A stretch of 64,000 nucleotides of DNA from Lepraria neglecta (taxonomy: Eukaryota > Ascomycota > Lecanoromycetes > Lecanorales > Stereocaulaceae). Below, piece by piece: positions 1 to 64,000 of the stretch. Both the position numbers and the translations under genes were made by a program. The notes below the pieces were generated by a model that ran no database searches, was not told the origin of the DNA, and saw only the letters and a list, made by a program, of their open reading frames with translations. The stretch spans positions 2,170,001-2,234,000 of the forward strand of contig CM065650.1 in NCBI GenBank assembly GCA_033220425.1. Reading direction: 5' to 3'. Position 1 is the stretch's first letter. Each line of letters opens with the position of its first letter.

Positions 1-1425
1 AGGATTGGAGGAAAGCAAGCTAGCGTGTGTGGTTTCTTGTTACATTCTAGGGCGATGACATGTTCCTTCTAGTACGGAAGTAGAGGGAAGGGAATAATGG
101 AAATGAAATATGACTGTTCAGCAACTAGAGACCTATCATTTTTTATGAAAGCTAAGGCTATGGTATTTGCCGTCCTTACGCGATCAGCACTGGCTATTTG
201 CTATCCTTACACGATTAGCACTGGCCAGCAGCCAAGCTACCGCATCAATCCCATTGACATCGCCCTCATCGCCCTCCCCCGTCCATCGGAACAGGGACAT
301 GCCACACCACTCATCCCGTTTCATCACAAGCCCAGCAGCTAACGAAGCATGTATACAGTTTGCAACCCCACATGAACGATACTGGTCCTTGGCATTTCTA
401 ACTACCCGCTTCGCCCATCCTTCCTCCAGCCCTGCTTCTTGCACTCTTTCCACTTCCTAAGCAAACAAATACCAGTTTCGAGACCCAGACTGCTTCGACA
501 GAGTCTCATCATGCCCACCATCACATCACTCTACATCCAACCTGGAGACATCCTCAAGCCGAAACAAAGCCAACGTATCTCAGACCTCTACTCCCATTCG
601 CTTTCCCTAAAACATCCAGTCCGAACAGCTTCTAAATCCCTAATAGCTCCGGTCCTACTCCACAGCGTCTCAACTCACATCTATCCTGGGTTCATCCTCA
701 AAGCGTATCGTCCCAAAAAGGCAATCACAACTGGAGAATGGAAGAGCAAGTCAACTAACCACGCCTAGCTCTTTAAAGTGGTATCCAGCTTTGCGGTCTT
801 CAAACGAGATCGATCTGGGACTCTTTCCACGATCGACGGTGGCGACTGTGTTCGAGCAATCGGCGCTGAACAGGATGTCGGATATTGAGGGCGCGGAGTC
901 AGCTGCCCCCGGGTGCGGCAGCGGAGCAATGCGAGTTGGAGGACGTGGAGGTGGGAGGGGCTTTTGTGGTTGGTGGACGGGTCTGATGTAGATTGCGCCT
1001 AGGAAGGATTGGGGGAGTTTCGTGGTGGAGGGACAGGCATTTGAGGTCAGTGGAAGAAGAGACACGCGGGAATATTATGACAGTAGACAAAGTGCTCGAA
1101 GATCAGTCACTTGGGATCGACAAAGCCGCGTGACTTGCACGGCTCTTCTTGGGGTAAAACTTGGTGCTATTGGATACTTAGAACTCAGCCCATAGGCTTG
1201 CAAGAGACTGTCCCTCATTGAATTGCGGGCTTTACCGGCCATTTTCATATACGGGAGGTTTTCAAAACGTCTAAGCTTGGATTCGACAGAATTCGCAACA
1301 TCATGGGCGAACAGCTAGCTCTAAATACCATCTGCCCCCCACTGTTCGCCTGAAAGCCGCACTCACATCACAATACCACCCGAACCTTCGATAGAGGATC
1401 AACGGTTGAAGCCATAGAATTATCT
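1..1425. other. No supported gene; intergenic
   Basis: I see no convincing gene here. Open frames on both strands are short, overlap one another and show no recognisable domain. The longest plus-strand frame (439-768) has a possible start at 511, but nothing supports it. A short exon of an unknown gene cannot be excluded. Confidence 0.4.
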
Positions 1426-1426
1426 G

Positions 1427-1980
1427 GGCTACAAGACATTCTCCCGGGTTCTCGCGTCCGACGGTGATTTTCTAATCTTCAGAAGATTCGGCTCAGCCAG
1501 CATCCGTGTTGTTATATCCTTGCAAAACCGAGTCTCTGAGCTCGAGGAAAGGCTCGATGACCTCGATGAAAGATCTAGTCGTGTAGACGCTGAAGATCTG
1601 AATAATGGGAGCTTTCGTGAAGAACCTCTAGCTGATCGAGCACCAGTACTTGGAGAGTTGCAAATTGCGTTGTTGGAGTACAGTAAAGACTGAGCCTCGA
1701 TTCTATACCTAAGTCTGTCAGCTCATGTAAACTACGCAGAGCAATTCCTTCTTACGCACTCCCAACTTGGGTCTCTGCCATCCGCTACCGCGCAAGAAGT
1801 CCAAAGCGTGAAGAACTAGATTTAGGGCCATCCTAGCGCCATATTAGAAAAAGAAACGCGGTATATTGAGCACGGCTCCAATCTTGCTTCTCTTGTCTCG
1901 AAGCCTAAGTCTCCGACATCGGGGACTGCAAAGATTCGAGACGTTCCAGATGAGTGGCTTGTTCAAGGTTCAGCCGTGAG
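1427..1980 (+). pseudogene. DUF6594 protein, N-terminal relic
   Basis: One frame reads from about 1427 to a stop at 1691-1693 and carries the hallmarks of the fungal DUF6594 domain: a start like YKTFSRVLASDGDFLIFRRF, then a coiled-coil-like stretch (LQNRVSELEERLDDLDER). Farther on, 1747-1980 continues the family order (RYIEHGSNLASL, later DVPDEWLVQGS) after at least one in-frame stop. No start codon context or C-terminal membrane segments follow. DUF6594 proteins usually end in two or three transmembrane helices, which are missing here; a separate C-terminal relic lies at 39355-39818. This is a decayed fragment with no expected function. Frames and stops are seen; the family call rests on remembered consensus. 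Confidence 0.7.
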
Positions 1981-1990
1981 TATTTATCCA

Positions 1991-2178
1991 AGCACGCCCG
2001 CGCCAAAAAAAAGCTCACCGGGCGGGGGCCCCCATAAGCGGGCCCCTAAATTAGCGCCCCACAACCACTAAATTCTTCCTATTCTACACCTTCCAACCCT
2101 ATATCAATAGGGGATCTTCGGGCTGCTCCGGGGCCCGCGTTCCGGGGTAGTGTGAACTTTTTTTGGCGAGGACGTGCC
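1991..2178. mobile_element. MITE-like element with terminal inverted repeats
   Basis: The ends 1992-2012 and 2158-2177 are imperfect inverted repeats: GCACGCCCGCGCCAAAAAAA against the reverse complement GCACGTCCTCGCCAAAAAAA. GC-rich inner arms (around CGGGCCCC) also pair, so the element could fold back over much of its 187 bp. The trinucleotide CAA lies just outside each end and may be a target duplication. It has no coding capacity and sits at the end of the DUF6594 relic. It is probably a non-autonomous DNA transposon; the superfamily cannot be judged from this. Confidence 0.55.
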
Positions 2179-2217
2179 AAGGGACATCTCCGCCTTGGCA
2201 TATAACATATCTCGATG

Positions 2218-2562
2218 TTAGATCAATCCGATCGAGTTGGAAGGATTATTGTTGGTCTCAAGAGCTGCTGCAGCCTCCCTTGCTTTTGTAGCTCCAGGCC
2301 GTTTATCGCCTGCCATATCTTCCTCTGTAAAGCCTTGCTTAATGGCTTTGGCTTCCCAATAATCGTCTCGAACACGTCGTCCGCCTTCGATTACACGTGA
2401 ACCGAATTGGCGGAATATTGATTTAGCAGCAACGATGGCCATGTGTCTTAACCGATATAAATAGGGTAAGATCTTTTGCTGTATCAGGTCGTCTTTCTCA
2501 GCTTGCGTAGCGATTATTCTATATAGAGCGCGGTTTTTATTAAAGAGTGAATATGAGTCTCA
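2218..2562 (-). pseudogene. RSC7/Npl6-like fragment
   Basis: Read on the minus strand from about 2562 to 2218, the frame gives FNKNRALYRIIATQAEKDDL, then QQKILPYLYRLRHM and SIFRQFGSRVIEGGRRVRDDYWEAKA. This matches the conserved core of the fungal RSC7/Swp82 family (the Npl6 subunit of the RSC nucleosome-remodelling complex). Only about 110 residues are present, whereas the full protein has several hundred. The frame ends shortly after a region that also varies in the family. No start, upstream exons or downstream part are visible, so this is a duplicated or translocated fragment, not the cell's RSC7 gene. Confidence 0.65.
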
Positions 2563-3667
2563 AAGCGGCGCTCACCCTATGCTCAGAGGGGCTGAGTTCG
2601 GGGCAGATTTCTGTCGTCTTGGCCTCCTACTATATCAGAAATCGTACGCACAAACCTGATACATTAATCTTGAGCTGACTCGGGCGTAGAAAGTACCATA
2701 CCCGTTGCCTATCGATCTACTGTCCAAAGATGAGAAATTGATTGCCCATCTTATATCAACTTTTCACAACTTTGTCCCAGTTGTGATCTACCATTTTTTT
2801 CGCATGGTTCAAATAAGCACCTACGGCCTAGGGATTATAGTAGGGGTAATAACGGTCCTAATAAAGGCGCTGTAAGATCGGCAAAATGGAATTTCAGATA
2901 AGTAGTTGCTGGATTAATGCAAGTACGAAGCCTGGACACTGCCGAAAATATATCAACATCCTTCAGCAAACATCGGAAGAGGATAGCTACCCGATATTGA
3001 AATGTGAGACTATATTATGATACCACACGGAAACTGTTTTTGACATTGAGCTTCGTTCCAGCAACACCACCGGTCGCGGTAGTAAAGAGTGGGAGTTGGA
3101 AGACTTCGATGTCGACCGCTTTTGCAAATTTGCTCAACACCTAAGAACCGTCTCTAATGCATGGAACACTCCACCTTGCCGCTAATTTCCGTCGGGTATT
3201 TACAGTTTGCTACCCCTAAATTTACTCTCGTAATCCTGCCTGGAAGAATTTGAGGAGTCCCCTGTCGTTTTCCCCTCTAGCCCAACGCTCTCTACTATAT
3301 ACCCACCCGTCCTTCCTCTCACCAAGTTCTCCTCGGCCAACGCTAACTATGGGCTGTAATGGGCTTTGTGATATCAAAAGATACGTTGGAGTACAGAAAT
3401 TTCTATCCCTCGGTATTGGAAACCTCCCTTCGTGGCTAAGGCCATATCATATGGTTAAGCAGACAAAGATAGACTACCTCGTCTACTTTCACGCCTATTG
3501 TACAGGACCTATGCGGATGCACTACATGATCTACATGCGGAATCAATCGCACCGAAACATGCAGAATATACTCCTTCGTCTGCGTACAGCGTTCGCAATC
3601 AAGTTGCAACTTTATTACTATTGAGAGAGTGGACACAAAGTGGAGCACCTATATACAGTATCCCGTC
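2563..3667. other. Relic-rich intergenic DNA
   Basis: No intact gene is supported. Two short stretches read like coding DNA without a recognisable family: 2702-2875 (57 hydrophobic codons, plus) and about 3020-3185 (plus, containing EWELEDFDVDRFCKFAQHLR). The frame at 3250-3624 has no domain and may be chance. Part of the region is the 3' flank of the minus-strand TPR gene that ends at 3668. Confidence 0.35.
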
Positions 3668-6600
3668 TCAAGCGCCTGACCATTCTCTTAATAGATCAAC
3701 TGAACTGAGTGTATCCGGATGGTTTGCCCCAATTCGCTTTGTGCGCAAATCAACAACATTCTTCATCAATGTAATCGCTTCACTGTGACAGCCTTGATGG
3801 CGGTATGTGGCTGCCAGATTGGTCATGTTGGTCAGCGTGTCTGGATGCTCTGCTTTCAGCACCCTTAAGCTCGTCTCCATCACCTGCACCTGCAGCTTCT
3901 CTGCCTCCTCCCACCGTCCTTGATAACGGTATATGGCTCCCAGATTGGCCATGCTAGTCAGCGTATCTGGATGCTCTGCTTTCAGCACCCTTAAGCTCGT
4001 CTCCATCACCTGCACCTGCAGCTTCTCTGCCTCCTTTAACCGTCCTTGACCGTAGTATGTGGCTCCCAGATTGGCCATGCTGGTCAGCATAGAAGGATGC
4101 TCTGCTTTCAGCACCCTTAAGCCCGTCTCCATCACCTGCACCTGCAGCTTCTCTGCCTCCTTTAACCGTCCTTGACCGTAGTATGTGGCTCCCAGATTGG
4201 CCATGCTGGTCAGCGTAGAAGGATGCTCTGCTTTCAGCACCCTTAACCTCGTCTCCATCACCTGCACCTGCAGCTTCTCTGCCTCCTCCCACCGTCCTTG
4301 ATTACGGTATGTGGCTGCCAGATCGGCCATGCTGGTCAGCGTGTCTGGATGCTCTGCTTTCAGCACCCTTAAGCTCGTCTCCATCACCTGCACCTGCAGC
4401 TTCTCTGCCTCCTTCCACCGTCCTTGATTGTAGTATGTGGCTGCCAGATTGGCCATGCTGGTCAGCGTGTCTGGATGCTCTGCTTTCAGCACCCTTAACC
4501 TCGTCTCCATCACCTGCACCTGCAGCTTCTCTGCCTCCTCCCACCGTCCTTGATTGCAGTATGTGGCTGCCAGATTGGCCATGCTGTTTAGCGTGTCTGG
4601 ATGCTCTGCTTTCAGCACCCTTAAGCTGTCAAATACACGATCACCTTGGCACTTACGACCTTCTCTACTACCACCGGCAGTGTCTTCAGCTGCCATCACG
4701 CGGCTTTCAGTGTCTGGCTCGGACGGCCAGCCGGAAACATCTTCACTGGGAGGGTTTGCAGAGTCAGCGCTTTGGTCTCCGGAGAAGGTTTTGTTTCCAA
4801 ATTTGGGACGACGTTCGCGTGACAGGGAAGAGTGTTCACTGGGCTCGCCTTGGGGCTCCCCCAATGATTCATATGGCGTTTTCCTCTTACTCTCCCCATC
4901 TGAGCTGGGGATAGAGCGAGGTGGCGTATGGCGAAGCTCGATACTCGCCTGGCTCGACAATCTTTGGTCTGTGGTCGTGGACTCAGCCTCAGAGTCTTCT
5001 GCATTGTCCTGGGGCAACGCCACCAGAGCGATTTCTTCCATGTGTCGGCCGACGTGTTTAACAAATGCCCGGCGAGGCTTTCCCAGGGTTATTTGACAAA
5101 GTGGGCATTCCTCATCCTCTATTGGCCGTGCTTGTGTCTTGTAAGCAATCTTTCTGGCAAGTTGCAATTTCGGTCCAGAGAAGACCCGATCATGCCGCTC
5201 CCGTAGATGATTCTCCCAGTTCTCAGGACTGGCGAATTCTTCAGGGCATTCTGGACAGGCCCATGACCTGATGATGCGGTGCTCAGCGAATTCGTGATCA
5301 GCCCACGCTGCACGAGATTGGAACTGCGCTAGCTCGTGCTCGCAATCAGGAAATGTGCAGATATACGGCTTTAGATCGGCAAAGACATGAATCCTAGTGC
5401 ACGGTCAAATTTTTCCAAGCCATCTCGAAGATGAAGATAGTACTCACTTCCAATCGACTCGGTTCTTGATACTCGAGAGAACATGGCCACATAGATAGCA
5501 CTGGAAAGGTTTACCAGCACTGACTCCCACAGGAGTGGGAGGCACGCGCGGCGATCCATGCTCGCCTTCCGTGTTACTCGATTGGAAGGACGTGTGCGAT
5601 TGAGCATAACTCGTCTGAGCTGGGACGCTCGTACCAATGCCTGAATCATGAAACGCAGAGTATGGCCGGAATAGAGAGTGTGGTACTTGGTGTTCCTGTC
5701 GCTGTTCTTCTTCCCGCTCTAGCTCTACTTGAGCTGTTGGGGAATGGTCTTCAGTGGAGTTGACTATTTGGTCCCTCCGCTCCCGCACATTCCTATGTCG
5801 CTGCCAATTGGCTTCCCCTAGCCGCTCAACCAATTGACTTTGCGCCTGCCTGTATTTTTCCCGGACATGCAAGACGTATATCCACGCGGGTCCAGATACG
5901 CAGAATGGCACAGTCGGCGGTTGGCCAGATTGAATGCGAGCCTTCTCGGCATAGCGAAGATTCTGGTGCAACGTAGGACCTAGTTCCACCAGGCATTTTG
6001 TAGCGAATCCAAGCTCTTCAATCGTATCGCTGGGGCCATCATCATCGGATGAGCTGTCTTCGTCGGTGTCATCGCCATCCCGATGGACAAATTGGCCTTG
6101 TCCGGCAGCATCATGCTTATTGGTGGTTATTGTCTTTATCTGGTCCACAAGCTTTTTGAGTTCAGAGCTCTGCTGTTGGGCATGGGCGAAATCAATAGAG
6201 GCAGCGCTGGCCGACAATTCTGTCACAATTTCGTCAGCGCCAAATTAGAGATCCTTGGGTTACACCAGCAACTGGAAAGGGTTCAATCCTTCGTGCCTGA
6301 GCCAGGCTTACCCCGAAGAACGGATCTTCCAACGTCCCCAAGTAGATTTAGAACGATATTGCGCAGGTCGTCTGCGTGTTCGAGGGCGTCGTCAAGCTCC
6401 CCCAACCCAAAGCTCTCTCCCCATAAATATAACTTCCCAAGCTCTTCTTTCAACAACAAGGGACGTAAGGTAGAAGATAGGCGATCTTTCGCTTGGCCGC
6501 ATAGGTGTCCAAGTACGCGTAGACAGGCCCAATAGAGTCTAGCAGCAAATCCTTGGTCTTCTTCAAGACTGACGGAGCTCGCGTCGGGGGATGCAAGACC

Positions 6601-6774
6601 GGAGCAACTGGTATCGAGCCACTGCTGAGTGTAGCGGTTGTGCCGACTGGCGCGGCCAAGTGATCTATTTGCACTGCTCATGTTTTGAAGGTCAGTATGC
6701 TGGCTTTGATGCACAGTAGTTTCGGCGCTCGTTGGCTGCATGCTGTCATTGATCTCTTGAATCTTTGGAGCCAA
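3668..6774 (-). CDS. C2H2 zinc-finger protein with C-terminal TPR array
   Basis: Three exons, read leftwards: 6774-6312, 6219-5448 and 5393-3668 (986 aa). Intron 1 has a GTAAGC donor and GACAG acceptor; intron 2 has GTGAGT and CACTAG. The N-terminal 400 residues are helical with no clear domain. Residues of about 395-520 hold a run of C2H2-type fingers: CYLCGHV, YICTFPDCEHE, WACPECPEEF and ECPLCQITLGKPRRAFVKHV, the last followed by HMEEIALVALP, a signature common in fungal proteins of this kind. After an acidic linker, residues of about 662-975 are seven 42-residue TPR units of the kinesin-light-chain type (LRVLKAEHPDTLTSMANLAA) plus a partial eighth. TPR arrays bind protein partners, and in fungal NLR proteins they serve as sensors. 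No NACHT or NB-ARC domain is present. The start at 6774 is the first in-frame ATG; a later one is possible. Role unknown, probably protein or nucleic acid recognition. Confidence 0.85.
3790..4645 (-). repeat. 126-bp tandem repeat encoding TPR units
   Basis: Seven direct repeats of 126 bp, each encoding one 42-residue TPR. The units differ by only a few bases; the segment encoding AEKLQVQVMET is almost invariant in six of them. The seventh unit (gene 3' end) is clearly more diverged and leads into a partial eighth. Such homogeneity points to recent unit duplication or gene conversion. Confidence 0.9.
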
Positions 6775-7085
6775 GTATCAATGAGCAATCTAATAGATGG
6801 GTCATTTGGGCAAGGATTATGCCCTGCGAAATGCCATGCGAAATGCCCTACAGCCTTGTGCAGCAATTATGAGCCAGCACATCATGCATGATGGCTATGT
6901 CAGAGTCTCAATTGAGAGCCATCATGTGACGGCCTACAACATAGAGGCAGATTCCAATCTGTCCTCACCAAACATGTTCTTCCGCAAAATCGTTTTCCGA
7001 TTGAGCGTGCACCCTCATGTCGGCTTTTTTTTGTCGTCTATGAAGCTTGAGCTCGCCTGAGCAAGACATCTCGGCGCTGGCGGCA

Positions 7086-8999
7086 ATGTCTGGGGTCGAG
7101 GTAGCCGCTGGCTTGGCGCTGGCAGTTCTGCCCATTTTGCTCTCAGCAACCAACTACTACGACGGTTGCTTGAGTCCTTTTCTTCGCTATAAGAAATACT
7201 CGAAAGAAGCGAAGAAATACCATCAGCAGCTGGAAGTGCTGAAAACTATCTATCGAAATGAGTGTCTCTGCTTGCTGGAAGATGTCGTCGAGCATGAAGT
7301 TGCTACCAACATGCTCAATTTGCCAACACACAAAGCATGGCTGGACGGCGAACTAGACGGCCAAGTTGTCCGGCAACTTGGTGACTCTAAAGATGCTTTC
7401 ATCGCCGTCATTGAGCTGATAGAGCAACATCTCCAAGAAATTGATGACGAACACAAGAACTTCAATGCAGTGATTCATCAAGCGAACGAGGTACTGACCC
7501 CCGGATTGCAAACCAAAGATTTAACTAGCTGGACCAATTTAGCTGACTGCATCTAGGGAAAAAAAAATGTCGTCAAAGATAGAAGTTGGAAACGTCGTGT
7601 CGGCCAGAAGCTGTGCTTCAGTTTCTCGAAGTCGCGATTGGATGGCAACGTTACTCAACTTCGATCACTCAATGGTGATTTTAAGATATTGTCTCAACAA
7701 ACTCGGAGTTCAGCCTTAAAGAGAGCTCTGACATCAACCGTTCCCTCTCGAGATGCCTGCAGGGAGATCGAGAGGTGCCAGATCATTGGCAAGGCCTCGC
7801 AGCAAGTCTACGAAGCACTTGGCAATGCTTGCACAAAACATAGCGAGCATCAAGCTCATTGCTGCGTTGAAGTCGAGCAAGCCGTGGTGGATGAAGAGCA
7901 TGGCTCTCAAGTTAAATTTAACATGGCTTTCACTCACCTGACCCTCGCCGGCGCTGCCGATAAGAGCGATCTCTTGTGGTTCGTGATGGATTCTACGATT
8001 AGCGATGCTGTGGCATTAGGGAGTAAATGTGCGGCCACCCTGTTCAAAGGTCACCTTGCGCAAACACTGAAACGGCAACTCGACCCAATTCCAGCACCCA
8101 CAGGGAAGAAGGTAAAGAAAAGTGTAAGATTTCAAATGCCAACACCCGCTACAAACCCGTCGCCAAATCCACCAAGAAGCTTACCTCCAGCTACCATGAT
8201 CCCTCCGGCTCTTGACCTCAAAGATAGCATGAGGAAAGACTTTTGCGACTATTTGCGTCGCTACTACCGCCAACCTCTACAGGAGACCACGTGTGTTTGC
8301 GTACTAAAAGATACGGATAGCTGCAGAAATGTCGTCTACCCTTCCACATCTGCAGTTAACGCCCAGCGTCGCCAAGCAGTATCACTCGGACAGCTGATTT
8401 CTTCGTTCTCAAACCAGGGTGCTAATCGGAGAGTCCCTCTGTACGAAAAATTGCGTCTCGCCAAAACGTTGGCTGTTGCAGTACTTCAATATCATGCTAC
8501 TCCCTGGCTCAGGACGTCTTGGCGGAGCGAAGACGTGTACTTCTTTGGCCTTGACGAAGGGGCTTTACTACAAGAAATGCCCAGTCTTACAGCGCCTCAT
8601 CTCAATGTCAAGGTTAGGGGGCCAAATGGACAGCTATCAAGAGCCTCTACCTTTCCGACGCATTCATTCGTCTGCAATCCTTTGCTATTTAGCCTCGGCG
8701 TCGTCTTGCTTGAGATTGCGCACTCCTCACACCTAGAAAGCTTGCAGCGGCCCAGCGATCTCGACAATAACCAAGAGAATCGGTACACTGAATTTTTTGT
8801 GGCCAGGCGGCTGGCAAAAGCAGCAGACACGGATATGGGGCGCAGCTATCATAGCATTGTAGAACGACTAGTGGAGTGTGACTTCGGATGTGGCCATGAC
8901 TTGAAAGACCAGAGACTACAAATCGCTTTCTACAACGATGTCATTTGTCCACTGGACAAACTTGAGCAACGATTGCGCGACTTTCACTTTGGAGCTTAA
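7086..8999 (+). CDS. DUF7580 domain protein
   Basis: Two exons, 7086-7490 and 7557-8999 (615 aa). The intron has a GTACTG donor and ATCTAG acceptor, and splicing joins ANE to GKKNVVKDRSWKRR in frame. I chose the ATG at 7086 because the family usually begins MSG(V/I)EV; an in-frame ATG 39 nt upstream would add 13 residues. The N-terminus (MSGVEVAAGLALAVLPILLS) is hydrophobic and followed by long helices. The C-terminal half has the DUF7580 pattern: DFCDYLRRYYRQPLQE, then AKTLAVAVLQYHATPWLRTS, then SLGVVLLEIAH, loosely like a degraded kinase fold. Function is unknown; a link to fungal incompatibility is only inference. The gene lies head to head with the C2H2/TPR gene, 311 bp between starts. 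Confidence 0.85.
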
Positions 9000-10087
9000 C
9001 ACTTAAGTCACGTTATACAATCTCGCGGCACTGTGAAAGCCTTGTCAGGCATACCCACAGGTTTTGAGTCTGCTCCACAGAGCATTTGACTAGGGTCTGG
9101 TGGTTCACAAAGAGGAAGAATTTTGCGCAGAGAGAGTGCTTGAGGTGAGTAGCGATCTTGCTGGCTGAGCGTTCCATCTAATTGCTACAGTGCTACACTG
9201 GTATGGCCCAACTCGAATCCAAAGAACAAGCTGGCTTTGACAGATGCTCCAATATTATAACCTTCCTTGAACAATTGTGTGGCAGCCATTCCTGACAAAG
9301 AGATCGATCCACTGAGCCATGGCTGCATCAGACCTTACATCGATATTTACAATGAGTGAGCGGGACTCCGTTGCTGCGAAGTGCAGCTGCGACATGTATC
9401 GACTGGCGAGGTATTTACAGCGCGATTCTTGCAACTTCCAGAGAATGAGCAGAATTTCATCCAAAAAGCACTAAGTCGACAGATCATAGCTGCAACTCCT
9501 CGTCCAGGAGATCATAAGTTGACAATCTTGTTTTGTAACCCTAGCTCGCTCCACCAAAGCATGCAGCTTCATTCAGAACTCTCCCATGAAAGCCATAGTT
9601 GTTGACCGTCTTCAATCGAGATGTAGAGGCTGGCAAAAATACGGATTCGTACCGTTACAGCCACGTTCTTCGAGCGTGAGGATGCAGATCGTTAAGCCTA
9701 GAAGTTGTTTGTCTGGAGCGACTTCAAATGCCATTATAGCAGAGACCGGTAGATCAGCTATAGTATCCTAGTCACTGTTAGACCAGTAATAATATTTCTA
9801 AAAAATCTCGCATACCTAAAATGTCTGGCATTACTGGCCTAACGTTCCGCCCAAAACTTAGGGCAAGCCTCCAGGGTTCTCCCGCCCAGGCCGAGACAGC
9901 TCATTTTCTGCTTCTCAAATTGTTGCACACAGCCGACGACGAGATAATCTCTTGCGGGCCACGGATTCGCTTTCTCCGCCGGCAACAAACACTACCGAGA
10001 CTGGAAATCCTCCTCCAGCAAGCCTGCAGGCTTGCACGTACATCAAGAGCTCCTTGCGGTAGCTTTGTCTGGAATGGAAGGTCTTCC
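9000..10087. other. Intergenic; upstream of DUS1
   Basis: No gene is supported. The open frames at 9381-9605 (plus) and 9255-9464 (minus) overlap each other and lack features. The open frame running upstream of DUS1 from 9821 is more likely 5' UTR or chance than an N-terminal extension, since it has low-complexity, non-family sequence. Confidence 0.4.
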
Positions 10088-11813
10088 ATGATGGCCATCA
10101 GCAATGACGCTCCCTCAAAAGCCAACGAGCTTCCCACATCAATTCCCACGAACCGCCCTCCGCCCGCTAAACGGCGGAAGCTCACAGGCCGAGCGTTCTA
10201 CGAGAGCTTGGGCAGCCCCAAGATGATCCTTGCCCCAATGGTGGATCAGTCAGAGTTCGTATGGTGTTTTCTACGTATCTCATACTGATCCAAGGGCTGA
10301 TGTGGCGTGCTAGGCATGGCGGATGCTTACAAGATCCTTCATGAGTCCAGAGTCGTCGGAGAACCTCCTAGCCTACACGCCCATGCTACATGCACGAATG
10401 TTCACCGAGACGCCCAAATTCCGTGACCACCATTTCCAACCTACAAGGTCCGGCCTGAGCTCTCCACCCAAAGCCGAAGACCCTCTTCCAGATCTCTACC
10501 TCGATGGCCATCCCGAGATAGATCGCCCGCTCTTCGTCCAATTCTGTGCCAATTCCCCGGACGAACTGCTTGAGGCTGCAAGATACGTGGAGCCATTCTG
10601 CGATGCGGTAGACCTGAATTTGGGCTGTCCACAGGGTATTGCTAGGAAGGGAAACTATGGGGCTTTCTTGCAAGAGGATTGGGACCTCATCTACAAGCTG
10701 ATCAACAAGCTGCACTTGAATCTGGATGTGCCAGTGACAGCCAAGATGCGGATACTGGAGTCAAAAGAGAAGACATTGGAGTACGCAAACATGATACTCT
10801 CGGCTGGAGCGAGCCTGATTACGGTGCATGGTAGGCAAAGAGAGCAGAAGGGACATAAAACGGGGTTGGCAGATTGGTCTGTGCTGCGGTACCTAAGGGC
10901 AAATCTACCTCCAGATGTGGTCATCTTTGCAAATGGGAATATCCTACGGCACGACGACATATTCTCATGTCTCGAAGAGACAGGCGCAGATGGAGTGATG
11001 AGTGCGGAAGGAAACCTCTACGACCCAACAATCTTCGCCAAGCCTCCGCCAATCGGCCACGAGGGGCAAGAATACTGGCGAGGCAGAGACGGCAAGGGTG
11101 GCTACCGCATGGACGCAGTTTTCAGGCGCTACATGGACATCCTCTACAAACACGTCCTTGAGAAGCCTCCACCAACTCGACCACCACTCTTCCTACCATC
11201 CGACCCTCAGCCCGACGCCCCTCCTACCACCGCAAACGAGTCCGCCCAAAACGAAGGCGACGACCAACCACCAGCGAAACGACAAAAACGCGACAAGAAG
11301 TCCACCTCCCCAAACCTCCTCGCCATTCAGCCCCACCTCTTTCACCTCCTCCGCCCTCTCATCACCAAACACATCGACATCCGCGACGCCCTCGCCCGCT
11401 CCCGCGCAGGCGACATACCCGCATTCGAGCACGTCCTCCAGCTCGTCGAATCCGCAGTCAAGGACGGCCTCTTAGACTACGACTCCGACCCAGCCAAATA
11501 CGAAGACTCATCAATCCCCGACGCGAAAGAGCAAGAAGCAAATCTCGACAAGGACGAGAGCTCAGTGGCTACGGTCAAAGCGTGCAAGCGGCCTTGGTGG
11601 GTGTGTCAGCCTTATGTTAGGCCGTTGCCTAAGGAGGCGCTGGAGAATGGGAGTTTGACGTTGAGTAAGAAGGATAGGAGGATGTTGGAGGAAGAGCGGG
11701 CTACGGAGAAGGTGAGGTGTGAGCAGGGGCGGAAGTCGGAAAGGGAGGAGTTGGATGAGAGGGATGGGATGGAGAGGGGGGAGGTGGTGAGAGATGGGAT
11801 GGTTGCTGGATGA
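10088..11813 (+). CDS. DUS1: tRNA-dihydrouridine(16/17) synthase
   Basis: Reduces uridine to dihydrouridine at positions 16/17 of cytosolic tRNA, with FMN and NAD(P)H (Dus1 family). Two exons, 10088-10258 and 10314-11813 (556 aa); splicing joins APMVDQSEF to AWRMLTRS, the family's conserved active-site entry. The TIM-barrel motifs appear in order: VQFCANSPDELLEAA, DLNLGCPQGIARKGNYGAFL (with the catalytic cysteine at about residue 160), VTAKMRI, LITVHGRQREQKG, and VIFANGNI followed by GADGVMSAEGNL (FMN phosphate site). The C-terminus is long, charged and Pro-rich, as in fungal Dus1 proteins. Two ATGs (10088, 10091) are adjacent; either may be used. A housekeeping gene that looks intact. Confidence 0.95.
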
Positions 11814-12600
11814 GGAGGGTCAGCAAGCGAGGTATGAGCTAGTGGATTGTGGGTAAGGGGGGACAACGTAGCAAAAAGACTTGAGGAAATGCTTGTATGT
11901 TAGGATAGACAGGAATCTGAAGCAGTAATCTTTTAAAGATTTGGGCAAGAAACCTACTCAATGGCGTGTCGTATCCTCGTGGATATGCTTCGATGTCAGG
12001 ATATAAAGAAACCTTCTCATTGGACTATTGCATGCTCGCGGGTATGTTTCTGTGCCAGCATCTACAGATATCTGAGGTAGTGATCAGCCACAGGGTATGA
12101 CAAAAACCCGGTTGAACCGACGGTCGCATGCTCATGCACACGCTGTAATGTCAGCTGTACTACACATTCAAGGGTCACAATGTCATAGCATGTCATAACG
12201 TGAAGCAAGGAATCAACCCGATTGAACACAGGAAGCGCATGAATAGTCTAATCTAGGGGTATCAAGTCCACCGCAAAAAGCAAATCTAGGATTAAACAAG
12301 CAAGCAAGATCTCGCAATGGCAAATAACCCCTCTTTTATGCCAAAGCCAGACCGCATGAACCCCTTTTAAACCCATTCTTCACATATTATGGAGCTATCT
12401 CTAGCCATTGCCTCCGGCACTTAGCCCATGTCGGATGCAGAGACCAGTTCCCTTGCCCTGATATCTATGTATGATCCCGCTCAAGTTGCACCTTTCCCAC
12501 CCCTTTTCGAAAGTATAGTTCCCTTCCCACCGCGCCCACCACCTCCAAACCCACCCCTTGGTGACGGTCCAATGCTTCCTAGTCCCTTCGACGAGGAAGG
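11814..12600. other. Intergenic region with weak direct repeats
   Basis: Converging 3' ends of DUS1 and the minus-strand gene at 12601. No gene is seen. Three loosely similar stretches begin near 11949, 12008 and 12104, each starting with (A)GAAACC or AAAACC and holding a GCATGCTCGYGG-like segment in two of them. They are too diverged to call a repeat with confidence. Confidence 0.3.
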
Positions 12601-13744
12601 CTAGTGTTCAACCGCCTCATCTTCTGTAGCATCTTCGTCCCCCTCCCCTCCCTCATCGTCCTTCCCAAAGGTATCTTCCCCAGACTTGTTCTCCGGTGCC
12701 GGCTTCGTCGGGTTCTTCGAGGTCGGCGCTTTCGGTGTAAGGCCAGCGAGGTCGCAGATCCTCTTTACCCGATAGCGCTCAGTCGTCAAGCTGGCTTTGG
12801 TGCGAGCAGGTCGAGGTGTAGGGTCGCCTGCGAGTATCCAGTTCTCGAAATGGTTGTTGAATTCAGTGGTAATGTCGTTCCATCGCATTCGATGCCAGTT
12901 GACTGCGACGCCTCTGTCGCGGGCTGCTTGACGGAAGGCTCGGTGGACTTGGTAGAGCCATTCGATTTCGTCGTCGTGGAATGGGAACCGAGCTGCTCTT
13001 GCGGAGCCGAGATTGCGGCTGCGGTAGGAGGTCAGTTTGGGTCAGAGACATGGTGCAGGATGGGGGGTGAATGTACCGTAAGATCTGGCTTCGCCAACGG
13101 TTGAGAGCACGAATGTGCTCTGATAGGTTCCAGTCGAAGCTTCGGCCTCTATCGTACGCTTGGAATTCATTTTGCTTGTCAGGTTTCTGGTCTAGTTGAT
13201 GGATCACGATCAGGAACTTGTCTGGTCGCACTTGGCCTTTAATCGCAGCCGTGCGGTCCACGGCGAGGTTGATTGCCACGATATCTCCATTTTCGCTTGA
13301 CTCCGTCCCTTGTTCACCGTCACTATCGACCTCGTCCCCCATATTAGGATAGTTACCCTCGTCGCACCACCTATCGATAGCTGTATTTAAATTCCAACGA
13401 GAGCGAGCGAGGTAGATAGCGGCCTCCTGGAGCGTCGCATGTCCTTGGGTTTCGTTGACGAAGTGAGTCATCCAATGCACCATATTTTCTCCCCGGTCCA
13501 TGCCAGGCATTCTAGGAAGATAGTCCAGGTACCTATCGAGCAGCCTGAATAAAAAGGAAGTTTCATCCTGGCCAAGTCGAACAAGTAAAGACTCTGCATT
13601 TCGGTATAGCGTGTCCCAATGCGCTCCTCTCTCTCTAGTCATCTTTGCTAATGAAGAATTTGGAGTTAGCATGCTGCCATTGTGAGCCAGATTGGAGCAC
13701 GAACCGTCACCTTTCGGGGATTCGTCGCCCTTCTCTGGCGCCAT
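12601..13744 (-). CDS. Uncharacterised protein, UBA-like and HTH-like helices
   Basis: Two exons, 13744-13077 and 13018-12601 (361 aa); the 58-nt intron has a GTACAT donor and CCGCAG acceptor. I do not recognise a named family. Residues of about 90-130 (TLQEAAIYLARSRWNLNTAI) resemble a UBA-type three-helix bundle, which often binds ubiquitin. A second globular block around residues 240-320 (DDEIEWLYQVHRAF, VNWHRMRWNDITTEFNNHF) has the spaced tryptophans of a Myb-like helix-turn-helix. The tail is acidic (DDEGGEGDEDATEDE). The composition suggests a nuclear adaptor, but that is inference. Its upstream side carries a repeated donor-like motif array, so the true transcript may begin farther right than 13744. 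Confidence 0.75.
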
Positions 13745-13869
13745 GTTTCACTCAAGACAAACGGGAATGGAAAGGTCTACAGCTTCGCAGGGCAGAGTCA
13801 GCGGCTGTTCCAAGCTCGACCCGTTGCCAAGTTGCGTCAATTCCAAGCCTTGGGAAGCAGCAACTACCA

Positions 13870-14600
13870 GATTAGCAGCTCAACGTACCTGAAGGCCTCG
13901 GCAATCTCTCGTTCTAGAGAAGCAGAATTGGTCAGGGTCCTAGCTCGACCTGTTATGGAGTTGTATCAGTCATCAGCGTCGATGAGTCAGGATGCTGGTG
14001 TTTTCAAGGCAAGATGCTTTCGGAGAAAGGTGCGAGCAGCTTAAGGTACCTGGATGTGGCGCTAGTGCTGCGCCGGGAGGAGCAGAAAGAAGGGAGCCCG
14101 TAGCGGGAATGGCTTTGGTATCGCGTCAGTAATCAGCGCCAACAAGTCAGGATGCTGCAATGTCAATCGCGTTAGGGGCAAGGCAATTGTAGCTTAACGA
14201 ACCTAAAGATCGCGCTAGCGCTGAGCCGAAGGCAGCAGGAACGATGGAGGTCTTAGCTCAAACCGCTTGTGAACCGCATCAGGTGTCAGCACACAACACG
14301 TTGTATTCGCAGCTCGACCTGTTTTGGACGAAGTGGCAAAGACAAATGACGAGAGCAGGAAGTGTGGCGGTTGAAGTTGGACCTCCAGTCGGATGTGTTG
14401 ATACAGAACTTGCAAGATGTGCAAGTGGCAGCGTCCAAAGCTTAACGTACCTAAAGAATTTGTCAACGGTCACCTGATATGATCAGGGGTTGTAACGTTT
14501 GTTGGGGAACATACCTGTCAGGTGTGTGGATTGCCAGCTCGGAGGAGCAGAGATGGATGTAATTGGAGGGTAAGGTACCTCGGAATTGCGTCAATGGCAA
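13870..14600 (-). repeat. Degenerate tandem array with donor-like motif
   Basis: A motif reading AGGTACGTTAAGCT on the minus strand recurs at about 14452, 14204 (GTTCGTT), 14051 (GTACCTT) and 13890 (GTACGTTGAGCT), with a shorter form at 14580. Between the motifs, segments share ends such as GCATCCTGACT and GCGCTAGCGC. Spacings are roughly 128, 248, 153 and 161 bp. Each motif looks like a fungal 5' splice site. No reading frame persists through the units. Confidence 0.5.
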
Positions 14601-16656
14601 GTTCAAAAGAACATCATGTGTAACGTTTGATGCTCACCTGGCCTGAAGACCTTGCTATCCGGGAGCTTGGCAGCGCTGTATGTTAGCCAGCTGCACCTGA
14701 GCTTGAGTAACGATGGTGACAACGAGGCGCCTGAAATGGTAGGGAGTATGATGTCTGGCGCCCACGCTGTCCGAGTTGCTGCAACAATTAGGGCCTTGTA
14801 AAAGGCTGGTGGTATACCTTTTGAAGTGGCCTGGAGCCGATGGTACCCCGAGAGAAAGCTGCGAGGAGTGGTTAAAAGTGTTGGAAATCGGCGTTCTGTC
14901 TGGAGAAGCAGTGATTTAAGAATGGCGGAGGGGAGACCGAGAGGGAGGAGGTCTGCCGCTTTAATGCCGGGCAAACCTCAGGGGGAAAATGTTTCCTGTC
15001 ACCGTGAATCCGTCAATCTTCAACACTAGCATGTCTAATTGTCGGTTCAGGCCGGGTTGTATTGTGCAAAGGACGAGATGGTCTGTGAAGCAATACTGGT
15101 GAGTAATTGTGCACCTGCTGTAGCCAATAGCTTTGTCTCTTTAACAACCCTGTGCCGCACATTCAACACCCTGCATGAGAGGTAAATTGGAGGAACAAGG
15201 ATGGACTTACAGGAAGATGCCAGAAGAATCGTGGAATTCAAAAATCTTACCTACAATATATATATACGTGGAATTTTATTGCTACTCATGCTTTTTTCTC
15301 ATGCACAAATCTCATATGAAACCACATGGAAAACCAATCTTCCCGCAGGCAACCACGAGGCTAGGACTCTTTTCAGCGATAATGGGAGTAAAAATGCGCA
15401 TTGGCCGTTCCCCAAGAGGAAATCGGTTGGCCAAATTTAGCACATGAAGACATGCAGAAATCCACCCACAGAACCACGCCCTACAGCTTCTTACGTAACA
15501 ATGCGGAGTTGAATTTGTCCAGCGATCTGGTGGCGTCCTAGAACTCAAATACCTGTCTCACCGCCAGGGGAGTTTCAACCGCCGACCTCGGGGACAAGCA
15601 CATTGCTCCATGTCGCCACTGTGGCGCCGTGTGCATCACTTCTTGTGCACCCAGCGTTCTTTCACTGATCTCGATCGCATCGAAGGCTGCCGTTCGCCCT
15701 CGGAGGGGTCATGCTTCATAATTCGAAGAGACGTGAGCAGGGCGGAGATTCCTCCCATTTTTATTTAAAGTCACTCTTTTTGCAGCGAGAACCCAACCTT
15801 CAGGCCGTAGGATGCTTCATTTTCAATGTACCTCTGGAAGATAGTGGCAAAGGAGCAAATTGCGTTCCGTTGATGCAATCATACCTTGAATGCTGCCCAA
15901 CGGGTCAGGAGCTCAATATCACCTCTTCCTACAAGATTTTGTCATTGCCCTGAGACCGGTGCAACTCCCATTGAAGGCTTATGCTTTGACTTTACGCACC
16001 GCTTGCCAATTTCATGTGAAGGAAAGCAATGGCAACGTGGCAAACGGACACGGCGTAATGATACCACGGCCACTCGGCTGTGAAGCTGGCCAGCGAAAGG
16101 ATAAGTTTTGAAACAGAGTCTATAACAGAGAGAGCACTGTGAAGTATTCTCTTGAAAGGAAATGGATGCTTGAGTGGTAGATTGTGATGACCTTTGGTGG
16201 CCAAAAGAATAGGGTCATTTGAGGTAAGGTAAGTACGTGAATGGTCACCATTTCCCCAGCGTTTCATCAAAGATTGTTTAGGAAATGATGCAGGAGCTTG
16301 CAGGGACCATCTCTCATTGCACTTGCCGGTGCTGATGAAGAGGTGTTGACAAGAGGAAGGTACAATGTCTGCCGGATACAAAGAGCCAGCCAGTCGCTGA
16401 CTAAGCACCCTCGTTCACCTGGTGCACGGTCTCTTGGCTTCCTCAGTTCCTGTCAAAATGCTATGTCTACTCTGAGTAGCCAGACCCTTTGTTGGAGCCC
16501 TTCTATCGAGGTATGCTGGGCTATACAGTGCTGTGACTACACCCAATGATGCTTCTTTCGAGCCTCTGCTCAGCGAACAAGCCCTGAGCACAAGCCAAGA
16601 CCGCAAATCGCTTATTAGAACATCAAGCTCCCTTTATAGCTTCCAATTGCAAGAAG
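14601..16656. other. No supported gene
   Basis: A 123-residue minus-strand frame (14974-14603) contains proline-rich, loosely exon-like sequence and could belong with the repeated units to its left, but no domain is visible. The rest (15000-16650) shows only short overlapping frames. The last 250 bp may be promoter and 5' UTR of the acetyltransferase gene. Confidence 0.35.
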
Positions 16657-17085
16657 ATGAAGGGCTATACAATGATTCACTCCACGCCCACCCTCGAGAC
16701 CTACCTCTCCCTCCGCAAAGCTACCGGCCTTACTCCCAAGAATTCTCAAGCCGCATCCACTGGCCTCGCCAATACCCTCTTTGCCGTCCAAACATCTCCT
16801 TCATCATCTCCCGATACTGTTGTTGGAAGGGGACGCATGATAGGAGACGGAGGCTGCTTCTTCCAGCTGGTCGACATGGCAGTACATCCTGAACATCAAC
16901 GCAAAGGTGTTGGGAAGATGATCATGAAAGAGCTCAAGGAATGGATGGATAAGAATGTGCCTGAAACTGGGACTGTACTTCTGTTCGCGGATGGAAAGGC
17001 GAATGAGCTATACAAACAATACGGGTTCGTGGAGACCTCGACCACATCGCCGTTCTTTAGCAAGGGCATGGCGTTGAGATATTAG
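16657..17085 (+). CDS. GNAT-family N-acetyltransferase
   Basis: Single exon, 142 aa, a normal length for a small GNAT protein. The acetyl-CoA pyrophosphate loop is clear at about residues 77-91 (VHPEHQRKGVGKMIM), preceded by the beta strand FFQLVDMA. The C-terminal strand and helix VLLFADGKANELYKQYGFVE complete the fold. The substrate (amine, peptide or small molecule) cannot be told. ATGs at 16657 and 16672 are both possible starts; the second gives MIHSTPTLETYLSLRKATGL, close to the usual fungal N-terminus of this type. Transfers an acetyl group from acetyl-CoA, probably in the cytosol. Confidence 0.85.
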   Translation: MKGYTMIHSTPTLETYLSLRKATGLTPKNSQAASTGLANTLFAVQTSPSSSPDTVVGRGRMIGDGGCFFQLVDMAVHPEHQRKGVGKMIMKELKEWMDKNVPETGTVLLFADGKANELYKQYGFVETSTTSPFFSKGMALRY

Positions 17086-17705
17086 GGAGTTGGGAAGGGT
17101 GACGATGGCGGGTAAGCTATGCAGGATCTTCAAAATGGTGGACCGGACGTTCGATTGAGTCTTCGCCCTATTATGTGCTCTCAATGTGGCAGAGTACCAG
17201 TCCTTAACCATCACCGCAAATATCGCTGCGCTTGTGTTCGCAGCACTGCTCCCCAATTGCCTGCGTGACGTGCCCACACAGTTTTAACATTGGTCGACTC
17301 CGGCATCACGTTCTTTCTGTGGACACTACAAGTTGGATGTTGATTTACTGCCCTGGGGTTCGCTCTCCTATTGCTGTCTTTTGTAGTCACCAATGCAATC
17401 CAATTCCCAGATCATTGCATCTGCCTGTCTTGGAAGGCTCTACCCTGGCTGTACTTTCAGGGACTCAGCTTTCCCATTCATCCACCTCGTCGTTCCGGTC
17501 ATCGGTATGGCTACTTTGTACCAATCAAGTACATCTGGTGCAGTGTCTCACTCATGACTCGCCAGGAGTATTACCGTGGAGGGCTGGCTCCTTCCTCGGA
17601 GCAACATCGTGGGCTCTTTGGCTACTAAAGATAGGTACTCACAGGCGTTTCCGGGTCTTTCCCGATATCATGTGCTCGGCTCATGATGTTTCAACTTCGC
17701 ACAGG

Positions 17706-18236
17706 CTAACAATCGTCCTGAAACAACGACAAGCTCCTAGATAAGGCTATTATCGGCACATGGACAAAGTCCAAAGTTTGTTTATAGTGGGAGCCCCCAC
17801 GCATAAACTCCGTCACACGGATGTACCGCGCTTCAAATGCCGTACATCGTCGATCTGCCGCCTTTTCGCATTTAAAGTATTGACGCGCCAGTTCGTGAAA
17901 CGGAAGGTATCCACAAATATCCACAATATTCCTATATCCACTTCGTGAACACCGGAATGCCCAGTTCCCAAAGATATGCTCCTTGGTGTTCCGTGTCTTT
18001 GGCTTATCTGCATACCCATGCACAGGCCAATGAATAAAAAGCCCGACATCAATCCTATGCATACTTACATCATCGCCGAGACTCGGATTGTTCGATAAGG
18101 AATGATTATGCTCATGCGCAGGGGAACAGCAGACTCGTCTTGAATCTGGCTTCCATATGGGATCCACCACGACACGAAAATGTGCACCCTTGGCACACAC
18201 CGACTGAACACAATCGAGATCCACTATGAGCACCAT
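17706..18236 (-). CDS. Possible hypothetical protein (176 aa)
   Basis: An uninterrupted 176-codon frame on the minus strand, 131 bp from the divergent DUF7872 gene. I recognise no domain. The composition is fairly protein-like (many Cys, His and Arg; no low-complexity runs), but it may be chance or an exon of a larger gene. No signal peptide or membrane helix is seen. The facing open frame at 17232-17744 looks like a shadow or chance. Confidence 0.25.
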   Translation of the reverse strand: MVLIVDLDCVQSVCAKGAHFRVVVDPIWKPDSRRVCCSPAHEHNHSLSNNPSLGDDVSMHRIDVGLFIHWPVHGYADKPKTRNTKEHIFGNWAFRCSRSGYRNIVDICGYLPFHELARQYFKCEKAADRRCTAFEARYIRVTEFMRGGSHYKQTLDFVHVPIIALSRSLSLFQDDC

Positions 18237-18367
18237 GTTTGGAGTCTATCTAGCTGTTCTTATCATGCGCCATTTGGCACCAGATTGTACATTTATATCT
18301 TCTTTTCAACCCACTGTTATGCACAGAACACGTTCACGCTTTCCTTCCATTAGGGTTCATTGTTATC

Positions 18368-20060
18368 ATGCGGCCCCATAATATCTTCACACTTGTCCTC
18401 GCATGCCTGAGCATTCATACCTTTACATCAGCTGGTCCCGTAGCAATACATGCGCAGTCTCCAAGCCAATCCTTCACTGAAGGCTCATCTCAAAATAAAA
18501 GACAACCCAGTACTCCACAGCAACAAGCAGGACTCGTCAAAAACGTCCCAGCTCCCGGTCTGCCATCACAAAATGTCAGCAGTAGAGCAGGTGCTGGTAA
18601 CGGCACAAGCCCGGTCCCAGGAGTCATTACGAACGGTCCCACGGCTGCAGCATCTGATGGAGTTGACTGCAATAATGTCACCACTGGTCGAGACAACAGA
18701 TGTTGGGCGGAACTTAACCTTACTCAGTGGACAGAGCGCTGGGCTGAGGACAACTCCTGCCATACAGACGAACCTTTTGCGTCATGCTTCCTGCGACTGG
18801 AAGGCTTCCCAGGCCTAGATTGCACCGGAATCAAGATCAGCGCATGCACCGCCCCTCAAGGTGACAACCTTCTGAAGGAGCCCGAGGTCTTTTACGTTGC
18901 TTATAACATTTATGGTAAGACCTTGCCCGCCGAACAACCTGTCAAATCGTATTGTAAAACACTTGCTGACGCCTTTCCTAGCTATCAACCAATTCTTCCT
19001 CTCATGGTGGACTGCCGTGGGAGCCGCATCAAGCATGGCATCAGATAATGTCGGCGCCATCGTCCAGCTACTCGACCCTTTGAGCTCATCCAATACCGAT
19101 CTTGACGCTATACTCATCACCCTGACGGGATTGTTTGCCCTTGTGCCGGGTCTTGGTTATCTTGCCGATGGCGTTATGTCGCAAGGGTGGATCGCTTTCG
19201 CCACAGTGATGGAAAATGCTCTTTTCGCAATGCCCCAAATTGGACGGTGGCTCTTTCCCATCGATTCTGCAACATCACAAGTGGTCCAGATGTCTGCCTT
19301 GAGCAGCGAGATGGCAACGATCATTCAGACGGTGCAGAACAATCTCAATAAGACCCTTGTCTCCGTCATGGCAAATACCAACGAGTTCCTTGCCTTCGCC
19401 AGCCAAGGCAACTTCTCCGAATCAGCGCCTTCTCTTCCAGATCAAACCAATTACCTCCTGTACGCCTTCAACACCTACATCATCTCGCAAGCACTGAACG
19501 GCAACAACGTCTACGGCGTTTACGGCCAAGACACCAACCCCCAAGCCCTCGCCACAAACGGCAGCAGAACACCCTACGACCTCTCAGACTGCAAAAGCGG
19601 CTACAACGAGCAAGGCGTCTGCGACACCTGGTGGTACAGCACCCGCTACTCCTCCGCCTTCGGTCTCGACGACTTCAGCCACATGAACCGTGGATACGGC
19701 GACATCCTCACGTCCCTCTTCAGCAACTACACGACCGGCGAGCTCCTCTTCGAAGGCGCCTATACCTGTAACGCTAACGGCAATTACGGCCAACCTGTCA
19801 ACGTCACGGTTAATGCTGCGGGTATTACTACTGGGTGTTTATCGCGGCTCAGAATTGTGACATGGGACATGAGCTGTGATGACCCAAACAAGCATAGTTC
19901 TAATGGGTGCGAGTTCTTAGAAATTCCGAGACAGAATACTTTCTTTGCTAGTTGCGGTTCGCATTCTGCTTATAGCGTGATGGATGATCCGATCTATTGT
20001 GTTCCAGCTAGTTATCTGGGACCATTGATTGCGCAGAACCATATCCAGTTGAAACGTTAG
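18368..20060 (+). CDS. Secreted DUF7872 protein
   Basis: Two exons, 18368-18914 and 18982-20060 (541 aa). The intron has a GTAAGA donor and CCTAG acceptor; splicing gives EVFYVAYNIY-AINQFFLSWW, a conserved junction of this family. Residues 1-22 form a signal peptide ending near TSAGP. A Ser/Pro/Gln-rich stretch (to about residue 95) is followed by the DUF7872 domain: CWAELNLTQWTERW, FASCFLRLEG and AIVQLLDP, with a hydrophobic segment (ALFAMPQIGRWLF) and many cysteines. Several N-x-S/T sites suggest glycosylation. Known only as an extracellular fungal family; function unknown. A role at the cell surface or with a host is inference. Confidence 0.9.
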
Positions 20061-23000
20061 TGTGTGCGTCTGCGGGTTTCTTGGGGCGCTTGAATGCATA
20101 GATGGTCATTGGTAGTGCGGCATTTGTTCTTAGCGTTCAGTATCATGATATGGATTTATGTACTCGCGCTGACAGGTATGTAGAATTAGAGTGCCTGTCG
20201 ATTGTCTATGGTCGTCTTCCATTGCCGCCTTGCTCTAGGTAACAAGCTACTATCTGGCCTGTGTCCAGAGATCTCTAGTGCACGAATCTTTATACTGTTG
20301 CTATCTTGTTTACCTTAGTAGTGCCACTTACCTCCAAGCTGGAGCTCCATAGTCTCTAGCTGCCGTCGTATTGCCGTCACTGCAGTTTTGCAATATTTTG
20401 GAGGGATGAGTTGACTCGGGGCAATCGCCTTTCTGCAATTCCCAACGAAGGATAAGAACTAGATTCTTTGGTATGGTTCGAAGGGTCTGAGTGTGGATGT
20501 CACACGCTTCAAGAGGTATTGAGCCAATATTCTGTCAGTTTTGGGCTTCTGCGTTGATGTTGTCGTCGCATTTTAAGAGATGTGAGCCGCATTTCAGTCC
20601 AATCTGCTTGCCGTGAGAGCTCAGAACCTGCGATCAAGTCTCTGGCTATGGCTTATATGACGTTATAACTGGCATAGTAAGGGAGAATCCTAGCAAGAAA
20701 TTCTGCCGATGAGCCCAGAATGGCATTTTCTAGTCATAGGCGGCTGGTTAATGGCCGCGGAGCCATGGCACGTTTTGTTTCCAAAGAGGGCCCGGATCAA
20801 CTCCATGTCGGGAGAGCCTGTAGTCAAAATTACCCAGAGTCAAACTGCCGTAGGTACTCAGGCTACCATTTACACCAGCTAAAAGGCTAAGATGCATCGG
20901 TCGATAGCGCATTAGGGTAGATAACGAACGTAAGGCGGTAGGCGATTGTAGGCACTTGTATGCACCATTGAGCGATAGTGTATGGACGATCTCAACCCCA
21001 CATATGCAACATCATTAGCCCAATTGTGTCTGTTCCCACAGGCCGTTCAGCCAATGGTTGCTATGGCGCTTGTCTGGTCGTTGGTGATTGCCCGCGTACG
21101 GCATATTAAGACAGGGGATCCCCCTGAAGTTGAAGGAGCCATTACCAGCCTCAGCCGCACGTTAACGCGTTTTTAAATCGTCCTCCTCTCCCACCTCCAC
21201 ACTGTCTGTCCTCAATCATGCTTACCGATATGATCCTTCATCATTACAATAACTAGAACCTCGAGCATAGACCTCACGGCCCTAATAATCTTCGATGTTC
21301 GCCATTGATGGGTACTATGAGCCTTGTGTACCTATCCGCAGACCTGGTGAGACCCATCTCAACATATCGTTGCAGTTGCCAACTCCTGTGTCAGAGAGCG
21401 ATTGCTAACACTTTCTGCGTGCTACCAGCTTGAACCAGGAAGCCAATGCGAAACTTACCTGCTGCTGGAGGAACATGCACATATCATTGATCCATATCGA
21501 TCCCTCGTCCGCATTCTGCATTCAATACTCCTCATGACACCAGTGCTTGTGCACAAGGCTGTTCCTCTCGCACAATGGGAAATCCGGGGCTGCTTTCTTC
21601 TAGGATAGCGATGGCTATAACGAAGCCTCGACTCGGGATATTCTGAGCTTGAATGCCCTTGTGTGGGTATCCGCAAGTCTCAGGGGAGGCTCCCTAAAGT
21701 TCGTCCCGGAGCGGTTTGTCTAGGTGAAGGGACACCCCCCGGAGCCTTTCCGCAGACTCAATTAGAGGTAACCTCCAGGGGCTTAGGCGACACGCTCCAG
21801 CGAGACTATGCGGGGTCCCGCTAATCACCGATGGACCATTGTACTTCGGAAAATTCAATTAACAATGGACCGCCCCTCCAGCTTGAAGGAGCTCAACACT
21901 TAACGAAGGACGTTCGAAAGGCTTTGGGCTTTACCTCCTGGATGCAGGAGCACAGATGATGGCTTAGACATTGCAGCATTTCGAAGAGCGCGCCATTTGG
22001 TCGGCAGCGATCTCTCTAATTCTAGGAAGATCACTCGTATGGGCGGAGTGACCAAGCCTACAAGGGTCAACCTGTGCAGGGGCAGAATAAACGCTGAGTC
22101 TGCCTGGTCATTTGTCACGAGCCAGTCATGGCCTAGGACATTACACAACTACATCGAGTCCAGGACTTGAGAATGTAACGGGATGACTAGTCAGCGGACC
22201 TCAAGCGGGAGACAATGGCTACTACGAGGACCTCAATTGCTGCGTGAGTGAGCCATCAGTACGCCCAGGCAGCTGCGCAGGCCGCAGTATCGGATTGGGG
22301 GCTGAGTACTCGAGAAGCACCCGAATTGGCCTCTCAACCCAGAAAAAGTTGGTCAGTGTCACCGGGGTAAGAGGAACATGTTTGTTCAAAGGATTCAGCT
22401 TGTTGAGAATTTTTGGTCTAAAGTCAAATGCTTGTCTACAGTCACTGTCCTTCGCTGTCGCTATGTGTCATTCCAGCTTCAGGCTCGAGCCAGATTGCAC
22501 AGCCACAATCTCCAAGCGCTGTCCCAAATTCAACCGCTTATTCTCGCTTTCCCTGCAATCCCTCGGGATGCTATGACCAGGATTAGTCTCATCTCCTGGG
22601 AAGGTCGCTTGGCTTACTGACCTGAAACATGGTGGCAAAACATCACAATCTCGGACGCCTTTGGAAATCGTGTGGGTATTCGTTATACGAATATTGATTG
22701 GCGTTCGAACTGTGACCAGTGCTGTACTGCGTCCAGTGCTCGTTTCTGGGCTCCTCAGCGAGGTATTCCTGAAGCTGGTGGCCTTTGGAGACTTTCACCA
22801 GCGCATGTCAGAGCTTTCCGTCACGGTATGATGAGCACTGTTGTACAAACCTTTCTTGAGTGTGCTCTCATTGAGCTTACTAGAGCTTGAGCTTGACTGA
22901 GCGTAACTGAACTGCGAGTAGCTGTTAGATGACATATCCGCTTTTGTTCTGAGTGTTTGAGTGTTTGTGTCTGGACTTGTGTGCGAGGTGAAAGGGAAAA

Positions 23001-24002
23001 ATTTCGTGAGGGAGCATGTTGGATTTCTCAAACATTTTATGATATTAGAAAGAGCTAGTTGATGCTATCCAATGTCCCCGGGTGAACATTCATATTCTCG
23101 CCGGTCCAAGACGTGATGCTGTCGCCGCCGATACACGAGGCCCTTGTGGAATCTTGCCGCTAGCACCGTTGTGTAAGGTCAAAAACTAGATGACTTGCGT
23201 CACTAACTTTCGAATCAAAACGGTCTAAGCACGTTTCAAGGACGGGGCTATAAGGTCTAGAAAATGTTAAGCAGTTTTCAGACAAAGCAGCTAGTTAGCG
23301 GCGTGTTAGACTTTTGTTGGGATGCATGACACATGTACAAGAGCTCCCTGCCGGTCTCATGTGTGCAAAGATTAATCACACTACGGAGGATATAGCCTAG
23401 CGTCATACAAAGCCAATTTGAATGAGCGTCCGAATTCGACACTCGAGCCACCGAGCCATCTCACCGGGTTTGAGGTAGGAGGTTCCTCCCAGTCCGGAGC
23501 AACCAATGGGGAACCCACAGCTAGATGTTCGAGCCACGAAAGATCTGATGAGATTTTTGTGTTGCAGGAAAGATCGATTGCCCTGGTGGTAGGGCTTTCT
23601 GGCAGACCAGTTCGGCCTTGCTGGGGCATTGCCCCTGTTGGCGCCACTGCGCCCGAACTAAGCCCACCAAAGCCCACGCCACCAGCAAACAGTCAATTTC
23701 AACACACTATCTCTACATGACGATATGCCATAAGAGACAAACTAGGTGTTCATTGCGTGATTTAATGGGAGCCATCATGACATACGCAGTGGGGCTGTAT
23801 GTTGTACTCGTATAACCGCAGCTAGTGGCACTAGCATCAACGCTAAGCTTGCTATACAAATATTCCCGGTCGAAACAGCTTCGATACGCCGGCCGACATG
23901 ACATATGAAACGCGCAAAACCGCCCTACCATGGCTCAGTCAACCGTTTTCATTGGAAATATATCTCCTTGCCGCTGCATTCGAAACAATCCTTGTAATTA
24001 CT
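20061..24002. other. Long intergenic stretch with coding-like scraps
   Basis: About 4 kb without a gene I can support. Scraps read like exons: 21605-21727 (plus: DSDGYNEASTRDILSLNALV, ending in a stop) and 22206-22250 (GDNGYYEDLNCC). Their families are unknown and they may be parts of one decayed gene. A frame open from 23898 leads into the Zn2Cys6-like gene, but its first 35 codons look like 5' UTR. Confidence 0.35.
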
Positions 24003-26229
24003 ATGCCTCCTTCAAGCCAGCCTGACGACTCCAGTCAGAATCCCTTGCATACGAATGATGAAGAATTGGAGGAATTGCTCGCCGCTCCCCCAATAGATTC
24101 GGCCAGACCTCTTTTAGGGATTCCCCAGGAAAACGACGATTACTTCGCAAACTTTGCTCTTTCCTACGATCCCTCGACAGGTCAACAGACTTACGAAGAT
24201 CCGTCTGAAGACGAATTCCCTCATGATCCCCAATCTTCTATCGAACACACCCTTCCTCCACCGTGGGGACGTTCGCAGGCAGAGTTGGATGTGCCTCGAT
24301 CCACCGCTCCCGAGATTTCACTCAACCAGTCACAGGCATCTGCTGGTACATTCAATCCCTCACAAGCAACTCAAACATCGGAGCCCACTCTCGGAAACCG
24401 CCAGAACTCATCGGCAAGGTATATCCATGCACTTCCCCAAGGCTCCGAGACCGATTCGGTGACTCCTGGCTCGTCGCCATACAGCTCGGCATGTTTTGAC
24501 GTTCTGGAAGATATGAACCTCGTGCAAGATCAGCAGTACTCCTCGGAGAAAGGCGCAAGAGGCTACCCCACTAGAGTTCCAAGTCCTTGGAATGTCTCCG
24601 ATCGCGAGGACCTTGAACTGCAATCTGCTCAGGACTCGAGGAAACCTCGAGAAACGAAAGCCATTGACACAGATGATATGAGTTCTCGTTCTCGGCGAGC
24701 GACCAAGGACGCAAATGTGGCGTCTTCGTCACCGGCTACCAAAAGGAAACCCGAGCCTCTGTCGGAGGCTAGGCGAGCTAAAGTGGCAAAGATCAGGAAG
24801 CTGAGAGCTTGTATACGCTGTCGAATACTGCATGAGGAAGTATGTTCTTAGAAAAGCACCTAGTAAGGTGCTAAGCTGACTGCTATGCATAGTGCGATGA
24901 CGGTGATGTCTGTCTCTCGTGTAGAAATATTCAAGGTACAGCGATTGTTTGGAGGATACCATGCTTTCGAGCAAGCATGAATGAGATCCAGATATTTAGG
25001 ACGGGTAAGCAAGTTGTCTTGTTAATTGATTCTGCTGACCATCTTCATAGCGGCGATAACCTTCTCCAACATAGTTCCCAAGATCAAGAAGTGGGTCGAC
25101 AAATCTAACCGAACAGTCCAGTTATACAACATTGGTCTGACAGATAGGCTGCTGGAACCTTCGAAACGACCCATGTTCACCGTAATCTGTCGCAGGTACA
25201 CGGACGAATTTCCAGCACAATACCTGAAGAAGAGCTGGCTTAGCAATGGCCAAAAGGTGGACCTCCCTCTCCCCCAATACGCCATTTCGAGTCTTCAGCG
25301 CACAAAGGTTTCAGATAAACTTGATACGCTCCTTGACACCAATTATGATATGCTCCAAGATGAGTTAGGTTTCGGGCAGGATGAGATTGTCTCCAGCAGC
25401 TTGACAGAGGCAGCCCGATGTGCTCGGGGCGAAAGCAACTGCAAGAACCGAATCATGATGCGGAGCGCCATGAAGATCGCCATCATCACTCGGCTCATAT
25501 CAAAAAGCTTCAACATTACTGGCTCTGAGTCGCTTGGAATCTCCCAAGTCATGGACACTACGTCCCCATATTACCAGCGTGTTCCAATACCGCCGATCCT
25601 GGACTTCCAAATTGACTGGCTGTGCATGCGCAAGATGAACGAGCTGCGGCGGACTTTGGTATCTCAGCTGAAAGACTTGATCATGAAGCGCGAGCGGAGC
25701 AACTGGTATACTATTTTCTTGACTATCATCGTCCTCTTGTCCAACCTCGAGTTCATTTATCAACATCAACACCGACAAATGGAACGCTATGGTCGGCCAG
25801 TAAGAAAATTTTGTGGTTTTGATTTGATAAATCTTCTGCTAACTGCTTCTATTAGGACTTCAATTCCTCAACGATGATGGAATCGTGGCAGCACTCGGCG
25901 AAGATCTTGATTACCTACTTCCATGCAATATCCCATGGAAACATCCCGATTCTCATGGAGTGGACGAAGGAAGACGAAGAGAAAGCGGAGTTAGACGAGC
26001 AGGCCAGAGCATACCTTGTGAGATTGAAGGATCTGGTGACATCCCAAGGTATCTTATGCAAGTCGTGCAGCAAGCCACAATAATCAGCTAACCAATCGTA
26101 TCAGATGATATGCTTCGAGAACGGGCCAAAGGACATCCGTATACGCCACTAGTCTGGATCTCCACCCTACTTCTCAAAAGCGACCAAGATAATGCGCCGT
26201 CGCGGGACAGCGAATTGCTAGGGGGATAG
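24003..26229 (+). CDS. Zn2Cys6-like putative regulator, paralogue A
   Basis: Five exons: 24003-24839, 24893-25004, 25051-25799, 25856-26048 and 26105-26229 (671 aa). The first 250 residues are acidic and Ser/Pro/Gln-rich. A basic stretch (KRKPEPLSEARRAKVAKIRK) leads into ACIRCRILHEE-CDDGDVCLSC, and a sixth Cys follows 13 residues later (WRIPCFR). The spacing C-x2-C-x6-C-x5-C-x2-C-x13-C fits a fungal binuclear zinc cluster with a long last loop. Intron 1 cuts the cluster before its third Cys. The C-terminal 330 residues (VQLYNIGLTD, IAIITRLISKSFNITGSE, LLSNLEFIYQHQ, PLVWISTLLL) are shared only with paralogues B and C here. Likely a DNA-binding transcription factor; targets unknown. I start at 24003 because the upstream open codons do not look coding. 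Confidence 0.8.
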
Positions 26230-27858
26230 CGTTTGGTGGTAGAACGTTGAGAGTGTGGAGGGATAGGCTTGGACCAACACCCTCCTTGTTTACGAAGTGG
26301 ACATTTTCCTGCGAGGTCTTATCAGGGTTCTGGTGAGCATAGAAGACTGCTCATGCTGCGATACAAATGCAAAAACTGCTAGGTTTGACGGAGGTTAAAT
26401 TATTTAAAGCTACACATATTCAATGGAATTCATCTCGAAGCAAATTAAACCGCCATTCGGAATTCATTCAATTTCCCCCCTTCCATAATCTCTCACTCCC
26501 CACGTGTATTGCCACATCTTTATCTTTCGCGCCTGCAAGTTCTGGCGAGGGGGACGGGCGATCATCATCATTGGACCGGCCTTCCAGACCTGCAGCGCCC
26601 CTAAACCCCATTAGCGACAGCTCCAATCCAGGCCCCCAAATCAGCTCGATCCTTTGCGCGTTTCAATCTGACGTTGGATTTGCCCCCTACTCTATTTGCA
26701 ACCGTGGTTCCTGGCGATGAGGTATATATATGCAAGGCTCGGGAGGGAGGGTTTGACGACGTCGGACGTCAGGTCTTGGATTCTCTTGTCTTGTGCGCGA
26801 AGAGATGCGAGAACAAGGTTGAAGCGCAGTGCGTGGATCATGCGGGACTCTGTGGATCGACATTGCAGTTCCTCTTTTCTACACCCCTTGCGGCGCTCTC
26901 TCCCATTGTGAAAGCAGACGTGCTTTTATGGCCTTGATGTGGACTGAGTGAGTCGTCTTCTTCGGACCTGTGGTTCATTTCAGCTAAGGTTGATGAAGCC
27001 ACTGTGCTAACAATTCGCAGTCATTGCGAGCTCAGACGCGATTAACCTGCCTCGCTCTTGCCGTCTACAAAACGCCAAACGTACATGTATCCACGCAGCT
27101 ACAGATGTTGACCATACCAAGAGTGTCCTCCCGCCCTATAGGGGACACAATGGGATCTGAGGGCTGTCCAGTACCTTTCTAAAGAGGAATGGGAAAGATG
27201 GTCGCAGCAAAAACCACTTCATACGCTGAAAGGGCGAAGGTGCATGAAAGGCGCGCAGGAAGAAATAACCAGAAGGGACACAAAGCTATCAAACAATAAG
27301 GCTGGAATCTGCTCGACAGGCTGGAGCCTTGTGTCGACCTATCTAGGCGAGACACATGTGATGTGATAGCATGCGTGATCAGCGACCATGCCAGCTGATT
27401 CCTGAGGCAGCAGTGGGGTCCGGTGGAACTTGCGCCAAGGTACCTGGAGCGCCGGCTAGTGTGCCGAGAACTAGCCAAGAACTACGGGAGCTGCGGTAGA
27501 GGCTGGGGGGTTGGCGCCTGCCATAGCAGCCATATCGGCGAGGCAAGAATGAAAAAGTGGAGCAGGGCTTTCACAATGTGGGATACGTGTGTTAAAGTGA
27601 AGCTTGGATTTGGGATTGGTCTGGTCTCGTGGTTGAATAGGCATCTCATTAGACATTATAGTTTCTCTAGTGTGTCGCCCTGCCATGATACTAAGCCGCC
27701 AACTCCAGACGCTGCCCCAATATCTAACCTCCAACATAAATGCACCTCCCTTCTTCGTAATCCGCTAATGTGCGGCTACTCAGTCATTTGCAATGCCTCA
27801 GCCATGCTTCGCGATTCCGCAGCTTGAAATAGTCCTCACACATATGTGCGGCAAAGCC
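26230..27858. other. No supported gene
   Basis: Only short overlapping frames without domains. The stretch includes the 3' flank of regulator A and the 3' flank of the minus-strand Asn/Gly/Tyr-rich gene. Confidence 0.4.
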
Positions 27859-28576
27859 TCATTTCTTCTCTCTCTTCTTGGACTTGTCTTTGTAGGCGTG
27901 TCGAGCATTGCCCGTACACCAAGTGTCGTGTTCTGGTCTGCCTTGAGCATAGCTGTTCAGCCGATTGTCTCTGTCCACTAATCACACTGCACGTCAGTAC
28001 ACAGGCTTCTTTTAAGGCTTGCAATAGGGAATACAGGCCATTTGAGTACCCACCTGTGGAGGCTGTTGCTGAACGGGATTGAGGTTGTTGGTTGTTCGAA
28101 TACGGGTTATTCGGGAAACGATCATTCGAGTATCGATCATTTGCATAGCGATCATTTGGGTAGCCATCTGCACAGCCATGGTTTGAGTAGTCACGGTCTG
28201 AGTACCCGTTGCCTGGATTGTAGCCATTGTCTGGATAGTCGCGGTTCGAGTATCCATCGCTATTGGAGTTGCCTAGGTTTGAGTTGTCATTGTTTGGGTA
28301 GCCATCGTTCCGATATCCATTATTCGAGTAACCTTGATCTGAGGCGCTATTGGAGTTGCCTAGGTTTGAGTTGCCATTGTTTGGGTAGCCATCGTTCCGA
28401 TATTCACTATTCGAGTAACCTTGATCTGAGTTTCCGTTGTTTGGGTAGCCGCTATTAGGGTATCCACTGTTTGAATAGCCAGCGTTTGGATTGTCGTTAT
28501 GTGGGGGAGGGTTGCATGATACATAACTGTTTGACCAGCCATCAGATGACTGGGGTGCTTCTGTTCTGCGCGCCAT
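27859..28576 (-). CDS. Asn/Gly/Tyr-rich prion-like protein
   Basis: Two exons, 28576-28054 and 27977-27859 (213 aa). The junction ATAST-VDRDNRLNSYAQGRPEHD keeps frame and uses a GTGGGT donor and GATTAG acceptor. Residues of about 25-165 are imperfect repeats of 6-12 residues such as GYSNSGYPNNGNS and NDGYPNN, very rich in Asn, Gly, Tyr, Ser and Asp and with few hydrophobic residues. The short C-terminus is basic (HAYKDKSKKREKK) and ordered-looking, with DTWCTGNARHAY. Such composition is typical of prion-like, phase-separating domains. No signal peptide is seen, so it is probably intracellular. It lies between Zn2Cys6-like paralogues A and B, on the opposite strand. I do not recognise a named family. 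Confidence 0.75.
28090..28500 (-). repeat. Minisatellite coding Asn/Gly/Tyr repeats
   Basis: Imperfect repeats within the prion-like gene. A block of about 90 bp occurs twice nearly unchanged (about 28258-28347 and 28348-28440), holding GGAGTTGCCTAGGTTTGAG and GGTAGCCATCGTTCCGATAT on the plus strand. Shorter 15-18-bp units extend both ways. All unit lengths keep the frame. Confidence 0.8.
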
Positions 28577-29644
28577 TTTCTGTGCTCAGTGAATGAATAT
28601 TGGACTTGATGTGCTTTTTCAAAAGAGCTTTGGCTCGAGGCATCGTGATCCTTTTATACATGTTAGATGAGCGTGCTAACACCGCTGCAAATCGTGCCAG
28701 TTGAAAGGTGATTTTTTCTCCGGTTTCAAAGTGATACTGTAGACGCTGAAGCACCGGCTACCCTGGTCAAAACCTTGTTGTTTAGCATCAGTGAACGATT
28801 AAGCTTTTGATGATTGGCGGGATCGCCTGTCAAAGAAGCTATGTAAACGGCTTCCGAGGTGAGCCATCAAGTTATGCTCTAGTCAAATAGGCACCGACAG
28901 GAGTGCCTCGGGCACCTAATTGGAACAATGGAACGCACATGGTCCGTGGTTCATGCTGGCAGCCGAGACACGCATGCAGAGGTTTAATTAAACTACCTTC
29001 TACCCAGCTCAGAGCTCGAGAAATATTTCTGAATAGACACTGAGACTCAATCCAGATGACAAGAAAACTTACTCGCTGTGCTTAGGCAGGAGGATTTTGA
29101 TGTCCTCGGCGCCGATGCCCTCTGTGGAAGCATTACCTAAAAGCTGTTGGCAGGCCTTTGGACAAAAGATCAACGAAAATCATAAAATGATAGGCTATGC
29201 GCAAAGTTTAAACGTCCGATACGAAATCAAATGCGCCTAAGCAAGAGACAACCATGTACCCTGTCCGCGCATGCGCTAGCGTTCGTGGAAGCCACACGAC
29301 TGAGCCACACTTCCACTTTAAAACAGCTGAGGCCTTGAAACCCTGCCAGAACTATGGCATGCATCAAAATGACAAACCTAATGAACTTGTGCTTAGACAG
29401 CCCTGCCGGTGAGGAAAGAAAGAAATCGCGCAAGCATAGCCTCAGCAGGGCAGCACGCTAAGCGTTCTTCGACGCCCGATTTTTTAGAGGAGCGAAAAGT
29501 AAAACCAATGGTACGTAGATAATTTTTGCTTACTGTCTCCATGTCATAGCAAAGATCTCCAGTCACGTAAGATGACATGACTTACAGTCTTTATTTAACA
29601 ACCGTTCGTCCGCCACACTTGTTTCAGGATCTGTTGCCTTCACT
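28577..29644. other. Divergent intergenic region
   Basis: Lies between the start of the prion-like gene (minus) and regulator B (plus), so it probably holds both promoters. No gene is supported. Confidence 0.4.
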
Positions 29645-32049
29645 ATGTCTTACCCTAATCAGCGTGCTTTCCCCTTGCGCTACAATTCAGACTTCAATGA
29701 TTTCGATGATGACCTGCGGCTTTGCCAGCAGTATCGAGGATCCAGTAGAGCTTCCCACACGCCGTTCTCGTCGACTCTGCCTCCCGCTGGCGATATTTTT
29801 TGGACGGGTCTTTCCGTTCGCTCGAATTTGCAGGCCGAGCCTTCATCAGCTCAACAACAACCATGGGAGGGCTATCCTGGAACCAACGAAGCCTTCCATG
29901 GCACTCTGACACAGATCCATACCCGCGTTTCTTTGCAACCGGCGTCTTCGCAGCCTCAGTCTTACATGTCTAGATTAGTCATTCCACAAAACATTCCACG
30001 AGACGTTCCACAAATCATATTCAATGGCTACCAGGTATCTTCGAGCGACGACCAATACCCATCTAATACCCCATACAACCCAGAGCCCGAAGACCCCGAG
30101 CCGTATAGTTTTCAGCCCTCCACTAGGGGCGGAGACTCCTCACCTTCTCCAAGTCTACTACAGGCGCATTCAGTCTCTCCCACACCGGGAATCTGGACGC
30201 CTGCCTCATCCCCTTCGGTGGGGTACTGTAGTTCCGATACCATGGATTCTTTGGATGACATAGTTTTTGATGACAGCGGGGACCTTGGTCCGCCATATGA
30301 GGACCTGGAAACAAATCCCGGATACGGCTTCACACAAGGCTTTCCAAGATCACAAGCTCCTACTATGACTGATCAATTCCCCAATGTTCCAGAGTCTTTT
30401 ACTGCTTTCAATAATCAGACAGTCGACTCTCAAAGTCTTTCGGCGCCGCAGGAGATCTCGGCAATGTATGACTTTGGTTCTTCCGACTCAAGTCAACGTT
30501 TGCCGCAGATGGTGGGCAACTCAGATTTTGCGTTACTCTCACAGAAAGCCGCGAGGAGTCGACGAGGCTCCTGTGTAAGTAATGACGAAGAAGCAAATCC
30601 AATGTCAACGGGAGAACAAGGGGCTTGTATAAGCTGCCAACTTGCTCGCGAAAAAGCAAGCATTCAATCACCTTAATGTGGAACCAAGAGCTGATTGGTA
30701 TGCTTAGTGCGGACCTGGTGACATTTGCCCTCGCTGTCTGGCCGGAACGCCGAGTCCATTGGTCTTTCAATTTTGGTGTTTCAAAGCACATCTACACGAC
30801 GCTAATGTCTACAGAACATGTAAGCAGCATTCCAATGTACCTAGAAATATCCATTGACGTTCCTTAGCCGCGTTGAGTTTTCCTGATGGACCCCCAAGGA
30901 TCATGAACTGGGCACCGAAACGCTGTGTACGAGTAAAACTGTACAACGTTGGTTTTACAGACGAAGTGCAAGATCCGGAGATACGACCCTGCCTGGAAGT
31001 GACCTGTCGAGAATTTCGCGAGGTTCCAGGGGTTGCTATTAGAAAGAGCTGGATAAGCGGAGGTAGAAGGGATGGCATCGACCTTCCAAGATATGCCATA
31101 CCAGTTTCAAAGCGAGTGGAGGCGAGCCAAAAGCTTGATGGCCTTGTAAAGGCAAATTTTCAAACTCTCTTGTCTGAACTCAAATGCGGTCAGGATGAGA
31201 TTGTTTCGTATGCCTTATCGGAGGCAGCGAGACATGTCGACAATGTAAGCAACTCCAGCGTTGTTCTTGAGACGAAACTGACTTTGGTATGACATCTCAA
31301 GTGTGAAGCGCTCAAAGAAGCTTTGTACATTGCGATCATCACTCGACTTGTTTCCAAGAGCTTCAATATCACCGGCACTGAAAGGCTTGGCCTGACGCCC
31401 ATCGACAATCCTATGTCACCATATCATGGTCGTATCCCGATTCCACCGTTGTTGGATGCCCAGATCGACCAACTGTGGATGGATAAAATGAAGCAGCAGC
31501 AGAAAGCGGTGTTCTCAATGTTGAAAAAGATGATGACGAGCCGGAGAAAGCAGAATTGGTTTATGATCTTTCTCATTATCATGGTCCTTCTTTCAAACCT
31601 GGAGTTCATTTACCAGAATCAAAAAAAGCAAATTGATCGGTACGGCAAGACTGTAGGTTCCGCCGCTGACCCTTGTCGCTGGGGCTGTGAATAATATTAA
31701 TAATGAATTTTCCTAGACTCCTCAACAAGCGAGCATGATGGATTCCTGGGAAAGCTCCGCCAAGATATTGAACGCGCACTTCCATGCCCTCTGCCACGGA
31801 GAAATACCCCTCTACATGGACTGGAATGCGGAGGCTCAACAAGCAGCAGCTATGGACGAAAAGGATCTAGAATTTCTCACCACCCTAAAGAAGATGGTGG
31901 AAGCACGAGGTATGCACTACTTGCAGCAAGCCACGTTTTCAAGCTGACAAACTGCGCCAGCTGAACAGCTCCGCTGGCTAGCCAAAGGTCCTCCAGGAAA
32001 CCCATTAGTCTGGATATCCGCCCTCTTCTTCCCTCAAGAGGCAGCTTAA
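29645..32049 (+). CDS. Zn2Cys6-like putative regulator, paralogue B
   Basis: Six exons: 29645-30655, 30708-30819, 30868-31244, 31302-31652, 31717-31909 and 31961-32049 (710 aa). The long first exon encodes a Ser/Pro/Gln-rich acidic region. The cluster reads ACISCQLAREK-CGPGDICPRC, with a sixth Cys 13 residues on, giving the same C-x2-C-x6-C-x5-C-x2-C-x13-C spacing as A and C. Intron 1 starts with GC (GCAAGC) instead of GT; without it the frame stops after six codons and the cluster is lost. Basic residues before the cluster are fewer than in A and C, so DNA binding may be weaker. The C-terminal region has VKLYNVGFTD, IAIITRLVSKSFNITGTE, LLSNLEFIYQNQ and GNPLVWISALFF. Exons 2 (112 nt) and 5 (193 nt) match A exactly in length. 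Probably a transcription factor with unknown targets; a dioxygenase gene follows 457 bp downstream. Confidence 0.8.
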
Positions 32050-32506
32050 GATAACGCACCGTCGCCGGAAGCCATATGCTACTGTAATAGCATTGGTACG
32101 AGTGTACCTGTGTCATAGAAAACATTGAGGGTGTGGAGGTTGAACCACTTCTTGAGACCAGTCATTGCGGACGGCCCCACGAGCTCGCTTATTTGAGCAT
32201 AGAATGCATGTACTGATGCCTAAAGGGCAACGATCGGCGTCATCGGCAGCGCTCTGCACCCGTGGCTCTGCATTAGCCACCCACAAGCAGCTGCGAGGCG
32301 GGGTGCAGAGCTTATCGCACACCATTTGATCAAGGATGAGCTGAATGTCGTTGATCTCGCTATACCCAAAAATGAATGCGGCTCTGCGGTGGCCAAGGAT
32401 TGGTTCTGAGTTGACTATTTGACGGGTCCAACAGTATTGCGTTCATTCCCCCTTTTTCGTATTTCATGAGTTAACTTGCGAGCCAAAGCACATATCCGGA
32501 ATCACA
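32050..32506. other. Intergenic; probable promoter of the dioxygenase gene
   Basis: No gene. This 457-bp gap lies between regulator B and the dioxygenase gene, both on the plus strand. I see no clear inverted CGG or other binding site. Confidence 0.35.
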
Positions 32507-33941
32507 ATGGCCCCACATGCGCTCCAAGATCCTCACGATAGCACAGGATATACCCCTTCCTTAGTCAATTATGCGAAATTGTTGCCACACGTTCGAGTCC
32601 ATAGCAAATTGAAAGTCTCAGCCCCTATTCGAGCAGTCCTTACTTCGAATGACGCATTGGACGAACTCACTGCCGAAGAAAGCAAATCTCCTTATTTTCG
32701 GTATCTATCTTTGGAAGATATCAGAGATGTGGAGGCCAGTGTGAATCATTTTCAGTGTAAGCTGTCTCGGTCGTCGGCCTTGCATAGCTCTTGACTCATT
32801 TGGATCAGCCCTGAAGCTGCCACTCCATGCCATTAGCCAGGAAACGTTTCCTGTGTCAGAGTCCCTGAGGGCCAAGTTGAAGGATGTCATCAGAGCCGTC
32901 TATGGGGAGCACCAGTTTCTGATCATTTCGGGACTGGACACCTCACAGTACAACGATGTTGAGAACGTCATCATCCACGCGGGCCTCTCCAGCCACGTTG
33001 GAAGCAAGAGAGGCATGCCTGGCCGAGAAGGAGGAGACAATACAGTTCTCAGTGAGCACACCAACATACAGAAACCGGATCACACAGCTGACATGTTGTC
33101 AGATCACATTATTGCAATGCTTGCCAGCCCCAAAGGATCAACCGGACAATACCACGCACCACCGAACCAGGCCCGCGATATTGTGAGCTTCGATATGGTC
33201 TAGTCTGCTAGTACGAAGGCTGACCCTGCTCATAGCCATTCCATACAGATAACGGAGACATCGTGTCGCTCTTCACAATCTCCGCAAGCGAGTCTGGAGG
33301 GAGCTTTTATCTTGCAGATTCCACGGCAGTCTACAAAGAATTGAAAGCGCTGAAGCCGAAGCTTGCTCGGGCTTTGGTGGACGATTGGACCATGGTAAGG
33401 TAAGAAGATCTTACGTGCTGTGCATGATCAATCTGTCCACTGGCAGGCAGCCGGCCATCCGAAGAGCTAACCCATACTGTATCATAGCCCTTCCGCTTCC
33501 AAAGACTGCGACGTTCGTCCAATCGCATTCCCACAGCATGAATCTGGTCATGTCCTCATCAACTGTTCCCGAGCTCGCATCACCGGCACTCCTTGTGCTC
33601 CACGCCCAGTATCACTTCCTGCCTTAACGAAGACTCAGCGACAGGCAATCGATGCATTACACATGCTAGCCATGAGCCGTGCCATCGAGATCCAGCTGCA
33701 ACCGGGAGACATGATCTTTTTCAACAACTTGACCCTGATGCATGCACGGGATGCTTTCGTCGACAATGGGGCGGAGGGACAGAAGCGACATCTGCTACGG
33801 TTGATCCTGAGAAACGAGGAGGCCGCGTACGAGCTGCCACGGCAATTGGCTGAAACTTGGGAGGCGCTGTATGAGCATGATGTCGAGGAGGAGAAATTTC
33901 CGGTTAAGAAGGAGTTGTTCACTTGGGCCTGCTCCCATTGA
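32507..33941 (+). CDS. Fe(II)/2-oxoglutarate dioxygenase, TauD/TfdA type
   Basis: Four exons: 32507-32756, 32809-33182, 33236-33399 and 33488-33941 (413 aa). Such enzymes use Fe(II), O2 and 2-oxoglutarate to oxidise small molecules. The iron ligands are visible: His and Asp of PFHTDNGD (exon 3 start, about residue 210) and the distal His of LTLMHARDAF. The 2-oxoglutarate-binding Arg lies in RHLLRLILR. The order PGDMIFFNNLTLMHAR is typical of fungal clavaminate-synthase-like members. All introns are GT-AG; the last (33400-33487) contains stops in all relevant frames and uses the ATCATAG acceptor to reach PSASKDCDVRPIAF. The substrate is unknown. No signal peptide, so probably cytosolic. Co-regulation with regulator B is only suggested by position. 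Confidence 0.85.
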
Positions 33942-35006
33942 TTTACGACTCCAGGGAATGATGCCGGTTTTGGGGGGGAGATCCTGGTATTGGGGCAGAC
34001 TGTATGTTTTGCAGAGAAGGTATCGAGGAAATGGGTTAGGAATAATGATTAAACGATGATGAATAATGTAGGGTAACGCGTGAATGATATTGTTCTGCAG
34101 CATGAATCAAAAACGTATGATCAAGTGCCCTGCCGTTGCCACGATCAAGGCAGACGCGACTTCCTTGAGTCTAAGTCGCGTCATTGCCTCTGCGAGGCGA
34201 TTAAGAACCAAAGAGACCAATAACTGACCTGAACAAAGCCTTTTCCAAGCGAATCACGTTCCTGTACAGCTACGTGGCTTGAGATTGCTGTTCTTCGAGA
34301 TGGAAAGACGTGACGGAGAAAAATGACAGCAGAAAAGAAATATTTGACGCGCCAAGCCGGTTACATGACGCCAAGACATTCTGCTCCTTCCGCCGGGAAA
34401 ATTACTCCGACCCATACACATATCTTTGAACAACGACTCTTAATCAATAAATGGCGAATATTGTGATTTCAGTATAAAACGACGGAGAAACTACCGATTT
34501 ACTACGTGACTATTGACAAGTCTACGTCTAAGACGTATCCGTCGATCAAATTGGAGTGAGGCCTACGATCCTACCCGGCCGTTCTTGCCACCACTTTCGG
34601 CGAGTTTTCAAGCTTCTCCAAGTTTTCTTTGGGAAATCTGCCCCCGCAGATTGACATCCATAATCTGTGGTAGTGCGCAGCTACTTAGATGGTCTTACCT
34701 TCCTCGACCGGACGCGAACAATGTTCTCTCACCCGTCGACTCTCAACATGTTATCAGGTCATTCCCTCCAGGGATCTACTCCTATCTACGACTAGGACTG
34801 ACGAACATTCAAACAGCAATCAACTCTTAGTTTTGATCGAAGATCTTTACGACCTTCCCCGCATTCTTGAAGCAAATAGACAACCTGAGTTCCAAACACA
34901 TATACCATCTAGACTTACCTATGCTGAGACCACCGGTACCTACAAGCACGCCTATTGGCGGTCCGGCAAGAAGACGACTGCTCGAAAGTCTACTCCTGAG
35001 TCTCAC
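33942..35006. other. No supported gene
   Basis: Short frames only. The 34513-35157 plus-strand frames are low in protein character and partly antisense to the C-terminus of the mucin-like gene. Confidence 0.4.
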
Positions 35007-37600
35007 CTACAGCTTCCTGACCCTCCTTCTGCGCCTCTTGGGTGGGATTGCCTCCCACTTGGCCAACCTGGTGTCTTCTTGTCTTATCGACTGCGTCATC
35101 CACTCCACGTTCTCCCACTTATTCCTCAATTGCTGGAATTCTGCCTTCTTCACCTGATCCATATTTTTCTGCTCCATCTTCAACTGTTCAACCTCCTCGA
35201 TCATCGTTCCCATATAGCTCAGCACATGTCCTGCAGGGTCAAGGACAAACCCAGGGTCCAACGGCCGGGCCCACCGCCGCTTGCGTTCCGTCTGCATAGC
35301 GCAGCACGCTGTTGAATACACGCTCCCCGATTTTGCGGGCATAGGTTATTTTGCCGTTGAGGGTGAGTTGTTCGAATTCTGGTGGTACGGTGCGTGCCCA
35401 GCCCAGGTCTCCTGGTATAAGCTTGGCCGGTGGTGCCTCGGGAAGGGTTTTGGCAAGGTCTATTGATGCCTGGTTTAAGCGCAGGAATCCATGGCCTTCG
35501 AGGCCGGGTGGGACTTCAATCATGCTATAATCGGGGCATATGTTAGTACCAGGAGCAGGCTCTACCCCAGGCGGTAGTGGTGGAGGCAGTGGAGGCATTT
35601 GTGGCCACCGGTTCATCCATTCACGCTCAGGTTGTTCAGGTGTGACCCAGTCTAGTGCTTCGATATTGCGAATTTGCTCGATCTGCTCTTCGATCAAAGT
35701 TCCTGGATGGTTGATTTCTTCCACGATGATCTGCTCGACACCCTGGGCTAATTGATCGATTAACTCCTCAGGAAGGTCAAGGTTTCCCCCAATTGGCAAT
35801 ATCCCTTATCAAGTTCCAGAAACTCATTCTCGAGCCATTACTGAAGAGCTTCGCCATCATGTCCCACCATTGCCAGACTTTATAGCCGATTCCGCCACCA
35901 ACAATAGTGCCGCCGAGAATGACACCCGCAATAGTGGCAACAGTCTTTTTACGATCAGCTGGCTCCGCGTTCTTGGGCGGTGGAGCCCATCGTTCAGTAG
36001 GTCTTGGGTCCACGACATCTGTACTTGTACTCGTGTGGCTTGGTGGTGACCGGGCTGAGGTGGCCTTTGTAGTTGGAGTTAGATCTAAAGTTGAGTGGGA
36101 GCGTCTTTGGGTTGTCCATGACGCTGTTCGCGTATGAGGTTCAGTCACACCGGTTGAATGAGACCCGTGAGTTGACGAGAATGACAGGCCTCGCGATTAA
36201 CTTGAATTACTTGGAGTTGACTGATAAGATGAGACGACTGTGGTACCACTGCTTAACTCTGAAGCCAGCGACGATCTTGCCAAGGACCTGGACTTCCTTG
36301 GATCCAATAATGTTATGGTCGAAGTCGAAGTGGGCAGCAACGGGATTAGGCTTCCATTGCTGGTGACAGATGTTGCCATTATTGTGGTGCTTTCTGATTC
36401 CGTGTCACTTCTGGGCTCGACTAGGCTGCTGGCCAAAGTCGAAGATTCTGTAGTCGTTGTCGATACAATGGACTCAGATGTACCGGCTCCGGTGCTAGTT
36501 GCAGTGAGCTTTCGCGATTCTGTGTCACTTTTGGACTCGACCAAGCTGCTGCCCGATACTGAAGAGGTCGTTGTCATAGCTGAATCAGCAGACTCGGATG
36601 TGTCTACGCTGGTGCTAGTTGCAATGACCTTGGGCGATTCCATAGTACCTCTGGACACGACCGAGCTGACCAATATTGAAGGGATCCTAGTCACATCCGG
36701 ATCACTAGACTCGGATGCGTCAGTGGTGGTACCAGCGGCGGCAAGCGTGTGCGTGACTGATTCGTCCGAAGACTTGTGCAACCCGGATGAATGAATAACG
36801 TCACTCAACGTACCGCTTGTCTCAACCACTGAGGTCTCGAGAGACATATTCGATGTACTCGTTATCCCAGGCTACCTAGCGGTCACAGAAGTGTGAGATG
36901 GCCGTTGATCAGACTGCGAAGGCTTTCCAGCTATTATGGTTGAGATGAATTGGACTGTCGAAGTAAAAGTTTGTGTGACCCAACTCAAGGGCGCACTTGA
37001 CTTGCTCTGATTGCTGGACTCCCTGTCTATTAACGAACGATGATCTGTTTTGAGGCTGCTAGAAGTGCTCAGCGAAGTTTTCGAAGGGGCGTGAACAGTT
37101 GTTGGAAGGACCAAGGTGCGTGAAGCAGAGATAGGTGAGGTGACAGTTGTGTCCTTCATAGTAGAAAGGATAACAGACGTCAAGGATGAGAACGGTACAC
37201 AATAAGGTCGGGCCGAAGATAGAACACCATTCTCGGTCGTGGCATGGGTGGACTTGCTTGTTGTGGAAGGGTGGTTCAAGCTTATAGTAATCCTACCAGT
37301 GCTAGACGTTTTACTTAGTCAAGGTCACCATATCCGTCGACATAGACACTGACGTTGAGGAAGAGCGAGTGTACACCATTGCTGATAATGTAGTGATCTT
37401 TGTCCAGGCGTACAATCGAGTCGATACCAGTAGCATAGAGCCAGGTTGAGCCGACGAGGACTTCACAGTGTGTGGCGTTGAGATCGGCGGCTGTGAAGTG
37501 CTAGCTTCCCGCGACGACTTTGGTGATTTTGGTATCGATGAGAGGGGAGGTAGGGCAGATGTTGTCGTTAAAGTACTGAGAATATAGATGAAGGCGAATG
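35007..37600 (-). pseudogene. Decayed mucin-like membrane glycoprotein gene
   Basis: Read leftwards, the parts follow one order. An N-terminal block (about 37590-37320) has YFNDNICPTSPLIDTKITKV and, after a TAG, HFTAADLNATHCEVLVGSTW and LDKDHYIISNGVHSL. A long Ser/Thr-rich region follows (37316-36197). A transmembrane helix (TVATIAGVILGGTIVGGGIGY, about 36010) precedes a cytoplasmic part with IEVPPGLEGHGFLRLNQASI, LGWARTVPPEFEQLTLNGKI and DPGFVLDPAGHVLSYMG. Stops interrupt the same frame near 37495, 37318, 36872 and 36197, and the frame shifts near 35260. One further shift, near 35800, can be explained by a 45-nt intron. Some stops could also lie in unseen introns, so a working gene is not ruled out. 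Expected role: cell-surface glycoprotein, function unknown. Confidence 0.6.
36390..36740 (-). repeat. 120-bp tandem repeats coding Ser/Thr-rich units
   Basis: Three imperfect direct repeats of about 120 bp start near 36397, 36517 and 36637. Each holds GATTCYRTRKYACYTCTGG and, toward the end, GACTCRGATG on the plus strand. On the minus strand they encode Ser/Thr-rich units with SESxxS and TSTSxDTSES-like segments, typical of a heavily O-glycosylated stalk. Confidence 0.7.
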
Positions 37601-37841
37601 TGAGAGCCTAGATGGGCGACCGAGGAGTGAAGGTCATGCTTGGTGATGTAGTAGATGTTGCTTGTAGTGATGGTTCGCTACTTGTTCGCACTGAGTAGTA
37701 AGCAATCTTCAGCAGGTTTATGGACGATTCTGGGAACTCAGGTATGTGAGAGGATAGAAAGGAAAGTGGGCGCTGTGATAATTTTATAGCTGCGGATTAA
37801 TTCTTCATATGTGAAGTTGGGATTGAGATACAATCGGGTGA

Positions 37842-38210
37842 AATTAAAATTTAACGATCCGGGCTTGGCAGGCAGAAAAACGATTTATTCTATTACCCTT
37901 ATAGGGACCGCTACCCTAGAGCTAGCTATCTATAGGCCCTATTATAGGCTGCTAATACTTCATTTTACCTCCCCGGCCTTTTCTACCGCCTGGAGTCGCT
38001 CCCGGAAGGACTTACTAGTTTAGGCGCACTTTCTCGGCGATTTGGGTCAAGGGGGACACGATTCTTATGGGCCCCGACTATTTCATATCGGGTCTGGGGG
38101 TAAGTGCCTTGATAACCCGGTTTTAATATAATAGCTGTGTTGTTTAGGGTTTAGAAGCCTATATTTTGGGGCCGATTTTGCAGGGGTAACCGGATAGGTA
38201 AATTTTAATT
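37842..38210. mobile_element. Short element with 21-bp terminal inverted repeats
   Basis: The ends pair as inverted repeats: AATTAAAATTTAACGATCCGG at 37842-37862 and, on the opposite strand at 38210-38190, AATTAAAATTTACCTATCCGG (19 of 21 match). The 369-bp interior is rich in CTATAG-like words and has no coding capacity. This fits a MITE or a decayed DNA transposon. I could not define a target duplication. Confidence 0.5.
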
Positions 38211-38940
38211 GCTTAGTACTGTACACGTGCCAAAAAAGGCCAAAAAATTCGAACTGAACATTTAATGTTGAAATTTCACATGACATTCACAATTGCTATA
38301 GGAATTTGCTTTCTGATCACTGAAAATCGCTACTGCAGAGACTGGCTAGTATCTGGAGGAGTTGCGTTTGATCAGTCAGTGAACAAACATATCACACTGG
38401 CGCTGTCGCTGTCAAAGGTGAGATAATTTGTTACCGACGTTCAACTCAACCTTGGCACAATTTTCACATCTTTAATTAAAAGCAGCTTCGATGGCAAGCT
38501 TCGCATATGATTTCAGGGATCTGGGTGAGAAATGTTCCAAAGGGCAAGCTTGAGGTGATTTGAGAGTTTGCTCTTTGTTGCACGCATGGGAGTAACAGAC
38601 TCAGTATATCGCGCGAGACGAGCACATAAACAATTGTCACATATCCCATTTGCTTCCCTGTTTAACTTCTTTCTGACTTGGGGCTCCCCAACTTTCACGT
38701 TACTCTTAGTAGACAAGTACGTTCATCAAAAAATATACGGTAGCCAGAGTTTCCGAACGTTTGTCTCACATAAAATTTCCTCTCGATGGCCTAATTCTGA
38801 ATTTTAAAATTCCTTTTCCGTCTTTGATGCTGGCATTTATTAAATCATAAAAGCACCCACAGAGCTAGCTCTTCGGATTTGGACAGACTCCACAACAGCT
38901 TTCAAGAACATTCATATTTCTGGATCGAAAGCTGCCCTTT
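38211..38940. other. No supported gene
   Basis: AT-rich intergenic DNA with only short chance-like frames. Confidence 0.4.
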
Positions 38941-38945
38941 GCACT

Positions 38946-39235
38946 CCTAGCTGCTCTCGGGGTTTTTTCTTGGGAGGGGCATGGCCTCCAAAACCGCTTT
39001 CTGTGGACAATTCTACTCCTGAGACTTTCTTTTTGGAAAGGAACCCGCTCTCAAATATCACTTTGTGCCTTCCGTCCTGCTCCTGAGGTACCTTTTTTTT
39101 TACATGAACCTGGCTCCTAGCCTAGCTTTTGTCCTTTATTCCACCATCCTGAGACTTATATTTTAGTAGAAAATTTGCTCCTAGAAGACCTTTTTGCGGT
39201 TTCCTTCTGCTCCCCGATACCCTTTCAAACAAGTA
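38946..39235. repeat. Degenerate minisatellite
   Basis: On the minus strand a word like AARGTMTCAGGAGYAG recurs at irregular spacing of about 35-70 bp (for example AAGTCTCAGGAGTAG, AGGTACCTCAGGAGCAG, AAGTCTCAGGATGG, AGGTCTTCTAGGAGCA). Each is preceded by a purine or A run. No reading frame persists. Confidence 0.45.
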
Positions 39236-39354
39236 CCTAGTAAGTATTACCAACCTCATTGTCTCCGAACCTCCTCATTATTCGTTACTTCACTCTAACA
39301 ACAAACTTTTGAACTGAGACTTGTACAGATAATCTTGCACTTCAGCATTCTCAG

Positions 39355-39818
39355 CTGAGGGCACGACCTAAGGTCCCAAGAAAGGACATTCTTAGCCTGG
39401 AGAATGGTTCTACAATCACCCAAACGCTATTCTTCCTGCCGAAACAGAGTTTATCAAACAATCACCCGGGCTCCTTACACTGGTTCCAGCTGTGAAGAGT
39501 CCGCTTCGATTGCTACTGGAACACTCCCGCAACCTGGGTCTGCTCAAATTATGGAGGCAAAAGACCGCTGACAGTAACTTGGTGAACGATGAGAATGTCC
39601 GTTACATTTCTGATGCGAAAATCGACCATTTTGTTACAGTTTTCATCACGTCACTAGGACTCACAATGCTCATTGCTCCGCTTTGGATTCTCGCTTATCT
39701 AGGAGGGTTGTCACAAAGGCTTGGTGTCACATCTGCGTTTATTATGCTCTTTGTTACTCTGATATTGTTGACGACGGTAGCAAAGCCGTTTGAAAGCTTT
39801 GCCGCTACAGCTGCATAA
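39355..39818 (+). pseudogene. DUF6594 protein, C-terminal relic
   Basis: From about 39358 one frame reads LRARPKVPRKDILSLENGS, then the frame shifts and reads YNHPNAILPAETEFIKQSPG and KSPLRLLLEHSR. From there it runs openly to 39818 through VRYISDAKIDHFVTVFITSL, two hydrophobic helices (LGLTMLIAPLWILAYLGG and SAFIMLFVTLILLTTVA) and KPFESFAATAA. These match the C-terminal half of DUF6594, where the protein crosses the membrane. The N-terminal half and a start are missing and one frameshift is visible, so this is a relic. Confidence 0.75.
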
Positions 39819-40882
39819 GTATTCCCAGTAGGTCTTATCATTCAGAATGGGGGACTTGGGTCTTGGAGCTGGCTCTCAACACTCACACCGAGACCTGTCG
39901 TCTTCCATCTGGCCATTGCTTTTGCTGACCCATCTTTATTTAGATACTCGGCTGTTCTGATGGTCTTTCTACAAATATCTGGCTCGAATTGACGCGGAGA
40001 AAAATGCGTGGACCAGGATAATGGAAGTGTCAAAGGGTTCTCCGGATGAGCAGAGATGAGCAGAGTAAGAGGGCTGCGCTCTGAGATCGGAAGAGTTTCA
40101 TAGCATCAAATTACTTCTAGTGTCACTCACATAAATTAAGAGGGGGCAGCAAATGCGTGTTGCTTGTGGCTCTTGAGGTTGGCAAGATCCTACCTAGCTA
40201 CCACTCGGGTTAACGTCTTTTACACCAAGCCTCGAGCCATCGCTGTGAATGAAAACCTTATCGACAGCAGCGCGTAGATAAATCATTGAGCCTGATTGTT
40301 CCTCCAATACCCCGCTTCCGCTTACTGGCCAATCAAAGAGGAGGTGAATCCTTCACTGCATCATAAAAAACCTTTGGGGTCACGGGGAACCGCCCATAGA
40401 TTAGCACTTACAAGAAGCTTGTGGATGATTCTACTGGTCATTACTACATCTCCAGTCGGAGACTTTTGACCGCGATTGGCAAATCTTGCAAGGCACGACT
40501 CTCCGGTCGCGGCAAGAAACGAATCACCGATTGAGGACGACCCGTTGGAAGGTGCCTTTACGATCAGCCCCGAGCACATGCAGCCACCCACCTGCAGGCT
40601 GTGTGCTCGGTGTGTGTCCTGGCAAATCATAGTCTATCGTTAGGAGATGACCAAACTGATTCGGATCTAGCGCATACTTGCCTGGAAGCCTGCGCCTTAC
40701 TTTCTGCACTCACCGGTCTTGGGGTTTCAACTCACCGGTCTCAAGTTGCATATAAGGCGCCATCACAACGGTCTTCCACAAAATTGTCTCGAGCTTGAGA
40801 GCGAACGAAAAATTTGCATTGAACCCTATCATCTGCCTTTTCCCTCTCTAGTTCCATTTCCCTCTCCCGACTAGACACCGCC
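39819..40882. other. Intergenic; upstream of regulator C
   Basis: No gene is supported. The last 100 bp are rich in C and T (CCTTTTCCCTCTC near 40840), as is common in fungal promoters and 5' UTRs. Confidence 0.4.
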
Positions 40883-43066
40883 ATGACTAGCTTCCAACAG
40901 CCTCAAACCATCAGGTCAACCTCTCCAGATGTCATAGAATACCTGTGCCAAGACCCTCTTGGAGACTTTCAAGTGAACCAAGGTAGCGTCTTCTTCGATT
41001 CTGTAGACAATGACCAGGCCTACTTCAGCAACTGGTATGTGGGGACCAAACACCTGATTCAAGCTTGAAGACCACGTCAAAACCCTGACCCGTAGCGATA
41101 TGCCCAGGTCATTCTATGATGAATCGTATAGCCACTTTATACCATCAGCCGGGCACTCTCATAATACGGGATCAATCGGCCCTCAGTGGACGTTACTTGG
41201 AGACTACGGACCTTATGCCCATGCCTTGATTCCATGCATGCCAGAACCGGCTGATGCCTCCACACGTTTCCTTACGGGACCTCCACTTCAAGAATTGTCT
41301 ACCTCTGGAGTAATATCGGCGCCTCAACACCAGATGCCGTCCATGGACTATTTCAAGTCGCTGGACAAGAGAGTAATGCTGCCACCAAACGCCGGAGCTG
41401 ATCCTGGACAACAACTGGATCTTTGTAGGGACCTCATCCAAATTGGTAAGGACACGCCCCCGGAATTTGGTCCGCAGCAGTATGTATCCTTAGGAGACGA
41501 GAACGAGGCCTGCAAAGGATTCGAATTACAGACACTAATCAAGGGTAAGCAGTGCGTAAATACGGAGATGGAAATCCAAAGCCAGTCTTACTTCGGCGAG
41601 GATGCTAGTTCACATACCACGGCGAGAATGCCAAGTACAAAAAGATCGCGACGAGCTTTCACTAAACCCAAGCGTCAGAAGGTCAACTCTGTAAGGCAGG
41701 CGTCAGCTTGCATACGCTGCCAGGTGATGCATGAAGAAGTGAGCTTAGACGCCGGTTCTCCTTTCAATTCCGATTAACTTTGATTAACGTGCATAGTGCG
41801 GGCTTGGGGAGATATGTCCTAGATGTTCCTGTGTCGGGGCAGGAGCAAAAACTTGGAGACTACCTTGCTTTAGAGGCCGCCTGAGTGATGTTCAACTCCA
41901 TATAACGAGTCAGTATGCCGGCTAGATCTGGATTTCTCTAAACGTTGTCCACAGACTCCCTGTTCCTTCCCACGGGGATCCCTAAGATTATAAAATTGGC
42001 CTCGGCCCGCACATGCGAGATTGCTCTCTACAGCACTGTCGTCGCCAACTCAGCTCTACCTTCCGCGTCGCTGCCTTGTGTCAAGGTCATTTGCCAACAA
42101 TCCTCCGCACTCATGACAGAACTAGTGATTCCTGCCAACCAGATTACAAGAGCCGCCAAAGGTCTTGACGCCCTTATTAGCTCATATCAGAATACTATCC
42201 AGTTCCACATGTCTGATGGATGGGACGAACTGGTATCACGCACAATTTCCGAAGCCTTTCGCAATGTGAAGATTGTGAGACTGCTGTCAAAAGTACTAGC
42301 CGATTTTCGCTGACGTGTCTAGTATCCTGAAATTCAAGAAGCAACGAACGTTGCAGTACTCAGCCGGATTACCTCAGCAGGTTTCCAAATGAGGAAGTTG
42401 AAAAGTCCTGGCCTTTCTCACGATGATCTTCCAGGGACTCCTGATGAACCACTCGAGTTGCCAGCTTTCTTGGAGGCTCAGGTACAGTCCCTGCTCATCG
42501 AAAAGATGAGTAAATCCAGAAACAAGGTCTTGTCTCTGCTCAAGAAGAAGACCATGAGCCGAAAGCCGGGACACCGATACGCGATATACCTGACTATGTC
42601 TGTCCTGCTATACAACCTTGAATTTGTCTACAATGATCAAGCACTTAAACTGAAGCGCTACTCTACCAGCGTAAGTCGTCCAAGAATTTGGCTTCCATGC
42701 TTAACTAACTTCTAGCAGCCTCAGAAAATCTTCCCATTCAGTTCATTGACCATGATGGACGCTTGGGAACGTTCCGCTGCCAATCTCATCGCCCATTATC
42801 ACGCTACCTTCCAGGGCACTGTGCCATTTTCTCCAAATTGGCTTGAAAGCGTTAAGGAGGGCGCAGGCGTAGACGCCCAGGCTGCGGAATACCTTCAGGG
42901 CATGGAAAGCATGGTTAAATCAAGAGGTACGCCCTACCTGAGGTCAATCCTAAGACCTCGACCTGACAGCGGTTTAGCCGAAGAGCTTCGAATTCGAGCC
43001 AACGGCTCTCTAGGAGACCCACTTGTTTGGTTCTCCCAGCTTTTCCTGCTGCATCCGCAGCTTTGA
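40883..43066 (+). CDS. Zn2Cys6-like putative regulator, paralogue C
   Basis: Seven exons: 40883-41034, 41108-41738, 41797-41908, 41955-42274, 42323-42670, 42719-42926 and 42978-43066 (619 aa). An extra 5' intron distinguishes it from A and B. The cluster is ACIRCQVMHEE-CGLGEICPRC, with a sixth Cys after 13 residues (WRLPCFR), and is preceded by a basic stretch (KRSRRAFTKPKRQK). Again an intron cuts the cluster before the third Cys and the next exon is 112 nt. The C-terminal part keeps AVLSRITSAGFQM, LLYNLEFVYNDQ and GDPLVWFSQLFL but is more diverged than A and B. The intron before the last exon is 51 nt and open in frame, so its retention would add 17 residues. The acceptor of intron 5 could be at 42715 or 42718. 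Likely nuclear; targets unknown. Confidence 0.8.
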
Positions 43067-45313
43067 ATGCTGAATTTCGCGGACTGATACTGTCGTGAGC
43101 GTTGTGCTGAAGGTCACACCCGAGCAGGATGTCGAGTTGGATAAGTGTGGATGATTTTCACAGTAAACATGCTATGATATGAAGCTAGAGGAGACACCTC
43201 TGTGCGGTCATCAAAGTATTTGTTTCGTGGAATGATATTTCTTGGAGGACGCGTTATGTGGAACTTCTCGAATACGGTAGGGATAGAACATAATTGGCGG
43301 CCAGTCTGCGTTCTTGCAACCAATATCGGCGGGAATCTCACTAGAGCAATGAAAGATAGGGTTATTTGTATTAAGCCCCGAGCTCTCATTTCTGTTTGAT
43401 AAGCCCGGGCATCGCAGCTAGTGACGGGGAGCAATCGGTCATTTTACTGCTATTACAGCGTCACTCGCTAAAGTCGGGCACCACCTATGATGCGGTGTTT
43501 GCCAGTATGGATCGATAGCATCTAAAAGGCACTGTAATGTATGCATGACTTACAAAGAAACCATAGTTTGTATTTGCGAAGAGGCATGCTTGTTTGCTTT
43601 CCCCTTGAGCCAGACAAACGAGGCTTTTGATCATCTACAAAGACCCTTCTCACTCAAAATGCTCCAAGTTGTAGATATGTATTGGTCTCTCCAGCACTTG
43701 TTCTGCTTGAAGACCTTTAACTTAGCCATGCTGGTAGCGCGTGAGCTAGCAGAACAAAGGAATGAAACAACAATGCATGGGTAACAAGTCAACCAATTAC
43801 GGATGTGATAAAGTACTGAGTATTCGGGCAAAGACGTCCCATTCGCCGCCGATTGTGACGGGCAATCTATGATTGAGTGTGTCTGTTGAATCTTTCCGTC
43901 TCTTTTCAATCCGTCCTCAGTGTCTACCGTAGGGACGTCACTCAGAACTTGGGTCTCAGAGGTAGAGGTACTGAGAAGCCCATGATCTTTTTACTTCAGG
44001 AGAGATTGCGCCTTAAAATCGCACAAGTTTATACACTTGTCGCGGCAGACCTTTCTTCCTCATCTTTGCCAATATGGACGCAGTGAGATATTTGATTCTT
44101 GTCAGTGTAGATACTATTGTACGATACAAGGCTGACAGATAGGTGATGAGAGTATGAGGTATGTCGCCGCAGGAAACACGTTGAGCGAAGACAGAGATCC
44201 AGTGCTCGCCGTGAAGGAGATAGGACCAAATGTACGGCGGCATGACACGAATGTATATCGAGAATCCTGGCAGTGCTCTATAGTACACCAGCAGGATATT
44301 GCCAATCCAAGATTATTGTTTAGCCTGCTCTTAACCGGCAATTCGCAGCTGACCACTTGCGGGCTTTGCATAGCTTACATTGGATTAAGTCACCAGGGCC
44401 GGACCGCAGAATCAGTATCATTAGCATGTACGTGGTGACGAAATCCCATATCTGCGATATTTAAGAGTTTCTCGGAGCTGTAGGGCACTTAAGGTGTATT
44501 TTTCCAACCCAATTGAGGGTACTGGGCCCGTCATTTCGAACACACTAAGCTTTCAGCAGAAGACTCAATATCAATGACAACTCTCTCGGCGGCGTCAGCT
44601 GCAATTATCGGGGTGCAAAGTCTTGGCAATATCACCCTTCTCGTGAGGCTTCGCATACAGTATTTGCAAGCACTGCTCCTTCTAGGCCCTTCCCCAAGCC
44701 CTTCCCCGCATTATCAAAATGGTGGCAGGGACTTATCCCTGCTTTGCCCGACTTTGATGCCCGCGTCAACACTCAACTCAACCACTTAGATCCTCCATAA
44801 TTGTTCTTAGTCAGGAACATCCTTCACTGTTTACCCTCAGTCTTATTCCTGCCTCCTTTTCTTCCTGATTTGATACGGCTGTTGTTACCCCACGAAGATC
44901 AACTAGCAGCAAAGATCATAATCCTTCCTCGACCTTAAACATACACTTTCAAGACAGCTTACAGGGTCTTTTCTCTCTCCTGCTACGCCTGTCCACACAA
45001 GTAGCTGCTTCGATATCATCAAGTCAGAAACGCCATTGTTTGCTCCTACAACGCGTAAATCTAACCTTCTTCTTTGTGTTTGCCATCTTTGCACGACGTT
45101 GGTGCAGCCTCAACACTTTGCACAAGTGTTCAACATCTTCAGGTATGTGTTGTGATCTTTTATCCCTTTCGCTGTCCTTCCTCCTTCTCCTCATCCTCCA
45201 AGAAGCATCACCTTGCACGTCCCTTAACGTCTGCAGGCAATTCTGGACGGTAATACTAACATACCATTTAGCGCACCAGCCACTTTGCTCATAAGTCATA
45301 CTACTCCATCATA
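43067..45313. other. Long intergenic region; right part duplicated upstream of array copy 2
   Basis: No gene is supported in 43067-44560. From about 44760 to 44870 the DNA resembles 49860-49970 (shared CCGCGTCAACAC and AGTCAGG..YCCTTCACTGTTTACC), so the upstream region of array copy 1 was duplicated with the gene. The last 400 bp before 45314 are C/T-rich, fitting a promoter and a 5' UTR that may hold an intron. Confidence 0.5.
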
Positions 45314-47173
45314 ATGACCAAGCTCCGAAAGTACCCCACGAACCCGGTCTGCGGGGCAGGCAACAAGCCGCGCGAGCTGGGACAGACACGAAACGCTCGG
45401 CGTGGAAAGATCGAGTATCTCAATCCAATGACTGGAGAATGGCAGGCTGCCGTACATCTTCGCGACATTAGGGAGAAGCTCTTGAGAGAAGAAGACCCTA
45501 ACCAGTATACCATCCCGAAAAAGCATGGGGACGAGCACCAAAAGGAGCCAACTAACTACACTTCTTTCCTGCAGAAGGACAAGGAATTCGGCCCAGAGAG
45601 GAACAATCGTTCCCATGTGCTGTTTCAAATCAAGAACGCGAAGCCACCTACGGAAAAGCCAACAGCATACGTCACGGATGACAACCGCATTGTCCTAGAC
45701 GCCTATGATCATGGGCTGAGAGACTTCCCGAATGTTTTGCCAAAGGTCTTGTCCTCAGAACTTGAAGGACATGACATAGAATATTATTACCGACAAAACG
45801 CGGATATCGCAGACTACGATCTGATCGCTCGCATGCCCCACGCCTTTCATCATGGAAACGAGGGACAATATTACCGCGATGAGCCTCCAAGAGGAGGTAC
45901 AATCAACCAACGTGCCCAACGATTCCGTACGAGGGCAGCTTGCACTGCATGGAATAACCGGGCCGGAACTGGTACCAAGAACGCTTTTATCTTGAGCCTG
46001 ATACCCGATGAATACAAAGCAGCCGACGTCAACTCGACACGCGATTTCAGAGATCTCGACGATGGCGAGATAAAGGCAGTCAATACTCAGAATAAAGTGA
46101 AACTTACCAAAGTAGCTCGGAATGCAAAGGATGCTGGCAAAAACAAGAAGGCTACAAAGGGTATTGCCAAAGTCAAAAAGGCTTCAAAGGGTACTTCCAA
46201 AGCCAAGAAGGCTCAGACTGGCGACTTGGTGGATGATGACGATTTTCTTGCTGATATTGAGAGCGATGAAGACGCAGAGCCTCCGTTAAAGCGCGCACCT
46301 TCTCAAAAGAAAACTTCTAACCCGCGTTCGGCAAGAGCAGCCCGAACCTCAAAGTCTGCATCGAATGTTGCCTCAGACGCGGCACTCGTCCTCTACTCCA
46401 ATGACTCTTGTCCCGTTTCTGGCTCATCGTCAGGTCAGATTCAGGACACCAGTGAAGACGAGCAGCCAGCGAGACAAGAAATTTCACTCAAGCATCCTAC
46501 CGCAAACATGAAGCGGAAGCGCGAAGTGGATACTCATCAACAATCACGCCCCTCAAAGCGAGCTAGAGTTGAGCAGCAGCCACAGCCTACTTCAGCGTCA
46601 TGCGAGACATCATCCTCTCACACTACATGGACTAAGAGCAACGCCCAATCTAGACGTCATAAGGGTACAGCAAACACCACTATTGCCCACACGCCTAGCT
46701 CAGCCAATCCTCCTCCCAGTGGCCGCTCCTCATCAGCAGTCAACTTCAATCCGGATACTGACATGCAATTCAAATCAGAGGTCGCTGCCGGCATCGCTCG
46801 AGGTGACTTCCGCTACGTCGCTCCATGTGGCAATCTCACGGATTTCGAAGACAAGTGGAATCTCAATCGAGCTCTCGAGCTTACGCGTGACGACTGCTTC
46901 CACTACACCGGCCAGATGCCACCAACGGTTATCTGGGCCAACCACCAACGCGAGTGTTATGCCTCGCACTATCGTCGTATCCAGGAATTCTTCGAGCGTA
47001 TCTGGGAGGCACCCGAATCTGCCCCGGCCCTTTATTGCCTACCTGAATGGCATGCTGGGTTTGAGAACTGGACGGCGCCTGATCGTCGAGGCAAGGAGCT
47101 TGAGGCCGTGATGGTGGATACGTGGGATGTGAATGCGGATGACGATAGTGGTGAGGAGGACTTGGTGTCTTGA
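45314..47173 (+). CDS. Uncharacterised array family, copy 1 (intronless)
   Basis: Single exon, 619 aa. The N-terminus has NPVCGAGNKPRELGQTR and YLNPMTGEW. It is followed by HLRDIREKLL, TNYTSFLQKD and the central block RIVLDAYDHGLRDFP, SSELEGHDIEYYYRQN, DYDLIARMP and GGTINQRAQRFRTRAACTAW. Residues of about 255-480 are a Lys/Ser-rich, charged linker with candidate nuclear localisation signals (KRKREV, PSKRARV). The C-terminal block (480-600) has AGIARGDFRY, NRALELTRDDC, ECYASHYRRIQEFFERIW and ALYCLPEWHAGFENW, ending in an acidic tail. I know no domain of this kind. Copies 2 and 3 have introns after W (of MTGxW), within QY/SY and within DLI-A; here the same codons join without a gap. Probably nuclear; function unknown. 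Confidence 0.85.
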   Translation: MTKLRKYPTNPVCGAGNKPRELGQTRNARRGKIEYLNPMTGEWQAAVHLRDIREKLLREEDPNQYTIPKKHGDEHQKEPTNYTSFLQKDKEFGPERNNRSHVLFQIKNAKPPTEKPTAYVTDDNRIVLDAYDHGLRDFPNVLPKVLSSELEGHDIEYYYRQNADIADYDLIARMPHAFHHGNEGQYYRDEPPRGGTINQRAQRFRTRAACTAWNNRAGTGTKNAFILSLIPDEYKAADVNSTRDFRDLDDGEIKAVNTQNKVKLTKVARNAKDAGKNKKATKGIAKVKKASKGTSKAKKAQTGDLVDDDDFLADIESDEDAEPPLKRAPSQKKTSNPRSARAARTSKSASNVASDAALVLYSNDSCPVSGSSSGQIQDTSEDEQPARQEISLKHPTANMKRKREVDTHQQSRPSKRARVEQQPQPTSASCETSSSHTTWTKSNAQSRRHKGTANTTIAHTPSSANPPPSGRSSSAVNFNPDTDMQFKSEVAAGIARGDFRYVAPCGNLTDFEDKWNLNRALELTRDDCFHYTGQMPPTVIWANHQRECYASHYRRIQEFFERIWEAPESAPALYCLPEWHAGFENWTAPDRRGKELEAVMVDTWDVNADDDSGEEDLVS

Positions 47174-50100
47174 AGTATTGGTCTTCGAAGCGGAGGTGCG
47201 GCAAAGCATGGGAAGATGATGTCTTGGGGGTGGAATCCGGAGTCGGAGGGCGGAACATGATCATTTCTTGTCGCAGTAAATTCTCTGGTGATACTTCTTG
47301 CATTGCTTCTCTTCATTTTCATAGCTCATGCGCTTGCTAGAAAAGTTTTCTTCACGTGGACCGAGGGCGCAGTGGATTAAAGGGACTCCAGCGACGTCTT
47401 TCCTTTCATCAAATTTTTTTTTTTTTTTTTGGCTTGAGAGTGCATTGGCCTTCTTGACTTCATGATTCCAACTTTCTTTATTGAAGGTATTCCAATTACA
47501 ATGCATGTCTGTCATGCAGCAGGCATGTGCTGCTCACGTGTCTTTTCGAGTGGCGGCTGTACATAGAGTTTCCAATCACCAAAAGCAATCAAAGAAGTCT
47601 GACAGAAAAATCTCGGTATCTCCGCAACACAAGACGCTGATAATAAGCTAAAGAGTGAGCCGTGCAATGGATTGAAGATATAGTTGGGAGGAAATGAGGC
47701 TGAGACTTGCTCAACGCTAAAATCAGAAAGGTGACTAATTCTACGCCCCCTTTCACTAAACCCACACCCTTTGCAGCATATAATGTCAAGATGCTTGAAT
47801 GCTTTACAGACTTCCCTAGATTGTTCATCACGATGGCAATGAAGCCGTAGAAATTCAGTCGTAGTCATTCATAAGGTGCGCAACTAGCGAGGTGGTCTCT
47901 TCACAGCCAGACAAATGGGCCTTTGTGTAAAATGTTTGTTGATTGAGAATGAAGTTTTCCTTCATTTGCCCTCCATACCAGCGTAGACCACTACTAACTC
48001 CATCACTGATAGACAGTTTATTGGCCTGGAGAACCTTCACCCACTTGATGATTTGGGTAATTCCCCACAAGCACGCGACCGTAGTCAATGTTCAATGTAG
48101 CCGTCGTAGAACCCTTATAACATGTGAAGAAAAAAAAGGAAGGAAGCTTCGCCTTGGCAATTGATAGTTCACCTAGTGATATCTCCGCTGTTAATCCTTC
48201 AAAAGGGGCACAATGCCTCATTAAATATTCGTGTTTTCTTCTGCAAATAAAGAAGAAATTTCCTTGTTGATTGAAACTCGAGGGTGCGTTCATTCATATA
48301 TACACTTACATATATACCTATCTTATCGACTTGAATACTCTACAGAATGCTATATGCATATCGAATCTGGGCATTTTATCGAGACAACTCTCTTGGACAC
48401 CTTTCTTCTTGGGACAAATATAAAGGAGATTCAAAAGAAGAATGACTCCTACACAAATAATTGGTGCAGCAATCTGGCGGTCAGCTCTACAAAGAGACTC
48501 TGAGATGTGAACAAAGAGAGCGGAAGGCAGTGGAAGCTTCACCGTGTCAATAACAGATAGAATTAATCCCAGAATGAGAAATCTTGCGGACAATGACTTG
48601 ATTGGTGTAAGAGATAACTTGGCGAGGTATAGCACAGCTGATAGTGGTCTGACTGCCCGGATGCACAACAACTTGCACTCAAGAAAGCAGACGACTTGGT
48701 CTGGGTGGACTCAATGATTGATGATACGATGAAGCGGCGTTGTTGACCTCCAGTGACGTTCGCAGCTATCGGCTCTTTGGGCTTCGGGGATGCGATACTA
48801 CAACAAGTGCAGAACTCAAGCAAAAGTACGACGGCCTGAGATCGAACAACTGTAGGAAAAGAACATCTCGGTGAACACCACTGAAACCCACCATCGGTAT
48901 ACCGCCTCTCGGAGCAGAACGACTGTCACGAGATCTTACGGAACCGAAGCGCATACACCTTCAGTGAAGATAAGGGAGACGACCACCGCGAGGCGCTGGA
49001 AAGATGAAGGTGAGAATTGGTCACAAGAGAGACGAAAAGTACTGAGGCTTCAGGCGTTAGTCAAGGGATATCGGACTGCCGATGCTCATATGATCAAAAG
49101 CCAATCGTCTGCCAATAAAGAGCTGCAAGCGAAGCTGCTGAACACCTGGCTGGAAGAGATATGAGCTCAAATGAGTCGATCATGCATCTCAAATCAGAGC
49201 TCTCGCTATGAGAAAAAGCAAATGAGCACCTGCATACCAAAAAATCAGAGATGATGAAGTTGAACTAGATTGCCCTCGCCGCATAGCAAGAGCAGAAGCT
49301 TGAAAGGCTGAAACCTAGCATCGGAACACTCAAGTACATCGCGTAAGCGGTACGGAAAACCGAGGCTTAGGTCAAGACTCGAGAAGCGTATGAAATGCCA
49401 GACAAAATATTTGAAAAAACAATGAAGTACCCTTCAAGTTATCGAGGACGACGAACAAAAGCTTTTGAAACGCATTCAAGACCTAGACGCAGCAGCACCA
49501 AACGGAAAGGGCGCCACAAGAATGTACACAAGGTCGTCGATGCTGTCCTCCGGACCTTGGTTTGAAAATTTAGGGAGGGCAACAAAAGTTCATTTTATAG
49601 AGACGTCCGTTGCGGATGAGGGAGAAACTTGCTTTGTCTAGAAGGTCCATCTGGCTTCAAATATGCTACTATTGACAGTAAAAGGGCACAAGATGAAATC
49701 GAACATAGAAGGATCGTCTGATGATCGAAGGACGCCACGTCTTGCCCTTTTGAGGAGATTTCAAGATCAAGCCTTGCCTTCCATGCAAGCACAGATACCT
49801 CTATATCGTTGCTCAACTTACAGAGATTGCATTTCAAGGCCCAGTCTTGATTCCTCACGCGTCAATAGCCGCGTCAACACCTATGCCTTCCATCATTCTC
49901 TGATATCTAGCTTAGTCAGGCTGGTCCTTCACTGTTTACCTCCAACCTAAGCCCAGCCTCTTCTCTCCCGGTCTTCGACACATATGTCAACTCTCAATAC
50001 ATCCACTCCAGGCAGTCTGCACATTATCAGCATAGAGTGTCTTTGCTTAAGACATTAGTGGACCTGCAGGACTTGTTTTCTCTAACAGGACGACCTCTAA

Positions 50101-50413
50101 CACAAAGCACAGACCGCTTTCTGGAGTAGTTCTCCTTTGATAGTAAAGCTTCAACACCACTGTTCCTCCTCAAAATCCCTATCCTCCTATCCTCGACATC
50201 TCGTCTATCTTCCGTCGACCTTGCAAGAGCTTGCAACACACTCAAGCTCCTCTACTATATCCCTAACGCGTCAAAGGTACTTTAGCCCCTTCCCCACTCT
50301 TCCTCAAGGTCATCATCTTACATCTTCTTCCAACATACTGATTTCGGGGCGTACAGTATTGCTGACTTCCGATCAACCAAGCAAGCCCTTAACAGCTACA
50401 ACCTACCTGCATC
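47174..50413. other. Spacer between array copies 1 and 2
   Basis: Contains a 17-base T run (47414-47430) and AT-rich DNA. The stretch near 47690-47740 resembles 53305-53350 downstream of copy 2 (GAGRYTGAGACTTGCT, then CRCTAAA), so the 3' flank is duplicated too. A coiled-coil relic lies at 48870-49640. From about 49860 the sequence resembles the upstream region of copy 1. Confidence 0.5.
48870..49640 (+). pseudogene. Possible coiled-coil protein relic
   Basis: The plus strand reads WSQERRKVLRLQALVKGYRT and NKELQAKLLNTWLEE up to a stop at 49162. Heptad-like scraps with many stops follow, for example VIEDDEQKLLKRIQDLDAAA near 49440-49500 and FIETSVADEGETCFV near 49600-49640. No start or domain is recognised. 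It looks like a decayed gene for a coiled-coil protein, but this is weak evidence. Confidence 0.35.
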
Positions 50414-52868
50414 ATGACAAAGCTGCTCATGCACCCAAAAAACCCTGTCTGTGAGACAAATAACAAGCCCAAGGAGTTGGGTGAGACTCGATATCGATCA
50501 AATGGCCGACTCCAGTACAAGAATCCCATGACTGGCAGCTGGGGTAAGTATCAATACAAGCATCAGCGTAAAGGGCAACTTGCTGACAATGTTCCAGATA
50601 ATGCCGTGCGTCTCCATGACATTCGAGCAAAGCTGTTGCAAGAAGCACAGCCTAGCCAATACAGTAAGCTCACATTCTCTCTCCACGATAATGTTGTGGT
50701 CTAACAGTCAAAGCCTTTCCCAAAAAGGACGGCAACAAGGGGGGAAAGCATCCCACCAACTACACGAGTTTCCTCCTCAAGGACAAGGACGTTGGCCCGC
50801 TAAGAGCCAACCGACCTGATGTCTTGTTCAAGATCTTCAAGAACGCTCAACATAGCGCGGAGCCCACTGGCTACCTTATGGACGAAGGTCGTATCGTGCT
50901 CGATGCTTTCGATCACGGCATTCGAGACTTCCCCCATTTACCAAAGCTGCTGTCCTCTGAGCTCGAAGGTCACGACATCGAGTACTATTACCGTCAAAAC
51001 GCGGAGACGACAGACTATGACCTGATCGGTAAGTAAGTTGCTTCATTGCCCTGATCAAAGCTGACTGTTACGTGATAGCTCGGATGCCTAATGGCTATTG
51101 GGGCGGGAAGGGCGGAAGGGAGTGGAAAGAGCCTAGGGGTGGAACCGTCAACCAGCGAGCACAACGATACCGTGGCATGTCGGCCTTAATCTCCTGGAAC
51201 CAGCGAGAAGGCACAAAGAACAAAAACGACTACATATTAAGCCTGATCCCCGCCTGGTGTAAGAACCCTGCAGTTAACTCGACCAAGAATTTCCGCGATC
51301 TGGAGAAAGACGAGAAAAAGGCGACCGAGAAGCAGAATGAGGGCAAGATGTTGTCGCGTGCTCGGAATGCCAAGAAGGATCTCAAGAAGAGTGGCAAGAA
51401 GATTGACAAGAAGGGTTCCAAGACCGAGGAAGAGTCATCGGCTGAGGAAGATTATGATGAAGAGGCCGTCGAGGAGTATTATGATGAGGATTCTGCTGAG
51501 GATGATCATGGTGAGGAGGACAATGATAGATGGGACTTCAATGAGGTGGCAGACGCATACGAAGCGCAAGCTGAAGAAGAGGCCGCTCTTGAGTCTTCGC
51601 ATATTGAGAGCAGCTTCAACGGCTCCCTTCTGTGGCCAGCCGGTCCTCACAGCTCAACGTCAAGCAGCAATGGAGATCTTGGATTTCCATTCACAAGAAA
51701 GACCGTCGCAGGAAAGACTGTCGTAGGGAAGACCGTTCCAGGACACACCTACGCAGGAAAGACCGTTCCAGGACACACCTACCCAGGGAAGACCGTTCCA
51801 GGACACACCTTCGCAGGAAAGACTCTCGCCAAGGCTTCTTTCGGCTTCAACACATATGGAAAGCGTTCCCGAACACATGATGCCGAAGATTCAGCGGATG
51901 ATTCGGATATCCGGCCATCGAAGCGTCCCCATGTTGTTGAGACTTCCGAAGCAGCCAACACTTCTGCCGATTCTGCTCTTCAGCAACGAGCAACTCGTCG
52001 CTCAAAGCCAACCAAACAACGATCCTTCAAGTCATTGGAAGCTCCTCGAGCAACATCAGGCAACACGTTCGATACTTCACTTGCTCCCGCCCTACTTGCA
52101 CCACTACCCATTAGCAACCCAAGCCAAGTAGGAGGTGTTGTTAGCCATACGTATTCGGTCGATACCATCCACCAGCAAGCCGAACCACCCATCATGAACT
52201 CAAAGCGCAAGCGAGACGCACCAGAGGATAGCAATGAGCCTGAGCAGGGGAATCCTTCAAAGCGGACCAAAGCCAACGAGGTCCTCCCACCACCCCAAGC
52301 AGCCTCACGCTCAACACAGTCCGTGCATACCGCAATGGATAGGCGTAATGCTACCATTCGACAACACAAGCGTGCAAAGAATGCCACCACACCTCGATCC
52401 ATAAATTCACCAGCATACAGCATCTTTGGCTACGTCTCCCCAGCAGCAGAGAATCTTAACCCCGAGCTGGACCAAGACTTCCAAGCCGAGGCTCAAGCGG
52501 GCATCGAGCGCGGCGACTATCGTTACATTTCCCCTACCAACAAAGAAGAAGAGGAAGCCATCTCTCAAGCGCTTGAGCTTACCCGCGTCAATTTTCACAA
52601 TCTTAAGGGCTCTATGCCCCCACAGGATCTGAACGATTACAAGGACGAGAGCTACGCTTCTCAATTCCGTCGTCTGCAGCAGCATCATACAAAGAAATGG
52701 ATGGGGGAGTTGCCTGCGCTTCCGCTTTATAGCCTTCCGGCGTGGTATCGTGGGTTTGACAAGTGGAGGACGGCATGCCCACAAGGTCGTTCTCTTAATG
52801 ATCAGGTGCGACAAGCCAAGAAATCGCATGCTACGTTGATGAAGGAGATCGATGCCGAGAAGTCGTAG
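50414..52868 (+). CDS. Uncharacterised array family, copy 2
   Basis: Four exons: 50414-50543, 50598-50663, 50708-51028 and 51079-52868 (768 aa). All three introns are phase 1 with GTAAGT or GTAAGC donors. The N-terminus (NPVCETNNKPKELGETR, NPMTGSW, HDIRAKLLQEA, TNYTSFLLKDKD) and central block (RIVLDAFDHGIRDFP, SSELEGHDIEYYYRQN, DYDLIARMPNG, GGTVNQRAQRYRGMSALISW) are close to copy 1. The linker is longer, with an acidic Asp/Glu/Tyr run (residues of about 290-340) and a 10-residue repeat (KTVPGHTYAG type). The C-terminal block reads AGIERGDYRYISP, QALELTRVNF, ESYASQFRRLQQHH and LYSLPAWYRGFDKW. Basic motifs (PSKRPH, NSKRKRD) suggest nuclear location. Function unknown; no missing key residues can be judged because the family has no known activity. 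Confidence 0.85.
51700..51835 (+). repeat. 30-bp minisatellite in copy 2
   Basis: Repeats of a 30-bp unit (GGAAAGACCGTTCCAGGACA then CACCTACGCA) encode KTVPGHTYAG. Three full units are followed and preceded by 15-bp half units (AGKTV, VGKTV, AGKTL). They keep the frame and are absent from copies 1 and 3. Confidence 0.85.
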
Positions 52869-55800
52869 AGCAAGCTGGAGGCATCACGAGTTGGCGTCAA
52901 GGCATGGCGGGCCTTCGATATGTTGCTCTTTCTCATGCATTCTTCATGCGTCACTATCATGCAACCGCTTTCAGCGGCTCTTTCTTCTTCACAATACCTC
53001 AGGACAATGACGCCGACCCTCCATTTCCCCTCTCCTTCAATCCACGACAAGCATCGAAGGACAATTTCACACTTTGTCATTACCGAAAAATCCCACAGAT
53101 GTCTTATATAGGCACAAATTATAATACTTCATGCATGAGCTTTATTGAGGTCTCCTTGATCAAAGGGCCATTTTGTACATAGCAGCACATAAAACAGACA
53201 ACACAATGTCCACCAAAAGCAATCACCACACTTTCAGATTTATTCAGTATCCTCAAAGCCCTAGTAACGTATCTTGAACAGTCAAATACAAGTTGTGCGG
53301 TGAAGATGTAAGGGATGAGGTTGAGACTTGCTTGGCACTAAATTTTTACTTGGCTGTGCTATTTTTAGAATTTCCACTCTAAGATCAACGACATACCTTG
53401 AATTCTTTGTAGCTGTTGCGTATTGTCCTAGCAGAACATTCAAGTTAGAGAATGAACTGTCCATCGCCAACGGGCTCTCGCAAGCTTTATTACAAGCCAT
53501 GTCCTTGTAGCCTGCTCTCCAAGTCGCTGCTGACTTGTAAAGGCTGCTCTCCAGTCTAAGAACTTCGCAATGTATGTCAAGTGATTTGCATCGGGGTCAA
53601 TCTGAGGAAACTTGTTTATACCTTTATTGCCTCTATTTGCCTATTTCACTAGTAAAGTATACCTTAACAATCACCGGACTGCGGCCAAACCTTCATATGA
53701 ACGCCTTCAAACACTTGCGACCTGTGACAGAAATGTTTAATAAGACTCCGTCTTCACACTCTTCAAGTGATGAATAACACTTCAAGGTTCTTGTCAAAAG
53801 TCTTTCTGCTGCGGGGTCTTCACACCCTGAGAGGCATTACCTCCTACTTATGAAGCAAAGCACTCCTCGTTATAGTTGAAATTGAACATGACACGTTCTT
53901 ATCATTGAGGATGGGCTGTGCGTAGTTGTATCCATATTATATATATTATACTTCCTTGGCTTGGGATTGTGATGGCACTTCGATGCATTCAAGCATGTGC
54001 ATTCAGTCCACCGCATCCATTGAAGACATCACTAGCCGGTCGGCCTCCCCTTCTGTTTCCGCAGTAAGTTTCAATCCTTCAGGACATAGCTAGGTCCAGC
54101 GCCTCCTCCTTAAGCATCGCCGGTGGACTAACAGAGATAGTAAGGGTAATTTCGTGAAATAATGAGAAGTTTCTGATAACTTCAAGCTAGGACAGCTACC
54201 TCCAACATGAATTCGCAGACCGACCTCAACGTGCATATGGTTTGTGCCCAACGAAATCACACGACTTCGCAATCAGGAGCTCCAGAAAAGCGCAATAAGC
54301 ACTCAGGGCGGGCTTGAAAGTGATGTGGTGGAAGATGAATATGGAAGGAACATGTTGAGAACCACGTTTCACTGGAAGAGAAGCAAGTGGGAGAAGGCCA
54401 GGGTGTTACAGTTGTTCCACCGGGCCCAGCAACTAACCATACTCCCTGAGCTCTTCAAGACTTGGGCGGACAAGTTCGACGAACCATGCCTGAAGGTATG
54501 AAATGATTGAGTGGGCAGCAGATGCTAGCCAGTGATCAAGTACGGGATTCCACGAGAGGAAGTTCAAGATCGGTGCGACAGAAGATCCAAGACGCTTGGT
54601 GAATGGCTCCATTAAATCTACCTCATTTGGACTGTTTACCAGTATACAGAGGCAGACTATGGGCTCAACCGTCCACAGCTGCAGTATCGGCATAGCAGCG
54701 ACGGGGGATATACGCTGGACGAAACTTTGGTTGGACTTGGCGGAAGACTATCTCATTTCAGATCCTTGCCATTGAGTCAAGGAATAGAGCTCTAGCAAAC
54801 GGAGCTAGTCTAGGAAGAAAACATTCACGGCATGCAGGTGGAAGTCCTGGGAGAAGCTAAGGCTTCCCTGTTGGCTGACTTGGACATACTGATCAGAGAT
54901 CGGGTCATTGTGCTAGATGCTGTCCAGCGATGAATCGACGAGCGGGAAAAGAAGACTCGTACTGGGTGACCTCCACTGATCGATCTACTCACTTCTCGTA
55001 TGGCAAAGTAAGCGCTCAAATCAAGCTCCGACAGAGCGAAAAGGAAACACTTGACAAAATGGGCAACGCAACAGAGTGGAGGACAGATCTTTCCTTGAAG
55101 CTTGATTCAATTTACAAGCAGTTCCTTCAAAGCCTTATTGGAGTCTCAGCCCCCACGCTCCAGGTACCTCAGCTATCGGACTTGAGTACAATCGCCGACC
55201 TCATTGCAAGCACTTTATAGTTCGATCACACCTCCGTTATTCTGTGTCCAAGAAAGGCACCAAACTTAGGCCCAGCTCGAGAGAATCTACTACCTAGCCT
55301 ATCAGTCTCGACCCTACCGATTCGAGCTCCGGATCGCTCTTGGAACGGACCGCCTTTTCCTTGCCCATCGAAAGGTGTCTCAGACTACGTAGGCCTCACG
55401 TTGCAATCCCTAAATAAGAGCCGTACGTCACTCCAAAAATTGGAATCACTGAACACGTCCTTCGAGAGTCAGTGTGGCATCCAGTCAGCCATGACGTCCT
55501 GTTCCCCCTGACTCACTGAAGGAGAATTCGAGCATGGATTGAGGTTAAGGACACTGTGTTTCTCGCACTACTCCCACTGGTCCAAGACACCTACCTCCAG
55601 GCGCCTCTTCGAACACCTGCAAGATTTTGACTTCGATATTGTCAGGAGCACAGGCTGCCGCAAGGAATCGGAAGACGAAGAGTGTTGTGACAAAACAGGC
55701 ACTCTTCTGGAACATGCGGACGGAATGGAGAACATCAGCTTAAGCTTCCGAGGTGTCTCACCGCTACAGCAGGAACTGTACATTCTGCTCACTTCCCGTC

Positions 55801-56914
55801 AATGGCTATACTGAAGAGCTTACGACTAGATACCCAGCACCAGGATCTGATGCCCTCGAAAAAAACATGTGGCGATAACCGTTGATTCCAAGGAAGGGTT
55901 GGCACTTGAAACATCTCGGCTTCCTAGGGAAACAACACACAATCATCGAGCTAGCACACACTGTTGAGTGACAATTTCCATAGCGATGCAGCCTGATGTC
56001 ATCTGCAAACCTGGCCTGGACCCCCACCACGTTAAGACAATCAAGGACGATAGCTACTGTCAACCTCGCCGATTCCCCATGTGTGGAGGAGCAAGGGAGA
56101 GCCGCATCAAAGTCAATCTCGCGCTAAAGCTCTCGGCAACGACAAGGCTGCCGGATGTGTCAATGTAAGGTACTAAAACGGCATGGCTTGGCAATATCAG
56201 ACCTTCGTGGGCCCCATTAGCTGACCGCAATACCCCATCTGTCAGATGATAGAAGGCTGCCCCACCATTCTAGAGCCTTGCCCCGCCTTCAACCGATAGT
56301 CTCCAAGGTTGTCATTGGTCGATACGGTTATCAACACGCAGCCTTGCCGTTTTGGATGACATTCACGCTTCATCATGCTTGCATTTCGACACTTTTGCCT
56401 TCGTCACCTCCCAGCCTCCCGCCTCCTCTTCTTTGCATTTAAGGTCCTTCAATTTCCTCGCAAACGCTACTTTCTTCATTAGATTCTATTCTCCACAGCA
56501 GAGCTTGTCTACTCTTCAAGTTTCCACTACACAACACGCACTTCTTCCTACACAGCACAGAACAGAAAACGATCTGACGTTCAGACCTACACAGGCATTT
56601 GTGCACAGAGTCTAGAAGATAGTGACAGACACCTTTGCTTGACGTACTTCTTTCCACAATACTCCCTCCGCGTCAAGCGTGGAACATCATCAAGTCACTC
56701 AAAGTACAGGAAGGAGCTTTGATTGTAAGGTGCTGTAACTTGTGCCGTAAGTGTCGCATCTCCAAATCTCCGAGACCCTTTTCCTATGCATGTGTTGTCG
56801 TCCATACTCAGGCAGATGAGTGTCGAGATCCTGCAGCAGCATTCTTCATCATATCAACTGACTTTTATGAAACAGAGTACCCGTTAAACACTTTACTCGT
56901 GTCAAGAACTCGAA
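52869..56914. other. Spacer between array copies 2 and 3
   Basis: No intact gene. The left part repeats the 3' flank of copy 1 (near 53305-53350). A possible relic spans 54240-55220, and 55539-55814 has an open 91-codon frame without a domain. The last 250 bp resemble 59465-59700 upstream of copy 4 (CAATCACTCAAAGTACGG or a close form, then GAGCTTTGA, then TGCTGTAAC), so they are a duplicated promoter and 5' UTR. Confidence 0.5.
54240..55220 (+). pseudogene. Possible coiled-coil protein relic
   Basis: Scraps in shifting frames read HWKRSKWEKARVLQLFHRAQ and ELFKTWADKFDEP (to 54501), then VEVLGEAKASLLADLDILIR (about 54840-54930), then EKETLDKMGNATEWRTDLSL and SIYKQFLQSLIGVSAPTLQV (to 55220). 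Several stops separate them. The first part may be related to the relic near 48960 (both have a Trp-rich start and K-x-R/K-VL-x-L), but I cannot confirm this. Confidence 0.35.
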
Positions 56915-59138
56915 ATGGCCATCTACCTCAAGAACCCTCCCCTAATCGACAACGAGTATCCGGAGACAGGCGAGACGAGGGTTCAAAATGGAGTTTTGGA
57001 ATGCACGTACCAAGGTGCATGGTGTAAGTATCAACACAGGATCCTGCTTTGACTAAGCCACTTACAATGCCATAGTCCCAGCTGTACGGCAGCATACTAT
57101 TAGGGCACAGCTTCTCTATGCTGCCGATATGTACGGGTCGTATAGTAAGTCAGCTCACATTTGTTTGGAAAGGACCGTCTCTGACCACCACAGTGCGTGC
57201 GCGACCTGAGGATGACAATGATAAAAATCGCACAGCATACTTGCATAGAGATCAGAACTATGGAGAGGAATGGGCACATCTGCCACCTATTATTTACGAG
57301 CTATATCCTCCCGCAAACCGACGCGCCGTAAAGCCCAGCAACGTGTTAAGGGATGCAAGTAATCGCATCATGCTTGATCCTTATGATCATCCCATCAGGG
57401 ACTTCCCTGGCGAATTACCGATTGTACTCTCTGATACACTTCACGGTGTATGGGTCGAGTACTATCTCCGCTCCAACCGAGAGATCAAAGTTTACGATCT
57501 AATTGGTACGTGGCAATGGCTCCAACTAGTGTAAATGCTGACATGCTTTTGACAGCTCGGATGGGCTTCGTTGCAAGGGACAATAAGCCTGTCAGGACTG
57601 CAAGATTGACCGAGCGGGCTACGAAATTCCGTAAGGCCGCTGCTTGCTCAACCTGGAACGATAAGACTGGCAGTGCGGAGATCAGGCAAGCCATTGTGAA
57701 CTTGTTGCCCCCTGGTGCTACAAACACTCGCCCCCTCGGCGGATACCTTTCAAAATCGCAGCTGGACATGCTGTATAATGTGAACAGGGGCACCGCTGGG
57801 AACAGGGCGCGCAAGACAGCCCGTGAGGCCAGAGCAGCCCAAGCCACAGCTGCCAACTTAGTTGGCCAATCCAGCCAGACACCAGCCGCGAGGCCTCGCA
57901 AAACAAAGACTGTATCCTCCAATAGTAGACGCACTGTCAATACCACTGTTTCCATCGGCCAACGTGACAACTCTCAAGGCCAGTCAGGATCTGTGCCTCG
58001 CGGAGAAAACAAGCGATTTCGAGACCATACAACACTTGATTTAGCAGTCCAAAACACCTCTCCACCCCTTGCAAAGCGTCCTAGGCCTGAAGAGTCGCTC
58101 GGTGGTGCTGCAGAGACAGATCACCTGCGCACCGAACCGCAAGCACCAAAACGCGGCGCCGACGAAGCATTCTTCGAAGACACGGATGCAGGCTTCGACA
58201 TCCAAGAAAAAAAGCGTCAAAAGATTCGTCCAACAATGGGGACCGTTGTTGGCTCCTTGGCCTCAACTCAGCGCAACAGTCGTCAAGCCATAGATCCCGC
58301 TGCTATGTTAAGTACTGGTCACAACAAGCGTACGAGGACGAATACGAGGATACCGGCACCTCTCGCACCTACACACGCCAACGATGATACCAACAACCCC
58401 TTTAATTCACTAGAGAGCGTTTTATCCCCCCAATCATTCGGGTATGACCCATGTAAGCGCCAATCTGATGGTAACAACAGCCTCTCGCAATCTTACTTCA
58501 AGCCGTCCCACACTCAAACATGCCAAGTTCCATCTCAAACGAACAAGCAAACCTCTGTTGGCAGAGCAGCATTCCAGCAGCATTTCTCCAGCACCTCTAC
58601 CTCCGAAACCCCACAGATAGACGATCTCATAAATCATGCTCAAGAAATTGGAAGTGCCCCCGACCACCATATGACAAACAACACAACTCAAGATACGAGA
58701 GGCCCCTCTACAGCGAAAACAGTCCCTATTATTGATCCTGGCAAAGACGATGCCTTCCAAGCAGAATGCATGGCTGGGATTACACGTCACGACTACCGTT
58801 ACTTTCACCCAAATCTCGACAATGAATCCCCAGACGAGACAATATCCTTGCGCTCAGCTCTTGACCTTACGCGGATAGACCTCATGTTAAAGACCGGGCA
58901 AGACTTTCCAGCTGAGCTGGCCGACAAATATCAAGATGAGAGCTATGCAACCCAGCATTGGCGTCTACAAAAGCATTTCGAGGCCATATGGCACGGTCCA
59001 GGATCTGCTCCCATGCTCTATCGTCTGGAGAAGGATTTCTTCGGGTGGAACACTTGGCCGGCTGTTATTGATCAGCTAGGCCAATGGCTGTATGATACCG
59101 CCCATGAGAAAGGTTGGATGGGAGATGAGGATTTGTGA
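56915..59138 (+). CDS. Uncharacterised array family, copy 3
   Basis: Four exons: 56915-57023, 57076-57144, 57194-57505 and 57556-59138 (690 aa). The three introns are phase 1 and fall at the same codons as in copy 2. The N-terminus is diverged (MAIYLKNPPLIDNEYPETGE, then YQGAW). The central block reads ELYPPANRRAVKP, NRIMLDPYDHPIRDFP, LHGVWVEYYLRSNREIKVYD and LIARMG. It is followed by ERATKFRKAAACSTWNDKTG and NLLPPGATNTRPLGG, a segment also kept in the decayed copies. The linker is Ser/Thr/Gln-rich with basic patches (LAKRPRPEE, KKRQKIR). The C-terminal block has AGITRHDYRYFHP, SALDLTRIDLMLKTGQDFP, DESYATQHWRLQKHFEAIW and MLYRLEKDFFGWNTW. Belongs to a subgroup with copies 4-6. Function unknown. 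Confidence 0.85.
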
Positions 59139-59713
59139 TCAATGGATAAAGCTGCGAGCTCCAGCGATCAGTGGATAGTGGTTGCTAGAACATTCTCAGC
59201 GTGCATGCAACAAAACTTTCTCATTTGGCATTGCCTTCTCGTGCTAGGACTCAACTGGCGTAGATGTCTTTCTAGATTCCAACAGCGTAATAAATACATT
59301 ACTCAAACATCCTGAACTTGAATACATCCATAAAAGGGACATGTTGATATATGGGGGGTACACCCTAACAAGCTCTCGCAACTTAAATTCGCCGCAATTT
59401 TGCAATTGGTGAGGTCTCGCAATACCAGCCTTATTCAAATTTGTTCTTCCAAGTTAGACTTTAAAAACCCGCTTCAATCACTCAAAGTACGGAAAGTCTA
59501 TAAAGAGCTTTGACTTTAAGTTGCTGTAACGCCTGCTGTAAGTCTTCCATTCCTTCAAGTTCCTCTATTACCTTCTCCACGAAGGTGTGGAGCTTGTTGC
59601 CCAGAGTGAGCGACGCCGAAGTCCAGAAACACTCATTTCCAGTATATCAACTGATCTCTATTTAAAGGAATTATCTCCATCACAACACTTGATAACCGTG
59701 TTGAATCTTCAAG

Positions 59714-60750
59714 ATGTCTGTATATTACGCCAACGCAAAGCTTCAAAAGGACAAGAGGCCTGAAAGGGGCTAGACGATGATAATCGACGGCACCTTAGAA
59801 TGTTTTGATCGAAAAATACACTCATGGAGTAAGTACTTGACCTTGACCACTGTATTGGACAATATTCTGATAATATCCAAGAAAAGGGCGTGCAACTGAC
59901 AGATATCAGAGTGAGACTTATCTCGCAGGCCGCTCAGCGGGGTTCCTATAGTACATCAACACCTGCTGCTTGAGAAGAGACGTCTCTAACGAACATAGGC
60001 CACGCGAGGACACGGGGAAAGAAGGATACAGACGTGACTGCGTTTCTTCCAGCAGATACTCACCCCAGCTACGAATGACACAACCATCCACATGTATGGG
60101 TTCAATTGTATCCTGGAGCGACTCGATACTCGAAGAGGCCAAAGGGAGCACTCATAGATGGTGACCGGGTTATGCTCGATCCCTACAATCATCCAATCCG
60201 GGATTTACCGAGCTTCCAGCGACCATCTGCTATTCTGAGAAGGGACTCTTTATGAATATCACCTGCGTCGTAACCGCGAAATTAAGCCATACGGCCTGAT
60301 TGGTATGTCACCTCCGTCCAGAGATGCTCATATCATTGACAAGACATCGTAGCTTGTATAGGCCTCAATGCTGAAATTGTTCTCTGTTTATCATGGAGAA
60401 AGAAGGTCGGCAGTAAGGAGATAATGAAAGCTCTTTCGGATATCTTGCCCGCTGGAGCAACCACCTCCTACTCTTCTGGGCGGGGTATCACCAAGGCGGA
60501 GAGTGAGACTCTTCGTGCGGGTAATAAGGGAATGTTTCCCATCCGTTGACGGAAGGCTGTTCGTGAAGCCGAAGCAGAAGCCAGTCAAGCTGCGTACCCT
60601 GCCGCCACAACGGTTGCACCAATCCAAACAGGCAAGAAGCGACCTGTGTCGGCGACAAATTTTGATCTGGAAGCCAACTCCCGGGACACACATGCTTCAA
60701 AAGCTCCCTGAACGCAAAATTGCTGTGAGGATGAAGAGTCAGCCTTTCTA
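59714..60750 (+). pseudogene. Array family, decayed copy 4
   Basis: Begins like copy 3 at 59714 (MSVYYANAKLQKDKRPERG), then has a TAG at 59771-59773 where copy 3 has Glu of GET. The exon 1 donor (GTAAGT) is still present near 59829. Parts in order: VQLTDIRVRLISQAAQRGSY (about 59890-59950), TAFLPADTHPSY, GDRVMLDPYNHPIRDLP (about 60160-60210), a stop before YHLRRNREIKPYGLIG, then KEIMKALSDILPAGATTSYS and ITKAESETLRAGNKGMFP (about 60410-60540). Frameshifts and stops are spread through it and there is no C-terminal block. Clearly a pseudogene. Confidence 0.8.
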
Positions 60751-60804
60751 GCTGTCCCATGATAGGAAGCGCGGCTTTGATTGTGATATTGTTGATTTCT
60801 CGAG

Positions 60805-61830
60805 ATGGCGGCACATCTTACGAACCCTCCTTTGATCAAGAATGGAAATGAGAGTGAGCCTGCGATGGGCGAGACTCAGATGATTTGTGGACAACTATAC
60901 TGATATTACTGCAATTAATGGCGTAAGTACTAACCTATCCTTCTGCTTCGACCACCATACTGGCGATCCCAAGAACCCGCTGTGCGTCACAACACAAGCC
61001 GCATTCGACAAACAGATTTGCTAGGATCATATCGTGAGTGAGCTCTTGTCAATGTGCCAATGAAGACATCTGACTATTACAGGGCACGCGAGGAAGCACG
61101 AGGGCACTATAAACTTTACCGCTTTTCTCTATAAAGATAGGAATCTTGGCTCAGCGTGGGCTGATCGTTCCCAAGTTGTCTTCGAGCTATACCCGCCAGA
61201 TATCCCACGCAATGTCAAGCTAGCTGGGGTGCTGATGCGTGGGAGTTGTATCATGCTTTACCCCCATGGTTGTCCCATTCGAAATTTTCCCGGCGAGCTT
61301 CCGGTTGTCCTTTGTGCGAACATTGAGCCCATTATGGTGGGATATTAACTGCGCCAAAATGAGGAAATCAAGGCTTACGATTTAATGGGTACGTAATCTT
61401 AGCTAAATATTGTCTATTTAGCTGATAGGTCTTAATACCTCGAATGCCATTCGTCAAACACAAAGGGAGTATCAAGCCTATTAGGATAGGTACCTTACTC
61501 TGACCAAGCGAGCAATCAAGTATCGCCGCAAGGTCGGGTGCATCACCTGGCATGACAAGGAAGCCAGCAAGGAGGTTAAAGACCACATGCTAAGCCTTCT
61601 ACCGCCCGGTGCAAGGGACACGCGGTCTCTCGGCGGGACCTCAGCAAAACTCAGCAGGCAGAGTTAAAAGCCGTCAACGAAGGTACCAAGCCAGAACGAC
61701 GAACGACGCACAAAGCCAAGAGAGAGGCGGAGGCGAATGATACGATCGTCGCGTCCACCGACCAAGTCCCCGTCGGTCAGGTGGCAGCTACTCAAGCAGG
61801 CTCATTGCAGCCCTATGTCTACAGCACGAA
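60805..61830 (+). pseudogene. Array family, decayed copy 5
   Basis: Starts MAAHLTNPPLIKNGNESEPA at 60805 and keeps the order of copy 3: PAVRHNTSRIRQTDLLGSY, then NFTAFLYKDRNLGSAWADRS and FELYPPDIPRNVKLAG, CIMLYPHGCPIRNFPGELPV, a TAA in VGY*LRQNEEIKAYDLMG, TKRAIKYRRKVGCITWHDKE and MLSLLPPGARDTRSLGG. The DPYDH core is changed to LYPHG. Stops lie in exon 1 (near 60899) and at 61348-61350, and a frameshift follows near 61640. There is no C-terminal block before the next copy. Confidence 0.8.
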
Positions 61831-62089
61831 TACCAGCGAACTGTAAAAACGAGCCCTATCGGATTGACACCTTTAATTAGAGGGCAACCAATTCAAGTGA
61901 AGACAAGCTCACCTTGTCCCTCCGCTGTCAAATTAGTAGAGGAGAATGAGCTACAAAAATGGACACTTGAAGCCTGAGAAGCCAACACGCAGCAACAAAT
62001 CAGCAAACTCAAGCAAGTACATGAGGATGGAACAGCCCTCAATGAGCTCACCGAGCGGTTTGCAGCGTGGAGTCTCTCAAAACGAGCCA
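61831..62089. other. Scrap of possible coiled-coil coding DNA
   Basis: Plus-strand frame reading VKLVEENELQKWTLEA, a stop, then ANTQQQISKLKQVHEDGTAL and ELTERFAAWSLSKRAM. Heptad-like, with no recognised family. It might relate to the relics at 48870 and 54240. Confidence 0.3.
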
Positions 62090-63851
62090 TGTCGGATTGA
62101 TACCTTGAATTCGAGGGCAACCCAATTCAGACTTGCCACTGGGTATATGTCCTGAGACTGGCTCCGCGGCTATCAACGCCTTTATCAGAAGCCTTCTACC
62201 GCCTGGTTCGACCGACACATGTTCTCTCGGCGGCGACCTCTCAAAGCCTCGACGTGAACAAATGGAAGCCTTGAACAAGGGGACACGTCCAGAATATGCG
62301 CACAAAGAGTTGCTGAGACATATCCTTCCCTTTCCGTGCCTAATTTGCACAAGCGGGGCCAGAGGAATCCATTGCCGGATGAAAGAGACTTAGATAACGT
62401 CGATTCCGCTGCAAAGGGCCAGAAGACCGCCCGGAGCAATGCTGGAGTGAGAAGTTCCAATGGCGCCCATGATTTCGCCTTTGTACTCCAGCAGAGCTCT
62501 CGAAACTCTGTATATAGAACAGCAAAAATGGTTAATAAGAAAATAATAGTCCAAAGTGAACCACCTACATGTTCTATGCCTTGAAGTTTCCCCACGCAGA
62601 CACTCCTTGACTCTTTCCCCCTGTGCAATTCCAAATGCCCCAACCACTTCCATGGCTCGAAGTATCCCAAAACCAGCATCAAAGTTGCAGCACATCAGTC
62701 TACGGAAGCATTCAAATTTTTAAGAGCATCAGTACCTCACCCTTCCCTCTTAGCATCAGCAAAGCATCTCAGAGTCCGCAAAGTCGAGAAGAGACAACAG
62801 AGCAAGCAATAAAACCACAATGACACCAGCTAAGCCAATCACCGCACGCCCTACATCTATATCTCCGCAACTACGACGGAAACTCGACCCAAATGACATA
62901 CCGACACCCACTAAGTCCACCGCCGGATGCCCTACATCTCAATCTCCGAAGTCAACGCCGGAACTCGATGCAGATGATATAACGACATCAGATGACTCGA
63001 GTCCCGAACGCCCTACATCTCAATCCCCGCAGTTAACACTGGAGGTCGACGCAGATGGCATATCGACATCAGATGACTGGACCACCGAGACCGAGCACCC
63101 TACATCTCCGGCCTCGCTGTCAAAGCCGAGACTGACACAAAGACTCCATCAACACAAAGCTCGAAGAGTGTTAAGCGGTCGCTATCGCCAATCTACAACC
63201 ATGCAGAAGCGAGCCGATGGCAGAGCTGCGCGCAAGCGCAAACCTAACAAGAGAACAATTCAGAGTACTGCCAGATCTGTTCCACTACCATACCAGCCCC
63301 ACGAAGCGGGCCGATGGAGGGTGTCGTTTACAACTTCCGAGACCGGAAACCTGGTGGAGGCGTTTCTGGCTACCACACTGTCACTCACGACCTCCTCCAC
63401 GAAAGAAGCCGGTACCCCCCTCGCGCGGTGCCTGTCATCCGAACACTTGCACAGCCACCCTCGTCAGCGTTCGACCCCAATAGCAGAGATTTCATCGCCG
63501 CGACCCTCACAACCTTGAAGAAAGGCGACCTTCCGATACCACATTCCCGGCCTTCCTGGCGCGGACCCGGGAGCTGTTGGAAGGATCCAGAGAGCGCTCA
63601 TGCTCACGTACATGGATTTGGTACTAAAGACTGGCGAGGACTATCCGTGGGACTTGGTGAATGCGTATCAAGGAGAGAGCTATACATCTCAATACCATCG
63701 ATTGCAAGAGAGATTTGAGGTGTTGTAGAAGGGTGACGGAGATGCGGCAGACCTTTATTTTTTGAAAAGGTGGATGGAGGGGTGGAGTTGGGTTGCCGAT
63801 GATGAGAGAGGGAGGGAGCTTGAGAGATTGGTGGAGGAGAGTGAGTGGTGA
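62090..63851 (+). pseudogene. Array family, decayed copy 6 (N-terminus missing)
   Basis: Begins inside the family at RATQFRLATG, then after a frame change TGSAAINAFIRSLLPPGSTD and CSLGGDLSKPRREQMEALNK. A linker follows, with a 233-codon open frame (62820-63518) holding three imperfect repeats around RPTSQSP and DADDITTSDD. The C-terminal block is split by frame changes: AFDPNSRDFIAATLTTLKKG, RALMLTYMDLVLKTGEDYPW, GESYTSQYHRLQERFEVL, a TAG at 63726-63728, then LYFLKRWMEGWSWV and a final stop at 63849-63851. It lacks the central YDH block. Confidence 0.75.
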
Positions 63852-64000
63852 GGAAGTGGTGTTTGTAGGTTGTGGTTGCGCTCTCTTGGTTGTTAGTGCT
63901 TAAATTGTGCTTCTGAAATTTTTCTTGTGGTAAAGAGCCTACTCTAATTCAGGTCTCTTTTCCTTTGTGAGGGTTCGAAACGCAAGTTTTCCTCTCATTT

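Follow-up and report, generated by a model that had tools for sequence, protein, structure and literature searches.

An old, decaying tandem array of a protein family without assignable domain in Lepraria neglecta, with one copy that lacks its neighbours' introns

In the genome of Lepraria neglecta, a segment of contig C5 carries related reading frames in a row, some open and some broken. Which protein family do they represent, how did the copies arise and decay, and why does one of them lack introns that its neighbours keep? The window, which is the whole stretch of DNA analysed, comprises 64,000 nucleotides (C5:2170001-2234000); the genome searched for relatives comprises 42.0 Mb on 11 contigs. 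Its genes and short GT-AG introns are of a fungal kind. A sequence-only reading of the window had proposed six same-strand copies, three intact and three decaying, of an undescribed family. It had further proposed that whole segments were duplicated and that the family evolves under arms-race or recognition pressure.

Six plus-strand copies (c1 to c6) were found between positions 45314 and 63854 by tblastn with pieces of c1-c3 and by a profile made from c1, c2, c3, and a relative at 254 kb on C6.

45314 to 47173, plus strand: copy c1, open frame, intronless, 619 residues from its Met
50414 to 52868, plus strand: copy c2, four exons, 768 residues, splice sites by eye
56915 to 59138, plus strand: copy c3, four exons, 690 residues, splice sites by eye
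about 59714 to 60564, plus strand: copy c4, decayed; N-terminal part, with the ATG and the donor of intron 1 (59829) still identifiable
about 60805 to 61658, plus strand: copy c5, decayed; N-terminal part interrupted by stops, its intron sites still identifiable by eye
about 62081 to 63854, plus strand: copy c6, decayed, with a middle piece, a linker with 81-nt repeats, and the C block

The open frames are complete in c1-c3 (in c2 and c3 only after removal of three introns each), and stops and frame shifts occur in all of c4-c6, so the proposed division into three intact and three decaying copies is borne out. With c1 as the query, tblastn recovered c2 at E 3e-69 and c3 at E 8e-19; pieces of c3 recovered c4, c5, and c6 at E 1e-13, 2e-28, and 3e-17, respectively. 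Profile E-values were far lower for c1-c3, which had themselves gone into that profile. In the adjoining 18 kb outside the window (L018 and L019), tblastn found no copy and the profile gave chance-level pieces only (best E 0.08). Most aligned pieces of different copies are 57-69% identical in DNA, hence the array duplications are old; the exception is a 56-bp piece shared by the tail of c5 and c6 (86%). The array is a real, old, and decaying tandem set of a family without assignable domain.

The open copies have a common layout, in which a short N-terminal segment is followed by an N block (about 200 residues), a variable linker, and a C block (about 110 residues). In the alignment of the copies, the conserved blocks are as the sequence-only reading described them. 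The N block ends in basic and aromatic residues (R-x-x-[RK]-[FY]-R), after which the array copies have W-[NT]-x-[RK]. Where the first degenerate DNA pattern spelled I-I, the copies have G-I, G-L, or P-I. An NPxTGxW stretch may resemble viral two-cysteine adaptor motifs. No cysteine stands among the invariant columns of the family alignment.

No Pfam-A match was obtained for six window pieces (E<=1), four full proteins (E<=5), or five pieces from L021 and L023 (E<=5), under HMMER filters that drop most matches above about 0.1 and could thus miss very weak ones. NCBIfam, PHROGs, and PDB sequences gave no credible match to the family either. The only matches, in NCBIfam (E 0.037) and in PDB (E 0.033, 0.45, and 3.3), were rejected as chance level. 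Within these four collections, the blocks have no assignable domain. The word "undescribed" holds only for the libraries and literature searched: no library match was credible, and the literature searches did not show this family, which is not proof that it is unpublished. No relative turned up in viral and prokaryotic contigs; since these contigs by description hold little or no fungal DNA, this says little about distribution. AlphaFold models, made from a shallow alignment of window pieces, were poor for both the N block (mean pLDDT 38.8) and the C block (mean pLDDT 55.5). The C-block model has a more reliable part (blocks of pLDDT 62-85), which contains two helices (residues 42-63 and 80-94). 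A Foldseek search with the C-block model only gave no match at E <= 0.001, which is weak evidence because the model is poor.

The linker is variable and of disorder-type composition, and it carries a two-part basic motif resembling a nuclear localisation signal, which was located in c1 as follows.

46511 to 46567, plus strand: NLS-like motif of c1, residues 400-418, two-part basic pattern

Written as K[RH]xR[DE]-x(6,32)-KRx[RK], the motif is present in six of the eight linkers (c1, c2, c3, L020, L023A, and L023B) and absent from those of L023C and c6. It appeared in 1, 0, 1, 0, 30, and 0 of 5000 shuffles of the six linkers, in the order given, and in none of 65 background frames (at least 150 residues; most probably not genes). 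The pattern was drawn up after c1-c3 and L020 had been seen, and two of the four further linkers have it; because these remaining linkers had also been seen earlier, the test was not blind. The proposal of NLS-like motifs in the variable linker thus stands, with the motif partly shared. Short repeats were also observed in the linkers of c1 (46125-46213, 30 nt), c2 (51697-51823, 15/30 nt), and c6 (62842-63078, 81 nt), and they are a likely source of linker length change.

The family is likely nuclear in location, judging from the protein sequences; the proteins would be intracellular and most likely nuclear. As an alternative, the copies could encode effectors secreted by a fungus associated with plants or animals. 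Effector genes commonly expand in tandem and decay, and both features are present here. However, c1, c2, c3, and L020 have no hydrophobic leader or span by simple hydropathy (highest 10-residue average within the first 40 residues, <= 0.65), and the proteins have 619-768 residues and nuclear-type basic motifs. Secretion is therefore a very improbable explanation.

Protein searches located relatives elsewhere in the genome, and the following numbers are lower bounds among the matches listed. At least one relative (L020, at C6:253.9-256.6 kb) is open and intronless; its frame of 895 codons was read as 749 residues from a chosen Met. A second, more diverged array (L023, at C6:216.7-224.3 kb) holds pieces of about three copies, some of them weak (E 0.002-0.02). 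Relic pieces on C1:2566-2569 kb comprise a C block and then an N block downstream, an order that suggests two copies, and further relic fragments lie at C7:2340.7 kb and C6:4206 kb. Matches on C2 (E 0.008, five stops, no profile match in L050), on C4 (E 0.42), and at C1:3108 kb (E 0.36) were not counted as members. Two side observations concern these loci. A 147-bp stretch adjoining second-array copy B (L023:4297-4443 on C6) is 92.5% alike to L050:8475-8617 on C2 and is possibly a small mobile repeat. Beside the C7 relic, L022:6628-9281 holds a NACHT/ankyrin-like reading frame, named by appearance only.

In the tree, c1 pairs with c2 (84/93), c3 groups with c4 and c5 (84/80), and the relics L021 and L022 group together (99/98). 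Only one of its six inner branches reaches the support mark of the tool, and the columns are filled to 20% in c4, 36% in c5, and 40% in L022. The alignment of exon pieces retains one three-residue slip. DNA likeness is common to the relics L021, L022, and L049. The six copies, the second array, the dispersed relics, and the lack of a Pfam match agree with the birth-and-death pattern proposed for the locus. As a case of such evolution, the array looks ordinary in its copy gain and decay; spare copies would be free to diverge or decay.

The introns of c2 and c3 were predicted by eye.

50544-50597, 50664-50707, and 51029-51078, plus strand: introns of c2 (54, 44, and 50 nt), all phase 1
57024-57075, 57145-57193, and 57506-57555, plus strand: introns of c3 (52, 49, and 50 nt), all phase 1

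Both copies have them in the same three places and in the same phase, namely one directly behind the W of the N-terminal segment, one behind the Y that follows it, and one between DLI and ARM. In the C6 array, copy A carries introns 1 and 2 where c2 and c3 have theirs (by eye), and the decayed copy B shows a gap into which intron 3 would fit. All three introns are missing from c1 and from the C6:254-kb gene, whose frames run through every site, and the relics L021, L022, and L049 have no intron at site 3. The introns shared by c2 and c3, the presence of introns 1 and 2 in the C6 array, and the absence of all three from c1 are new here. In the simplest history, the introns would be ancestral; c1 and the C6:254-kb gene would have lost them, and the relic group would have lost at least the one at site 3. 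For c1, loss is the more economical account because c1 groups with c2 and because introns 1 and 2 also occur in C6 copy A.

The sequence-only reading had held the flanks to be similar between copies on both sides. Local alignments were compared with 200 dinucleotide shuffles, for 10 upstream pairs of c1-c5 (200 bases only for c5) and six downstream pairs of c1, c2, c3, and c6. Two upstream pairs beat all 200 shuffles: c1/c2 with a score of 29 against a maximum of 18 (z 10.1), and c3/c4 with 39 against 19 (z 16.6).

44761 to 44865, plus strand: upstream element of c1, collinear with 49869-49969
49869 to 49969, plus strand: upstream element of c2, collinear with 44761-44865
56690 to 56868, plus strand: upstream element of c3, alike to 59474-59661
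59474 to 59661, plus strand: upstream element of c4, alike to 56690-56868

The other eight upstream pairs were at chance level (z 0.8 or less). Downstream, c1/c2 alone of the six pairs exceeded its shuffles, narrowly (18 against a maximum of 17, z 4.9). This likeness was not accepted because a control-control pair also beat its shuffles (16 against 15) and reached z 4.5. Promoter similarity is thus retained for c1/c2 and c3/c4 only, and is not found in the other upstream pairs or in the 3' flanks. Likewise, duplication of whole segments is supported for the upstream side of these two pairs only.

The intronless and scattered copies could be what is left of a mobile or retro-copied element, produced by reverse transcription and transposition. 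The lack of all three introns in c1 and L020, the passage of the three relics through site 3, and the DNA likeness of these relics, two of which group firmly, would all suit such an origin. However, the relic likeness is confined to the N block, no polymerase or integrase domain was found in the scanned copies (the relic flanks lying outside the scan), and the C1 relic has only three genome matches, itself included. In addition, c1 and c2 have a common element some 450-550 bases upstream; a simple retrocopy would not carry it, unless transcription had started at that point. We consider an element origin quite unlikely.

The absence of introns from c1 is best explained by cDNA-mediated loss. 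As in a retrogene, introns present in the paralogues c2 and c3 are cleanly lost from c1; conversion in place is favoured over a transposed retrocopy because the upstream region of c1 stays homologous to that of c2. A spliced transcript would have been copied to cDNA, which would then have overwritten the gene and removed the three introns at once. Under the reverse-transcriptase model, neighbouring introns are expected to disappear cleanly (PMC3652778). The same paper describes the support for this model as mixed and the model as disputed, and adds that end-joining repair can also delete introns cleanly (PMC3652778). Lying beside its intron-bearing sisters, c1 is a clean natural case of complete intron loss that could serve to test the reverse-transcriptase model in a fungus.

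Whether the copies diversify under pressure was judged from codon positions and from dN and dS. Over the 203 codons of the c1/c2 N block, positions 1, 2, and 3 differ in 26%, 27%, and 64%, with 58% identical residues, dN 0.34, and a saturated dS that was not computable. The corresponding differences in the C block are 42%, 36%, and 61%. In the linker (33% identity), they are 54%, 42%, and 64%, with dN 0.72 and dS 3.2. In the 24 comparisons made (four regions by six pairs), dN was below dS in all 10 that were computable, at a dS that is very high or saturated throughout and at which old or weak positive selection could go unnoticed. Purifying selection is clearest in the c1/c2 N block, the other pairs being too diverged. 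The proposed arms-race or recognition pressure found no support, since the N-block differences between c1 and c2 fall mainly at third codon positions.

Other genes of the window were also noted. On the minus strand, 3671-5404 encodes seven TPR stretches and includes a 126-bp tandem array (3792-4627, 92% match); a C2H2-like match ahead of the TPRs is weak and below Pfam's cut-off. On the plus strand, 7557-8996 encodes a DUF7580 protein (E 3.1e-21). A second same-strand tandem set consists of three related zinc-cluster-like genes at 23847-26400, 29576-32040, and 41058-43100. The label was given by eye (ACI-x-C, then an intron), and Pfam matched none of the scanned exons. Genes 2 and 3 have stops within their matches, which may be introns or decay; more matches to this set lie at C5:2028858, C5:2052189, and, weakly, C7:2816354.

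The copies could still be recognition or conflict genes that diversify because they serve to tell self from non-self or take part in some other arms race. Copy turnover, fast linkers with short repeats, and the presence of the TPR-repeat and DUF7580 genes in the same window would fit. In Neurospora, lineage-specific genes cluster with HET genes, according to one study (PMC10684091), and this too would agree. However, the scanned copies have no Pfam domain, hence no HET or NACHT; the c1/c2 N block is constrained, with dN below dS wherever computable; and the TPR and DUF7580 genes lie at least 36 kb from the array. A recognition role is, on balance, unlikely.

RIP is unlikely as the cause of decay. 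The TpA/ApT ratio is 0.76 in c4, 0.81 in c5, and 0.61 in c6, against 0.70 in the window, and (CpA+TpG)/(ApC+GpT) is 1.20 in c4 and 1.25 in c5, against 1.32. The usual RIP cut-offs are 0.89 and 1.03. Copies c4 and c5 lean slightly towards RIP, c6 does not in TpA/ApT, and all fall short of the cut-offs.

We favour a nuclear, possibly nucleic-acid-associated family in tandem birth-and-death evolution, with cDNA-driven intron loss in c1, and give this reading an even chance of being right. Its members might act as nuclear factors touching nucleic acid or chromatin through their basic parts. A bolder version is rather unlikely: an unnamed nuclear nucleic-acid-binding family with undescribed folds and at least two arrays, which would have been stripped of introns via cDNA more than once (in c1 and in the C6:254-kb gene). 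The array thus draws attention to a fungal protein family that has no assignment yet and probably resides in the nucleus.

Among known systems, fungal NLR/HET recognition genes are alike in copy gain and loss; in contrast, no HET, NACHT/NB-ARC, or repeat-sensor domain was found by Pfam in the scanned copies. Fungal zinc-cluster regulators also have nuclear-type basic motifs, and a separate zinc-cluster-like tandem set lies in the same window, but the family has neither a Pfam zinc-cluster match nor any invariant cysteine for a Zn2Cys6 cluster. Lineage-specific fungal birth-and-death families are alike in their tandem copies, in open and decayed members side by side, and in having no assignable domain. 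The present family differs from them in that members also lie on three other contigs and that one open copy has lost introns that its neighbours keep.
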